Origin: Proteromonas lacertae
Taxonomy: Eukaryota; Sar; Bigyra; Opalinata; Proteromonadidae
NCBI GenBank assembly: GCA_002245135.1
Contig: NGBS01000881.1
Span: 1-64,000 of the forward strand
Direction of reading: 5' to 3'
DNA: 64,000 nt
Shown here piece by piece: positions 1 through 64,000 of this stretch. A model generated the notes under the pieces. That model worked only from the letters and a program-made list of their open reading frames with translations. It was not told the DNA's origin and searched no databases. Both the position numbers and the translations under genes were made by a program. Position 1 is the stretch's first letter, and the number at the start of each line of letters is the position of its first letter.

Positions 1-3000
1 GTATATTAACATCATTCAGTGGCAAATACAATACAACCGAAAGATCAATAACAAGAGGTATTATCCAAGCTGTAGATGAGATTAATAATAGTGGCGGAAT
101 AATAGTAGGAAAATTACAATGTTAATAAGAGATGCACAATCAGAGATAGAAAGATATGTTTATACGCTGAAGAATTCTGTAGACTTTCTGAAGTAAGTGT
201 AGTATTTGGTGGAGGTGGAAATTCATTAATTAGTAGTTCAGTATATGAGATTTTTGAAATAATAAGAAATTATTCTTCTATAATGGTTTAACACCAACAG
301 AATCATGTCCAAAATATACGATGTCAACTCAAATTACTAGTGAACAATTAATGAAAAGTGCTTGGAAATATATATTACCTAATATGAATCATTTATATAT
401 TATTCAAGATGATGAACTATTTAGTTCTCAGTTTTCAAGAAGTATGTTGATATTGAGTGATACTATAAAATTACAAAACATGTTTATAATCTTAGTAGTT
501 TAAATGATTCTTATATTCCAGATGATTTTGATATTGAAAGTTTAGATAAAGATTCAGTTATATTTTTAAGTGTGATTAAAGAAAATAATGTTCAAGCGTT
601 TAATTGGTTGTGTAAACAGAATATAAATATGACAAAAACATATGTTGTATCAATTTCTTTAGATAGATATTTAATGGAATATATCCCTGCAAAATGTCTA
701 GCTGATAGTTATATATTAACTGCCTTTATTAAAGAAATGGGTTTAGAAACATCTGATACAATGACATATAAATCTACAAGTAAATCATTTATTGAAGCGA
801 TGAATGATCGTTATGGTGAAAACTCAATTATTACATCAGAAACTGAGAATGGATATATAAGTGTAACATTATGGTCAAATATAATTACATCTTATACAAA
901 ATCGTTTGATAATGTCAAGATTAGAAGCGCTTTGTATGGTTACTCATCAGTAGGTCCATCAGGAACAATTGAAATGAGTACTGATGGTTTTGCCAATAGA
1001 ATAATATATTTAGTGAAAGTGTCAAATGATCTTAGTTTATCTGTGGTTGATTATGCATCTCAGCCTGAAGCTGCTGATGCTTGGAATGATATATTCCCTG
1101 AGAATGAAGGATATAAATGTGATTGGACAATTGAAACATCTTCATCATCATCAAGGTTATTAGATGAAGAAGATTACACAAGATATAGACCAAAATCATT
1201 AAAGTTAGTATTTTTCCATGATACAACAGGAACTAGAAGTGTAGAAGTAAACTCAATGTTAACGGAATATTCGCTAGTTCAAGAAATAAACACAAATGGA
1301 GGAATAAATGGTTATTTATTAATCCCTGAATTCATATTTGGTAGTAGTTTAGATGAATTTAGTAATTTAACAAGTAGATATATTGATGATGAAGTGGTTT
1401 CTTTCTTTGGTTGTAGTAGTGATAGTTGTAAGATAAATGCCCAAAATACTGCTGATAAAACACATAAACAATGGGTTTCTTATTCACTAACACATGGTGA
1501 TAGTTGTAATGGAAATCATATGGAAAGTGGATTCAACATTGTCACAAAAGTTTCTGTCAGTAGAGTATTATTTACATGAAAATATACCTGATTTGAGCTG
1601 TTTGATATTTGTAGGAGATGATTCAAAATTAATGGATAATTATTTCGATGTAATATATTATTATGTTAGAGAACATTATAAAGACAATAAAAATACTATT
1701 ATAAAATTAGTTATAAATTCTGATAGCATTAATTCTTCAATAGAAGAGGCAATAAAGTCAATTCAGAAAAAGAAAGATGAATACAATAGAGTAGCTGTTC
1801 TATACTTTTTAGAGGGAGAAATTAATAATAGATTCATATCACAATATATTGCTAATGATTTAAATAGTCGTGAAGTGTTAATTATATAAATGAATTATGT
1901 TGAAAATGATTATACAAGTGAAACACTTTCTTCAATTTATGGATCTTATGTTGTTTCATCCTTTAGTAGTTCAATTACCACATCATTTGCACAATCATTT
2001 ATAACTACATCTCAAGGTGCAATTGGTATAAATAAAGATATAAATGAAAGAATAGAAGCAATAAAAGACTCAATAATGTTGTGGGAAGAAATATATAATA
2101 AAGCTGTTGGCAGATTCAAAACAAATAATACCACCACTTAGATATCTCCAACTATCAGCTGTTGGAACAGAAATAAAATCACCATCTGGTAGTGTAAAAG
2201 TGGAAGAATCATTATATGTTTCAAGAAATCTTATATATTTGAGATTAATAGAAATGCCAAGTTTATTCAAGTTTTCCCTGCAAGAGGATCAGAATATGTT
2301 TTTAATGCTGAGCCATATTCAGAAGGATTACCAGATGAATGCAAGTTTTGGTAAAACACAATTATTCCATAAATATAATTCTGTTATTCTAGGAATTGCA
2401 TATTTATTATTTGGTATTTCATTAACATTGAGTATAAGTAGTGTTGTATTTGTAAAGATTCATGAAAGACAAATAGTGATAAAAACGTTGGGAAGAGCAC
2501 ATAATTATAGTTTGGCAGTAGCTTTAATGATACTTTCATTTTCATCAATACCAATTTATCAATACCCATCATCATCAAAATGGTATTTGTGTTTTAAGAG
2601 TAATTGTTTTTGAGTATTGGTGCAAAAAGTGTAATATCTGTTATGTTAGCTACAGAATCAAAATTGTTTAAAAGAGTCTAACAAAACAATCACATATAAA
2701 GAAAACTAAAATATCAATTTTGAGAGTATTATCTTTTTGGGCTAGCTTTATGGTTCTTGAAGTTCTTGTTATACTATTATGGTTTTTAATTGATCCAAAT
2801 GATTATATGGACTGCATTTAACACATCTGAAAGTGATTATTTCAGTGATGTTTATGTAAGAGAATGTTCAATATCAACTCCATTCATTATAATTGAAATG
2901 ATAAGTGACTTTTTGCCTGCTTTAGCATTATTAGTAATGACTAATGTCACTAGACATTTAAACAACACATTCCATGATACATTAGGATTAAATATTTCAT

Positions 3001-3283
3001 CAGTTGTTTGTAATTGTTTTAGGTGGTATAATGGTATTATTAGACTTTTAATATCAATAATGATCCAGATTCAGTATTGTTATTAAGGTCAATGGGTATA
3101 AATTTAACTGCAATTATTATTGTGTTATTACAATATGGAATAAAAGTTGTTAGTGTCTATTTTGATGAAGATGCTAAGAATGTAACATCAAGTGGATCAG
3201 CTGGTGTTACAGGAGGTAGTGCTTCAATAGGAGCAAGCGTTAAATCATCTTCGCTATCTTCTCATGGAACATTGATAGTATGA
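1..3283 (+). pseudogene. Class C GPCR-like receptor with periplasmic-binding-protein-like ectodomain, multiply frameshifted, 5' end off window
   Basis: Three-frame reading recovers one long protein. The first ~2.3 kb reads as a periplasmic-binding-protein type 1 ectodomain (GIIQAVDEINNSGG near the window start, then LIRDAQ, VSVVFGGGGNS, FYNGLTPTESCP). From about 2370 hydrophobic segments follow (YNSVILGIAYLLFGISLTLS; SLAVALMILSFSSIPIY; ILRVLSFWASFMVLEVLV; INLTAIIIVLLQYGIKVV), as in class C GPCRs, and a Ser/Gly-rich tail ends at a TGA (3281-3283). At least eight single-base frame changes (near 120, 170, 285, 490, 1565, 2105, 2250, 2800-3060) and one in-frame TAA at 1887 break it, while residues between breaks look well preserved. 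It is either a young pseudogene or a low-accuracy stretch of assembly. The family assignment is from topology and ectodomain motifs only; the ligand is unknown. Confidence 0.6.
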
Positions 3284-3473
3284 TGTTTGTATCTAATAAG
3301 ACAAAGACTTTTATTACTCAAACTCAAATGAGTAAAATGAAACATATTCAATAACTAAATATTATCACTTTTTATTATTAAATAATCCTATTATTTTTTG
3401 AATGTGTTTTTATTCAGTTAATAATATTTTTGAGTTTAAAAGAAGAGTATGAAATTAATAATTAACAATTATA

Positions 3474-4263
3474 TTAATTAAATAAATGGTTAGGTGTTGG
3501 TAAATTATATTCTTCCATAATTGCATTGTTATTATTTTGAACAGTATTAATATTAGGAGGAATATAATACGTCTGTTGTTGTGGAATATAATAATACACT
3601 TGCTGAGGCTGTTGTTGTTGCTGCATTTGCTCAATATTACTACTTTTATCGTTTTTATTAAGTAGATTCTCATCAATATCAGTATTCTTTTTGTTAATAT
3701 ACTTTGTATATTTATATGATAAATATACTACTACTACTATAACGATCAACAAAAATATTACTGAAGCAGCAATTATTATTCCTGTTAAGTTGGTATTTGA
3801 AGAATCACTGTAGAATGGAGTAGTTCTTTGTTGAATTTTACTAATTCTCTTACCACTTATAATTGCCACAACCAAAATAGTTTGGATTAACATATAACAT
3901 ATAGAAATTATCAATATAAATTCCATTACAATCTAAAAGGTATGAATCCTTGGTATTATTAAAATTTGTTTTAGTAATTTCTACATTTGACATTGTACAT
4001 ACAAGTTTACTGATCTTTTTCTTTAATTCATTACACTCGTCTTTATCTGGAAAATTAATTAAACCATAAACATTATATGCGCCATCCGACCGTTCAAAAT
4101 TTAAATTGTCTAATATCATAAAACTAGAACCATGATCTTTATATTTCTCTTCTATAACTAAATAATATATATTAATTATACCATCATCATTTAATTTGTC
4201 GATTTCTTTATCTGGAGAGACAAATGATAAACACAGCAAGAAAGAAAAGAAAAAGAAATTCAT
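3474..4263 (-). CDS. Small type I membrane protein with Gln/Pro/Tyr-rich cytoplasmic tail (one frameshift)
   Basis: It starts at ATG 4263 with a signal peptide (MNFFFFSFLLCLSFVSP), followed by an ectodomain with four spaced cysteines, one transmembrane helix (TGIIIAASVIFLLIVIVVVV) and a tail rich in Q, P and Y (QQVYYYIPQQQTYYIPP). A single-base shift near 3850-3860 separates ectodomain and membrane parts; both frames are clearly coding around it. The protein resembles the one at 19270-20275 in cysteine spacing, the PNYFGCG/PNFFSCA segment before the membrane helix, and the YYYIP tail motif, so the two are probably paralogues now on either side of the large element. No known domain is recognised. 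A cell-surface role is inferred from topology alone. Confidence 0.65.
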
Positions 4264-4298
4264 TTAAAAAATATATTCGTTTCAAAACAACAGAAACA

Positions 4299-4436
4299 AT
4301 GTCTTTAATAGCTTATTTGATGCTAATATATTATTCATTCGGATATAAATCTAATCAAGTTCATAGTGTTAGTGAAAGAATGATAGAGAGTATAGATTAT
4401 TAAGATTATTAATTCTTAAATAGATTTTAATTCATC
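4299..4436 (+). pseudogene. Possible signal-peptide-encoding 5' fragment of the gene at 19270-20275, cut off by the element
   Basis: ATG 4299 opens a 34-residue frame beginning MSLIAYLMLIYYSFGYKS, which looks like a signal peptide, and stops at TAA 4401-4403. It lies on the same strand as, and immediately left of, the element whose right flank carries a membrane-protein gene lacking a signal peptide. The left target duplication TTCATC (4431-4436) is in frame with the right-hand coding frame when joined across the insertion (DFNSS then HLKMGKRQ). Stops and a frame change between 4403 and 4420 mean the joined gene is not intact as read. This is inference; it could equally be noncoding sequence. 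Confidence 0.4.
4431..4436. repeat. Left target-site duplication (TTCATC)
   Basis: TTCATC abuts the left terminal inverted repeat and is repeated exactly at 19254-19259 just outside the right one. Six base pairs is the duplication length known for Polinton/Maverick integration. Confidence 0.75.
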
Positions 4437-4618
4437 ATATATATAATAGAGGAAAAGAAAAACCATGGATAGTTTTAAAATAAACAATTTACAGTAAAAT
4501 CAATGTTTTTAGTTACATTTTATAAACAATTTATATACAATTTGTAAACAATTTTACTAATTTGTAGTCAATTTATGCTGATTTGTAGTCAATTTTAATC
4601 GATTAAACTCTCCAATTT
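4437..4618 (+). repeat. Left terminal inverted repeat of the element
   Basis: It matches the reverse complement of 19075-19253 with scattered mismatches and small indels. Shared blocks include AGAAAAACCATGGATAGTTT, AAATCAATGTTTTT, CATTTTATAAACAATTT and TTTTAATCGATTAAACT. Near-repeats of the form AAACAATTTTACTAATTTGT lie inside it and are more regular in the right copy. Confidence 0.9.
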
Positions 4619-4985
4619 TTAAATCATTCTATATATATCATCCGTAAGGTTTTCTGTAGAGATGACTACCCTGCTGGGGGGTAGAACAGCTCACTACATC
4701 TAGAGGTTCACTAAAATCTAGAGGTTCACTAAAAAATTCTAAAAACTCTATAATTGATTCATCTCACTATAAATCTGTAGAGATGATTAATATACATATT
4801 TTTTTTATATTTTTTTTAATATATTTTGTTAATAATAAAAGATACATCAAAAACATCAAGAAATTCTCAAATGAATCATGATTCATTAAATAATATAATA
4901 ATTTTGATACATAATTGATTTTGCATCTAGAGTTCATTCAGCATTTTCCTGACATTTTCATAAAAAAAATTAATTTTAAAAAATA
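4619..4985. other. Left subterminal noncoding region with short direct repeats and a GC-rich motif
   Basis: This stretch has no gene. TCTAGAGGTTCACTAAAA occurs twice head to tail (4699-4716, 4717-4734). CTGTAGAGATGA occurs at 4654-4665 and 4775-4786, the second preceded by TCATCTC to form a small hairpin. A G-rich block (CTGCTGGGGGGTAGAACAG, about 4671-4689) is mirrored near the right end by a similar inverted block (about 18967-18990). Conserved inverted blocks just inside both ends could be protein-binding or replication-start sites. Confidence 0.6.
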
Positions 4986-5781
4986 ATGAGTCATCAAGTG
5001 ATATATTTATCAGACACTGATATTGATAGTGATAGTGATAGTAATAGTACTCAAAGTGATAAAGACTTTGAAAATCGATTAAAAAACATCAGTAGCATAC
5101 CTAATTATAAAGTTAGGGATATATGTACCAAATGTGCATTAATGGATCAGTCTAAAGGTATTAAAAGACGTAGAATCAGTATAATTTATTACTCTGATAT
5201 ATATATATAATTTTATTAGGTGCACCAGTAACAGGTCGTCCTTTTAATCCATTTAATCCATATCGATTATATATCAAAATCGATAATCCTAATGATGAAC
5301 CTCCAAAAGCAGAAGAAAAATCACCGATGTATATTTTATATTATTTATATATATATATATTTATTTATAGTTATTCACCAACAACACCAACTGATCATGT
5401 TAATGATTTAATCAATTTAACAGTAGGTGATGAACATCGTGAATCAATGTATACTTTATATATATATTTATTATTTATAGATATTCACCAGTACCACCAC
5501 CATCTTCATCTGATACCTTAACCTACGAAGAAATCAAAAAGCTTCGTAATGAAAGCTTAGTAGGTAAAAGGATCAGAGATGGTAGAAGAAGAGCCAAGGC
5601 AGAAAGAGAAGAGCTCAATTTCAAAGTAGCTAGTGACATGTCACTAGCTATGGACCTCCAGCGTTATTACGACACAATGTTCAAAAAACAAGAGTTAGAA
5701 GAAAAGATGATGAAGAAGCACAGATTAAATCCTAAAGTGTTAAAGAGTATCATCAAGAAGGTATTAAAAGATAAAAACTAA
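4986..5781 (+). CDS. Spliced proline-rich, basic element protein of unknown function (4 exons, 226 aa)
   Basis: Exons are 4986-5178, 5220-5328, 5371-5448 and 5481-5781. The introns are 41, 42 and 32 nt, all GTAT...TAG, and joining the exons gives one open frame of 227 codons. The N-terminus has an Asp/Ser run (DTDIDSDSDSNS) and one CTKC pair. The middle exons encode Pro-rich segments that each splice into IYSP (PIYSPTTP, SIYSPVPP), suggesting exon duplication. The C-terminal ~100 residues are highly basic and helical (KRIRDGRRRAKAEREE, then Lys-rich to the end). It is the first gene inside the left end and reads inward. No family is recognised; the basic C-terminus could bind nucleic acid. 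Confidence 0.75.
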
Positions 5782-5792
5782 TTAGAAAAAGT

Positions 5793-6431
5793 TGTTGTTC
5801 CCCGTATGGCGGAAATCCCCGTATGGCGGAAATCTATATTGCAGAATGATTCAATCAAAACTAATATGATATTCATGATGTTCGGAGTTAGTTATTAACA
5901 AATATATAGTTAGTTTGTCATATGACCTACATCTGTGATATACTTTTTTATGAACTTCATTATTATCAATATTAAACTAATTTTTGTATATTTTCTATTT
6001 TAATGTATCAGTCACTACTACAGTCTAAAATACATTATCTGATATGAATAGAATACAATAATTTTAATGTTAAGGTAGTAAAAAAGGAAATTAAAGAGTA
6101 GGCTTGAGCGAGGCTTGAACTTATTTTTTCTTTTTTCTTTTTTAACCTCCTTAACATTAAAAATAGTGAATTCTATTCATATCAGATAATGTATTTTAGA
6201 CTGTAGTAGTGACTGATACATTATAATAGAAAATATACAAAAATTAGTTTAATATTGATAATAATGAAGTTCATAAAAAAGTATATCACAGATGTAGGTC
6301 ATATGACAAACTAATTATATATTTGTTAATAACTAACTCCGAACATCATGAATATCATATTAGTTTTGATTGAATCATTCTGCAATATAGATTTCCGCCA
6401 TACGGGGATTTCCGCCATACGGGGAACAACA
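5793..6431. mobile_element. 639-bp foldback (MITE-like) element nested in the large element
   Basis: Two 283-bp arms (5793-6075 and 6149-6431) are near-perfect inverted repeats around a 73-bp loop. Each arm tip holds a tandem pair of CCCCGTATGGCGGAAAT, much more GC-rich than the surroundings. Outermost bases are TGTTGTTCCCC / GGGGAACAACA, flanked by AAAGT on both sides (5788-5792, 6432-6436), a possible 5-bp target duplication; a 3-bp AAG reading with 12-bp tips is also possible. No ORF is present. A non-autonomous transposon is the simplest reading. Because it lies between two element genes, a regulatory or replication role is also possible. Confidence 0.85.
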
Positions 6432-6629
6432 AAAGTAATGTTATTATTAACACTTTTTACTATTGATTGAATTGTTTTTTGTTATTTCTTTTTTTCTATT
6501 TAAAATAAATAATAATAACATAATCCAATAAAATAAACGAAAATATCAAGTGTTTTTCAACACTATAATTTTCGATAAGATTTTCATTATGAATTTTCTT
6601 TTCATTATTTTTTTTATAAAAAAAGAAAA

Positions 6630-7082
6630 ATGAATTCAAGTGAAGAAAAGTATTGTAATCGATGTAAACATATTAAACCTATAAATGACTTTATGAATGA
6701 AAGAGGTGAAATATCAATTCTTTGTAATAGATGTAAAGAATATAGGAGATATTATCAGACAAAATATAGAAGTAAAAAACAGAATGAAATTAGAAGCATA
6801 TCAGTTGATGCTGATGATAAATTTAAATGTCGTTCTTGTGCTCGTTTCTTTAAAAATAAGTATAGATCAAAAGAAATTGCATTATGTAAAGTGTGTTTTA
6901 AATTCCTATTAAAATACTATAAAAATAGAGATAAATATTTAGGTAAACAAGTATATAGAAATGGTAAAATAAGATGTTTTATATGTAGAAAAATGAAATC
7001 TAAGTTAAAAATACATAAGATTAATATATGTAAGAAATGTATAAGACATCATGAACATAAACTAGAAAAGAAACAAATATAA
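6630..7082 (+). CDS. Three-unit zinc-ribbon protein (150 aa)
   Basis: Cys pairs form three ribbon-like units: CNRC with CNRC (residues ~9-37), CRSC with CKVC (~67-89) and CFIC with CKKC (~117-136), each Cx2C-x(11-20)-Cx2C. Lys/Arg-rich spacers (RYYQTKYRSKKQ) separate the units. The first unit has the F-x(n)-C-x2-C-(K/R)-x-(Y/R) ending shared by the other element ribbons, and the whole order matches the proteins at 17439-18047 and 18464-18964. It is likely a nucleic-acid-binding or protein-interaction protein encoded by the element. Its first 12 residues, just after the foldback, are acidic and polar. The start ATG 6630 follows an A-rich leader. Confidence 0.8.
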   Translation: MNSSEEKYCNRCKHIKPINDFMNERGEISILCNRCKEYRRYYQTKYRSKKQNEIRSISVDADDKFKCRSCARFFKNKYRSKEIALCKVCFKFLLKYYKNRDKYLGKQVYRNGKIRCFICRKMKSKLKIHKINICKKCIRHHEHKLEKKQI

Positions 7083-7424
7083 TAATCATAAAAAATGATA
7101 AATATATATATTATATCATTGTTTTATTCGGGTTATTCTTACAAAATATAAGAGTATTAAGTGCATTTATATATATATATATATATATATGATGAATAAA
7201 TCAACAAATACATCAATAATGAATTCATTGAAAGATGTATCAAGTACAATAAATTCACTTAAAAATGAGATTTATATAGTTTTGATTTTTTAGTTAATCA
7301 TATATAAAGATTATATTTGATGATATTTTAAATGGATTATACTCAACTATGTATGATTAACAAAAATACATAATATAAAGTCAAAACTCGATAGAAGAAT
7401 AAAGTAGTATTAAAAATATGATGA
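7083..7424. other. Convergent intergenic region with AT microsatellite and a possible 35-codon ORF
   Basis: It separates the zinc-ribbon gene and the polymerase 3' end, which converge here. It has an (AT)n run at about 7170-7189 and a small ORF (7187-7291) starting MMNKSTNTSIMNSLKD. I see no support for its translation. Nothing else is recognised. Confidence 0.4.
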
Positions 7425-10262
7425 TTAATCATTTTTATGTGTTATAATAATCATGTTTTTTAATGTTAATATATTTTCTTTTTTGTATCCATATGGCACT
7501 GTATTGTAATTATCTAAGAATAATCTCTTATCATCATAATATGTTAATCCTGTTTTGTTTTGAAATGTTGTATATACATTATGATGAATTGATTTAATTT
7601 GATAAACTTCATATTTTTGTGTATCTTTAATACCATTTACAAAATCATTATATACATCATAAGTAATTTTTCTTGATACTTTTATGTTTATTCCTTTACA
7701 TCTATTATCTGTTGTATTTTTTTGATTTTCATCATTTACGCATTCTTTTTCATATATATAACACTTTGATTTTAGTCCTATAAACTTTGTTATAACATAT
7801 AGGTTTTTATTATTCTTATCCTGCTCTTCAAATTTTAATCGATTCAATGTACCTGGATGAACTGCTCTATGTATATCTAACTTATAATTATCTAAATAGG
7901 GATTTTTTAAATTACTTCCATCAATCCAATTATTAAATATAGGATCTTCCAAATCTCTAAATATATCTTCAGTTTCGACAGAAAATAATAGACTATCAGT
8001 ATCAGTCATACATAATGTCAACTTATTTGATCCATATTTTTTATCTAATACATCATACCAATATTTCTGCATTTTTAGTTTTGATAACTCTAGAATAACC
8101 ATGCCAATTTGTATAGGCTTATTAATTACATATGCTTTTTTATAAAAGTGAGCTATACGTAAGTCTCCTTCAATAATTATAAAGTCTTTAAACCATGGAT
8201 CACTTGCAGCATTAATCATTTGATCTTCATTAGTAATTAAAGAAATGTTACTTCTCTTTTCAACACGTTCCATAAATTTACCGTACAAACTATTCATTAA
8301 TTTCTTTATATAGTCTGCAGTAGTATTTTGATTGTTTTCTTTTGCTTTTACTCTTTTTTCTACCATTGTATTAATATATTTACCCATATATAGACCTTCA
8401 GTAAATCTCATTATTCTATGTACTTTACTAACTTTATAGCCATGTTCAACTGCAAACTTCAAATTTTGATAGTGTATTACATACTTTTCTTTAGGATATA
8501 AATCAGTTATTAATTTTTCAGTACAATGATAAGTCCCTCTTTCTTTATTTATAATTCCTAAAATTTCGGCTCTTTCAGTTTGTAAGTCGGATAACCATTC
8601 TTTAGGTATTTTCTTCCTTTCAGGTAATAATGGGTATTCTTTAAACTTGTCTTGTAGTTCTATAGGTAATTCTATATCTACTTCTAATATATATCCATAA
8701 TCATTATTTGTAAGTCTGTCTTCATCCATTTCTTCATAATAAGGTAAATCAAGTATAGATTCAAATGATATAGATTCTGGTTCAATAAACTCAAAATCTT
8801 TTAAAGGCATTTTGCAAGATGCCATAACTGAGGGATATAAGGAATTATAATCTTGATATAGTAAATACTTATTTCGCAGAGATTTATCATAATTCTTCAT
8901 AAACTTATTATTAGCTTCTTCTTTACGTTTTCCAATGTATGATAAACCACCATATAAGCCTTTTAAAATAAAATCATAATAACTAGGTTCACAGAACAGT
9001 TGCAGTTCCACATCTGTTACATGCAAGAATAAATCAAGTGATAAACTTGGTAAAGATATATACCAGCATGGATCAATATTAAATGTATTAAATATATTTT
9101 CTCTAAAATCATTAAAAACTGATTGCAATATATAAACATCAATTTGTAGATAAAACAAATTGTATTCTCTTATGTTTTTGAAATTGAATATTTCATTTAC
9201 TTCCATAGCAAATCTATATTCTTCTGGTTTTATTGATTCACCACTTAATTTTGATGTAAAGTCATTTATTGAAAGATCACTAAATTTTTCATCAAATGAT
9301 TCAAGGGATGTCATATGCTCATATGGGAAATAATTCTTTTGAAGTAGATACTTTTCAATTATTTCATCATTAATTTGTTTTCCATTATAATATTTAAAAT
9401 TATCATATATACTTTTGAATTTTATTCTTTTATCATTATTTAATTCTGCTGTGATTTTTAGATCATTTGTTAAATTTGCTAATGAACCAGATAAAAATAA
9501 ATAACTGTCAATGAATATTAAATTTTTATATTCAATGCACTTATAATTTTCATCTGTGTTAGGAATTATATTTATTACAGTTTTACTTTCATTTGCTATC
9601 TTTGCTAATTCTCTGATTATAAAATGTTGATCATACTTCATTGCATTATGAGCAATTACTGGTATTTTTAAATTTTTTATATCTATATTTAACTTTTCCT
9701 TAGAACAAATTGAAGCAATATAGTTACCAGTGAAATGATCATGATGTAAAACCTTTATATGATCAATATTATTAAATTCTTTACTACAAAAATCACATTT
9801 GTTTTTCTGATTATGTATATCTAATGTGACAGGGTTCTTATCATATAGTTTAGGATTAGCTAGTCTGTAGTTATACACCATTAATATTTGATTGTAAATG
9901 TTTATAATATCATCTACAAATTCTTTTTTAATATTATGATCATAATTTGATTTACTCTTAATTATTGTGCAACATTCAATATCAGGAATTTTACTATCAA
10001 CATATATACAATAAGAGTATAATTGATGTCTAGACATAATTGATTTTTCTGTTTTAGTCAACTCTCTTTTATCAATTTCCACATCTGTATTAGTTTTATC
10101 ATCAATATTGTCATTCTTATATCTTTTCATATTTAATTCATTTTCATATGGTTGAAAATATGTTTCTGTATCATAGTATAATGTTACAGGAATCATTTGT
10201 AAATGTGTCCAATGCTTAAATTTAATTGTTGATCTATTTGTATCATGTATACTAGGAAATAA
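7425..10262 (-). CDS. polB: Protein-primed type B DNA polymerase (Polinton/Maverick type), exonuclease and polymerase part
   Basis: From ATG 10196 the 923 residues carry every core motif. ExoI is YYDTET (Asp 9, Glu 11), ExoII is HNAMKYDQH (~185) and ExoIII is YLQIDVYIL (~352). PolA is DYNSLYPS (~449), PolB is KKLMNSLYG (~634) and PolC is DTDS (~732). Between PolA and PolB is the insertion typical of protein-primed enzymes (YVIHYQNLKFAVEHGY, then a KRVKAKEN helix). It should replicate the linear element from its ends by protein priming with 3'-5' proofreading. The frame stays open upstream of ATG 10196 for 22 codons (to 10262) and meets the preceding ORF at a single in-frame TGA (10263-10265). 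The upstream codons read TIKFKHW, a segment normally found just before ExoI, so the two ORFs are one ancestral gene. Confidence 0.93.
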   Translation of the reverse strand, partial: LFPSIHDTNRSTIKFKHWTHLQMIPVTLYYDTETYFQPYENELNMKRYKNDNIDDKTNTDVEIDKRELTKTEKSIMSRHQLYSYCIYVDSKIPDIECCTIIKSKSNYDHNIKKEFVDDIINIYNQILMVYNYRLANPKLYDKNPVTLDIHNQKNKCDFCSKEFNNIDHIKVLHHDHFTGNYIASICSKEKLNIDIKNLKIPVIAHNAMKYDQHFIIRELAKIANESKTVINIIPNTDENYKCIEYKNLIFIDSYLFLSGSLANLTNDLKITAELNNDKRIKFKSIYDNFKYYNGKQINDEIIEKYLLQKNYFPYEHMTSLESFDEKFSDLSINDFTSKLSGESIKPEEYRFAMEVNEIFNFKNIREYNLFYLQIDVYILQSVFNDFRENIFNTFNIDPCWYISLPSLSLDLFLHVTDVELQLFCEPSYYDFILKGLYGGLSYIGKRKEEANNKFMKNYDKSLRNKYLLYQDYNSLYPSVMASCKMPLKDFEFIEPESISFESILDLPYYEEMDEDRLTNNDYGYILEVDIELPIELQDKFKEYPLLPERKKIPKEWLSDLQTERAEILGIINKERGTYHCTEKLITDLYPKEKYVIHYQNLKFAVEHGYKVSKVHRIMRFTEGLYMGKYINTMVEKRVKAKENNQNTTADYIKKLMNSLYGKFMERVEKRSNISLITNEDQMINAASDPWFKDFIIIEGDLRIAHFYKKAYVINKPIQIGMVILELSKLKMQKYWYDVLDKKYGSNKLTLCMTDTDSLLFSVETEDIFRDLEDPIFNNWIDGSNLKNPYLDNYKLDIHRAVHPGTLNRLKFEEQDKNNKNLYVITKFIGLKSKCYIYEKECVNDENQKNTTDNRCKGINIKVSRKITYDVYNDFVNGIKDTQKYEVYQIKSIHHNVYTTFQNKTGLTYYDDKRLFLDNYNTVPYGYKKENILTLKNMIIITHKND

Positions 10263-11597
10263 TCATAATACATTTTCTTTATCTTGACAATCATGATTAA
10301 CGTGAGTGATATACATATTTAAATCATAGATATAGAATAAACAGTATGGACATACATAAATTAAATTTCTTGATTTTGCATTTATCATTCTTCTAAATAA
10401 ATCATCTAAAGAGCTTATAGCTACATAATGTGAACCATAATCATTCTTTAATAGTAACAGGTTGACTATTCTATATTTTAATTCTTTACTCTGTTTGGAT
10501 AGATGAATGGGAATAAATGTTTCTTTATTATTATCATTTCTATCTATATCTATGTAAAATATATTTACATTCAATTGATTTCTTTTTTCAAATTCATTTA
10601 TTGATTTATAATCAGTTGCATCTACTGGATAATTAAGCATGTTCCATTCATGTTTCTTTTCAAATGATATGTAGTTTTCAATATGATCTTTGTTATATTT
10701 AAATTTACAACTATATAATGCTGTTAAAACTGCCCACTTAAAGCATTGATTGTCTTCATTCATTAGATTAATAAAGCATTTATATCCTTGATATTTAGGA
10801 GGTAATGGAATAAAGCAACTGCCACGAATTACTCTAAACTTTGTAATATATATTTCAACCGTATTAACTCTAAGAAAAGATAAACCACTTTGTGGATGAT
10901 TTGAATCTTGTTCTTCAGATATTTGATTAAAAATACTCTCTAATATTTGAGTAATTTCTACTTTGCTACTAAACTTTGTTATTTGACATATTCGAGATCT
11001 ACTGTATATAGATATTTCATCTTCTTCACTTTTAGATTCGTCAGGTGTATATATTGATCTAACATTGATGAAAAATTTAATCATTTGCATATCATTTGCC
11101 AAACTTTGTAACGTATCAACAATATCGTAGTTTTTAATAAAATCTGAGTAACATTCTTGAGGTGTTATATATGTTTTATTAAATTGATATAATAATTTTC
11201 TTGTTACTCCTTCTGATGATTTTTGTGATTCTAATGAATTTCTTATTCTGTTGCTAATATTTTGACTTGGTTTAGGAATAGAAGTTTTCATTAATCCTCC
11301 ATATATATTATAAGTATTATCATTATTAATGCTTCTTTTTTTGCTTATTTGAGATGTTACTTGATTTAATGAAGTTGATGATATTTTTCTTTTATTAATG
11401 CTTGTTTCTTGATGATTTAAAACAATTGTTTGGGCTAGAGGAGGTGGAGGTTGTTGTTGAATTACTTCACTATCATTACAACTGTTACCACTATGATGAT
11501 GATAATGATGTTTTTTATGATGCTTTCTTTTCTTTTCATTTAAAGTTGTTTTTATTATTTTCAAAAATGCCTTTAATAACTTTTTTTCTTTTCCCAT
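10263..11597 (-). CDS. N-terminal region of the element polymerase, with Cys/His protease-like signature and a zinc finger
   Basis: These 444 residues end at the TGA that separates them, in frame, from the polymerase. The start is basic and His-rich (KKRKHHKKHHYHHH). At ~280 comes NEDNQCFKWAVLTALYS and at ~388 GSHYVAI, a Cys...His layout like papain/OTU-type folds that often precedes Maverick polymerases. The C-terminal ~30 residues hold a CPYC...H...H...C finger. In the family this region and the polymerase form one polypeptide. Here it is either a separate protein, the N-terminus of a UGA read-through product, or half of a gene with a nonsense mutation. The protease reading is inference; catalytic geometry cannot be checked from sequence alone. 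Confidence 0.8.
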   Translation of the reverse strand: MGKEKKLLKAFLKIIKTTLNEKKRKHHKKHHYHHHSGNSCNDSEVIQQQPPPPLAQTIVLNHQETSINKRKISSTSLNQVTSQISKKRSINNDNTYNIYGGLMKTSIPKPSQNISNRIRNSLESQKSSEGVTRKLLYQFNKTYITPQECYSDFIKNYDIVDTLQSLANDMQMIKFFINVRSIYTPDESKSEEDEISIYSRSRICQITKFSSKVEITQILESIFNQISEEQDSNHPQSGLSFLRVNTVEIYITKFRVIRGSCFIPLPPKYQGYKCFINLMNEDNQCFKWAVLTALYSCKFKYNKDHIENYISFEKKHEWNMLNYPVDATDYKSINEFEKRNQLNVNIFYIDIDRNDNNKETFIPIHLSKQSKELKYRIVNLLLLKNDYGSHYVAISSLDDLFRRMINAKSRNLIYVCPYCLFYIYDLNMYITHVNHDCQDKENVL

Positions 11598-11776
11598 ATT
11601 GCATATGAATATCGTTAAATATAAAAGAAATATAAAAAAATAAGATCAAAATAATTTATAATATATGATTGGTTATAGATTTTAATTGGTTAAACATATG
11701 TTTTAAATTCTTTTCTATTTTCATTTTTCTGATAGAATATAACTAACTTTATAATATCATTTCTCTTTCATAAATA

Positions 11777-12529
11777 ATGAGTAATGAAACACCTTACGAA
11801 GCTGCACCTGATGTTGTATTATGTGAATACTTAAAAAGTCCAAAACTATGTAACAAATGGATTATAAAAGGAACAGTAGAGAAGATTGAAGTTCATAAGA
11901 ATGAAAAAAGTCAATATGTTTTAATAACATTTGCTCATGATTTAAATCATCAAGTTGTTATAAATAATGGAAAAGATTGTGAAACTTATTCTGCGGATGA
12001 AGTTAAATATGTTTTAAAACAAATTTATGATAGAAAAGAGAATGATTTTATAGAAAAAATCATTCGCAATTATTTGATTAGTGTTGGTTGTCGTGAGTCT
12101 GAGTATGGTATTAAATACTTTCATAATTTCAACAGTATCATGGTTTGGAGCAACAGTAATTATTTAATACCTCCAAATGTTGATAAAGGTTCTAAAATTG
12201 CAGTTAGTGTAGTTGATTATCAGATTTCTATTAAAAATAATGGTCAGTCTAACTTTGTTAATCATCGTGTTTGTAGTGACATAGTTAGTTATGATGAGAA
12301 TCCTGATTTAGTAACAACAATAAGAAAGTCTAATGAGAAGAAAGCTAAGATAGTTATGAAAGATAAAGATTCTTTTCATACACCTGTTAGAGTTAAAAAG
12401 AATAACATAAAAAAGAATGATATTATAACTACTCATCAACCTTTTAAAAAGACTATAACTGGTGTAACAAATGTATCTAAAGTAATTAACTACATAAAAG
12501 ATGATGATATATCTGATGATGAACCATAA
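11777..12529 (+). CDS. Element protein A of a paralogous pair, possible OB-fold (250 aa)
   Basis: It aligns by eye with the protein at 15914-16687. Both share a K-W-(I/V)-(I/V)-K-G-x-(I/V) start of a beta-strand run (KWIIKGTVEKI vs KWVVKGVIKNI), a Y-x(3)-I/T-F/R-x(2)-D stretch and IKY...(V/L)W in the middle. Alternating strands and a glycine after the first strand suggest an OB-like barrel, which would suit a single-stranded DNA-binding protein for a protein-primed replicon. The C-terminal ~60 residues are Lys/Asn-rich and probably disordered (KKNNIKKND) and end in acidic DDDISDDEP. Acidic C-terminal tails are typical of phage and bacterial SSBs. It is transcribed divergently from the polymerase. 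The OB call is inference; no family was recognised outright. Confidence 0.65.
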   Translation: MSNETPYEAAPDVVLCEYLKSPKLCNKWIIKGTVEKIEVHKNEKSQYVLITFAHDLNHQVVINNGKDCETYSADEVKYVLKQIYDRKENDFIEKIIRNYLISVGCRESEYGIKYFHNFNSIMVWSNSNYLIPPNVDKGSKIAVSVVDYQISIKNNGQSNFVNHRVCSDIVSYDENPDLVTTIRKSNEKKAKIVMKDKDSFHTPVRVKKNNIKKNDIITTHQPFKKTITGVTNVSKVINYIKDDDISDDEP

Positions 12530-12667
12530 AAGTCTTAATAATAGCATTAATATTATTCTAATTATTGTGCTCTTAATTACATAAATAAAAATAAATTGTT
12601 TATATTGGGTATATATAGCAAACATATATATATGTATAATTAATATCAATAATTAATTATTTCATTA

Positions 12668-13094
12668 TTAATTAAGTTTTACAACTTTATTATTCGAAGA
12701 ATCATAAGTATTATTCTTAAGTTCTTCATATTTTCTCTTTTTCTTATCTCTGCATTCATTACATGATTTATAGTGAACGCCATTAGGTTTTATATCAAAA
12801 CAATCAACTGATTTATTCTTATTGCATGTTGAGCAGTGAAGTATATTATCTTCTTCTAATGTAGATTCTTCTTGTTCATGGTTCAACACATTTAGCATTC
12901 CATTCAGGATCATCTTCATATTCTTCTATTACTGAATAAATACCATCCAATAAATCTTTAAAAACACCTAATACACATGTTTTAATTAACATTATATTAG
13001 AATCATTATTTTCTTCTAACGTTGCAGGTAGTGCATTCACAACTTCTTTCTCAGTGTCATTTGTGCTAGGCACATCTGAATTACTTAGTGACAT
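12668..13094 (-). CDS. Single zinc-ribbon protein split by one frameshift
   Basis: ATG 13094 opens a frame of about 70 residues that ends at a TGA (about 12876-12878). One base later the sequence continues in another frame with an acidic stretch (EQEESTLEED) and a zinc ribbon (HCSTCNKNKSVDCF...SCNECRDKKKRKYEE), ending at TAA 12668. The ribbon matches its element paralogues. Residues on both sides of the break look coding. It could be a sequencing or mutational indel, two overlapping genes (a second ATG lies at 12919), or a +1 frameshift at CCA-TGA-A. The N-terminal half (LIKTCVLGVFKDLLDGIYSV) is probably helical and unlike the other ribbons. Confidence 0.6.
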
Positions 13095-13283
13095 TCTGTT
13101 TTTTAAAATACTCAAAATCTCAAAGAAAACTATAAATAATAAAATAAAGACAAAATTGTTAACATAAACATATGAATACTATTTGCTAATAATATACCCC
13201 ACCAAAAAGAAGAAGAAGAAATAATAACTCTTTTATATTTTTAATTTATATCAATCTTATTTTTATGCAATAACATTATAATT

Positions 13284-13685
13284 CTAATATTTAATACCAT
13301 TTAATATTATTTTGTTCATAATGATGTTAAGAATTGGATGTCTTTCTAAATGGGTCTTTCCTTCTTTTGATTTTAACCATTCAATATAATTGTTATAATT
13401 AGGGAATACTCTCTTTTCATCTCTTACATATACGCTTGGTTTATAATCATGTATCATTAAAGTATATCTTATTTCATCATATTGTGGAACTAAAGTTTGA
13501 TGACACAAATAACGTTTTTCATTACATTCTTTTGATACTGATTTATTAGAGGTGTCAGGTATTGAGCTTATTTTATGATTAAAATAGAGATAAAATCTAC
13601 AATTATTGCATATATGTTTATCTAAAAAGTCATCATTATTACTGAATGATTTAGATAAAAAATTAAAGTCAATTGAATTTGACAT
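13284..13685 (-). CDS. Unknown element protein, 133 aa
   Basis: It runs ATG 13685 to TAG 13284. It has a CNNC pair near residue 25, then cysteines in KECNEK and YLCHQ, possibly one degenerate zinc site. The C-terminal half (YVRDEKRVFPNYNNYIEWLK) looks folded rather than disordered. It sits in the minus-strand run of small element genes between two ribbon genes. No family is recognised. Confidence 0.55.
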   Translation of the reverse strand: MSNSIDFNFLSKSFSNNDDFLDKHICNNCRFYLYFNHKISSIPDTSNKSVSKECNEKRYLCHQTLVPQYDEIRYTLMIHDYKPSVYVRDEKRVFPNYNNYIEWLKSKEGKTHLERHPILNIIMNKIILNGIKY

Positions 13686-13909
13686 AATGATATATAATAT
13701 AAATTTTGCAAAAGAATATGATAGAAAAATATGAACTGAATAATTAATATAACTTAATTAACATCAGATTCACTTCACACTCTATCCCATTCTCTAAAAG
13801 CTAAAGCTTCTAATCAAATCATCACATATATTATGATATATTGATTATTTAAACCATCTTAATTGTTACATATACATTCTCATCATGTTATTTCTATCAT
13901 TACATATAT

Positions 13910-14149
13910 CTAAATATTTAATTCATTATAATATAATTGATTTAATAATTCTTGTAAATTCATCAAAAAAATATTACTATTGGGTGAATTTGTTTTTATT
14001 CCATATTTACATATATCATTGATCCATTTATACAAATTTAAATATAAATTCGATACTTGTTCCTCTAATATATTACAAGTTATATTTTTAATGCTAATAT
14101 CAATAGGTGATATATTATCATATTCATATATTTTTATCAATTTGTTCAT
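13910..14149 (-). CDS. Small helical element protein, 79 aa
   Basis: It runs from ATG 14149. The predicted peptide is mostly Leu/Ile/Asn with heptad-like hydrophobics (NLYLNLYKWINDICKYGI; NLQELLNQLYYNELN). It shares the strand and spacing of its neighbours. Composition in this AT-rich DNA is weak evidence of coding, so confidence is modest. Confidence 0.4.
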   Translation of the reverse strand: MNKLIKIYEYDNISPIDISIKNITCNILEEQVSNLYLNLYKWINDICKYGIKTNSPNSNIFLMNLQELLNQLYYNELNI

Positions 14150-14238
14150 GATATTAGAATGAAGTATATTTGTCCCTATTTAAAGAAAAAAGAAATATTA
14201 ATTACTAAGATAATTGAGTAAATTATATGTAACTGTTA

Positions 14239-15012
14239 CTAATTTCTTTTAACCACTTTATACTGATTTAAATATCTTATATTTTTATCTTTTCTTCTAC
14301 ATTTTATACATTTTGAAAATAACTCATTAGTTTTGTTATATATACCCATTTCTTCATAATTTCTTATTTCACCACAATAAGAACACCTAGTCATTCCTTC
14401 TGGAAGTATTTCAGGTAATGTTCTGCCATCAAGTTTGTTTTTATTATACTTCTTATTAGTATTATATTTATTTGCTTTAGAAATTCTGCAAGTTGGACAA
14501 GTTGAATAAAGCTTGTTTGCTTTCATATTAATGCCCATTATACTAATATGATATATCATATGACAAGAAGAACATGATGCATATTCATTAGTATTGTTAT
14601 TTCCATTGATTATATTATTATGTAATTGATTTGCAATACTTTCATTTTTTATTCTTTCTGTCTTTGTCTTGTAATATTTTCTGTTACGGTTTTGACAAGC
14701 TTTACATATTTTACCATATTCACCATTTTGTCTGACAGCTATTTGATGTTTACTTACTATTTTATTACAGCTTGAACATTTAATACAGTTTTCATTATTA
14801 TGAGCATTTATTTTCAAAGATTCATAGATTATTTGATTTGGTTTATTTACAACATTATACTGATAATTATGAAAAGCACAATCTTTGTCAATATGCATAT
14901 CTTTAATAATGTCTCTATCACTATCATTGTCACTACTACTATCACTACTACTATCACTATTCTTAATACAGTCTTTCAACAGTATATATAATTCATTTAT
15001 TATGCTTTTCAT
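14239..15012 (-). CDS. Three-unit zinc-ribbon protein with Ser/Asp tract (257 aa)
   Basis: After a short N-terminal helix comes a Ser/Asp tract (SDSSSDSSSDNDSDRD). Three ribbons follow: CSSC...CKAC (~80-106), CSSC...CPTC (~146-173) and CSYC...CIKC (~211-238). The second and third contain a MGI(N/Y)-x-K-x-(N)-(K/E)-L segment between Cys pairs that is also present in both full ribbons of the next gene (15112-15756), so these two genes form a subfamily and probably arose by duplication. The Ser/Asp tract could be a phosphorylation target. DNA or RNA binding by the ribbons is inferred. Confidence 0.78.
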   Translation of the reverse strand: MKSIINELYILLKDCIKNSDSSSDSSSDNDSDRDIIKDMHIDKDCAFHNYQYNVVNKPNQIIYESLKINAHNNENCIKCSSCNKIVSKHQIAVRQNGEYGKICKACQNRNRKYYKTKTERIKNESIANQLHNNIINGNNNTNEYASCSSCHMIYHISIMGINMKANKLYSTCPTCRISKANKYNTNKKYNKNKLDGRTLPEILPEGMTRCSYCGEIRNYEEMGIYNKTNELFSKCIKCRRKDKNIRYLNQYKVVKRN

Positions 15013-15111
15013 TATTTAACTGTTTTAGTAATTTATTAATAATATAAGAAATTTGAAAATAAAAATATTTCCCTAAAATATAATAAATAAACAATAGAAT
15101 AATAATATAAC

Positions 15112-15756
15112 TTAAATATTAATTATATTATTAAGTAAATCATATATTTCATTTAAAAAACTGTCACTAAATACAATTAATAATTCATTATCTCTAGTTA
15201 TTCTTGGTATAATTTTTTCTTCTTCAATTACATTCATTTTATTTATAATATTTGTAACATATTTATAACATTTTATGCACATACTGCCTTTTATATTTTT
15301 TCGTTTACAATTATGCATCTCATCACATAACAGACATTTTGATTTAATATAGTCTTCTTTTTTATCTATTTTTCTTCCATTCTTTTTATTCATCTTAATA
15401 CTATTCTTTGATTTATCTCTACACTCTATGCAGCATTGATAAACATTTCCTGTAACTTTATTTATACCCATTTCTTCATAAAGTTTTGATTTTTTGCATA
15501 AGATACATTTTGCATAACCTGGTTCTATTTTATCTATTTTATATTTAAGGTTAACGTTAGATTTATCTCTACATTTAGGGCAAATATTATAATATTTGTT
15601 CCATCTATTCTTACCCATTTCCCAATATTGATATAGTGCTTTACATCTTGAGCATTTGATATATTCATCTGCTTTTGTATAGTAGGGTACTTCAATACCA
15701 TAAAATTCATTATTAATTGAAATTATATCATTATTATTGACATTTTGAGAACTCAT
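15112..15756 (-). CDS. Three-unit zinc-ribbon protein (214 aa)
   Basis: The units are CSRC...CPKC (~33-61), CILC...CIEC (~80-108) and a shorter CLLC...CIKC (~135-156). The MGKNRWNKYYN and MGINKVTGNVYQ segments between Cys pairs link it to the gene at 14239-15012. The last ~50 residues lack cysteines and are acidic/hydrophobic (ELLIVFSDSFLNEIYDLLNN). It lies 99 bp downstream of nothing on its own strand but 99 bp upstream of its paralogue, so the pair could share a transcript. Confidence 0.78.
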   Translation of the reverse strand: MSSQNVNNNDIISINNEFYGIEVPYYTKADEYIKCSRCKALYQYWEMGKNRWNKYYNICPKCRDKSNVNLKYKIDKIEPGYAKCILCKKSKLYEEMGINKVTGNVYQCCIECRDKSKNSIKMNKKNGRKIDKKEDYIKSKCLLCDEMHNCKRKNIKGSMCIKCYKYVTNIINKMNVIEEEKIIPRITRDNELLIVFSDSFLNEIYDLLNNIINI

Positions 15757-15913
15757 TATTAATTCACTTAGAATATAAAAAATAAAACATGCAGATATTT
15801 AGAATAACAATACATCGATTTGCACATTGATTATTGGTTGTTTGCAATTTAGATATTAAAAATATAAATAATAAATCATTTACTTTTTTCTCTATATTAT
15901 ACAATTAATTAAT

Positions 15914-16687
15914 ATGCCTGATATGATAACTCATATATTAAGACCGAGTAGTTTAAATAGAAAATGGGTGGTAAAAGGTGTTATAAAAAACATTATTGAA
16001 GATGAAGATGATGATAAATATACTATTGCTATTAGAGTTGATAAAGACTTTAGACTTATTTATTGGAATTTATCTGAGTATGTTGAACTTAAAAGAAACC
16101 TATATGTCAAAGAGTTAGAAGATACTGAAGATTATCATGGAAATTATTTTGTAAGAGATATTGTTTGTGATTGGTTTAAAGGTCAAGGTAAAAGTGTTCC
16201 AGCAACAATCAAAATAAAATATGGATTTGATACTTTTATATTATGGAAAGATCAATTATCTTTTCATGATATCAAAGGTGAAATGAGTATTTATGATCGA
16301 ATATACTATGAATTAATTGATACATATTTAGAAGTAAAACATAATGAAGTTAAAGATATAGCATATGTATATGTAAAACACAAATTATTTGAAGATAATT
16401 TCTCTGCTTATGATGATGATAAATATTTACTTGAAGATTTAAAATATTATCCAAAAGATATTGAAGAAATAATTGAAGATACATGTATAAAATGTGGAAG
16501 AAACATGAAAGGGGATGAATCCTATTCACCTCAATATGCTTCTGTCAAATATGGCAAAGGTTCATTAAATAAAAGACATAAAAGAAAATTTGATTTAAAA
16601 AAGTTATCTAAAATTAATAAAAAGTTTAAAAAAGATCATGAAAATGATGATATTCTATTTCATTTAGATGATTGGGAACTTGATTAA
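15914..16687 (+). CDS. Element protein B of the paralogous pair, with extra Cys pair (257 aa)
   Basis: Homologous to the protein at 11777-12529 over the first ~150 residues (KWVVKGVIKNI, then IKYGFDTFILW against IKYFHNFNSIMVW). Downstream it has an acidic middle (YDDDKYLLEDLKYYPKDIEE), one CIKC pair at ~194 and a Lys-rich stretch (KRHKRKFDLKKLSKINKK), ending LDDWELD. As in its paralogue, a basic low-complexity region precedes an acidic end. Both paralogues are on the plus strand while their neighbours are on the minus strand. A single-stranded DNA-binding or terminal-protein-type role is possible but unproven. Confidence 0.65.
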   Translation: MPDMITHILRPSSLNRKWVVKGVIKNIIEDEDDDKYTIAIRVDKDFRLIYWNLSEYVELKRNLYVKELEDTEDYHGNYFVRDIVCDWFKGQGKSVPATIKIKYGFDTFILWKDQLSFHDIKGEMSIYDRIYYELIDTYLEVKHNEVKDIAYVYVKHKLFEDNFSAYDDDKYLLEDLKYYPKDIEEIIEDTCIKCGRNMKGDESYSPQYASVKYGKGSLNKRHKRKFDLKKLSKINKKFKKDHENDDILFHLDDWELD

Positions 16688-16823
16688 AACTATATTGGAT
16701 AATATAATACTAAAAAGTATAAACTGACTTTAAAATGTTATAAATAATATTTATTTTGGGAAATGAAAATAACTATTAGCACAACATAATAATAATAATA
16801 AGACTAATTAATTGAAACATTAA

Positions 16824-17207
16824 TTAATGATATAATCCATACATTACTTTATCCAAGTCCAATCCAAATTTTTCTTTTATATAATTTTTTGCTTTTAAAT
16901 CATGCATTGCAATATATCTATCCATTAGTGCATCAAATTCTTCTGGATCCTCACTATAAATGAATCCTTTATCTAATCCATTTCTTACACGTATATTATG
17001 TCTTCTTCTTTTTTCTCTTATTTTTTCATCTTTAATATGTTTCAACATTTCATTATATCTCTGTAGATCAGCTGTTGATTTAGATTGCACTTGTAGCTCG
17101 TTTGACTGAGAAAATATTTTTCTTTTAAGTGATTCAAATATTGTGTAAAACCATAATAAAGGCTTATAATATGATTCAAGTGAAGATATATAATTTGGAT
17201 TATGCAT
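16824..17207 (-). CDS. Unknown helical element protein, 127 aa
   Basis: The nearest ATG is at 17207 (MHNPNYISSLESYY). The frame is open further upstream to ~17282 and encodes a hydrophobic stretch (VLFYIFFNFIYSIV), but without an ATG, so a spliced or longer start is possible. The centre is basic and helical (HIKDEKIREKRRRHNIRVRN), followed by acidic helices (SEDPEEFDALMDRYIAMH). It is more balanced in composition than noncoding frames here. No family is recognised. Confidence 0.55.
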   Translation of the reverse strand: MHNPNYISSLESYYKPLLWFYTIFESLKRKIFSQSNELQVQSKSTADLQRYNEMLKHIKDEKIREKRRRHNIRVRNGLDKGFIYSEDPEEFDALMDRYIAMHDLKAKNYIKEKFGLDLDKVMYGLYH

Positions 17208-17438
17208 TTTTGATACAATAGAATAAATAAAATTGAAGAAAATATAGAATAATACTTTTTCTGTATTATACAAATGCTTCAAAAATGATTTTACCCAATA
17301 AAATAAAACATAGTATGTATTATTTTTTCATTCTCTATATTATTCTCTATATATATGATTTTACTCAACCATAGTCAATCAACATCTTGTATCTACAGTA
17401 TTTAATTTATAAGATGAATTAATAGATCATATAGGAGG

Positions 17439-18047
17439 TTAATTGCATAAATCATCAATGTCATCATTTTCTCCACATTTTGATTCACTCTGATCTATCT
17501 GAAGAGTGAATTTTTGTTGATTACTATCTTTTATATTTGATATATTTTTAGAAGAATTATTCATGTTATTAGATTCTTTTTTGATAGTTTTTTTACTAAG
17601 TGTATATAAATAATGTTTTACACATTTTTTACACTTATTAGTATATTCCATCTTTGATTTGTGTTTTATTTTTCTGCAGATATAACATCTTTGTTCACCA
17701 CCACTTAGTTCTTCATTAAAATGTCTTTTTCTATTATATAAATATTTTTGTTGAAATTTAAAACATATTTTACATAGATCTTTTATAACAAATGAATTAT
17801 ATTTATCATTAAAACATCCATCACAATTAACACATCTAAATTTATCAGATAAATCATTTTTTATTTTTCTATTATTAGAAAAATATATTCTTTTATATTT
17901 TCTGCATTTGCTACACATGTGGTATTCTTTACCTTTATCATTCTTAAAATCATTCATAGGAAAATTATATTTGCATCTTGAACATTTTTTTTCTCTTTTA
18001 ACTAAATTATATGGTAATGTATTTGAATTATTTTCAAGATTTGGCAT
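17439..18047 (-). CDS. Three-unit zinc-ribbon protein (about 202 aa)
   Basis: The first ATG is at 18047 (MPNLENNSNTLPYN). The units are CSRC...CSKC, CVNC...CKIC and CYIC...CKKC, in the same order and spacing as the gene at 6630-7082, to which it is closest (both end the middle unit with CK(V/I)CFKF followed by KYYKNRDK or KYLYNRKR). The C-terminal ~50 residues are a Ser/Asn-rich acidic tail absent from the 6630 protein. The two genes sit near opposite ends of the element in inverted orientation. Confidence 0.78.
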   Translation of the reverse strand: MPNLENNSNTLPYNLVKREKKCSRCKYNFPMNDFKNDKGKEYHMCSKCRKYKRIYFSNNRKIKNDLSDKFRCVNCDGCFNDKYNSFVIKDLCKICFKFQQKYLYNRKRHFNEELSGGEQRCYICRKIKHKSKMEYTNKCKKCVKHYLYTLSKKTIKKESNNMNNSSKNISNIKDSNQQKFTLQIDQSESKCGENDDIDDLCN

Positions 18048-18112
18048 TCTTTTCTTCAATATCTAAAAACAGCAAGAAAATTAAAAATGTAAATTTAATA
18101 GAAATTTAATTG

Positions 18113-18357
18113 TAAACTCATACATACACACAATTACAATGCATCAAAGTAATGAAGAATATATGGTATAAACATATATAAATGATATTATGAGAAATTA
18201 ATTTTCTTACTAAATATTGAAATTTTTCTACTTCATCAAAATATTAAATCTAGTTCTTTTGACTTGATATTTTCAATAATAAACTCATACATATACACAA
18301 TTACAATGCATCAAAGTAATGAAGAATATATGGTATAAACATATATAAATGATACTA
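18113..18357. repeat. Two 78-bp direct repeats, 167-bp period
   Basis: About 78 bp starting TAAACTCATACATA at 18113 recurs starting at 18280 with one or two substitutions; both copies contain ATTACAATGCATCAAAGTAA. The repeats fill most of the 400-bp gap (18060-18463) between two ribbon genes. No gene is visible in the gap. They may be a segmental duplication of a promoter or leader. Confidence 0.85.
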
Positions 18358-18463
18358 GATATTAAAGTAGAAATGATGAATTATTCATATAAATATATAT
18401 ACACCTAAATTCTAATATAGTAAGATTTACCCATATAAACATTAATTATATATTTAACAAAAA

Positions 18464-18964
18464 TTATAATGCATGTTTATTTAAAGTTTGATGATATTTT
18501 TTCACACAAATATTACACATGTTTTGATATGGCATTATTTCTTTCTTTCTTAAATGTCCACAATGATAACATCTCATCTCTTTATCATTAGTTAACACTT
18601 CATTCTTATACAATTTTTTATATATTTTTATGCTTAATTTAAATCTAAAACATCCTTTACATAAGAATGTCATAACTTTATCATTTAATATCTCTTTACC
18701 TAAGTACTCATTATTATAAAACATTAAACAACATCTGCACTGAAATACCTCATGCATTATATTTAATATCGATTTCTTTTTCTTTAATATAGTCTTATAA
18801 GACCTGCAATATTCTCTGCAATGGTTACACTGATGAAAATATTCATTTGTTTTAGGATTTTTAGTAAAATCAGTTAAACAAAACATTTTCTTACACTTAC
18901 CACACTTAGCAAATCTTGTTCTATCAATTTCATCAGTAGAAAAGTAGATAAATAGAGTGTGTTC
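18464..18964 (-). CDS. Three-unit zinc-ribbon protein, start uncertain
   Basis: The first in-frame ATG (18886) would lose half of the first ribbon: the codons just upstream read AKCGKCKK and restore the Cys pair needed for CGKC...CNHC. The frame is open back to 18964 without an ATG, preceded by TAG. Either a short 5' exon is spliced on (an AG lies at the edge of the open stretch) or the start is non-ATG. Later units are CRCC...CKGC and CYHC...CNIC, so the order equals that of 6630-7082 and 17439-18047. This is the outermost gene at the right end. Confidence 0.7.
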   Translation of the reverse strand, partial: EHTLFIYFSTDEIDRTRFAKCGKCKKMFCLTDFTKNPKTNEYFHQCNHCREYCRSYKTILKKKKSILNIMHEVFQCRCCLMFYNNEYLGKEILNDKVMTFLCKGCFRFKLSIKIYKKLYKNEVLTNDKEMRCYHCGHLRKKEIMPYQNMCNICVKKYHQTLNKHAL

Positions 18965-19074
18965 CTATCTGTTCCTACCCCCGCCGTAGCTATCTGTAGA
19001 GAAAAAACTTATAGAGAGAGAGAGAGTGATACATTCACTTTAGCAAGTTAATATTTTAACTGTTTTAAAATATT
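18965..19074. other. Right subterminal noncoding region
   Basis: It contains a C-rich block (GTTCCTACCCCCGCCGTAGC, about 18971-18990) that mirrors the G-rich block inside the left end, a CTGTAGAG shared with the left side, and a (GA)n run at about 19011-19027. No gene is seen. Confidence 0.55.
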
Positions 19075-19253
19075 AAATTGGATAGTTTAATCGATTAAAA
19101 TTGACTACAAATCAGCAAAATTGTTTACAAAATTAGTAAAATTGTTTACAAAATTAGTAAAATTGTTTATAAAATGTGAACAAAAACATTGATTTTACTA
19201 TAAATTGTTTATTTTTAAACTATCCATGGTTTTTCTTATCCTCTATTATATAT
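19075..19253 (-). repeat. Right terminal inverted repeat of the element, with 21-bp iterons
   Basis: It is the inverted counterpart of 4437-4618. It contains AAAATTGTTTACAAAATTAGT twice in tandem (19117-19137, 19138-19158) and a degenerate third unit (19159 on). Tandem units in a terminal repeat suggest binding sites for a replication or transposition protein. The left copy has a more degraded version. Confidence 0.9.
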
Positions 19254-19259
19254 TTCATC
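19254..19259. repeat. Right target-site duplication (TTCATC)
   Basis: It is an exact copy of 4431-4436, directly outside the right terminal repeat. Confidence 0.75.
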
Positions 19260-19269
19260 ACATTTAAAA

Positions 19270-20275
19270 ATGGGAAAAAGACAGATACTGAAAGAAAATC
19301 TATATTCTAATTTTCGATATAAGTTAGATCTTTCAGATTTATATTTCTCGTTTGATAAATCATCTTTATTAAAAGCATATGGTACTATATATCCAGTTCC
19401 TCAGAGTAATTGTGAATCAGATACAAATATTAAAACAATTTCTTGCATTGTTTCAAAAATCAGTATTTCTGCTGATGGATTTGGTGGAACAAATCCATTA
19501 ACTTCATTTGACTGTAGCGGTACTATTATAAATGCTGAAGCAAAATTTGCATACCCAAATTTTTTTTCTTGTGCTATTTTTGATAGTAATGATAATATGG
19601 TTTCTTTTGGTTCAATAAAAACAAATTATTATGATAAAGACACAGATAATGATCATCATAATGGTGACAGTGATGATCATGGTGGTAGTGGAGGTAAATC
19701 GTTTGCTTCTGGTGGATATTATATAGTATTCATAGTAATAGCAATAATTATGTGCAGTATTGCTTGTTGTTGTTATAGACGATTTCATAAAAGGAATAAA
19801 GTGAATAGTGAAGTTCAAATGGCTTCTCAATCGATAGTAGGACAGAATCAACAACAACAACCAATAGTAAATGCAATTCCTGTTCAACCTTATCAACCAA
19901 ATGATGATAAGAATAATAATGGCAATGTTCCAGTTCAAGGAATTCCGTATAATCCACAACAACAGCCTTATTATCCTAATCCTAATGGTGAACAACCACA
20001 ACCACAGCTATTTTATCCAAATAGTCAACAACTACAACAACCATATTATTCCCAATCCCAATGATCTACAACAGCCACAAGTGATTTATTATTATATTCC
20101 ATCAGCAGCTGTTGGAACAAGTGAACTACCAATAGGGGTTGATCCTCTGCCAATTGGAGTTCAAACTCCACCAATTTCATCTTCAAATTTAGTTCAGAAT
20201 AATATTGATCCAAATAATTCATCGCATAATAATTATTATCTTCCTTCTTCACAAACAACTCCACCAATACAATAA
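19270..20275 (+). CDS. Membrane protein with Pro/Gln/Tyr-rich tail, probably 5'-truncated by the element (one frameshift)
   Basis: The first ATG lies 10 bp outside the right target duplication. The predicted ectodomain has spaced cysteines matching the protein at 3474-4263, then an Asp/His/Gly linker, a transmembrane helix (YYIVFIVIAIIMCSIACCCY) and a long tail of P, Q, N and Y (QQPYYPNPNGEQPQPQ). Unlike its paralogue it has no signal peptide; a signal-like peptide lies just left of the element (4299). A one-base insertion near 20050 shifts the frame before a TGA at 20062. The repeated PYYPNPN motif places the extra base a few codons upstream of that stop. The tail then continues (LQQPQVIYYYIPSAA) to TAA 20275. 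No known domain. Confidence 0.65.
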
Positions 20276-20430
20276 CCTATTATTTAATATAAATTTGTTA
20301 TTATTTTAATGTATTTCTTTTCTTTTGAAGCTAATATTTTGTATTTTTTGTAAGCTACATAGGTGTATTAAATAAATTACAAAAATGGTAATAATGAATG
20401 TAAATTACCATATTAATGTAATTTTATGAA

Positions 20431-21561
20431 ATGGAAGATGAAGAAGGGATTGCTCAAGCAGCAAAGCTAATAAAAGAGTGTGATATACTTTTATTTGTTA
20501 CTGGAGCAGGTTGGTCCGCTGATTCAAAGCTGCCTGTGTATAAAGACGTTGCAAGTATAAATATGAAGTATGAGTTTATAGAAAATGAAATTTATGCGAA
20601 TCAGAATATAACTTATTATGATTTATGTAAAGAAGAAATGGTATTTCATATTTTTAATTATAGATTAGTTTATAGATAAACCTGACATATATTGGGGATT
20701 TTGGGGTAGTTGCTATGATGATTATCACAATGCTATACTACATCATGGATATGATATTTTGAAAGAGTGGAATGAAAATGTATTTCAAAAGAAAGATAAA
20801 TCAAAAAAGAATTAGGAAAATATATAACCAATATTTGGAAAGAAAAAATGAATAAGAATAGAAGACATTATGATAAATTATACTATCATTATAAAGAAGA
20901 TTATGAATCTTTTTCATCTCCTTTATTTTTATTAACATCTAATGTTGATCATCATTTTTATAATTATGGATTTGATTCGAAGTTAATTTATGAAATACAC
21001 GGTAACTGTGATTATATTCAATGTGGTAATGAAAAATGTACAAATATGAAATCGTGGTTAATACAACCACCAAATATTCGGTTTAATGTTCCAAAAGATA
21101 CATTATTATATAATGTAAATTACAGTGAAGATAATAAAATATTATTTTGTCAAAAATGTGGTAATTTAGGTAGACCAAATGTAATGATGTTCGATGATAC
21201 CACTTATTGTCATAATACAATTGCGTATAAAACATATAAGCTGTGGGAGTTAGGTGTGGAAGAATTGATGAAAAACAATGATAATATTTCTGTTGTTATA
21301 TTAGAAATTGGTTGTGGAAATAGAGTTCCAACATTAAGAATGGAGAGTGAAGATATAATGGAATCTATTTTATCAAAAGAAGATGGATTTCAACCACAAT
21401 ACACTGATGATGGAAGATCAAGAATAAAAACAATAAGAGTGAATTTAGAAGAATGTTATTGTGATGATAATTGTGTAGATGGCAATTATTTGTGTATAAA
21501 AGACACAGCATTGCATTTTATGGAAAGAGTTGATTCATTACTCACAGATTGGAAGAAGTAG
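20431..21561 (+). CDS. Sirtuin (SIR2-family NAD-dependent deacylase-like), one intron and one frameshift
   Basis: NAD-binding TGAGWSADSKLP (~28) is a variant of GAGxSxxSGxP in which the last Gly is replaced. Further motifs are TSNVDH (TxNxD), EIHGNCDYIQC with the catalytic His, a zinc site (CGNEKC and FCQKC), a conserved RPNVMMF, and EIGCGNRVP near the end. The frame breaks at about 20665: removing a 49-nt GTAA...TAG intron (20627-20675) restores it into PDIYWGFWG. A second break lies in an A-run near 20806. The family removes acyl groups from lysines using NAD and yields nicotinamide. The substituted glycine and unusual middle insert leave its activity open. Confidence 0.8.
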
Positions 21562-21716
21562 ACAAAATTAATCAACTAAATACTAATAATTAGATATTAT
21601 TACATTGTTTTAGAATTATTAGAGTGTTATTTGTTGTAACTCTTTTTATATTTTATAAATACACAATACATTTGTATTTTGTATTACCCTCTTTTTTGAA
21701 AATATGGTATATTGCA

Positions 21717-22450
21717 ATGCGAAGTAATCAAATTTATTCTATATATCAAAAAATATATGCATTATTTAATTTAAAATGGGATTTAACAGACTGGATGTGG
21801 TTTTGTCATTTACTAAGTGTTTACTCACATAGAATATCGTTGTACAATTGCATATCAATTTACTTTCTTATTGTTGGTGAAGAAAAAGAAGGAAAGAAGT
21901 TGGAATTTGTTGATTTTTTTAAATGTTGTGGTGAGCTGTCTGAAATATTGTATCCAAATAAAGGATCATTACTATATAAACTAGAATTACTGTTTAAAAG
22001 ATACTTGAAAATGGACTTATCTTTACAATTAAGCATTAAAAAGTCAATTGAAGTACATAGAAGTATATCTCCGTTGCAGCATATGTTGAAATGTAGTCTA
22101 AAACTGAGGCAATATGAGAAAATATTTCAAATCTTATACTTTCACTCACTTAAACTTGAATATTCAGCTACTAATGAAGATTATATAAAACAAAATAGAA
22201 TTTATTCAACTTGGAATGATGTAGTGAATATAATGAATGAAATAATTCTTGTTCCAAATCTATCAAATAATAAATATATTTTACAATCAATCCAATATCA
22301 TGATGGAATAATTAACAAGTTAATAAAAGAAGATGAAAAACCTCAAAAAGTTTCATTTTCTTCGTTTATTGAAAGAATTTTAATATGTTTTTATTTTATG
22401 ACTCCATCAAATGCACTTTATTCTGCCTGATGAAATATTTGATGTATATA

Positions 22451-22483
<33 letters not shown>

Positions 22484-24412
22484 ATATAGCTACAAATCAA
22501 TAGTCTTATTGATAGAATGAATAGAAGAGGATTAACATTAACTGATACTAATGTAACAAAAGATGATTCTCATAAAAATGTTGAAAAAATAGATAGTGAA
22601 AAATCAATTAATCAAACACAGACAAGCCCGATGATAGAATTACATAAACAGGATATATTATTCTCTCCTACAATTATTAGAAAGACATATAAAAGAGTGA
22701 ATCAACAAACCAAAATAGATAATTATGTTTTATTAAAGGATGAAAATAAAAACACTATGGATAATATGTTAAGACCGAAAATGAAAATAAAAAGATCATT
22801 ATCATCAACACCATGTAAAAGAAATATAATACCAAAAACAATTGAATCAATGAATTATTTGAAACAGAAATTCAAAATATAAACTAGTAACATCATCTTC
22901 AGAAGAGAAAAAGAAAGTAGTAAAAAAGTCTCCAAAGAAAATATTATCCAATACAATTCCATTTGCCAGAGTTACATATTATGATAATTGCAGCAAAATT
23001 GCACTACAACCATCTTCACCGAAGGAAACAGTAAATTTAGGTAGAAAACTTACAAAATCAAATCAAATAATATTATCATATTCTCCATCCACTACAAATA
23101 GGAATAATGGTCAGATAAATTCTCATATTAGTGAAATAGAGAATACAATAAAAACAATATCTCAACCACAATCTTCAATGAAGAAAAGAAAGTCAAATAC
23201 AATTCCATTTTCACAAATCAAAGATCAACTTATGAAATTAAACAAAGGCAATACAAGTGAAAAAACTAATCATAGTAAAGAATCATTTAAATTATCATTT
23301 TCAAATAAAAACATATTTGACAATAATATTTTTATATCTTCAATACAGAGAGTACAAAAAAATAATAATGAACAAGAAAAATCCAATTTAAGTAGATTAA
23401 ATGAAAAGTTCAATCCATCAGAACAAAAATGATGTAATTCATTCGTTTATGAGTGATTCTATGATAAATAACATGGAAGAAATGAAAAAAGAGGATAAGT
23501 GATTTTAGTATGTCAATACCATTAGAACCATTTAATAGCAATTACAAAGATAATACTGTTGCAATGATATATCAATTATATTCGTATATATCATCCATTA
23601 CCCCTATTACAACATATAATCTATATTGCCATTTAAGACATTTTCATGTTATTGATAAAATTTGCACAGTTTACGATGTATATACTATTATCAAGAATAA
23701 TTCATTCACATTTAATGATGAAATTATTCCATTTACTGATTTTAATAGTATTATGAATGATATATTGGATATTGTTATTGAAGAAGCTAATGATAATAAT
23801 AATTATAATAATAGTAAAGAAGAACGAAGTGGACATTATATTGTCAAAATGTTTAGTGATTATAGTAACAATATAATATCACCATTATCACCATTATCAC
23901 CTTCTATAATTTATGATTTATTTACTGAGAATAGTTTGAAATTATTAGATCGTTTAGAAATGAATATATCTCAGTTGATTGAAAAGATTTTACCAAATAT
24001 AAATATGAAGAGTGATGATGATAATGTATTTGATATGTTAATGATCATAAATCAGAATTTAGCTTCTTCATTGTTTATTCCTTTACTCTTAAATAATGAA
24101 GATTTAATTGATGTATATAATCTTATTTCTAAAGATGAAAGGTGTGAAACTGGCAATATAGAATGGATTATAGAATATATTATTCTTATTTCAATGAAAT
24201 CATACCATTGTCAAGATATTTTTATCACATTAAGTGCAATATTAGAATATTTATAACTTAGATGATTTTATTTCTTTGTTGTTTGATGGGAAATTGAAAA
24301 ATATTTCATTACACAGTTATCAACATAAAAGTGTTATTCTGCAAAACATACATAAACGTCAAATGAAGAATTTAAAATGCCAAAAATATACATACTTACA
24401 AATATACTAACA
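21717..24412 (+). CDS. Long protein of unknown function, helical ends and disordered phospho-rich centre, with several frameshifts
   Basis: Three ORFs (21624-22430, 22517-22882 plus 23178-23432, and 23510-24256) join into one protein. An intron at 22444-22489 (46 nt, ATT-rich) links the first two in frame (DEIFD to LQINSLIDRMNRRG). Single-base +1 shifts occur near 22410, 22880, 23430, 23502 and 24254, with clear coding between them. The start is taken at ATG 21717. The first ~230 residues are helical (YKLELLFKRYLKMDLSLQL). The middle is Ser/Thr/Lys-rich and repeats an SNTIPF motif twice (about 22955 and 23194). The last ~300 residues are helical and acidic. The frameshifts match neither a single consensus site nor a single homopolymer. 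No family recognised. Confidence 0.5.
22453..22480. repeat. (ATT)n microsatellite inside an intron
   Basis: Nine or so ATT units lie inside the predicted 46-nt intron at 22444-22489. Length change here would alter intron size without touching coding sequence. Confidence 0.8.
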
Positions 24413-25060
24413 AATATTGAATTATTGATATTCATCCTATTTATTCATCAGTTCTTTATATGAATATATATTCTGCTTTAATTAATGTAATTTCACATAG
24501 TTGGTCATTTAATACACTTTTAAAATGAAGATTTTAAATTCTAATTTGATTATATATCCGTTTCATGAGCATTTATTTATTTTTTGGTTTTTCTTTATGA
24601 TTATTAATCAGAATCACACTAATAAATGAATTACAATTGTATGAACTGTAAAATTTGAATATTATAGTATAATTCGAAAAGCTTAAAAAATGTTGTATTA
24701 GATAGATCAAATTATAAATTAAACAAGTTGAACAAAGTAAATAGATTATATAGAAAGTCATGAAATGGTTCTATCCGTTCTAAACGTATTTGAAGAATAT
24801 AAATCTGACCTATGAATATTATATTCGTTATTGTAGTGTGTATGAGAATAGTGAATTGTATATATATTTTTCTATATCTAGTGTGAAGATTATTGTGATT
24901 TTGTTCAGTTAAAGTGTTTGGATAATATGTATATGATATTTATAAAGTATATATACGAATTATAATCATATTCTGTTTTATTATATAGTTCCATAAAAAT
25001 TTGTGAAAAATTTAGATCATTTGGGGATTGAAAAATTATTTACGTTTTGAATAATATCAT
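24413..25060. other. Intergenic region, about 650 bp
   Basis: It is AT-rich with no convincing ORF, RNA gene or repeat. A hydrophobic 62-codon minus-strand frame (24573-24761) has composition expected by chance in such DNA. It probably holds the terminator of the upstream gene and the promoter of the giant gene starting at 25061. Confidence 0.5.
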
Positions 25061-28000
25061 ATGAAATTAGTACTTATCTTAGGTCTGTTGAGTATATTAT
25101 GTTCAGTATTTTAATATAGTTATATCCTGTAGAGGATATACTCTCACAACAGACTTGTTTGAGTTATCATTAGAGAGATCAGCAAACATCTCGATAGTTA
25201 GTGATGAGAATAAAATAACATCATGCATCATTTATCCTGGTTTACCTAATGGGTTAAGCTTATCTCAACATTGTGTATTAAGTGGTAAATCAAGTAGAAC
25301 GTTAGACAGGCGAGAATTTGAATTGAAATATGTTGATAATAGTACTGCATATAAAGCTACTATAAAAATTGTTGTTTATGGAACATTATCAAATTGTAAT
25401 TATGGAGTATCTGGAGATGGAATAATGATATCTAAAGATGAATCATTTACAATACAACCTCCCAGATGTAATGCGCCAATAAAATCATGTACTTGTGGAA
25501 ATTTACCAACTGGAGTAAATATTGCTGAAAATGGTACAATTTACACTGAAGGATCGACAATTGAATCTGCAAAAGTGAGTTATAATATTATATGCACTGA
25601 TGGAACAAATTCTGTTACTGTAGCATTAAAATTAGGCATAGGCTCGAATACTGGTTCGAGTCCACTTCAATATTTTCAATATCCAACCGATGATTTTGCT
25701 TTCTTTCTTAATAGAGAAGCATCAATATCACCAACATATTTAGGTAATATAAAAGTAGGTGGCTGTAGTTATACATCAAAAACATACAATTTAATGGCTG
25801 GTCTTTCTGTAAATTCCAATACTTGTGTACTTGGTGGTAAATTCTCTTCCTATCCTCCTGATGAGTATGCTAGAGATCATCTTCTTATAGTTACTGCAAT
25901 CTCTGCTAATGATCTTAGTAAGTGTACATTCACTATTAGAATAAGATATATAAGTGATGGTTATATAAATTATATTCATGGTTGGTTGATAAAATTCTAT
26001 CGATTTAAAACTGCAAATTGTGTAGATAAATATCTAAAAATCAAGATGATAGTCAAAAAGAATTAATATATGTTGGTGTAAGAGATTATATCAATTATAC
26101 AGCTGGTAGTAGTTTATGGCCAGAATATGGTTGGCATTTAGAACAACAATCATCCTTAAGTGGGATTGGTTTTTTCCATACTAGCCAAAGAACATTTGAT
26201 GCATATAGTGGTTCAACTCTAGTAATTGTTGCTAATAATAATGAGTGGCCTGCTCCTGGGTATAAGACCTTCATTATGTTGGTAAAGCATGATTGTAGTA
26301 TACCGAGTACGGTATTTTTAGTGGTGGTACTTTTACGAAAATCAGAGAATTACATCAACATAGAGGAGTAGGAGCAGATGATCAATTTCAATATTTAGTT
26401 CGGATTATACAGATGATCAGCAACAGGTAATTTGATAGGTCCTTCATATAGTTTGTCATCAATATTTAGGATTTTTTGAATATTCATTAATGAAAGCAAT
26501 ATATCCAGCACATACAAAAATACCAATAAACAAACCAGTATTACAGGGATGGTTTATATCTCGTCCTCCTTCTAGTTATGAAATAGACAGAGAATTACCA
26601 CTTGGATTAGAATTTGATCCAGTAACAGGATATATAAGTGGATATACTGATGAAATTATGGAGTCAAAGTATTATACAATTACAGTAAGAGGTAAAGATG
26701 GAAGTACTCCATATGCAATAATATGTGAAATAGAAATAGGAATTGAAGAATTTACTAGTTCTGTAAATGAAGTCGAATGTGATTCTACAATATTGCAATG
26801 GAAAAGTAGATAATGGTATTACTCCAATTATTTGTTCAGGTAAAAATGGTATAAGAATGCTGTTTCACTCAACTGATTTACCATCTAGGTTTGAAGATAA
26901 GTGATGATGGTATAATAAGTGGAATTCCATTAGAAGAAATATCTGGTCATAATTCAACAATCTATGGTTATTCCATAAATGGAGTTAGTTCAACTGAAAT
27001 CCAATTCAATTTTATAATTGCTTGTAATTTTAATTCATTTTATTTTAATTATACTCTTGAAACTCCAGGAACAGCATTTACAATTAAACAGGGTGAAGAA
27101 GTATTAGTCTCAAGTAATGATACAGTAGTAGCCCAAAAAGAGAATATGAAAGTTGCCTGTGCAAAATATGAGAATGATTTGAAATTAATAATAGATAGTA
27201 GTTCTATAATTGGTGGAAGATTTGTGATTAGTTATGAAAATAAAGAGTTAGTATTATATTCAGGAAAAGTAGAAGATATATCAGATCAAAGAGAAATAGT
27301 TGTTAAATTTCCTAAAAAAGATGAAATTCCAATTGTTGCATATCCTGATATGACTAATTTGATAATCGGATTTGAATATTATATTGGTCCAGAAGTAAAA
27401 AATGGTGGTTATTTATTTGAAGTAGAAAATAACATTGGAGAAATAAGTTTTGATAATAAAACTGGTGCTTTTTATGGAGTTATTGAATCTGCATTTGATA
27501 AAGTGTTTAAAGTAAAAGCAACAAATAAGAATGGTAAAAGTTCATTGACTGAAGTACATATTATTTCATCAAAATGTGATAATGGTAAACAATTATTCAA
27601 ATTACATGCTGTAATAGGTAAATCTGATGATGGAATTGCATCAATAGTAATTAAAAGAAAGACTGATTCTGAAATTATTTTTTCAGCTAATGACATTATT
27701 TCATCATCATTTAGCTTACCATTTTGTGAATTACAAGGTGATTATACTGCAATATACTCTTTTACATCTGTTTCAAATATTGAAATACAATTAACAGATG
27801 TAGATGTAATACAAACCTTACCTCCAGGAATGAATTATGTTCAAGATTTCTTTGTATATAGAGTATATACAGGAGGTAATTGGTATTACACTTCCACATA
27901 TCAGTCTGATTGGATTACTACAACTAATTTTGATAATTCTTGGATTGTTAAACCAATGGGTGAATTTGAAGAAGTAAGTGGAATAGTAAGATATTATAAA

Positions 28001-31000
28001 TATCGATTTGCAGTTCCTAATACTGATTTAAGTACAGCGATAGTATTGTCATTAACATATGCTGGTGGTATAGCTGTTTACATAAATGAACATTTCGTAT
28101 ATATTAACAATTTACCTGATGGATACACAAGTACATCAGAAAGTAGTTCAGATACTAAACAAACAATCCAAATCCCAATCGTTAAGGCCTATTTCAATAG
28201 AAATGGAAGTGATAATTATATTTCAATAGAATGTCATTTTAAATCATCAATGAGCAAAAAGGAGAATTTGAAAGTTAATATGCAATACATGGAAATGAAT
28301 CGATGTATGGATGCACCTGGTATTAATGATGTTACAGTAACTGCGTTTGCTAAAGAAGGTGAAGCAGTATCAGATTCTTCTCTTCATGAAGTAGTTTTAC
28401 CTAATAATTTTAAAACTGCATTATATGGTCTACATGGTACTGGAGTATTTCATTACGATTATGCCTCATATAATGCTTATGATAATGCATGGTTTAAATA
28501 TAAATACAAATATCCAATAATGATTTCTAGATATTATTTTAGTGCAAGTGGAGGTAATAATGATCTTCTCTTTTTTGCTATAAGTTGGGATGTATTAGGA
28601 TCAAATGATGATAAAACATGGGATTTATTACATTCAGTGAGAAGATCTGCACAACCTCAAACACTACCAGAAGATAGACCATATTATATACCAAATTTAA
28701 AAGGACAATATAAATATTATATGTTTAATTTAACATCAAGAGGTGATAATAATCAAGTATTAGGAATTAGATATAGAACAGCAGGTATGTTTCCATCAAT
28801 ATGTAATTATCCAAAAACATGTGGTGATATTCCAATGGGAAGTAAAAGTTATTTCATGTGTCCAGAAGGTCAAGAGTCAAATTCAAAAACTATTGCTTCT
28901 GAGCCAATAAGAATAATAAGAGAATGTAGAAATGTAAATGGTGTTCCAACACTTCAGCCTGATGATTATGGTGGTAAGACTTGTTCAAGAGAACATATTA
29001 TTTTTGATGTTTCTTCAAATAAAGTAGTAGGGACAGTAGGAAGAGAAGTTCCAACTTATAGATCCTATTTATTTGTAGATCGAAGTACAACCACAACAAT
29101 AACATCATCTCCCGAATTACCTTTAGGAATAAAGATAGATCAATTAAGCGGAAGAATTTATGGTATACCCTATGAAGCTAGAGCAACTACAGCTTATACA
29201 ATAACTGTTACTAATAATGATTATCCAGCTGGACAAAGAACAGTATCAAAAACAATAAATCTGGAAATATTAACAAAGAATTGTTCTGTCGATGGTATTT
29301 GGCCAATGACTGAGTTTAATCATACAGCATCCTTGGAATGTGGAAATGGATGTGATGGTTATAAAAGTCGAAGATGTGAGTTGATAGATGGAGATGCTGT
29401 GTGGATGAATGAAATCGATTATAGTGGTTGTTTATATCCCAAATCAATCGAATATGATAATGTGACAAGTCATTATTTGAATCTAGGAGAATTAATTCCT
29501 AGAATCTTCTCTGTGAATAATAAAGATTTGACATTTATGATAATATCTGAAGATGAAGTATCTAAATTATTGAAAATCGATGAGAATAGTGGAATAATCC
29601 ATGGAAATTTAACAACTGATATAAAATCCAAAGATTATGAAATCTTTGTGAATATAAGTGGAAATCATACGATAACAAGTTCTTTTATAATAAGTGTTGA
29701 TATAATAATTCCAAATATTAGTTATATAAATGATAATTATAAAGGTGTAGTTGGTTTGAGTTTTGAAAGTGAATCTGGTATAATAGTTGGATATGAACCT
29801 CAATTATCAATATATCCTGATATTTCAACGATGAATGTTGGTTTATCATTTAATTCTTCGAATGGTAAAATCAGTGGAAAAGCAAGTAAATCAATGAATG
29901 AGACCTTTATGATAACTTTAATAAGTGGTGATTTACCTTCATCTTCATTTGAAATGAAAATCTTGATTGAAGAATTTGAATATGAGATAATGGATAAGAT
30001 ATATAAAAGTGACAAATTATCCATATCTCCTAAAGGTGTATTAGAAAATTCAACATTCTCTTTCAAAGAAGCTGAAATGAAGAAAAAATTAGAAAACTTG
30101 AATATCCATTTAGATGCGAATAGTGGTCGATTATACACTCCTGATGATAGAATAATAAATGACATATTGAATGAAACTATAATAATAATAGTGCAAAGTA
30201 TAAATGGAGAAGAAATAGAAACTGAGTTTACCTTAACAATTTTGAAGTATTTATGTTTGTCTGATGATATTTGGGTGGAAAGTGAATATAATGAAACAGT
30301 TTGGTTAGAATGTGGAAATGGATGTGATGGTTATAAAAGTCGAAAATGTGAGTTAGAAAATGGAAAAGTGAAATGGGGTGAAATCGATTATAGTGGTTGT
30401 TTATATCCCAAATCAATCGAATATGATAATGTGACAAGTCATTATTTGAATCTAGGAGAATTAATTCCTAGAATCTTCTCTGTGAATAATAAAGATTTGA
30501 CATTTATGATAATATCTGAAGATGAAGTATCTAAATTATTGAAAATCGATGAGAATAGTGGAATAATCCATGGAAATTTAACAACTGATATAAAATCCAA
30601 AGATTATGAAATCTTTGTGAATATAAGTGGAAATCATACGATAACAAGTTCTTTTATAATAAGTGTTGATATAATAATTCCAAATATTAGTTATATAAAT
30701 GATAATTATAAAGGTGTAGTTGGTTTGAGTTTTGAAAGTGAATCTGGTATAATAGTTGGATATGAACCTCAATTATCAATATATCCTGATATTTCAACGA
30801 TGAATGTTGGTTTATCATTTAATTCTTCGAATGGTAAAATCAGTGGAAAAGCAAGTAAATCAATGAATGAGACCTTTATGATAACTTTAATAAGTGGTGA
30901 TTTACCTTCATCTTCATTTGAAATGAAAATCTTGATTGAAGAATTTGAATATGAGATAATGGATAAGATATATAAAAGTGACAAATTATCCATATCTCCT

Positions 31001-34000
31001 AAAGGTGTATTAGAAAATTCAACATTCTCTTTCAAAGAAGCTGAAATGAAGAAAAAATTAGAAAACTTGAATATCCATTTAGATGCGAATAGTGGTCGAT
31101 TATACACTCCTGATGATAGAATAATAAATGACATATTGAATGAAACTATAATAATAATAGTGCAAAGTATAAATGGAGAAGAAATAGAAACTGAGTTTAC
31201 CTTAACAATTTTGAAGTATTTATGTTTGTCTGATGATATTTGGGTGGAAAGTGAATATAATGAAACAGTTTGGTTAGAATGTGGAAATGGATGTGATGGT
31301 TATAAAAGTCGAAAATGTGAGTTAGAAAATGGAAAAGTGAAATGGGGTGAAATCGATTATAGTGGTTGTTTATATCCCAAATCAATCGAATATGATAATG
31401 TGACAAGTCATTATTTGAATCTAGGAGAATTAATTCCTAGAATCTTCTCTGTGAATAATAAAGATTTGACATTTATGATAATATCTGAAGATGAAGTATC
31501 TAAATTATTGAAAATCGATGAGAATAGTGGAATAATCCATGGAAATTTAACAACTGATATAAAATCCAAAGATTATGAAATCTTTGTGAATATAAGTGGA
31601 AATCATACGATAACAAGTTCTTTTATAATAAGTGTTGATATAATAATTCCAAATATTAGTTATATAAATGATAATTATAAAGGTGTAGTTGGTTTGAGTT
31701 TTGAAAGTGAATCTGGTATAATAGTTGGATATGAACCTCAATTATCAATATATCCTGATATTTCAACGATGAATGTTGGTTTATCATTTAATTCTTCGAA
31801 TGGTAAAATCAGTGGAAAAGCAAGTAAATCAATGAATGAGACCTTTATGATAACTTTAATAAGTGGTGATTTACCTTCATCTTCATTTGAAATGAAAATC
31901 TTGATTGAAGAATTTGAATATGAGATAATGGATAAGATATATAAAAGTGACAAATTATCCATATCTCCTAAAGGTGTATTAGAAAATTCAACATTCTCTT
32001 TCAAAGAAGCTGAAATGAAGAAAAAATTAGAAAACTTGAATATCCATTTAGATGCGAATAGTGGTCGATTATACACTCCTGATGATAGAATAATAAATGA
32101 CATATTGAATGAAACTATAATAATAATAGTGCAAAGTATAAATGGAGAAGAAATAGAAACTGAGTTTACTTTAAAAATTTTGAAGTATACATTCAATTAT
32201 ACTGATATAAAAGAAATATACCATAAAGGTGAATCATTAGAAATAAAACCAAATATCATATATGATAACGTAATGATATTCAAAATTAATAAGGATAGTA
32301 GTAATATTTTGAAAGTGTTAGGAATAGAATTAAATCCATATACAGGTGTTATATCAAGTAATGGAATACTAAGTGTAGTAGATAATCATATTTTAGTGAT
32401 GAATGTAATTCAAAGATTAATTGATGGTAAAGAATATGAAGCAGAAGTAATTCTTTATTTGTACTATCCAAGTCCACCAGAATTTGTATATGAGATGGAA
32501 GAAATGTATTATTATAAAGATAAAATCTATATATCTCCAAGTAATAGAAGTGAAAATTCAATATTTATGATTGATCCTTTGGAGATGGAAAATAAACTAA
32601 ATGATATAGGAATAAGTTTTAATAAAACAAATGGATTAATAAAAAGTGATAATATAACTGGTTATATTAATGAAACGTTTAGAATAATACAAAGCAATGA
32701 ATATGAACCAGAAAATAAAGAATATGCAATGAAACTGTTAGTCATTGATAGTCCAACAACAGAAGTAACAACAGAATTAACAACAGAAGTAACTACAGAA
32801 GTAACTAAAGAAGCAACAACAGAACCAACTACAACAACTGAGTTAATTGATGATTCATTTTATCAATTAATAACTTCAGATTTTGAAATGATTATATTGA
32901 ATAGATCTTATACAATTGATATGAAATATTGGATAATTCCTAATACCACAAAATGGAACATATTAGAAGGTAGAAATGAAAAAACAGCAATTATATTGGA
33001 ATGTAGAAATTCATATGATATTAGATTATTCAATGAATTGAACAGTAAAGTATTGAAACATTTGAGATTTATAATAAAGATGAAAGGAGATGATAATATA
33101 TCAAATCAATTATCAATAAAATCAAAATCAATATTTGGATCAATAAAAAACAGTTACTTGTATGATATAGAAATAAAAATAGAAAATGATATAACAATAG
33201 AAGTAGATAATAATAGAATAAATGGATTATTATTTGATTCTTTAACTGCCACAACATTATTACATGTTGGAATAGTAAGTAAGAAATCAGTGACAATAAA
33301 TGTAAAGCTTCATAATATAGTATTTGGTTTAATAAGTGGGAAGATTGATAATAGTTTAAATAATAATAGAATAATTAGTGGAATATATGTAAAATTGAAT
33401 AAATATACAATTGAATCTTCAAATGACAATTTAAAGAGTGGTGTATTATTTGGTGAAGTGAATAATATAATATCATCATATAGTTTTATTGATATAAATT
33501 GTATGAATATGAATATAAAGAATGGAATTAATAGTTTAATGATTGGTAATAGTATTGATAATACACTTGAAATAATAAGGAATTTTGTGGTTATAAGAAG
33601 TTTTTTTAATGTGAATGGTTATATAGATTTAGAATTTGGTGTATATAGTGGAAATAGAAGTGTTAAAATAAATGAATGTTTTAGTGATATTAAAGTAGGA
33701 TATATTGAAGGATCAACAATATCATCATCACTAATAATGAATATAAATGGAAAAGAAACAATTAATAGTTATAATTATATTCACATAACCAAAGCAATTC
33801 ATGGCAATGTAAAATTGTATTTAATATCTAAAGATTCTGTTTCATCAATTATTAATACATTTATATCAATAAGTTTATCAGATGGTGTTAGAATAGCTAA
33901 AGATATTATTCAAACAGTCGAAAATAGTGATTCTAATACTATAAAGAATGTTTATATTGAAAAATCAAAAACAGTGAATATAAAGAGTGGAGATGAGAGA

Positions 34001-37000
34001 ATAATTCTATTTAATGACAATGAAAGTGATATAAAAGAAAAACCATATAAATATATGAATGGATTTCATTCAAATAAAGATAGATCTAAGTTATCTTATT
34101 CTAAAATGCCAAAATATGATGAAAGTAAAATAATTGATGAATATAGAATATTGGAGAATGTTGATATTCGATTTGATGATAATAATTATCCATACTATTT
34201 CAAATCAAACGATATATTCTATTTTAATGATATTCCCTTATCAAAATTATACAAACAAAACATTAATGTTGATGGCTATAGTTTATATTTATTATCAAAA
34301 GAAAACAAAAATGAAATATCAATTGATTATTCATCATCTTGTTTAAATGTAAATAAATCTCCATATGTAGTAGATGTAGGTAAATTACAATCAATTAAAA
34401 TGAAATTATCAAATGATTGTTTAACTCAATTCTATAATCATTTTGAATTAAATATAAAATCTAGCAATAAAATAATAACAATTTCAATTAATGTAATTAA
34501 TACAGAAAAAGATCCAATAATGAAAATAGAACCAGAAGGAATAATTAAAGAAAACTCTTACTTATATTTATTATTTGATGATATTACTTGTGAATGTGAA
34601 TTAAAAGGTTATTCTTCAATAATGTCTATGAGAAATGTGGAGATAAATAATGAAATAAATGATACTTATAGTAAAGTAGAAATATCAATAAGTAGAATAT
34701 CAACAATAGAAGCATATTATAATACAACAGAAGAAATATGTATGAGATATTATTTCAATGGCTATGTTGAATCGAAAGATAAATGTATGGAATTTACAAT
34801 AACAATAGAACATAAATTCCAACCTACTATTCCTCCACCTCCTTTAATATCAGTTGATTTACCATCTTATCATGTTGAAGTAAATATAGAAATAAACAAA
34901 ATTATACCTGATTCAATCTATACAGTAGAAAATGTGAATAAAGAAGCAAAAGAGTTGAATTTCAAACCATCAATAAAGAATCATATAAAAATCGAAAATG
35001 CAATAACAAAGAATAAGCAAAATGATGTAAATACACTTCCATATGCTTCAGAATCAACAACTAAAGAATTCTTAGATTCAATTAAAGATATAAGAAATGA
35101 TATTATATCATTTACACCAATCTCATTCAATAAAAATGGAGAAATATGAGATACCAATTGAAAGTGGGAAGAGAATCGATTTTGGTAATAACAAATTGAA
35201 TTTACATTTTTCTTTATTTAATAATAGAAGAAGATTATTGAATGAAGAGAATGACAAATCATATTCAATGAGATTATTTGGTGATTTGAATAATGTAACA
35301 ATTGAAAATGTTGAAATTAATATTTATATGAAAGGAAATGGAAATGAAATAGTAATAAGAGAATGTGGAATATTTGGTTCATTAAATAATTCCACATTGA
35401 AGAATATAAAACTAAAATTCTTTAATAATATTCGATTTGATTGTAATGTCAATTCAACAGTGAATGGATTAATCAGTGATAAAAGTGAGAATGTGATATT
35501 TGAGAATGTTGAGATAGACTTTTATAAAGACAATATAAGAACAATGGCAATAGAAAATAAAGATTCAAATATATTTGGAATGATTGTTGGTGAAGGAAGT
35601 AATACTAGAATAATCAATTGTAATGTATTTGGTGATATAATGACAGTAATAAATAATGGAAATAATACCAAAGACAATAGTAGTATATTTGGTGGATTGA
35701 TAGGAAAATGTAATGATAATTGTGAAATAAGTAAATCTTATATCCAAGTGAATAATATTTTGTTATATCAAAGTATGACATTTGGTGGTTTAATTGGTTC
35801 ATTGAATGATGAAAGTGAGATGAAAGTAAGTAATTCATTTGTTTATATAGAAAGTGGTTTAAGAATTGGAGTGGATAAAAACCAAAAAGAGTTTGTATAT
35901 GGAAGTTTTATTGGTGATACAAACAAATGTAAAGAAGTGAATATTGACAATAGTTGGGCAATTTTCATAACAATGGGTATAGAGATAAACACAACAACAA
36001 CCAATTTTGGTGGAATGATAGGAAGAATAGGTGAAATAGACAAAGAAAATACAATAATCATAACAAATTCTTCAATGCAAATGCCAATTGGTCATAACAC
36101 ATTCATATTTAGAAAGGAAAATGATGAAATTGAAAAATCACCAAACATTGGTTTTATATTTGGAACAAATATAACCAAACTTGAATCATATAGGTTAGAT
36201 CATACAATGGCTTATGTAGAATCATGTAATCCAAATTCTAATTGTATATCTCCTCAAATGTATTATCAAGCAACTGCACAATATCCAACTTCATCAGGAA
36301 GAATATTAACTCCAACAGATAGTAATTATTGTAGTGGTTCTGGAGCATTAATAGTTAATTCAATATTTGGTAGTCTTGAAGCTCAAGGAAATAATTTCTG
36401 TAATTCTTTTGGTAAAACAACTTGTGAAGGATATAATGGAATATGTTATGATGCAACATCATATAGTCCATGTAAATTACCAAAAGAAAAAGTTGATTTG
36501 GTATTAAATAGAGATAGAATGAAATCTCCAACAAGTAGAAAATTATGTCCGAATGATTGTAATTCTAATGGAGTTTGTGTATATGGAGAATGTCGATGTT
36601 TTCCAGGTTTTACTTCATTTGATTGTAGATTAAGAACATGTCCATATGGAAGTCCAATTTCTAATCCATCAAATGAATATGAGAAAGAAAAAAGAGTGAA
36701 TTATGAATGTTCAAATCAAGGAAGATGTAATAGAGAGAATGGATTATGTGAATGTTTTAATGGATTTGAAGGAAATGCTTGTCAAAGAACAAAATGTCCA
36801 AATGAATGTTCAAATCATGGAATTTGTATGACGGTAAGTGAAGCTGAATTAAAGAAAGAGAATGATAATTATGATATAAACTACTTAAAGAAATATGAAA
36901 AATGGGATAAAGAATCAATTCAAGTATGTGTTTGTGATAAAGAATATTATGGGGTTGATTGTTCAATTCGAAAATGTCCTTATGGTTATTTAGGTGATAG

Positions 37001-37508
37001 TGAATGTGATTCTTATTCTCAAAGTGAAATAACAATTACATATAAACCACAATCATCTCAAGGAATAGGAAGTAATGATAAAATCTATGTGAAATATACA
37101 GATCCATTTGGTAGAACATGGTTTACAAAGAGTTTTAGAATAAATTCAAAAGAAGAATGGTTAGATGCTTTAGGATCATTACCTCCAGGTGTTATATCAA
37201 TAGAAGATATAACAATTGAAAATAATCAGTTAAGAATTACAATTACATTTTCAAAACATCAAACTGGAAGACAATATCCATTAGAAATAATCGGAAGTAA
37301 AGAAATGAAAGAAATTCATGAATTGAAAGATAAAAAGGATAGTAATATTCTTGACATCGAGAAAGGTGATTTGAAATATGAAATGGATTATACTCAAAGA
37401 TCTTCAGAATGTAGTAATAATGGAATTTGTGATACAAAGAGTGGAATATGTAATTGTTTTGATGGATTTAGAGGAATTGCTTGTTCGGAAGTTGATACAA
37501 CATACTAA
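25061..37508 (+). CDS. Giant secreted modular protein 1 (putative-Ig, lectin-like, beta-helix and EGF-like modules), several frameshifts
   Basis: ATG 25061 encodes a signal peptide (MKLVLILGLLSILC). The frame shifts once near 25108 and several times at 26000-26890, then runs open to 35147 and, after one more shift, to 37508, totalling about 4,100 codons. It begins with putative-Ig repeats (LPNGLSLSQ, LPLGLEFDPVTGYISG). A lectin-like domain (about 27850-28250: YKYRFAV, YAGGIAVYINEHFVY) and Cys modules of the form W...CGNGCDGYKSR follow. Three copies of a 323-residue unit, a Thr/Glu linker (about 32750-32850) and beta-helix-like GGLIG segments (33.2-36.1 kb) come next. Four EGF-like repeats close it (CNSNGVCVYGECRCFPGF; CSNNGICDTKSGICNCF). 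No C-terminal membrane helix is seen. It is likely secreted or matrix/adhesion-related. It converges with its relative at 38087-58584. Confidence 0.8.
29411..32190 (+). repeat. 969-bp (323-residue) tandem repeat, about 2.9 copies
   Basis: Copies start at 29411, 30380 and 31349, each 969 bp apart; the last diverges after about 32170. By eye they look identical or nearly so at the nucleotide level, including silent positions, so amplification or gene conversion is recent. Each unit is a putative-Ig pair plus one Cys module. An in-frame unit lets the protein change length without losing its frame. Confidence 0.95.
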
Positions 37509-37738
37509 TTAGTATAATTTTATAATATTTAGTAAATCTACATTAATCAAGATAATCATTGCTTAAATATTAAACATTATATTTTATATACTAATAATAT
37601 TAATATTATTTTTGTGTGTTTTGGATTTATTAAAATAATAATTGCTCATTAATCATCATTAAGTATGAGATATTAGTTGTTTATAAGAAAATATTAAAGA
37701 GAGAGTGATATATAAAAAAAAGAGTGAAAGAATAATCA

Positions 37739-37852
37739 GAATCGCTCATATCTACAATAAAGCACCACATCCCATCAGAAACTGCGAAGTTAAGATTGTA
37801 CGAGCTATAACAGTACAGTGGGGGACTCTGTGGGAAGTCATAGTAACGATTC
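37739..37852 (+). rRNA. 5S ribosomal RNA
   Basis: Conserved 5S blocks appear in order: AAAGCACC, ATCCCATCAGAA, GCGAAGTTAAG, the loop E/helix IV region (CAGTACAGTGGGGGACTC) and TGTGGGAAGTC. The two ends pair (GAATCG with CGATTC) to make helix I. The internal promoter (box A in GAAGTTAAG and box C near GGGGGAC) is in place, and a T-rich stretch follows (TTCTTTTTGCTTC). Length is about 114 nt, slightly short for the family. Some positions are AT-drifted. It stands alone between two convergent giant genes, so it is either one of many dispersed 5S genes or an isolated copy. Confidence 0.93.
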
Positions 37853-38086
37853 TTGTTATTCTTTTTGCTTCTTTCTTTCTTTTTCCTTTTATTATGATGC
37901 GGAGCAGATATAGAAACAATAAAATAACACAAACAAATTGAATCAAACTCAATCGAAAATTAATTTGATAAGATTATAAAATAGAATGTACATATAAAAA
38001 GTTCCATAATATGACTATTGAATAAGTAATCAATAAAAAAAATCATAATGAAATTAATTATTTATATATTACTATTTTATTATAAT

Positions 38087-41000
38087 TTACTTCTTTTCAC
38101 CTTCATTTTCTTTCTTCATTTTCTTTATTTGAAGATATTTCAATACTCCATATACTGATAATAAAATAATAAAGAGCAATCCAAATATTACACAATATGT
38201 AACTATAATCGTTGTTTGAGAATCACCATCATCCACATTATAATCTATATGTCGATTAATAATCTTCAAATTTGTAAAATCAAGATCTTCTACTTTAGAT
38301 TTTATTTTATTTTGAAATAGGGAGTATTAATTATTGTAGATATTGTTGTTATATTATTTGGAGCAGTTTCAACGTTTAATATCCACCTAAATGTCATTTC
38401 TATTGTTATATTATCATTCTTCAATCTAAATGATTCGATTATTATATCTCTTGATGATTCACCTAAAATACTTGAAAGTGTTGTTATAATTACTCTTTGC
38501 ATTGTTGGTGTAAAATCAAATAATCTAATTTCATCTGTATTATTATTATCTTCTAATGATCTTGTCTCATTATATAATATATCTAAGGATATTGTCGTAT
38601 AAATATATGCTTGTTCAGAACTTAATGATATATTTGTTGATAAACAATCTAAATCATTTACAGGTCCCCATTCTGCAGTTATGTCATTTCCATCTACTAC
38701 TCCTAAACATTTTCTTGTCATTGTGCCATATTTATCTTTACCACAGCTTAAGGTCATTTCTTCATCCATTCTTGTCTTAGGCCATTCTTTATCACTTTCA
38801 CATTCATAATAATTGATATTTAATGTTATTATTGTTGATACAACACCTTTACTATTTCTACCATTAATTGTATGAGTTGATTTACCTATTATCAGCGCTG
38901 AACCAGAAATAATTCCTGTTGATTTTGATAATGCCAATCCATCAGGTAAAGCTGGTACAACTGAATATTCTTCAATAATACCATACACAGAAGGCATTAT
39001 TCCACTTATCGGTTGTTTATAATATATTTCATTAGGAATTGAATAGATCAAATCTTTTGGTTCAACCAATTCACATTTATCTATAATTTTACTCCATTCT
39101 GGTGTTGTTTTATCTATACATTGTCTTATATAATATCCACTATAATACACAGGACATGATATATTCACCCACATACCTGGTGAAGTTAATGGCCAATCAT
39201 CATCGTTTAAACAATATCTATCTTCTATTGATAAATAAATTGTTGTATTTGTTTTACCAGCTGGATTTGAACCAATTATTACTAATTTTAATTCTTCTAA
39301 TGTTGTACTTTCTGCAATTCCACTTAATATTCCAGTTTCCTCATCTAATAACAAACCATCAGGTAATGAATCAGTAGTAAAACTTGTAATTATTCCTGTA
39401 TAACTTGGCTTAGATGTTTCATAACTTCTACCTATATAGAATGTATAATGATCTGGTTCATATAATAAATAACTTGGTTCTGAGACTAGTGTGATGGTAA
39501 AATAAATATTAGTAGAGCCTAACCTATTTTTTGCAATGATTAAAAATGGAATTGAATAGATAATCTTATCAGATTTACCAGATATTTCGCCTGTCTTATC
39601 ATTAAAACTTATACCATCTGGTAAAGTAGGTTTAATGAAATATTCTTCTATATAATTATCTGTTGTTGGTGTAAAAGACATAGAAGTATTAATAAACCAA
39701 GTAATATCATCTAATTTACCTTCAGTTGGTTCTCCATTTACACATATGGTAATTGTTTGTGTAACATTGCCTGCCGTATTGTTCAAATATATCTCATAAT
39801 CAACACAATGAGTTACTATCGATGTTATACCAACAATTTCATAATTTGAATTAATCTCAATACCATCAGGAAGATTTGGTGTAATTTTAATATCAGCAAT
39901 GAATTGAATTGACTTTTCTTTGGGTTTTATTTCTACTGAATATCCTACAAAGGCTTGTGTCTGCAAATCATATGATAATTTAGATGGGGGTAAAATATCG
40001 CAACTCTTTTGAATAACATCATTTTCCCATATTTTATTATTTCCACATTTCTTAGATGCAACTTCTACATAACCATTTTCACAATTACCTTTACCTCGAT
40101 TTCTTAATAGTATTTCTTGTCCTTTATATACTTTAGGTAATTCATAAGTATCTTCACACCATTCATTGGAACTATAAATTAAATCTATTGAAACAGGAGA
40201 TATAACATTGTCACTATCACATTCAAGGATTTGTAAGATATAATTATTATAGAATTTGTTATTATTCTCCACATAGAATGAACCAGATATATTTGGTTGA
40301 AAATTACTATCTATATCAGCAATTAAATCAATATCGCCATCAACATTCAAATCATTTCTTCCATATAACTTGAAATGATTTATTCCTGTGGATTTGCTTA
40401 TATTATCACTATTGAATCTTATTAAATTCACTATTACTGATGGAGAATATGTTATATAGTGGAACATCATATCTACTTTACATTTGAGTGTATTAATACT
40501 CACATTACTATCATTATCATCATTATCATCATCAGGATTAATTCTTAATATTGGTACTAATTCATGATATACATATTCATTTTTATCATTTGATAAATCA
40601 GCTACATTAATAATCATATCAAATATTAATATTTCTGTTGTTCTTTCTTGTGATTTGTGTAATTCTACTGCTATTATATTCTGATTATTGTTCAAATATT
40701 GATTATTAAGATAAATATCATGTTTTGATAAATCTGATTTACTTTCAGCAAAATCTGTATAATGCCAGTAACCACTATCTATCATATTATATCTATATAT
40801 TAATCTTCCATTCAAATAAACTACAACACCATCATCACAATACAATCTTATATACAATCCACCAATCTTATCTTTATCATTTATTGTAAATGATTTTCTA
40901 AAGTAACTTGTTATTTGAGAATTTGTAAAGTATGGTGATTTTTGTTTTATCCATGTACTACTACCATCATTTACTTTCTTCATCCATGAACTATCAGCAG

Positions 41001-44000
41001 TTGCAATATCACTAGTTGAATATTCCCATTCTTCAAATCGATGTAATACTGATGGTGATATTATTATAGTATTTTTTGATTTTATTGAATAAGTTCCATA
41101 TACTGATAAAGAATCATATGAATTAAATAATTGTACATATGATTTCATATTCCAGACATTATTACTATCAGATAGTGTAATAATTTTACTCATTATTAAC
41201 TTATACTTCTTATTTATATCAAAACAAATAACGGGTAAACTATCAACCACATTATCATATAACAATGTATTATCATTATTTTCCACAATTTTAAACAATT
41301 CAGATTGTGATATATGGCTATATATTTCTATTTGTTCTTTAGTAACTGAATCTGAACATTTATTGCATTTGGACATATCAATATTTGAATCCCATTCACC
41401 ACTGTTTGTTAAATCATTAAATCTACATTCCCTTGTCAATAACCCACTTCTTGCTATTAATAAATCTGAACATGGAATATATGCTTTCTTACCAACTATA
41501 GTTTCATTCCATATCTCATCTTTTGCACATTTTATACTATTGAAACTATATTGTATATTAAATCCAGCAATTGTTAATGATTTTTCATTTTCACATTTTA
41601 TAAATGTTATATTCAATTTCTTTGACAGTATTAATGTAGGCATATTAATATTATGATTCATCCTTTCATCAATATAATACTTTTGAGATTCAAATAACAA
41701 TTTATCTTCTGCTTCTTCTTTGTCAGTTATTTGTATGTGACAATAACCAGCTATTGTTGGACCTGATATAATTTCTAAAGTGTTAAAATATTGTGAATTT
41801 GGATATTCTAACATAAAACTAAATGGAAATGATTCAACTAAGTGATATGTTTCTTCATTATTATCGCTAAAATCATCATTTATAAGTGTATAAGACGGTA
41901 TAATACTCAGTTCATTATTATCATCACTTTTAAAGATAACTTCTAATCCAAATTGAATATAATCTGATATTTTTGATTCCTTATGAAATTCAATTGCTAT
42001 AGTATTCTGATTTTGGAATATTAAATTTGGATTTATTGAGAATATTTTATTCTCTGATGGATAACTATCTGTTGATGATAATGTATCATATTTTACAGTT
42101 GAAGGATCAACACCATAAGAACCAACTAATTCACCATTGAAATATATTATATAACCACCAATTGATAATACACTAAACTGCAAACTCTTTATTCTTTTGA
42201 ATGTTAAATTAATGGTCTTTCTAAAATATATGGTAGTTTTTGTTGATGAAATGGATGATATAATACCATTACTCCATGCTGTATCTGTATAAGTAGGTTT
42301 ATACCAATTTGAATCACTTGATAAATCGACTGTATCAATATACTTCCATGTTGAACTTACACTTTCTATTGGTATTTTGATATGATGAACTTTTGAAGAT
42401 CCTTTTGATAATGAACCTCTAAACAATACAAAACCACTTAATGTTTGTAGTTCTATATAACTACCATCACTCCAACCATTATTTCCACTATCTTTTAACT
42501 CTACAGTTTTATCACTTGTAGATGAAGAAACACATATACTTCTCTTTACTACTTTATCATAATCATTTGCTACTGATTTTATTTCCATTGAATCAATTAT
42601 TACACTTTCTTCTTCAGATTTTATTCCATTATATTTTATAACATAAATATATTTTTCTGATGATGAACATGTTTTACATTCTGTAGACTGTATTACATCC
42701 CATGTTGAAACAGACGAAGCTGATTTACAGTCTCTATATTGATTATTCTCTCTATCTTTAAATCCAATTATACAAGACAAAGTTGCTTTAGAATCTACTG
42801 GAGTTGTAGGCCAATAATTCTCATAAATACATGCATTATCAGTAGTAAATACAATCAATGATATTAATGAAATCGAAACTTTGTCATCTTTACAATTATA
42901 AAACGCAAATCTAAACATATTACTATATATCGGAGTATCAATAAAATAACTAACTTCCTTTGATGATGTATATTTAAAACTTGTCACTCTATGTACAACT
43001 GTATATTGATTATTCTCACTATCATATGCTTCAACTTCCCAATCTGTTGGGTAATGATTCTCATCATTGCCTAATATAAGAGTATAATAATTAATTGGTT
43101 CTAATATGGTTGAATAGAATGTATATAATATTGGAATTTGACATGAATATTCATATATTCTACTTTGAGTTATATATGGATTGAATAGAGCAGATTGTTG
43201 ACTTGTTCCTGTCAAACTTCGAATTGATTTAGATGGTCCATAAACAAAGTCTATTATATAATCAAATCCTGTGTATTGTGAACCACTACTTACTTTATGA
43301 TATTCAACTGCAATTACATTTTTATTATTTTTATGTAAATATGTTAATGGTATTGAAAATGATAATGTAAATGGGAATGTTGATGTGGTTGATTCTGTAG
43401 CTGCAGTTGAACTAATTACTCCATTTGCAGGTAAATTTTCTCTTTTCAATTCTTTTCCATTTACATAAAATATAAACCCTTCATTATAATATACTTCTAT
43501 TATTACATTGTACAAATTATCGAAGTTCTCAATATCAAATTTGTATCTAAAATAAGTCGTAACTTCAGAGTTTAAACAATTTGGGAAATGACAATTTGAC
43601 CAACTATTATCATCATAATTCAAATCAATCCAATTGTTATTAGATGGATCAGTTATATAATATTTCATATCTTGATTTAATCCAACAAATGGTGTTTTAA
43701 ATTCCACAGTTTGTTTTTCATTCATTTGTAATTCGAAGAGTGAAGATATGAATGGAAAATCACCAACTGTTGTTAATTTCACAGTAATATTTTGTTTTAT
43801 ACTTGAAGTAAATGAAACTTTTATATTTTTATTAATTGGGAAACAAATTTCTTGAATAATTGTATTAGATTCTTTTTCTACGTTATTCAATAGATTTTCA
43901 ATATTATTATAATTATTTTCATTCATATTTAATGTCAATTTACTACAATCACTTGTACAAGGTAACTAAATTATATAATTTAATAGTATTATCAAAATCA

Positions 44001-47000
44001 CTACACAATCTACACTTACTATAATCAATTTCACCCCATTTAATCTCATTATTATTATCATCTAAACACTTCCTTGTTTGTTCTCCTTCTCTATTGTATA
44101 AACCATAACTACATGGTAAATTAACACTACTTCCTGAAGCTGTATTATGCCAGATATTATCCTGTAAACAAATTGATTTACTTGAAACAATATTATACAT
44201 TATATCTGAAACAGAAATTTTATTACCACCACAACTGTTAATTGAGAATATCAGTGAATTTGTAAATACAGTTTGTGATAATAAAAATGTATTTTCTGAA
44301 GTTGCACTTAATGCGTAATTATTCTGAGAATCATAAACAACACCATTGACATCATATACTGTCCAACTATTGAAATTGAAATTATCACCTCTAATTGTAT
44401 AACCATATACATGTCTAGGCAAATTATTATCAAATATTGATGTTATTTCTACACTTATTCTACATGTAGTTGTATAGATTGTATCTATTCTTGAATCAGT
44501 GGCTGATGATGGATTACCAGTGGTTGTATAATAATGTAATGACTCAGATTCATCCAATAGTGTTTGAATATCAAATAATAAATAATCGCTATAACTATTC
44601 TTACATTTATAGTATATTATATTGATTTTGTTTTTTCCATCTAATATGTAAGTGAATGGAACATTGATATAAAAGACTTTTAGTTCATTAAAATGAGCAG
44701 CAGCATAAGTTTCAGTTGTTTCTATATTTTGATTTATTAATAAATATTGATTGATATATAATGAAAAACCTTCATAATAATATATTTCCAACAACAAATT
44801 GTGATTCTTTTGGATATCAATATCTATTATTTTAGTTAAGTATACTTTATTCTTTACTGATTTAATTGTGTCAAAAACACCTTCATTCCAGGTTGATATA
44901 TCATATGATGGATTTAACCAGTTGGCTTGATCTGGCACACTATCAGAATATTTCCATTTCACATCATTTATTGATGTTGGTAATTTGAATGTCTCTAATT
45001 TATTATTCTTACCATCATAACTTGATGTTATTATTATTAATCCTCCAATTGTCTCAAACTGTAATATTGTTCCTTCATTCCATCCTTTGTCTGTTGGCTC
45101 AGTCACATGATCAATTGTTATTAGTGCTGCCTTGTCACTTATACATAAATAATTGAACAAATTAGTCTCTGAATTATACATAGATGATGCAAATAACACA
45201 TTATCATTTTGTTTCAACACAAATCCATTCTTTATAGTTGATTCTGTTACATTAAACCAATAATATATCTTCATTTGACTATTACTGCAAATATTACATT
45301 CACTGTTATCAACACTTTCCCACTCTCCGTTTGAATTACAAGTTCTACTTTGATATCCACTTCTATTAGACAAACCTGAAAAACAACTACGATATTGTTT
45401 TGAATTAGCAACTGTACTACTCCAAATACCATCATCTTTACACGTCTTAACTGTATCTGCATATGAATAATAGATAATATCTAAATTGAGATATTTGTTT
45501 GTATAATTACTAAAAATTAAATTGAATTTATCACTTCTAAATGTGTTTTTGATTAGCAAATTACTAGTTTCTCCTGCTGGAATATAAACTGAATAAAATA
45601 TCATAATAGTTTCATTTACTCTTTCATTCTCTTTATTCACTTGAATCAATGGAATAAGAATTGGTTCTGAGTTAGTATTTTTAATTCTCACCTCTTGAAC
45701 TCTATATTCATGAATCAATTCTTCACTTATCTTGTAATTCAAATCCTCAATACTACTCTTTCGACTTTTTATTGAAATTTCTTCTTCCTTCACTATAATA
45801 TCACCATAAACTGACAATGTAAAACTAACAGCAGAATAAGTAGAAGGTCTATCTTTACCTTTGTGATATTCTACAGCAATATAATTAGTACCAACTACTA
45901 CATATTTATCTGGATTTAATTCTATATACTCTGATATTGGTAGTTGAGAAATTTTATCTGCATAAGTAGTAGAGGTTATTTCATCATTTATTACATCAAT
46001 ACTATTACTAATACTTATTGGATTTGAAGGATTTGGTGGTGATGGTGCGTTTATATCAAGTGCTTCTCTGAAATGCCGTTTTACAATCTCCTTACCATTT
46101 AAATAAATAATTACACCATCAGTATATGAATAATCAATAGCAAAATATCCTAAATTATGGATAGATTGAATATTAAATGTCTTGATGAAATAAGTTGTGA
46201 TTGAAATACCACTTGTTATTGTTAGTAAATTATTCACATTTTTCCAATTACTTAATCCTTCATTTTTGAACCAATTACTATTACTTGATATATCATCAGT
46301 AGTATATTTCCATGTTGTTATTTGTGGAACAATTGGAGTTGATAATATAAAAGTCTGTCTTGTAATATCTTTATTCAACTTTCTAAATGCCAATAACATT
46401 TCAGTATTGAATGGTGTAATAGTAAATAAAGAATTATCACTCCATCCATTACCTGATGATAATAAATCATATGTGTAAGAATTACCTGTTTTTATACACA
46501 ATGTATATGAATAATCATTCATAGTATAAATAATATTACCATTCATTGATAAAGAATAAGTCTCTTCATCTACTGAACTGTTTCCTAATTTCTGGATATA
46601 TATTCTTGTCTCATCTTGTTGACATACTTTACATTCACTAAAATCACTTGAAGTAAATGTATTTCCTTGACAAGTCACTTTCTCTGTACCTGTTCTATAT
46701 AATAATGAAGTGGAACAAGGTGATTGTAATATTGAACCAGATAATGCAGCTTCCCATTTACCTGTTGCTTGACAAGTACCGCTCATTTCAGCATTATAGA
46801 ATGATATTTCATTTATTGATATTAATGTATCTATACATTTTGTGATTGTTATTATTACATTACCATAATCACCAGGATTATCTAATATAAATTCATAATA
46901 ACCACCTTCACTTAATGCATATTGATTCTTTGTGTCTAACACAGCAATTGATCCATCATTTAATTCAGAAGTAAATTCCCATGAATTAAAGCCAGGTGAT

Positions 47001-50000
47001 GAAGAAGCAAATGATAAAGAATAGGCATTGATTGTATGAATAACTGATTGATAAAATGTGTATCTTATTTTTGATGTTGTTGAACAAGTAGTTTGATAAA
47101 ATGTATCTTTTCTTGAGTCAAATAAATATTGATAATTATCTTCATTTAATCGATTTACCAAATATCCTATAAAATATAATAATGAAATATATATATACTC
47201 TTTCCAGTATAAATTATAACATCTGCATCAAATAATCCATATACCTGAGATTGTGGCATTCCATCACATGTATAATAAGTAACTACAATATTATTGGCTG
47301 TTTTCAATTTATCCAATGGAATTCCATGAGCATAGGATTTTACACCATCGCATGTATTTGTACTATATATTGGATTGGCATTTCTATATAAGAATATGCA
47401 ATAGTATATAAATATACGTTGGATAGTTTCTTTTACCTATTTCAAAACCATTGATTTCCATTTTATAACCTCCATTTGTATAAACCACTACAATTGCTTG
47501 TCTAATAGCAGATACATCAGTCAAACTAAAACTCTTTTCCAATATCATCCCTTCAACAGTTTCAAATCTATAAAAAGGAAATGTATAACTACCTGTTGTT
47601 GAAGTTGTTGTGATTAAATGATAATTCCAAGTCTTTAAAAATGGAGACACAATCTTCGGAAATGTAATTGGATCAAATTCTTCATTATCTTTTGAAGCTT
47701 GGATAATTGGGAATTTTGAATAATCCATTATTGTAATAGAAGAACCATAATCCCATGCTGATTTTATTGAACTCAATGACAGTTGAACATTACTATATGA
47801 ACTAGCAATACAGAACGAAAGAACAGTTTTATTCTTATTTTCTAAACAATGATCATCATTATTATCATATATTACAGTATTCTCATCTTTAATGGAGAAT
47901 TTTTCATTTTTGCAATCATCTAAATTGTCAAATGATTTAGATATATAATATCTATTACCATTACCACTACATATTTCACATTTACTGTAATCAATTGCAC
48001 TCCACCCTGTTGAAGTACATTTTCTAGTTACAATTCCTTTCTGATTATAAAAGAACAATGAACATGGATATTGAGCAACGTTATCTAGAGGATGTCTATA
48101 CCAAATAGTATCTGTATTACAATCAGTTGAATTCTTACCAGCTACAAAATGTATTGCTTTTAATGAAAAGACATCTGACTTACAACTTGTAACTTTAATT
48201 GTAATTGAAGCGAATTGATATTCTTGTTGAATACTAAATCTATACTTTGAATTACTATCAAATTCATAATATTCTACATTATGTAATAAGATATCATCAC
48301 CATCAGTTGTTACACCAGTCACTATCCAACTTGTCATTGTTCCATTAGATAAATCACCAGTTAAAAATTCATAATGAGTCACTAATTCTCCATATTTGAA
48401 TTTATATTTAATCTCAGGTAATGGATCACAACTGACAGTAAATACTGTATCATCTCTGTTAAACAATATTTCAAAATTTGAAGGTGTAACATCTCCTAAA
48501 TAAGATCTTATTAAATCTTCTTCTGTTTCAGCAGAGTAAATATAGAAATCAGAAAATACTTGTCCATCATTTTGTCCTCTATTCTTCTTGTGATATTCTA
48601 TTGCTACAACATTAGTTTCACCTGGTTTAAAATGGAATGGATTTAATATATAGGTTTTAATTGTAGGAATCCAAGAAGCACTTAATGATTCTTGAGTGAA
48701 GATTGGATTTGGACCAATATTCAAGTTTTCAAGCATTATACCATTAATAAATACTAAACAACCATCTTGATAAGTAATCTCCAATATTAATGATTTTGTA
48801 TGTTCGGTTATTGTGAATGTTCCTCTTATATACGTTGTGATTGATGTACTGTATACATCATAAATATTACTTACACTCCAAGCAGCGTCAACAAATGACT
48901 GAGTTGCCCAACTCCTATCATTCAGTTTCGTATTATAAAACTTGTAGTTTCCATGATGTTCATGTTTAGATAATGGAAAAACTATTCTTTTCACAGAATC
49001 AGTTGTATCATATGTTGTTTTAAATAAAACAGTTCCACTAAAACTCTCTATTTGAATGTATGAATCAGTAGCCCAAGGTTTACCACTTTCACTTGATAAT
49101 TCTAATATCAATGGATAAGTATCTGAAATAACACAAACAGAATATTGATTTTCAAATGTCGTTAATTTATGTAAAGGAATTTCAATACCATTTTGTGTTA
49201 TTACTAAGTTTTCATCACTTTTTAAATTATGTGTTATATAATATTTAGTGCCAGAATCACATGAAGCACAACCTACGTCAATAATATCATTCCATCCACG
49301 AACTGTATAATTACAATATCTCTTTTGATAACCTTCTCTATCAATAAACCAATACTTGCACAATCGATATGCCCAATTATTATAGGGAGTTATTATCCAT
49401 CCTTTACCAGCATCACATACCTCAGTAATATCAAATGATTTTAATTCAACACCTGCGACTGATACTTGAGATGTATCAGCATCTCTTGACAATACATTCA
49501 CAGTTGTACCATATGTATTTATATTATATGCAGAGATTAAACTAACTTCACTTCCTTCATCTTCAAATACAACAGATGCAGCTCTCATAGTATATACATT
49601 AACATTTTTCATTTCTAATGATAATATAGTTTGAGCTTTTCCTGCTTTGGCTGTTAATCCATTTATATATTGTATTCCAGTTGGATATTTATAACTCCAT
49701 GTCTTTTCACGACCTGTTCCAGTATATGCAGTTGTTGGATCATAATCAAATACATATTCATTTCCAGTTGTTCCACCAAAGTTCCTTCTTGTTCCAGCTA
49801 TGTAAAATATATAATATATATGAATATATACCTTTTCCTGTTATTGCCAATGGTGAGAAATCACAATGAATATAAGCATCGCATAAAAATGTTAAATCAC
49901 TTGTTGCAAATGGATCATGTTTAATAGCTACACAATGTTGTTTATCCTTATTACTAAATACGCTAAACGGTATAGGGAATGTTTTCCATGAAGATACAGT

Positions 50001-51113
50001 GTTTGTACCTAATACAGTGTTATCCACATATAATGTGCCTTTAAATAATGCATCAATATAACCACCTGTACAACTTTCAGGTATTTGAAAATCTCTTCTA
50101 AAGTATCCATTCTTATTCTGTACAGTCTTAATTGCAGGGAATGAACCAGTTGTCCAGCCATTTCCAGACCATCCTGGTCCTGTCCAACCAGCATATGGAT
50201 CATTTACATCCATCTTATAAATCCATTGCGAGAATTGAGGAATTGTGTCTTTATCTATTGTATGATAATGATCAAATGGAGTTCCTTGTGACATTAAATA
50301 TCCACCAGCTGTATAATAACTAATTAATGCACTTGATTCTCTATTACATTGTATAAGAAAGAATATATTTATACTGTTTATATTCTAAGATTACTCTTGT
50401 TCCACCAAAACATAATCCAGTTAAAGTGGAAGTTAATAAAACATCTTTTGTATAATGATTCAAGTCATCCTGATATAATTTAGCAATTACTTCATTTCCA
50501 TTAGTTTTTATATTGATTCTAGTCCTAAACTGCGTAGGATTATTCATATCATATCCTGTAAAACAGTCTTCACAATCTACAAAAAATGTAAATTTCTTTG
50601 AAATTGAATTTGAAGTCACTTGAGTAGTAATGACAAACATTTCACATGTTGTTTGTGGTTCAATTGTAAATACACCTTTTACATATTTGATGGATGATGG
50701 TAATGCGGTTAATGGAAGATAAGTAACATCTGTACAACCAGGACTTGGGTATAATCTAGTTGTTTCACCTAATTTATAATAGAATTTATCTCTTCCTGTA
50801 ATATGATATCTAGCTTTTGGTTCTCTTGCAACTATATAATATTATTATATTTTGTATATTAGATACTTAAACTAAACTCTTCCTCTACACTCATAACTCC
50901 ATTATGTATTGTATAAGAATCTTCATCGATATATAATATATGTTTATCACCTGACATTACAATTGCTGAAACAGTTCTATTAAACAATAAAAATAGTTAT
51001 ATATAATAATATTATACAAATCTCCAGGTACAATTGTGAGTTTGAACAGTGATGATTCTGTTTGATACATAAAATTGTATGTTCCAAATGGAAGATCTTG
51101 CTTCACTATTCTA

Positions 51114-51157
<44 letters not shown>

Positions 51158-54100
51158 CTGGATAGACTTAGATTCATCAAATAAATCATATTTTGCGAAT
51201 TTGGTTTGATCTCCAGATATAGTAAGAGTAACATAGAAAGTGTATTTTGTAGAAGGCCAATCAATTACTTCATATTTTATAATATCAGCAACTTTACCGA
51301 AATAATTACCAGCAAACATAGCAACAGTTGTTCTATTTACAATAATGATAATATAATAATAATACAATGGCACTAAATCAGTAGGATTTGCAGTAATAGT
51401 ACCTGTGTCAACAACCACATTAATATTTTGTATTTGATTCTCAGGTAATAAACCATATTGTAAAGGATTATTATTAGCTATTATCTTATATGCACATGGT
51501 TGATATCTTCCTTTATATAATGTAATAACTGTCGTAACTGCATCTAAACAATCATGAAGAGAAATAGAGGATGGTGATTGACCATCTAAGTAATAATAGT
51601 GTATATAATAATAATAATAATAATAATATACTTGTAACAGCAATATGAATTTTACCTTCTACAGCTCCTGTTAATGACATACAACTAACTGTATATTCTG
51701 TCATAGCTTTAGCTTCTTTTGGAGTACCACTGATACTTCCATCTAACTTTGATAGTATCAAACCAGATGGTAATGTTGGAGTTACAATACAATTGTAAGG
51801 TTGAGTTTTCTTATATATAAGTGTATTTTTGAATATTGTTGTATATTTTGGATAAGTAACTGGATCTCTAATATAACCTATATCTTCATTCATTTCTCCA
51901 TATATTCTATCCATCACTTTATCATTTGGATTATTTAAATAAACATAGAAACTAAAATACTTGTAACCTCTTGGTGCAGTAATATCAAATGAAATTGGAT
52001 AATATTCTCTACCTCTTGAATTGTCAAATAAAAATGATAAATCCAATATATTTATAATTGATGAACTACCAATATTGCCCCTTTTAAAAGTTTTCCCTAG
52101 AAATGTCATTGATACATAACAATTAGTCTATAATAAATATAAATTAGATTTATATATATGTATATATACAGTTATTGGTATTTTCCATTCTCCATATTCA
52201 GGAACATGAAATACACCTTCAATATGTATTCCTAACGGTTTATTCATATCAACAGGATAACCTTTTGAACCTTGATCATTGGATGGAAATTCAAAGGTAT
52301 AATCATTTGTAAAATCTTGAACTATTAGATTAGTATACACATTCTTATCATAAATAAATTCAGTTTCAGTTGACTCTAATATGAAATATTTCTTTATCAT
52401 CATTGTAGGTAAGGTTCTTAATACTTCAATTGATATTTTAGTGGTTATTGCTGTAAAATAAGATTGTACTTTTATTGTATAATCAATAGGATCAGTATAT
52501 ACCTTTGGAACACCAGAGATTAATCCAGTATTCTTATTAATAGTTATTCCATTTGGTAATGATGGTGAAATACTATAAATCGGATCAACATAATAATTCA
52601 TAGGTTTAAATGAAAAATCAGTTTCTAGATACTTCTGATAAGATTGTGATGGGTAATTTATATTATATGGAACTATTTCTGGATATATAAAATCACCTTT
52701 TAATAGTGTTTTACTTTGATATGAATTTGAATAATAAAATCTCAATAACATATCTCCTGTATAATCAGTTCTGTAATGATAAAACTTCATATGATGAGTT
52801 CCTTTATATAATCTTTTCTTTACAGTAAATGTTATGTCTTTCTGACAGTTTGTCTCAATGATAAATGGATCATTATCAATCTTCAAGGCTAATGCATGTT
52901 CTCCTTCCATTGTAAATGTCCATTGATCATATGATGTTGTTGAGGTTAAGAGAAATTCATAAGTCTCATAATAACGATTATCCACACCAGCTAAATAAAT
53001 AAAAGAAATGATATGATAAATAGTATTTATACTTAATGAATTTTTATTATTTATCACACTTATATATTGTTCACTATTTGCTTTAGTGAATTGATAATCC
53101 ATAATAACAAAATTACATCCTATTCTTACATTATCAAATTCTCTGTATTTTATTTTACCAACATAAGCTATAAAAATATAAACTTACATATGTATATATA
53201 TACATTCATAATTATCAAGTTGTTCAACTGCAGATATAACTATAGTAATTATCATTGTTTCAAATTTATTTGACATTATAATATTGAATGTTTTTCCTAC
53301 CATAACATTAGTAGGTTTTCCACCAATTGTACATTCATTCGTAATAACAAATCCAGTAGGTAAATTTGGACTAACTTCACAATCACTTACTAAAAATGGA
53401 TATTTTAATGCATAATTGAGATTATAATTGGAATTAACTACATATATTAATTCATCTACATCATATGTATTATCTTTCAATTCACCTACAAGATGTATAG
53501 ATATAAATTTAGAAAATGTGTAAGTTTGAACTGTCACTTTTACTTCTGTGCCAAAATACACAGGTTTTGTGCCATTTATAATGAAATTACCACTATCTTT
53601 ATCAAAATGAATACCTTCTTCAGGTAAATCATCAGTTATAGTAAATAGCTGATCAAAGGGAGTTAATTTTGTAGCTGTTAAAACACATTCATTACCAATT
53701 TTGCAGAATAAATCATAAACATCATATTCAAATTTTGGTTGTTTTTTAATTGTAATTGTTATATTTGTTTTTAAACTACCTCCATCATTTGTAACTGTAA
53801 TAAAAAACATTTTTGCATTTAAAGATGATGTAGGTGTTCCTGAAATAATACCTGTTTTACTATCAACAGTTAAACCATCAGGCAAATCATTATTATCACA
53901 GCTAAATGTTGAATCTAATGCAAAATAGGTTGGAACAATTAAATTATTAGTATAAACTTGTTCAAGAATCTCAAACTCATTTGGTTCATAATAGAAATAA
54001 GATGGTTTTTCAGTTATACAATGAGATATTGGTTTATCATATACAGGTGGTAAATTCTTGTTATTATTATTCTTTCTTAAACATAATCTAGTAATATTTC

Positions 54101-57100
54101 CTGTATAACCATTTGGACAATTTATAACTGAATTCTCACCTTGTTTTGTATAACCCCAATCATTATCATCATCTATGGGAGGATTACATTTATTCATTAT
54201 ATTCACATGTATTGAAACAAATGATACTATTTTACCACCTTCATTTGAATATGTTATTATATATGTTTGTGTTTTATACTTCTTTGGTGTTCCACTGATT
54301 ATGCCATTATTTGGATTAAATATTAAACCAATGTCAGATATATCAGGTTCAATAGTAAATCTACCATTCTCTACTATTTCATAGTTGGGTTTAATGGATG
54401 GATTTATTTCATCATATATTTCTACATCATAATAATCTTGAGGATATGTTAAATAAGATGGAGGGTTATGAATGCAATTACTTATATCAATTGTATTCAA
54501 TTTAGAAGGTGATAAATTTTCACAAAGTTTGGTTGTATAGCCAATATAACCATCTGGACATTTACCTTTACTTAATTTATTGTTTTTGACAATTGACCAA
54601 TCAGATTCAATACAGTAATCATTAGATAAATCAATTATTTTAGTGAATAAATCAATTGAACCAACACTTATACCACTTACACTACCTTTAGTTTCTAAAA
54701 ATTCAAATGTATAATGCAAAAAAGGAGATGTATTAATAAACGTATAAACATATTCAGTATTAATATCTAAACTCTCATCTGTTTGTGTATCTAATAAAAC
54801 CCATTTTGATTTATTACTATCCCAATCTTTACAATCAATATTGTCAACAGTAGTACCATAAAACTTCCAAGATTTTGGTATTGAATCATCTGTATTTCCT
54901 GTTGTTATTTTATATGATGTAATTGTCTCAAAATGTAAATCTTTTCTAATAAAACAAATCTTTGGTTCTGTTACAGATGTTAAATATTCATCAGCTGGAT
55001 CAATACTAATTATAAAATGAGGATCTTCTGTAGCTGTAGATTGCACAACAGATGATGATATAGAAAATAAACCAGACCTGGAAGTGATATTACCTTTTAT
55101 ATAAGACATATAAAAGTCAAATACTGTTGGTTTTATTTCTACAGTTGATGATGATGGATTTTGATGGATTTCTACAGCAATTACATTCGTTGTTCCACTT
55201 ATTAAGAAAGATGATAATATTGAGAATGTAATATAATCATTAATATTATCTTTAAATGAATTAGTCTCACATTTAGTGGATGACAATATTGTATTTCCAA
55301 TAATGTTATATCTAAACACTTCAAATCCATTCACATACATAATAAAACAACTATTCATTTTAATACCAATATCTAATACTATATTATTGTTCAACAAATC
55401 ATCTGTCTTTACATTATTTAAGGTATAACGGTAATATTGAGAATTAGTAGTAAATAACGGATAGTCATTATAAATACCAATATTCCAAGATAAATCATTA
55501 TATTTGGGTATCATCCAATTAGAATCAATCTCACTATTTGTAGAGAATAAATACTTCCATGATGATTGTGGAGATATAATAAAATTAGTAGCAAATAAAA
55601 CAGAAGCAATACTTCTATCTTCATATTTATATTTAATTAATTGATTATTGTTTTCATCTTTAATACTAAACACTGTTATTTCATTGGTTGATGTTGGTTG
55701 AAATGATAATTTATATGTATCAGTTGAACTACAAAATGATTGAGTATATGGTGATAATAATGAAATAGAATTAATTAATTTAATATTATCATTATCAGAT
55801 ACTTTCTCCAATACAACAGTCTGTCTTGGTCCTTCCATCAAATTAAATGTAAAATAAAACTGATTGGTGAAACATCCAATAATGGTTATAGTGATTCTAG
55901 TTTCACTACAACTCTCATATCCACAAATAGTGACTATATATGATTTTTTACTCTGAGCAATTGTTGGAATACCACTAATTGATCCATCAGTGTTAGATAT
56001 TGTTATTCCATCTGGTAATAATGGCTCGGTTGTAATTGATAAGAATGTATTTGATGTAATTATTGGTGTTGTTATAAAAGACTCATATACTTTAACATTA
56101 ATGTCAGAATCTGCATAGGATATACTTAATGATATTTTACTAATAACAAACGAAATAGTTTTTGTTTCTACAGTTATTGTATCTTGATCTATTATATCAT
56201 TGGATAAATAATGTATGACATAATCAAAAGTGGATGTAGACTTTGAATTACGAATAAAGAATGTATGTGGACCAACAGCTGTGGTACAAACCATATATTC
56301 GTTTAATGTTAATATATCTTTTTCAGATATACTCTTTTCAAAGATTGCTGAACCATCTGGATTGTAGGTTATTAATAGTAATGTATTATTATTACTTGTA
56401 AACTTTATATTTGATAATTCCAATATAAATGGAGTTTTAGTACAGGTTTCAATGTAAATATTCAAACTCATACAATTCTCACCATAATTATTATATCCAC
56501 AGACTGTTAATTCATATTCAGTATATTTTGTTTCTAATATTTTACCAGTTATTCTTCCAGTTAGCGGATTCATTTCTAATCCTTGTAATATATTTGGTGA
56601 ATAATAATAATTAATGGTGTTATAATTCTTTATTACTACTGCTGGAAACTCTATACCAATAGTACAACTAGCATTTGTTACTGGTTCATTATCTAATGAA
56701 TAAAATCCAAAGTAAGGGTTTTCATTATCCAATACTGTTATTGATATAGTAGTAGATAAAACAATTTCATTATTATTTACATTACACAAAACAGTATAAA
56801 TCACTTTATCTATTGTCTTCATGGTTATTCCACTGATTATACCATTATTTGGATTTAATTTCAATCCTTCTGGTAATTCTGGAGATATTGAATAATGAAG
56901 AATAGAATTAGATACAATACCAATTAAATTTGGTTCATTTGATGGAATGGTAATATTATATTGATAAATCATATTAATATATTTATAATCAAATGAATAA
57001 ATAGGATAATAAGTAAATGCTGATTTAGGAATAACACTTAATGGATTGTTATTGCTTTGCCATAATAATTCAATATAATGACTATCTTCTACTTGAATAT

Positions 57101-58584
57101 ACACTACTTTTATGTTCATTATTCTATTCATATTATCAATATATAATGTATATGAAATTGGATCTTCCATCTCATTCGAACATGTAGTTTTAGACATTAC
57201 TAATTCATCATTCAAATAGATATAAGATTCATCATTAGAATATAAGAATACAATCCATTTTCCTGTTGATGGAAATCCTATTTTACCTTCCCAAACACTT
57301 ATGAAATGATCATATATTGGAATATTAACCCATTTATCATAAATATTATCTTTATTAAAATATGATACTATTTCACTAGTTATTGTGATAGATGGTTTAT
57401 AAAGTGATAAATCTGTTAATATATTGGAACTTTCATCACATGGATTTTAAACTAGATATTTCATAAAGCTTGAATAACAAGCCATTTGGTAGTTTATTCA
57501 TTACTTGTAATGTAAACTTATAATTAGTTGAACCTTCTTTACTATTTGCCGTAATTGTATATTGAACTATATTATTCTCATATATTGATGATGTAGATGT
57601 AACACTTCCACTGATAATTCCAGTTTTACTATCCATCCACATTCCTGTTGGTAATGATGGATTAATTGAATAAGATAATGATGGTGAAGTATTATGAATA
57701 TATGGCTCAAAACTAACTATCTCATTGTTCAATATATTCAATTTCATTGTTGGATATTGTAAATACTTTGGCACTTGATAGTCATGGTGTAATTGAGTAA
57801 TTGGTATTCTTCTTGGGTAAATTTGACTGGAGAATATTAATTTAAGCATTGGAAGCAATGCATTTGATGATGTAGACACAGTATGATGATAGAATAACAC
57901 AAATGGGACATATTTTGAAGAATCGATATGTACAGACACATTTTTGTACGAATATTCACATTTTAATGATTCTATTGATGCCCTTGAATTAATAATAAAA
58001 CGATATTCGCTGTTGGTTTCAACATAGAACAAATAATCACCAGATCTTGGTAAGTATACATAACCAGAGAATTGAATTAAATGATTTGAAGTAAATAACG
58101 ACCAGAATGATGAGGTTGTGTCAAAAACCAACTCATCTATATAATCACGTAAATCTACAATATCAGGATAAGAGTTAATTTTTAAATCAAACAGCATATT
58201 TGTGTTACATAAATCAGAAGTTTTCCATGCTTTATAAAGGACTTTTGTTGGAACATCTTCAGTAACAACTGATATTAAAATAACTTCTTCATAATTTCTA
58301 ATTGTAGATTGTATTGTTATATTGGTTGGAGAATTAAAAACGTCTTTTGTTGGAATACCAAAAATTGAACAATCCTCGTTATTAAAACTTAAACCTTCTG
58401 GTAAATTACTATGAATCTCACAATGTATCACATGCTCATCGCTTTTGAAGTGTGGTTTAAAATCAACAACTTCCAAGCCATTAGTTAGCTTTATTTCCTT
58501 TATTCCATAACCACCAATCTCTATATCTCTATATTCGTAAGATAGAGTGAAGCTAATATATAATAAACACAAAAAAAGATTCAT
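38087..58584 (-). CDS. Giant type I membrane protein 2 (about 6,680 codons; putative-Ig, PA14-like and lectin-like modules), 12 introns
   Basis: One gene explains the whole 20.5 kb. ATG 58584 encodes a signal peptide (MNLFLCLLYISFTLSY). The 3' end encodes a transmembrane helix (IIVTYCVIFGLLFIILLSVY) and a basic tail (KYLQIKKMKKENEGEKK). Between them come PA14-like domains (58.2-57.0 and 53.2-52.5 kb), many putative-Ig repeats (LPDGITISNTDGSISG) and eight or nine copies of a lectin-like domain (W...YFRK...DGxxxYLNGxE...IAVEYHK). Cys modules (C...G...R.C...W..C) sit between those. Introns of 32-48 nt: 53168-53203, 52991-53032, 52128-52169, 51586-51631, 51333-51365, 51111-51158, 50977-51017, 50832-50866, 50341-50374, 49798-49831, 47384-47417 and 47167-47198; splicing each keeps the frame. 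Three single-base shifts remain (about 57440, 43945, 38305). A cell-surface adhesion or recognition role is inferred. Confidence 0.82.
51118..51156. repeat. (AT)n run inside an intron of giant gene 2
   Basis: About 18 AT units fill the intron at 51111-51158. Confidence 0.9.
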
Positions 58585-58696
58585 TGAAACAACAGGTTAA
58601 CGAAAAACTAATATTTTCAAACACCCATTTCAAGAACATTCTAAAAATACTTTATAATGATTAAATTAATGAAAACATAGTACAAACGGCTATATC

Positions 58697-60303
58697 TTAT
58701 ATCATTTTATTCGCTTGGTTGTTAAATTTTTCATCCAGTTTGGTTAATAGTTTATGACTCAAGGATAAACTATAAGCTGTTTCAAGTATTTCTTCAGTGT
58801 TTATTTCCAAAGGAATATTTTTAAAAGTAGGAAGAAATTCTTCACTGTCTGTTAAGTTAATTAATTTTTCTATTCAAACATAAAATATGGTTATATTATA
58901 TATATATTATACTCGAATAGACTTTAAATATTGCCAAAGTAATTCTATAAATCACTTTCCAACCTTCATTTAAAAAAGCATCCCAAACTCTAACGACAAA
59001 ATGAAATGGGAATGATCTAGTAAATATTGTTAAAATCCACTAAATAAATAATATTAAATTTAGGTAATATACATCCATAATTAAATTGTGTGCTATATCA
59101 ATTTCTAAATCTAGAATGTGATGATATAGTTTGTTACAATTCTGATCAAGCAGATAAATGAACTATACAAATAATAATAATATTTATATATATATATACA
59201 TTGTGTGCAAACCTTTCAAACTTCTCAAAACTACCAATAAACAATGGTTTCAAATCATATTTAGGATGATTCATTACAGTATATAACATATAAAAACTCT
59301 GAGTCTCTGATAGATATGATAAAAAGAATCCAGCTAAATAATTCATTCCTTGACAATATCCAATCTAAAATAATAATAATAAAACAATATATATACTGCT
59401 GGATCTTTAAGTGCATAAGCTATCAATACTCTTTTCAACATATGTTGACCATAAGTTCCTTTTCCTTGAAACATTTCTAAGTCAGGAAGTGTTCTCATTA
59501 AATCTCTTTCAATATCACCTCCAATACAGGTTGCTGTAGTTGGTTTTAATATTCCACAACTGTGTTTGTTTAATAAATCTTCATATTCGTTTTTAATATA
59601 TTCATTATCTGCTGTTGATACTTCCATCCATATTTGTGAACGAAATGCATCTGGAATTCCTTTTCTAATCCTTTTTTTGAATTTTTCTTCGTTTTGACTT
59701 TTGTATTGCAATAGACCTTTTTCTATCATTTTCATCCATTTTCTTTGTCGTAATATTTCCACTTTTTGTGCCTCTGTGTCTTTTGGACTTGTTGGACAAA
59801 GGATATCTACTGATGATATACCATATCGATCAAATCGATGCTTGAATTTCCTTTGAGATTGTATAAGAGAATTAAGTGATTCTGTTGATAGTATGACAGC
59901 TGGTGAGTTTTCATCACTAATTCCTGCTATAAAAACTGGTGGTGAAGATAAATCTATTTTTAAATTTAATATATACATATCTTATAATACGTTTAGCATG
60001 ATGAATCCATTTTTGAGCTGGGCTTTCAGGAGTTGTTGGTAATTCCATAGCTGGATTAGATAATTGTCTTTGCTTTCTTATAGTTGCTGGTTGAGTATGT
60101 GGAAGTTGATCTTCCTCTTGGAATTTAATTCTACTGTGTGGTGTTTTGTTTGGAGCACTTAGAAAAGAAATGTTTGATCCAGAACCTTCCATTGGACCTA
60201 CATTAAATGAGATATTCAATAATATTATAATACTCATATCAGAAGGGGATAATGATGTTATCTTCTCTAGACCATAATATAAAAGAGATACTTGGTGAAT
60301 CAT
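58697..60303 (-). CDS. TBC-domain protein (RabGAP-like), seven exons
   Basis: ATG 60303 opens exon 1. Introns at 60198-60233, 59954-59990, 59365-59396, 59163-59199, 59040-59072 and 58870-58912 (32-43 nt) give a continuous frame to TAA 58697. The TBC domain runs from RKGIPDAFRSQIWMEVS through IERDLMRTLPDLEMF (arginine-finger motif IxxDxxRT) and IGYCQGMNYLAG (glutamine-finger motif YxQ) to WILTIFTRSFPFHFVVRVWD. Both catalytic fingers are present, so it should speed GTP hydrolysis by a Rab. The N-terminal ~110 residues are disordered with Pro/Ser/Thr and a TPESPAQKW stretch. It ends with a helix after the TBC domain. Its Rab target cannot be told. Confidence 0.88.
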
Positions 60304-60475
60304 AATTGCAATCAGTCATAATATATTATTTTGAATGTCTTTTTGTTATTAACCTAAAATCACTCAAAAATATTAAAAAATTTGATTTTTCAAAATAGAA
60401 TTGAATGTGTGTTTTTAACTGTTATTTTTTAACATAAAAATGAATAATACAATAATAAATATTTTACATCTCTAT

Positions 60476-62198
60476 TTAACTAACGACATCACTTTTTCCT
60501 AATTTTACCGCTCTGTAGGAAGGTATAGCAACTGCATTATCATCATCCACTATAATATCATATACAAATCCATTAAATTCATATCTAATATATAATTCCA
60601 TCTCTACATCATCAACTTTATAAAACCCTAACAAATTACTTCTTGAACCATTATAAATCTTTAATTTTGAATCTCTCACAAAATACTGTAAAGGTATTTT
60701 TACATCTTGAACAAAGTCAGACTGTCTAGACATATCAGTCTTAGGATAATAATAAGCTTCTATAATAACCAATCCATTTATATCTTTCTCTTTTTCTTTA
60801 TTCATTTCAGCTGTATTTTTCATTATTTGAATTTGAGAATTTGCTTTTATTCTTCTAAATGAATATTCTTCTTCATTTTGTAGTTGTTTTCTCAGAGATT
60901 TAACTTCCTTCAGATCCTTATAATAAGGATGAATGAAATATTTATATAACAAATACATTGCAGTTGGTATGATAGTATATAAACCATAATCCATTAGTGA
61001 TGGTAAAGTATAATAATAAATTGGAATAATATATCGACATGGACCTCTTTGAAACTTCAACTTCCATATTAAACCTTTCGTTAAACTTAATACACTATGA
61101 ACTGCTACTTTTGTATTATTATTTAATATATGGCAATATCCAGTGGAAATATTTGTATCACTTAATCCTATTTCTCCACTTAAATGTAATTTACTTGTAT
61201 CAGGGATTAATTCATTGGTATATTTCAATGAGACAGATGTAGCACCACATATCAAATCAAAAGTTTGTGTATGAACCGGTTTTGGAATTGTATAGAATAT
61301 TCTGAATTGAATATCTGACTTTATTAATGAAAATGATATTTCTGCAAATAATGAGTCTGTTATTTGTTTATTGGTTGATATAGTGAAATTTCTACCTTCT
61401 AATCGATAATGATCATATTGTAACTTCACTAATATGTCACTTCCAGGGTTAAAATCTGCTTGAAGGTTATATCCAAAATTTTCTGACAATCTTAGACTTA
61501 CTCTTCCACTTATATATTGATTATATTGGTGATTCAAAATTGCAACTAATGCGCCGTATACTCCAATATTTTCTTCAGAAGAAACCATAGATGATAGAAT
61601 TAATGCAGTCTTATCAGATACAGGTGTATAACTTTTCTATAAATAGATAATAAAACAGAAATTAATACATTTGTAATTGACATACCAGTAAATAAATGCT
61701 TTTTTAATTTTGGATTTGCTAATGTTGTTAAATCAAGATCAAACTCAACTGCATTCGTTGTTCCCATTTGTTGAGCATATTTGAAAAACGCTTTTCTAGC
61801 TAAATATTGTTCTATTGTCTCATCAAACTATTAATATTGTATATGTAAACATATAAATACAGCTCTATAATCATTTCTTACTAAAATATTGTCTTCAAGC
61901 AAATCTACTCCCTATTTAAAACATATATAGATTTAAATAATGATTATACACTGTCTCCTATAAGATCATAGGCTTTTCTCTTATCTGGATTTGAAAGAAC
62001 GGTGTAAGCATCATCTATCATATGAAAGCTTTCTGTTGACTGATCTTTAAGGGAATTAACTTGTTTGTCAGGATGAAAAGTCAAAGAGAGTGATTTATAT
62101 GCTGTTTTTATTTCATCTTGGGTTGCCTATATATTTTAAATAATATATAAAATAATTTATACGTTTGTTGGAACATGCAAAATCGAATAATAATCCAT
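60476..62198 (-). CDS. DNAJC11: DNAJC11-like J-domain protein of the mitochondrial outer membrane/MICOS system, five exons
   Basis: ATG 62198 starts MDYYSILHVPTN. Introns at 62127-62162, 61912-61949, 61828-61860 and 61637-61668 (32-38 nt) join a J domain with HPD (SLTFHPDKQ) to a beta-rich middle and a C-terminal DUF3395 region (DVKIPLQYFVRDSKLKIY; LLGFYKVDDVE). A membrane-near stretch (MDYGLYTIIPTAMYLLYKYF) and a long helix precede that region. Domain order and length match DNAJC11, which associates with MICOS and the sorting machinery in mitochondria and works with Hsp70. The gene is divergent from MPC2 with 164 bp between start codons. Confidence 0.88.
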
Positions 62199-62362
62199 TT
62201 TCTAATTATGGTTAATGAAAAATTCTAATAGAATATTTTGATAAACCCAAATAGTAGTTTTTTGTTTTTTGATAAAATTTGAATATGGTATTCTCAGGAA
62301 TCGTTCCTCGGTATTTTATTTTTTCTTTATTATGCGATAGTTTGCAGACTAAAGTGTGTTCA
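62199..62362. promoter_or_regulatory. Shared divergent promoter region of DNAJC11 and MPC2 genes
   Basis: The two start codons are 164 bp apart and point away from each other. Both genes act in mitochondria, so a bidirectional promoter could co-express them. No specific motif is asserted. Confidence 0.45.
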
Positions 62363-62823
62363 ATGCCCATAGTTGAGAAATTCCCATTAGTCAAAAGATT
62401 CTTAATGCACCCTGCAGGACCTTTCACAAGTATACTTAATATTTAAACTTTAGTTCATTTTTGGGCACCAACATGCAAATGGGGTATTTCATTGGCTAAT
62501 ATACTTGATATATCAAGACCAGTTGAAAATATGTCAATTCCACAACAATGTGGTATAATATTAACCAGTAATGTTATATATTTTTAGCTGTATCATTAAC
62601 AGGTGTGCTTTGGTCATATTATAGTATGGTAATTATTCCAAAGAATTGGAATTTATTCAGTGTAAATGTAGCTATGGGTGCAACTGGTCTTTATCAATTA
62701 TATAGAGTGTGTAGATTTAAGTTGGCTCAAAGAAATCAACCAAAATTAATAACACCAAGTGAAAATAATGCTGAGGTAGTTGCTGAACCAGTGACTCCAG
62801 CAGTGAAAGATATTAAAGAGTAA
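62363..62823 (+). CDS. MPC2: Mitochondrial pyruvate carrier subunit, MPC2 type (138 aa, three exons)
   Basis: Exons 62363-62429, 62454-62567 and 62588-62823 give 139 codons including stop. The introns are only 24 and 20 nt. Reading in order: an amphipathic start (FLMHPAGPFT), HFWAPTCKWGISLANI, ISRPVENMS, VLWSYYSMVIIPKNW and NVAMGATGLYQLYR. These are the family signature segments with three membrane helices. The protein pairs with MPC1 to import pyruvate across the inner mitochondrial membrane. The C-terminal ~30 residues are a polar tail beyond the usual length. The start codon is chosen because it is the only ATG giving the full family N-terminus. Confidence 0.93.
62568..62587 (+). other. 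20-nt intron in MPC2
   Basis: It runs from GTAATG to TTTTAG. Left unspliced, the frame hits a stop (TTTTTAG) within the intron; removed, it joins IILT to VSLTGVLWSYY in the conserved carrier helix. Confidence 0.9.
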
Positions 62824-62921
62824 TATGAGTGAATTTATCATCATATATTAAATATAATCTGTTTCATGTGTATAATTTCTATTGTTTTTTATAAAAGAGT
62901 TTTAATAATAAATAATTTAAC

Positions 62922-64000
62922 TTAACAATCTAGTTGCTGATCATCTTCATCATTAAAAGATCTTTTGTGATAATTATTACTATTTCTTCCTCTGTTATTA
63001 TTATTATAACTATGATTATTATTATTAAAATCATCAAAATTTCTATGTGTTGAAAAAGAGTTATTTCTTCTATAATTACCATTATTGTTGTTGCTATTAT
63101 AATTTCTTCCTCTTCCTTCTCTATTATTGTTATTATTTCTATATCTGCTATTACTGTTATTATTATCATTTCCTTGACGATGATAAGATGATCTACTAAA
63201 GAACTTTGCATCTTCTTCATCTGTAAACAATTCATCTTCTTTATTCAATAAACTAACAGCTCTTAATAAAGCATTTTCATATCCAAACTTCTCATTCAAT
63301 TGATCCATCAATGGTTGTAATGATTTAATATTTGGTTTTGCACCATTTATCATATCCATTATATATGAATTAGTAGATGCTTCAATAGATTTACTCTCAA
63401 TATTATCTAACTTAAACTCAGTGAATGAATTATGTATTTGTTTTTGAATATAATATATATCATTCATTTCCCTTTGAGATATTAAACTAATACATGTTCC
63501 TTTCTTTCCAGCTCTACCTGTTCTTCCACTTCTATGGATATAGGATTCAATATCAAGTTTTCTTGATTGATAACGTGGTAAATTTAAATTCATAACTAAA
63601 TCTATGTTATTAATATCTAATCCTCTAGACGCAACATCAGTAGCAATTAATATTTTCATATTTCCATTTCTTTTAAACTCATTGATAGTATTTAATCTTT
63701 GATTCTGAGATATATCTCCATGCAAAACACCTGATATTCTATTACCTAGTTTAGATAATAAAATATCACAATCTTTCTTCCTTTCACAGAATATCAATGT
63801 CTTTCCATTGTTATTATTATCATTATTACTTTTACAACATTGATTATGTATGTTATAAATCAATGATTTAGTAGGAAAAGGGTGATTATTAGGTAATAAG
63901 AAATAACAATGGTTTACATCAGTTGAAGCTTTCTTGTCTGTAGTTAAATTAATAATTAATGGCTTCTTTGCCATATATACGTTAATTACTTGATCAATCC
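62922..64000 (-). CDS. DEAD-box RNA helicase, DDX21/DDX50-like C-terminal half, 5' end off window
   Basis: The frame is open to the window edge (upstream of ATG 63974 codons still read DQVINVYMAKK), so the N-terminal RecA domain lies outside. Visible are the helicase C domain: TLIFCERKKDC, GVLHGDISQ (motif IVa-type), ILIATDVASRGLDI (motif V) and YIHRSGRTGRAGKKG (motif VI). A GUCT-like region follows (KSLQPLMDQLNEKFGYENAL...), then an Arg/Asn/Gly tail. The GUCT domain after the helicase core is characteristic of the DDX21/DDX50 (Gu) nucleolar helicases in rRNA maturation. The Asn-rich tail reflects AT bias. Read on the minus strand, its end faces the MPC2 stop, 98 bp apart. Confidence 0.85.
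   Translation of the reverse strand, partial: IDQVINVYMAKKPLIINLTTDKKASTDVNHCYFLLPNNHPFPTKSLIYNIHNQCCKSNNDNNNNGKTLIFCERKKDCDILLSKLGNRISGVLHGDISQNQRLNTINEFKRNGNMKILIATDVASRGLDINNIDLVMNLNLPRYQSRKLDIESYIHRSGRTGRAGKKGTCISLISQREMNDIYYIQKQIHNSFTEFKLDNIESKSIEASTNSYIMDMINGAKPNIKSLQPLMDQLNEKFGYENALLRAVSLLNKEDELFTDEEDAKFFSRSSYHRQGNDNNNSNSRYRNNNNNREGRGRNYNSNNNNGNYRRNNSFSTHRNFDDFNNNNHSYNNNNRGRNSNNYHKRSFNDEDDQQLDC

Follow-up and report, generated by a model that had tools for sequence, protein, structure and literature searches.

A Polinton-like element in which no integrase is visible

How would a Polinton-like element that has a polymerase and both ends, and in which no integrase can be recognized, be mobilized? 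Polintons (Mavericks) are called self-synthesizing, with polymerase and integrase in one element, and the locus considered here, in a 64,000-nucleotide stretch of Proteromonas lacertae contig NGBS01000881.1 (the window), raises this question. The element is 14.8 kb long, with inverted ends of ~180 bp and flanking TTCATC(A) duplications. A preliminary description made from the sequence alone had proposed both features, and both were borne out: the left (4439-4618, forward strand) and right (19075-19253, reverse strand) terminal inverted repeats are identical in 169 of 183 alignment columns, and TTCATCA occurs at 4431-4437 and again at 19254-19260. The flanks fit either a 7-bp duplication with an extra T at the left or a 6-bp duplication with AT; random pairs drawn from window positions 20-64 kb agreed in 0.0009 (6-mers) and 0.0003 (7-mers) of trials. 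The element thus has the end features of Polintons, terminal inverted repeats and a 5-6-bp target duplication (here 6-7 bp), and a 6-7-bp duplication is typical of Polinton RVE integrases. An Rfam scan of 4000-20000 gave nothing at the gathering threshold, and the segment 18932-19020, folded as single-stranded DNA, was unremarkable.

Searches for the missing genes agreed with the preliminary description, which had seen no integrase, ATPase or capsid gene. A Pfam scan (E up to 1) of two gX exons and of the 14 ORFs described here, beside which the element has others of 60-113 aa, returned no integrase, FtsK, protease or capsid family, and a tblastn search (E up to 0.05) of window positions 1-22000 with 15 proteins from the integrase-bearing elements described below and three from a distant family (family C) matched only a 33-residue remnant at 7192-7290. 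By these comparisons, RVE integrase, C5 protease and packaging ATPase are absent from the element at the sequence level, as are homologues of the candidate capsid proteins mentioned below. Alone, the element carries one of the four Polinton core genes (PolB, integrase, C5 protease and packaging ATPase) named in section 6 of PMC3671162.

The core gene that is present encodes a family B DNA polymerase, whose 923-aa catalytic part (7425-10196, reverse strand) matches PF03175 (DNA_pol_B_2) at E 1.8e-27. A 444-aa N-terminal part lies in the same frame (10263-11597, reverse strand) and, by analogy with PMC11071308, may be a terminal-protein (TP) and vOTU region. The gene had been described as a complete protein-primed polymerase; both parts are indeed there, although in the window copy one in-frame TGA splits them. 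The same junction has no stop in C859 or C101, and in C101 the two parts form a single 1382-aa ORF. Since the window polymerase ORF starts at its own ATG, two separate products are possible. Its dN/dS against C101 is 0.14.

A second class of elements with the same ends carries the missing genes

The same 50-Mb genome contains a second class of elements whose inverted ends and left-end gene (gX) are the same, and this class carries an RVE integrase, a C5 protease, an A32-like ATPase and capsid candidates. The left terminal repeat recurs on five such elements (C1118, C133, C837, C18 and C19). Terminal repeats of the window copy and three partner copies are 93-98% identical, compared with 91-97% among the partner copies themselves. 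The shared DNA extends inward from both ends, as a left block (4439-7290, forward strand; C837 2836-5077, 93.6% then 82.0% identity, with a foldback insert disregarded) and a right block (18932-19253, reverse strand; C1118 19833-20162, 92.4% over 330 columns). The 641-bp foldback, with 299-bp arms (5792-6432), is missing at the same place in C837 and is a separate insertion.

Two near-complete partner copies were read, C1118 (bases 1-20162, without the left end) and C1073 (20 kb), and neither has a polymerase, TP-vOTU, p250 or p257 gene; the partner copies examined likewise gave no match to these four, to the 79-aa ORFs or to the 152-aa ORF. The partner integrase aligns with 92 of 102 positions of the rve profile (2e-4), and its 22.0 bits lie below the curated cut-off of 32.6, as does the score of its 40% identical homologue in family C (4.3e-6, 27.4 bits). 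In C1073, Peptidase_C5 scores above its cut-off (1e-7, 32.3 versus 21.3 bits) and Pox_A32 below (6.7e-4, 19.6 versus 22.8 bits), with a Walker A-like GKTT visible. The capsid-candidate profile had no PDB sequence match. A 925-aa partner protein was at first considered as the capsid protein, but its middle is long and rich in Q/N and a 507-aa candidate lies beside the ATPase; this makes a capsid role unlikely, and we leave the protein unnamed.

Taken as one system, the two classes possess an RVE integrase and a C5-type protease, and because the integrase and packaging genes lie on a second class with the same ends, the two have the appearance of halves of a single, divided element. The earlier suggestion of a reduced lineage mobilized in trans fits this picture, which is more specific in that the missing genes sit on elements with the same termini. 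The other suggestion made at that time, that one of the uncharacterized genes encodes a new transposition function, was not supported, since the partner class offers an RVE integrase in trans.

Genes between the shared ends

The left block contains gX (4986-5781, forward strand), which has short introns whose exon joints we placed by eye, and zr1 (6630-7082, forward strand), which encodes a zinc-ribbon-like protein 71-75% identical to that of partner segments and paralogous to zr206 (17439-18059, reverse strand) and zr140 (18464-18886, reverse strand). A homologue of zr140 (73%) lies at the left end of C1073, an integrase segment of the sister lineage A' described below. At the junction of the left block, 7192-7290 (forward strand) is what truncation has left of a 111-aa gene of the partner; this point, where the shared block breaks off within that gene, is a recombination scar.

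The interior holds p250 ("OB1"; 11777-12529, forward strand) and its paralogue p257 ("OB2"; 15914-16687, forward strand). Between them, all on the reverse strand, are a small zinc-ribbon-like ORF (12668-12919; 64% identical to its counterpart in C101), a small conserved ORF (12876-13115; 85%), a conserved 133-aa ORF (13284-13685; 88%), a 79-aa ORF (13910-14149; 54% over its length, within a longer 279-aa ORF of C101) and zinc-ribbon-like proteins of 257 aa (14239-15012) and 214 aa (15112-15756). A 152-aa ORF (16824-17282, reverse strand; 73% in C101) follows p257. Neither the possible OB-fold pair p250/p257, which also had no hit among PDB sequences, nor the zinc-ribbon-like proteins matched an accepted family. 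These uncharacterized proteins are what an autonomous element with a new transposition function would draw on, a reading that we regard as extremely unlikely: elements with the same ends carry an RVE integrase, the 6-7-bp duplication is of the kind such integrases make, and a homologue of p250 (69-71% identical) adjoins the integrase gene in family B, which argues that p250 is not a substitute for an integrase.

The two gene sets occupy different contigs

Among the matches listed, 16 contigs belong to the polymerase class and 34 to the integrase/capsid class, with no overlap; as a control, of the 85 contigs on which family-B p250 occurs, 73 also carry the family-B integrase. A contig was placed in the polymerase class if it held p257, which was found on 13 contigs (none in the partner list), and C859, C1106 and C175 were added; the DNA was read for C1107 and C101 and for parts of C1106, C859 and C175. 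Dropped from the counts were integrase fragments on C15 and C570 (68-70%), which adjoin family-B genes, a second integrase match on C829 (61%), and 925-aa matches of at most 42% and capsid-candidate matches of at most 52%, taken as family B. The partner contigs include four that are broken (C1116, C255, C1164 and C206), while C983 and C987 (broken integrase 62-65%, gX present) fell under the threshold and are not polymerase contigs. Three further contigs (C815, C292 and C760; polymerase 83-90%, A' ends) stand outside the count, and on inspection by eye the partner list contains none of them. All matches were scored for p257 (84/84), p250 (146/146) and gX (46/46); for the polymerase (49 of 545), integrase (107 of 384), 925-aa protein (49 of 226) and capsid candidate (85 of 532) the best matches were scored, giving lower bounds. 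gX occurs at 46 places on 41 contigs, in both segment classes of A (the lineage of the window element) and A', including 14 of the 16 polymerase-class and 20 of the 34 partner contigs. There are fewer independent insertions than contigs, since many contigs end inside elements and the near-identical pairs C1106/C1107, C101/C175 and C1117/C1118 may represent alleles or duplicates.

An assembly that had split or chimerized one long element in its repeats could also give two apparent classes: there are 1181 contigs, many ending inside these elements, and in two copies, that of the window and C1162 (A'), both ends can be seen, yet a target duplication flanks just the first. We consider such an artefact very improbable, because the window copy has a repeat and a target duplication at each end, with non-element DNA beyond; because the repeats of C1162, 21.2 kb apart, enclose matches to the integrase, 925-aa and capsid-candidate proteins (its interior being known from match positions); and because further copies, and a diverged lineage too, show these two arrangements again.

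The division is conserved in a sister lineage

That lineage, A', with a synonymous divergence from A of ~0.2-0.4, shows the same split, and both ends are common to its two classes. Its copy C101 holds the polymerase set (54-94% protein identity), along with gX and one right-end partner gene in broken form, and is 94% (left block) and 96% (right block) identical to the A' integrase segment C1162. C175 matches C1162 at 96.7% through to the end of the C1162 repeat; C175:11801-13300 falls outside the element. The inverted repeats of A and A' differ strongly from each other.

Purifying selection between A and A' was found in 15 of 17 genes tested, with one pair of copies per class as the basis for dN/dS. 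Synonymous divergence was 0.17-0.40 (median 0.30) for the seven polymerase-segment genes and 0.04-0.44 (median 0.23) for the ten partner genes; dN/dS was 0.14-0.40 in 7/7 of the former and 0.11-0.43 in 8/10 of the latter, with values of ~0.9 for two right-end partner genes. A decayed terminal-repeat element without conserved coding was rejected on these values, despite the one stop in the polymerase gene.

These results also bear on whether the window copy is an ordinary defective Polinton, produced by internal deletion or rearrangement of a standard element; other copies pointing to such a deletion were one of the findings that the preliminary description had named as overturning it. In family B the polymerase and p250 form a neighboring module adjoining the integrase gene, so that loss of the neighbor could yield the window class, and a stop within the polymerase gene is in keeping with a defective copy. 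As it stands, this explanation is refuted by the recurrence of the set in C101, with seven genes under constraint, and we consider any form of it very unlikely: the polymerase, TP-vOTU, p250, p257, 79-aa and 152-aa ORFs lack matches in the partner copies examined, and among the matches listed there is no full-length A or A' parent and no A or A' contig with both gene sets.

Replication segment or satellite

Families B and C, more distant and unipartite, with polymerase and integrase together, are the nearest relatives of the window element. They supply a polymerase of this kind, so the partner may not need the window-type segment, which could instead be a polymerase-carrying satellite that captured the partner's ends while the partner is copied, independently of it, by a family B or C polymerase. 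Many copies of these polymerases exist in the genome. The polymerase block lies in opposite orientations between the shared ends of A and A', suggesting that ends were captured at least once, in satellite fashion, and the junction holds a truncated partner gene. A-to-B identity is also higher for the polymerase (82%) than for the integrase (61%), although A-to-A' identity is about 91% for both, and the blocks of gX (97.1-97.8% between classes, 97.8-100% among partner copies) and zr1 (86-88% versus 88-100%) are slightly less alike between classes, which speaks against a bipartite element. Set against this, the split is kept in both A and A', with constraint and similar synonymous divergence in the two gene sets; no A or A' integrase element among those examined has its own polymerase; and as the repeats of A and A' have already diverged, a more distant polymerase acting on A ends would not be the simplest arrangement. 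We regard the satellite as unlikely, though it has more in its favor than the other alternatives.

We conclude that the window element is probably the replication segment of a bipartite Polinton, mobilized and packaged in trans by its partner, a reading that we base on the gene contents, the common ends, the split in two sublineages, the target duplication of the window copy and the purifying selection. The window-type segment would make the protein-primed polymerase and small DNA-binding-like proteins, and the partner the RVE integrase, C5 protease, packaging ATPase, core protein and capsid proteins. The polymerase would prime on the common ends and copy both segments, the partner's integrase would insert both, and its capsid and ATPase would package both; from this division of labor we infer mutual dependence. 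That the pair constitutes an obligate two-segment dsDNA virus of the Polinton group, its segments passed on together through one lineage split or more and given new ends by recombination, we hold to be an even proposition.

Comparison with known systems

Non-autonomous terminal-repeat transposons such as MITEs borrow another element's integrase through common ends, as proposed here, and are usually non-coding or decayed, whereas the window class keeps a long conserved gene set that includes a polymerase absent from partner copies. Yeast linear killer plasmid pairs are linear protein-primed DNAs of which one relies on the other's functions; they resemble our elements in this dependence and differ in being cytoplasmic and non-integrating and in lacking capsid genes. 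Polintons share the inverted ends, the 6-bp-type duplication and a polymerase with a long N-terminal part, and our two segments jointly hold all four core genes (the ATPase as a candidate, below its Pfam cut-off), but here these genes are spread over two elements that share their ends and are integrated separately.

No relative was confirmed when IMG/VR was scanned with the polymerase and with the integrase and capsid-candidate alignments, and searches of PDB sequences were uninformative. The polymerase has 18 database homologues, the 925-aa protein 2 and the capsid candidate 7, mostly unnamed assembly proteins without context. Our literature search found no bipartite Polinton and, as far as it shows, a lineage with polymerase and integrase on separate, co-diverging segments that share their ends would be the first. 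Integrase-lacking Polintons in other genomes may not be dead copies, and the system, if correctly read, is one in which helper, satellite and segment are separable by experiment.

As a precedent, the bipartite ssDNA Bidnaviridae come nearest. Members of that family have an S3 helicase and a parvovirus-type capsid; in Pfam scans of our elements no match to a helicase or to a parvovirus capsid exceeded the cut-off. According to PMC4061559, bidnaviruses differ in having ssDNA genomes of 6-6.5 kb and a parvovirus-type capsid, the Polinton morphogenesis genes being described as lost. In the same account, the genome of Bombyx mori bidensovirus consists of two linear segments whose termini are conserved, its protein-primed polymerase is of Polinton origin, and segment 2 is proposed to derive from segment 1 through replacement of genes while the ends were kept. 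The logic of gene replacement between retained ends is the same in both systems, and the Proteromonas elements, if bipartite, would represent a present-day intermediate for the origin of segmented genomes such as those of Bidnaviridae.

Ends and gene content of the window element

The element occupies window positions 4439 to 19253, and its inverted arms (180 and 179 bp, identical at 169 of 183 aligned columns) have TTCATCA on either side, as the preliminary description of inverted ends with matching TTCATC flanks had it; random flank pairs in the window match by chance at a rate of ~0.0009 for six bases and ~0.0003 for seven. Chief among its products is a polymerase of family B, which matches PF03175 at E 1.8e-27. 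The same description called this polymerase complete: the polymerase itself is present, but an in-frame TGA cuts off its N-terminal 444 aa. The upstream 444-aa ORF and the polymerase are one gene, since a sister copy on contig C101 has both as a single 1382-aa ORF, and the TGA is absent from contigs C859 and C101. Following the scheme in passages of PMC11071308, where the N-terminal part of the Polinton polymerase gene is terminal protein plus vOTU, the 444-aa part would be the same pair of domains. Those passages also mention a Polinton from a coral in which the terminal protein has a gene of its own, so the split gene need not be dead.

Further genes encode the paralogous proteins p250 and p257 (22% identical; window p250 against C101 p257, tblastn 1e-4), zinc-ribbon-like proteins and small ORFs. 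When 14 ORFs and the two exons of gX, a left-end gene with short introns, were scanned, none except the polymerase reached a Pfam cut-off, and nothing from NCBIfam or PHROGs was accepted for the four element proteins tried. Neither Pfam nor homology to the partner proteins described below revealed an integrase, protease, ATPase or capsid gene, and the earlier claim that integrase, ATPase and capsid are not visible holds at the level of sequence for these 14 ORFs and two exons.

Several repeats were seen in the window. A 641-bp foldback element (5792-6432; 299-bp arms, 97% complementary) is missing from the matching place in C837, is found elsewhere in C859 and C685, and represents a mobile foldback family of its own. 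Between two zinc-ribbon genes lie direct repeats of 86 bp (18105-18190 and 18272-18357), which are 94% alike; this stretch resembles a pair of 161-bp repeats at C101 923-1241 (75-81% alike). By eye, a 2752-aa host ORF (26891-35149) has near-identical internal repeats of several hundred residues each and belongs to a cluster of genes whose large products look like surface proteins.

A probable partner class with the same ends carries the missing genes or candidates for them

When the element's left end was searched against the host's own assembly of 50.2 Mb, 29 rows matched, and four of the contigs concerned (C133, C837, C19 and C1118) also have weak RVE matches. The elements on these contigs have the window's inverted repeat, gX and the zinc-ribbon-like gene zr1 (71-75% identity). 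Inward of the common end these elements hold a gene set unlike the window's. The partner class encodes an RVE integrase of 387 aa (Pfam rve 2e-4, under the curated cut-off), a basic core protein, a 507-aa capsid candidate, a 322-aa protein, a 925-aa protein without a name and, at the right end, two short proteins; its copy on C1073, from the sister lineage A', gave an adenain-like C5 protease (Pfam 1e-7, over cut-off) and an A32-like ATPase (7e-4, under cut-off). No gene for polymerase, TP-vOTU, p250 or p257 was found in two almost-whole partner copies (C1118 bases 1-20162, and 20 kb of C1073).

Both ends are common to the two classes. Window 4439-7290, minus the foldback insert, is collinear with C837 2836-5077, and window 18932-19253 matches C1118 19833-20162. 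Three integrase copies share 93-98% identity with the window across the terminal repeat, and 91-97% with one another; in the gX block the figures are 97.1-97.8% for five integrase copies and 97.8-100% among those copies (C1117 and C1118 are identical there); in the zr1 block they are 86-88% and 88-100%. By these identities the two classes can be told apart in the zr1 part but not in the outermost DNA. The common left block breaks off within the partner's 111-aa gene, leaving 33 of its codons in the window, so the window's end block was probably acquired by recombination with a partner segment.

Among the matches listed, not one contig is shared between the 16 with the polymerase segment and the 34 with the integrase/capsid segment; as a control, at least 73 of 85 contigs with the p250 gene of family B, a more distant Polinton family of this genome, also carry the family B integrase. 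The p257 gene is on 13 contigs. We found gX at 46 places on 41 contigs (14 of the 16 polymerase-segment contigs, 20 of the 34 integrase/capsid-segment contigs and 7 others), including C829 and C1116, which have family B genes elsewhere on the same contig. C1106 even has the window's left flank in common. Since near-identical contig pairs may be alleles, independent insertions would be fewer than contigs.

The partner genes showed further variation. In all six integrases compared (lineage A, that of the window, twice; A'; B; C twice), the third catalytic position, where RVE integrases normally have glutamate, is aspartate by eye, the putative catalytic residues being D78, D141 and D178 (loci L011, 4137-5300; L022, 7753-9030; L034). 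The capsid candidates of C18 and C1118 are just 61% identical, the 322-aa and two right-end proteins 96-98% and the 925-aa protein 87%. Compared with C1073, capsid candidates form three groups, with identities of 98-100%, 72-74% and 64-65%; the capsid gene may have been exchanged as a cassette or may change fast. Beyond the gX end of the partner copy on C1117 (locus L016, 216-1626) there is a right-end-family gene (~33% identical), and a gene 46% identical to the 133-aa ORF of the window is there too, so this may be a mosaic or a nested element.

The split recurs in a sister lineage

In A' the polymerase segment is on C101 and C175 (~9-10% protein divergence from the window) and the integrase/capsid segment on C1073 and C1162 (integrase ~8-9% diverged from C1118). 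As in A, both ends are common to the two classes: C101 and C1162 are 94% identical over 606 columns of the left block and 96% over 741 of the right, and C175 matches C1162 at 96.7% identity up to where the C1162 repeat ends. C1162 has both repeats, 21.2 kb apart, and by eye no target duplication at its ends. The polymerase block of C101 lies between the ends in the orientation opposite to the window's. At C101 17015-18155 (L029 7015-8155) the right-end gene of the partner persists in broken form, with 96-97% DNA identity, as though the segment required ~1.2 kb of end DNA in cis. Although the repeats of A and A' differ strongly, a run of 20 bases ~60 bases inward of the left repeat (window 4681-4700) is identical and possibly forms a recognition site. 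Behind the A' polymerase gene, a 158-bp tandem repeat of ~22 copies (C101 13490-16956; L029 3490-6956) brings this segment to ~19 kb, near the partner's 21 kb, and might be length filling for packaging.

We calculated dN/dS between A and A' from the window and C101, and from C1118 and C1073, with C18 in place of C1118 for the ATPase. dS was 0.17-0.40 (median 0.30) for seven polymerase-segment genes and 0.04-0.44 (median 0.23) for ten integrase-segment genes; dN/dS was 0.14-0.40 in all seven of the former and 0.11-0.43 in eight of the ten latter, the other two, at the right end, giving ~0.9. These values suggest that the gene sets of both segments have stayed functional for a similar length of time.

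Families B and C, and the relation between the segments

Families B and C are not split in this way. On C1083 and C1115, search coordinates place the family B genes for integrase, p250, polymerase, the 925-aa protein and the capsid candidate within 17 kb each, in identical order (the mapping covers the genes). In family C (C448 and C1153), the polymerase and integrase genes are ~1.1-1.2 kb apart, with an ORF of 303 or 307 aa between them. dS to family B is 0.77-0.92 for the polymerase and 1.0-1.2 for the integrase. Because the polymerase is closer than the integrase between A and B (82% and 61% identity) and the two are alike between A and A' (both ~91%), there is a hint that the polymerase block may have been taken from a B-like element once the lineages of the integrase had separated. 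Polymerases of family B or C could also serve the partner, the window class then being a satellite. Gene content, common ends, one target duplication, conservation and a repeated split are what we observe, and we infer that the two segments need each other.

How the two segments probably work can be modelled on the Polinton family. The terminal-protein part would prime copying at the ends common to both segments, assisted or regulated, perhaps, by p250, p257 and the zinc-ribbon proteins; the partner's integrase would insert each of the two DNAs, using a 6-bp-type stagger, and its protease, ATPase and capsid proteins would package both.

The Polinton core is given in parts of PMC3671162 as PolB, integrase, C5 protease and ATPase, and Polintons of Dictyostelium fasciculatum and a Polysphondylium are listed there. 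The literature searched, mostly titles and abstracts with few subscription journals, yielded no report of a bipartite or segmented Polinton; in the passages seen of PMC11071308, PMC12142844 and PMC12567637, these words refer to other viruses. According to sections of PMC4061559, Bidnaviridae have two linear ssDNA segments and a Polinton polymerase, and their second segment is proposed to have arisen via gene replacement between kept ends.
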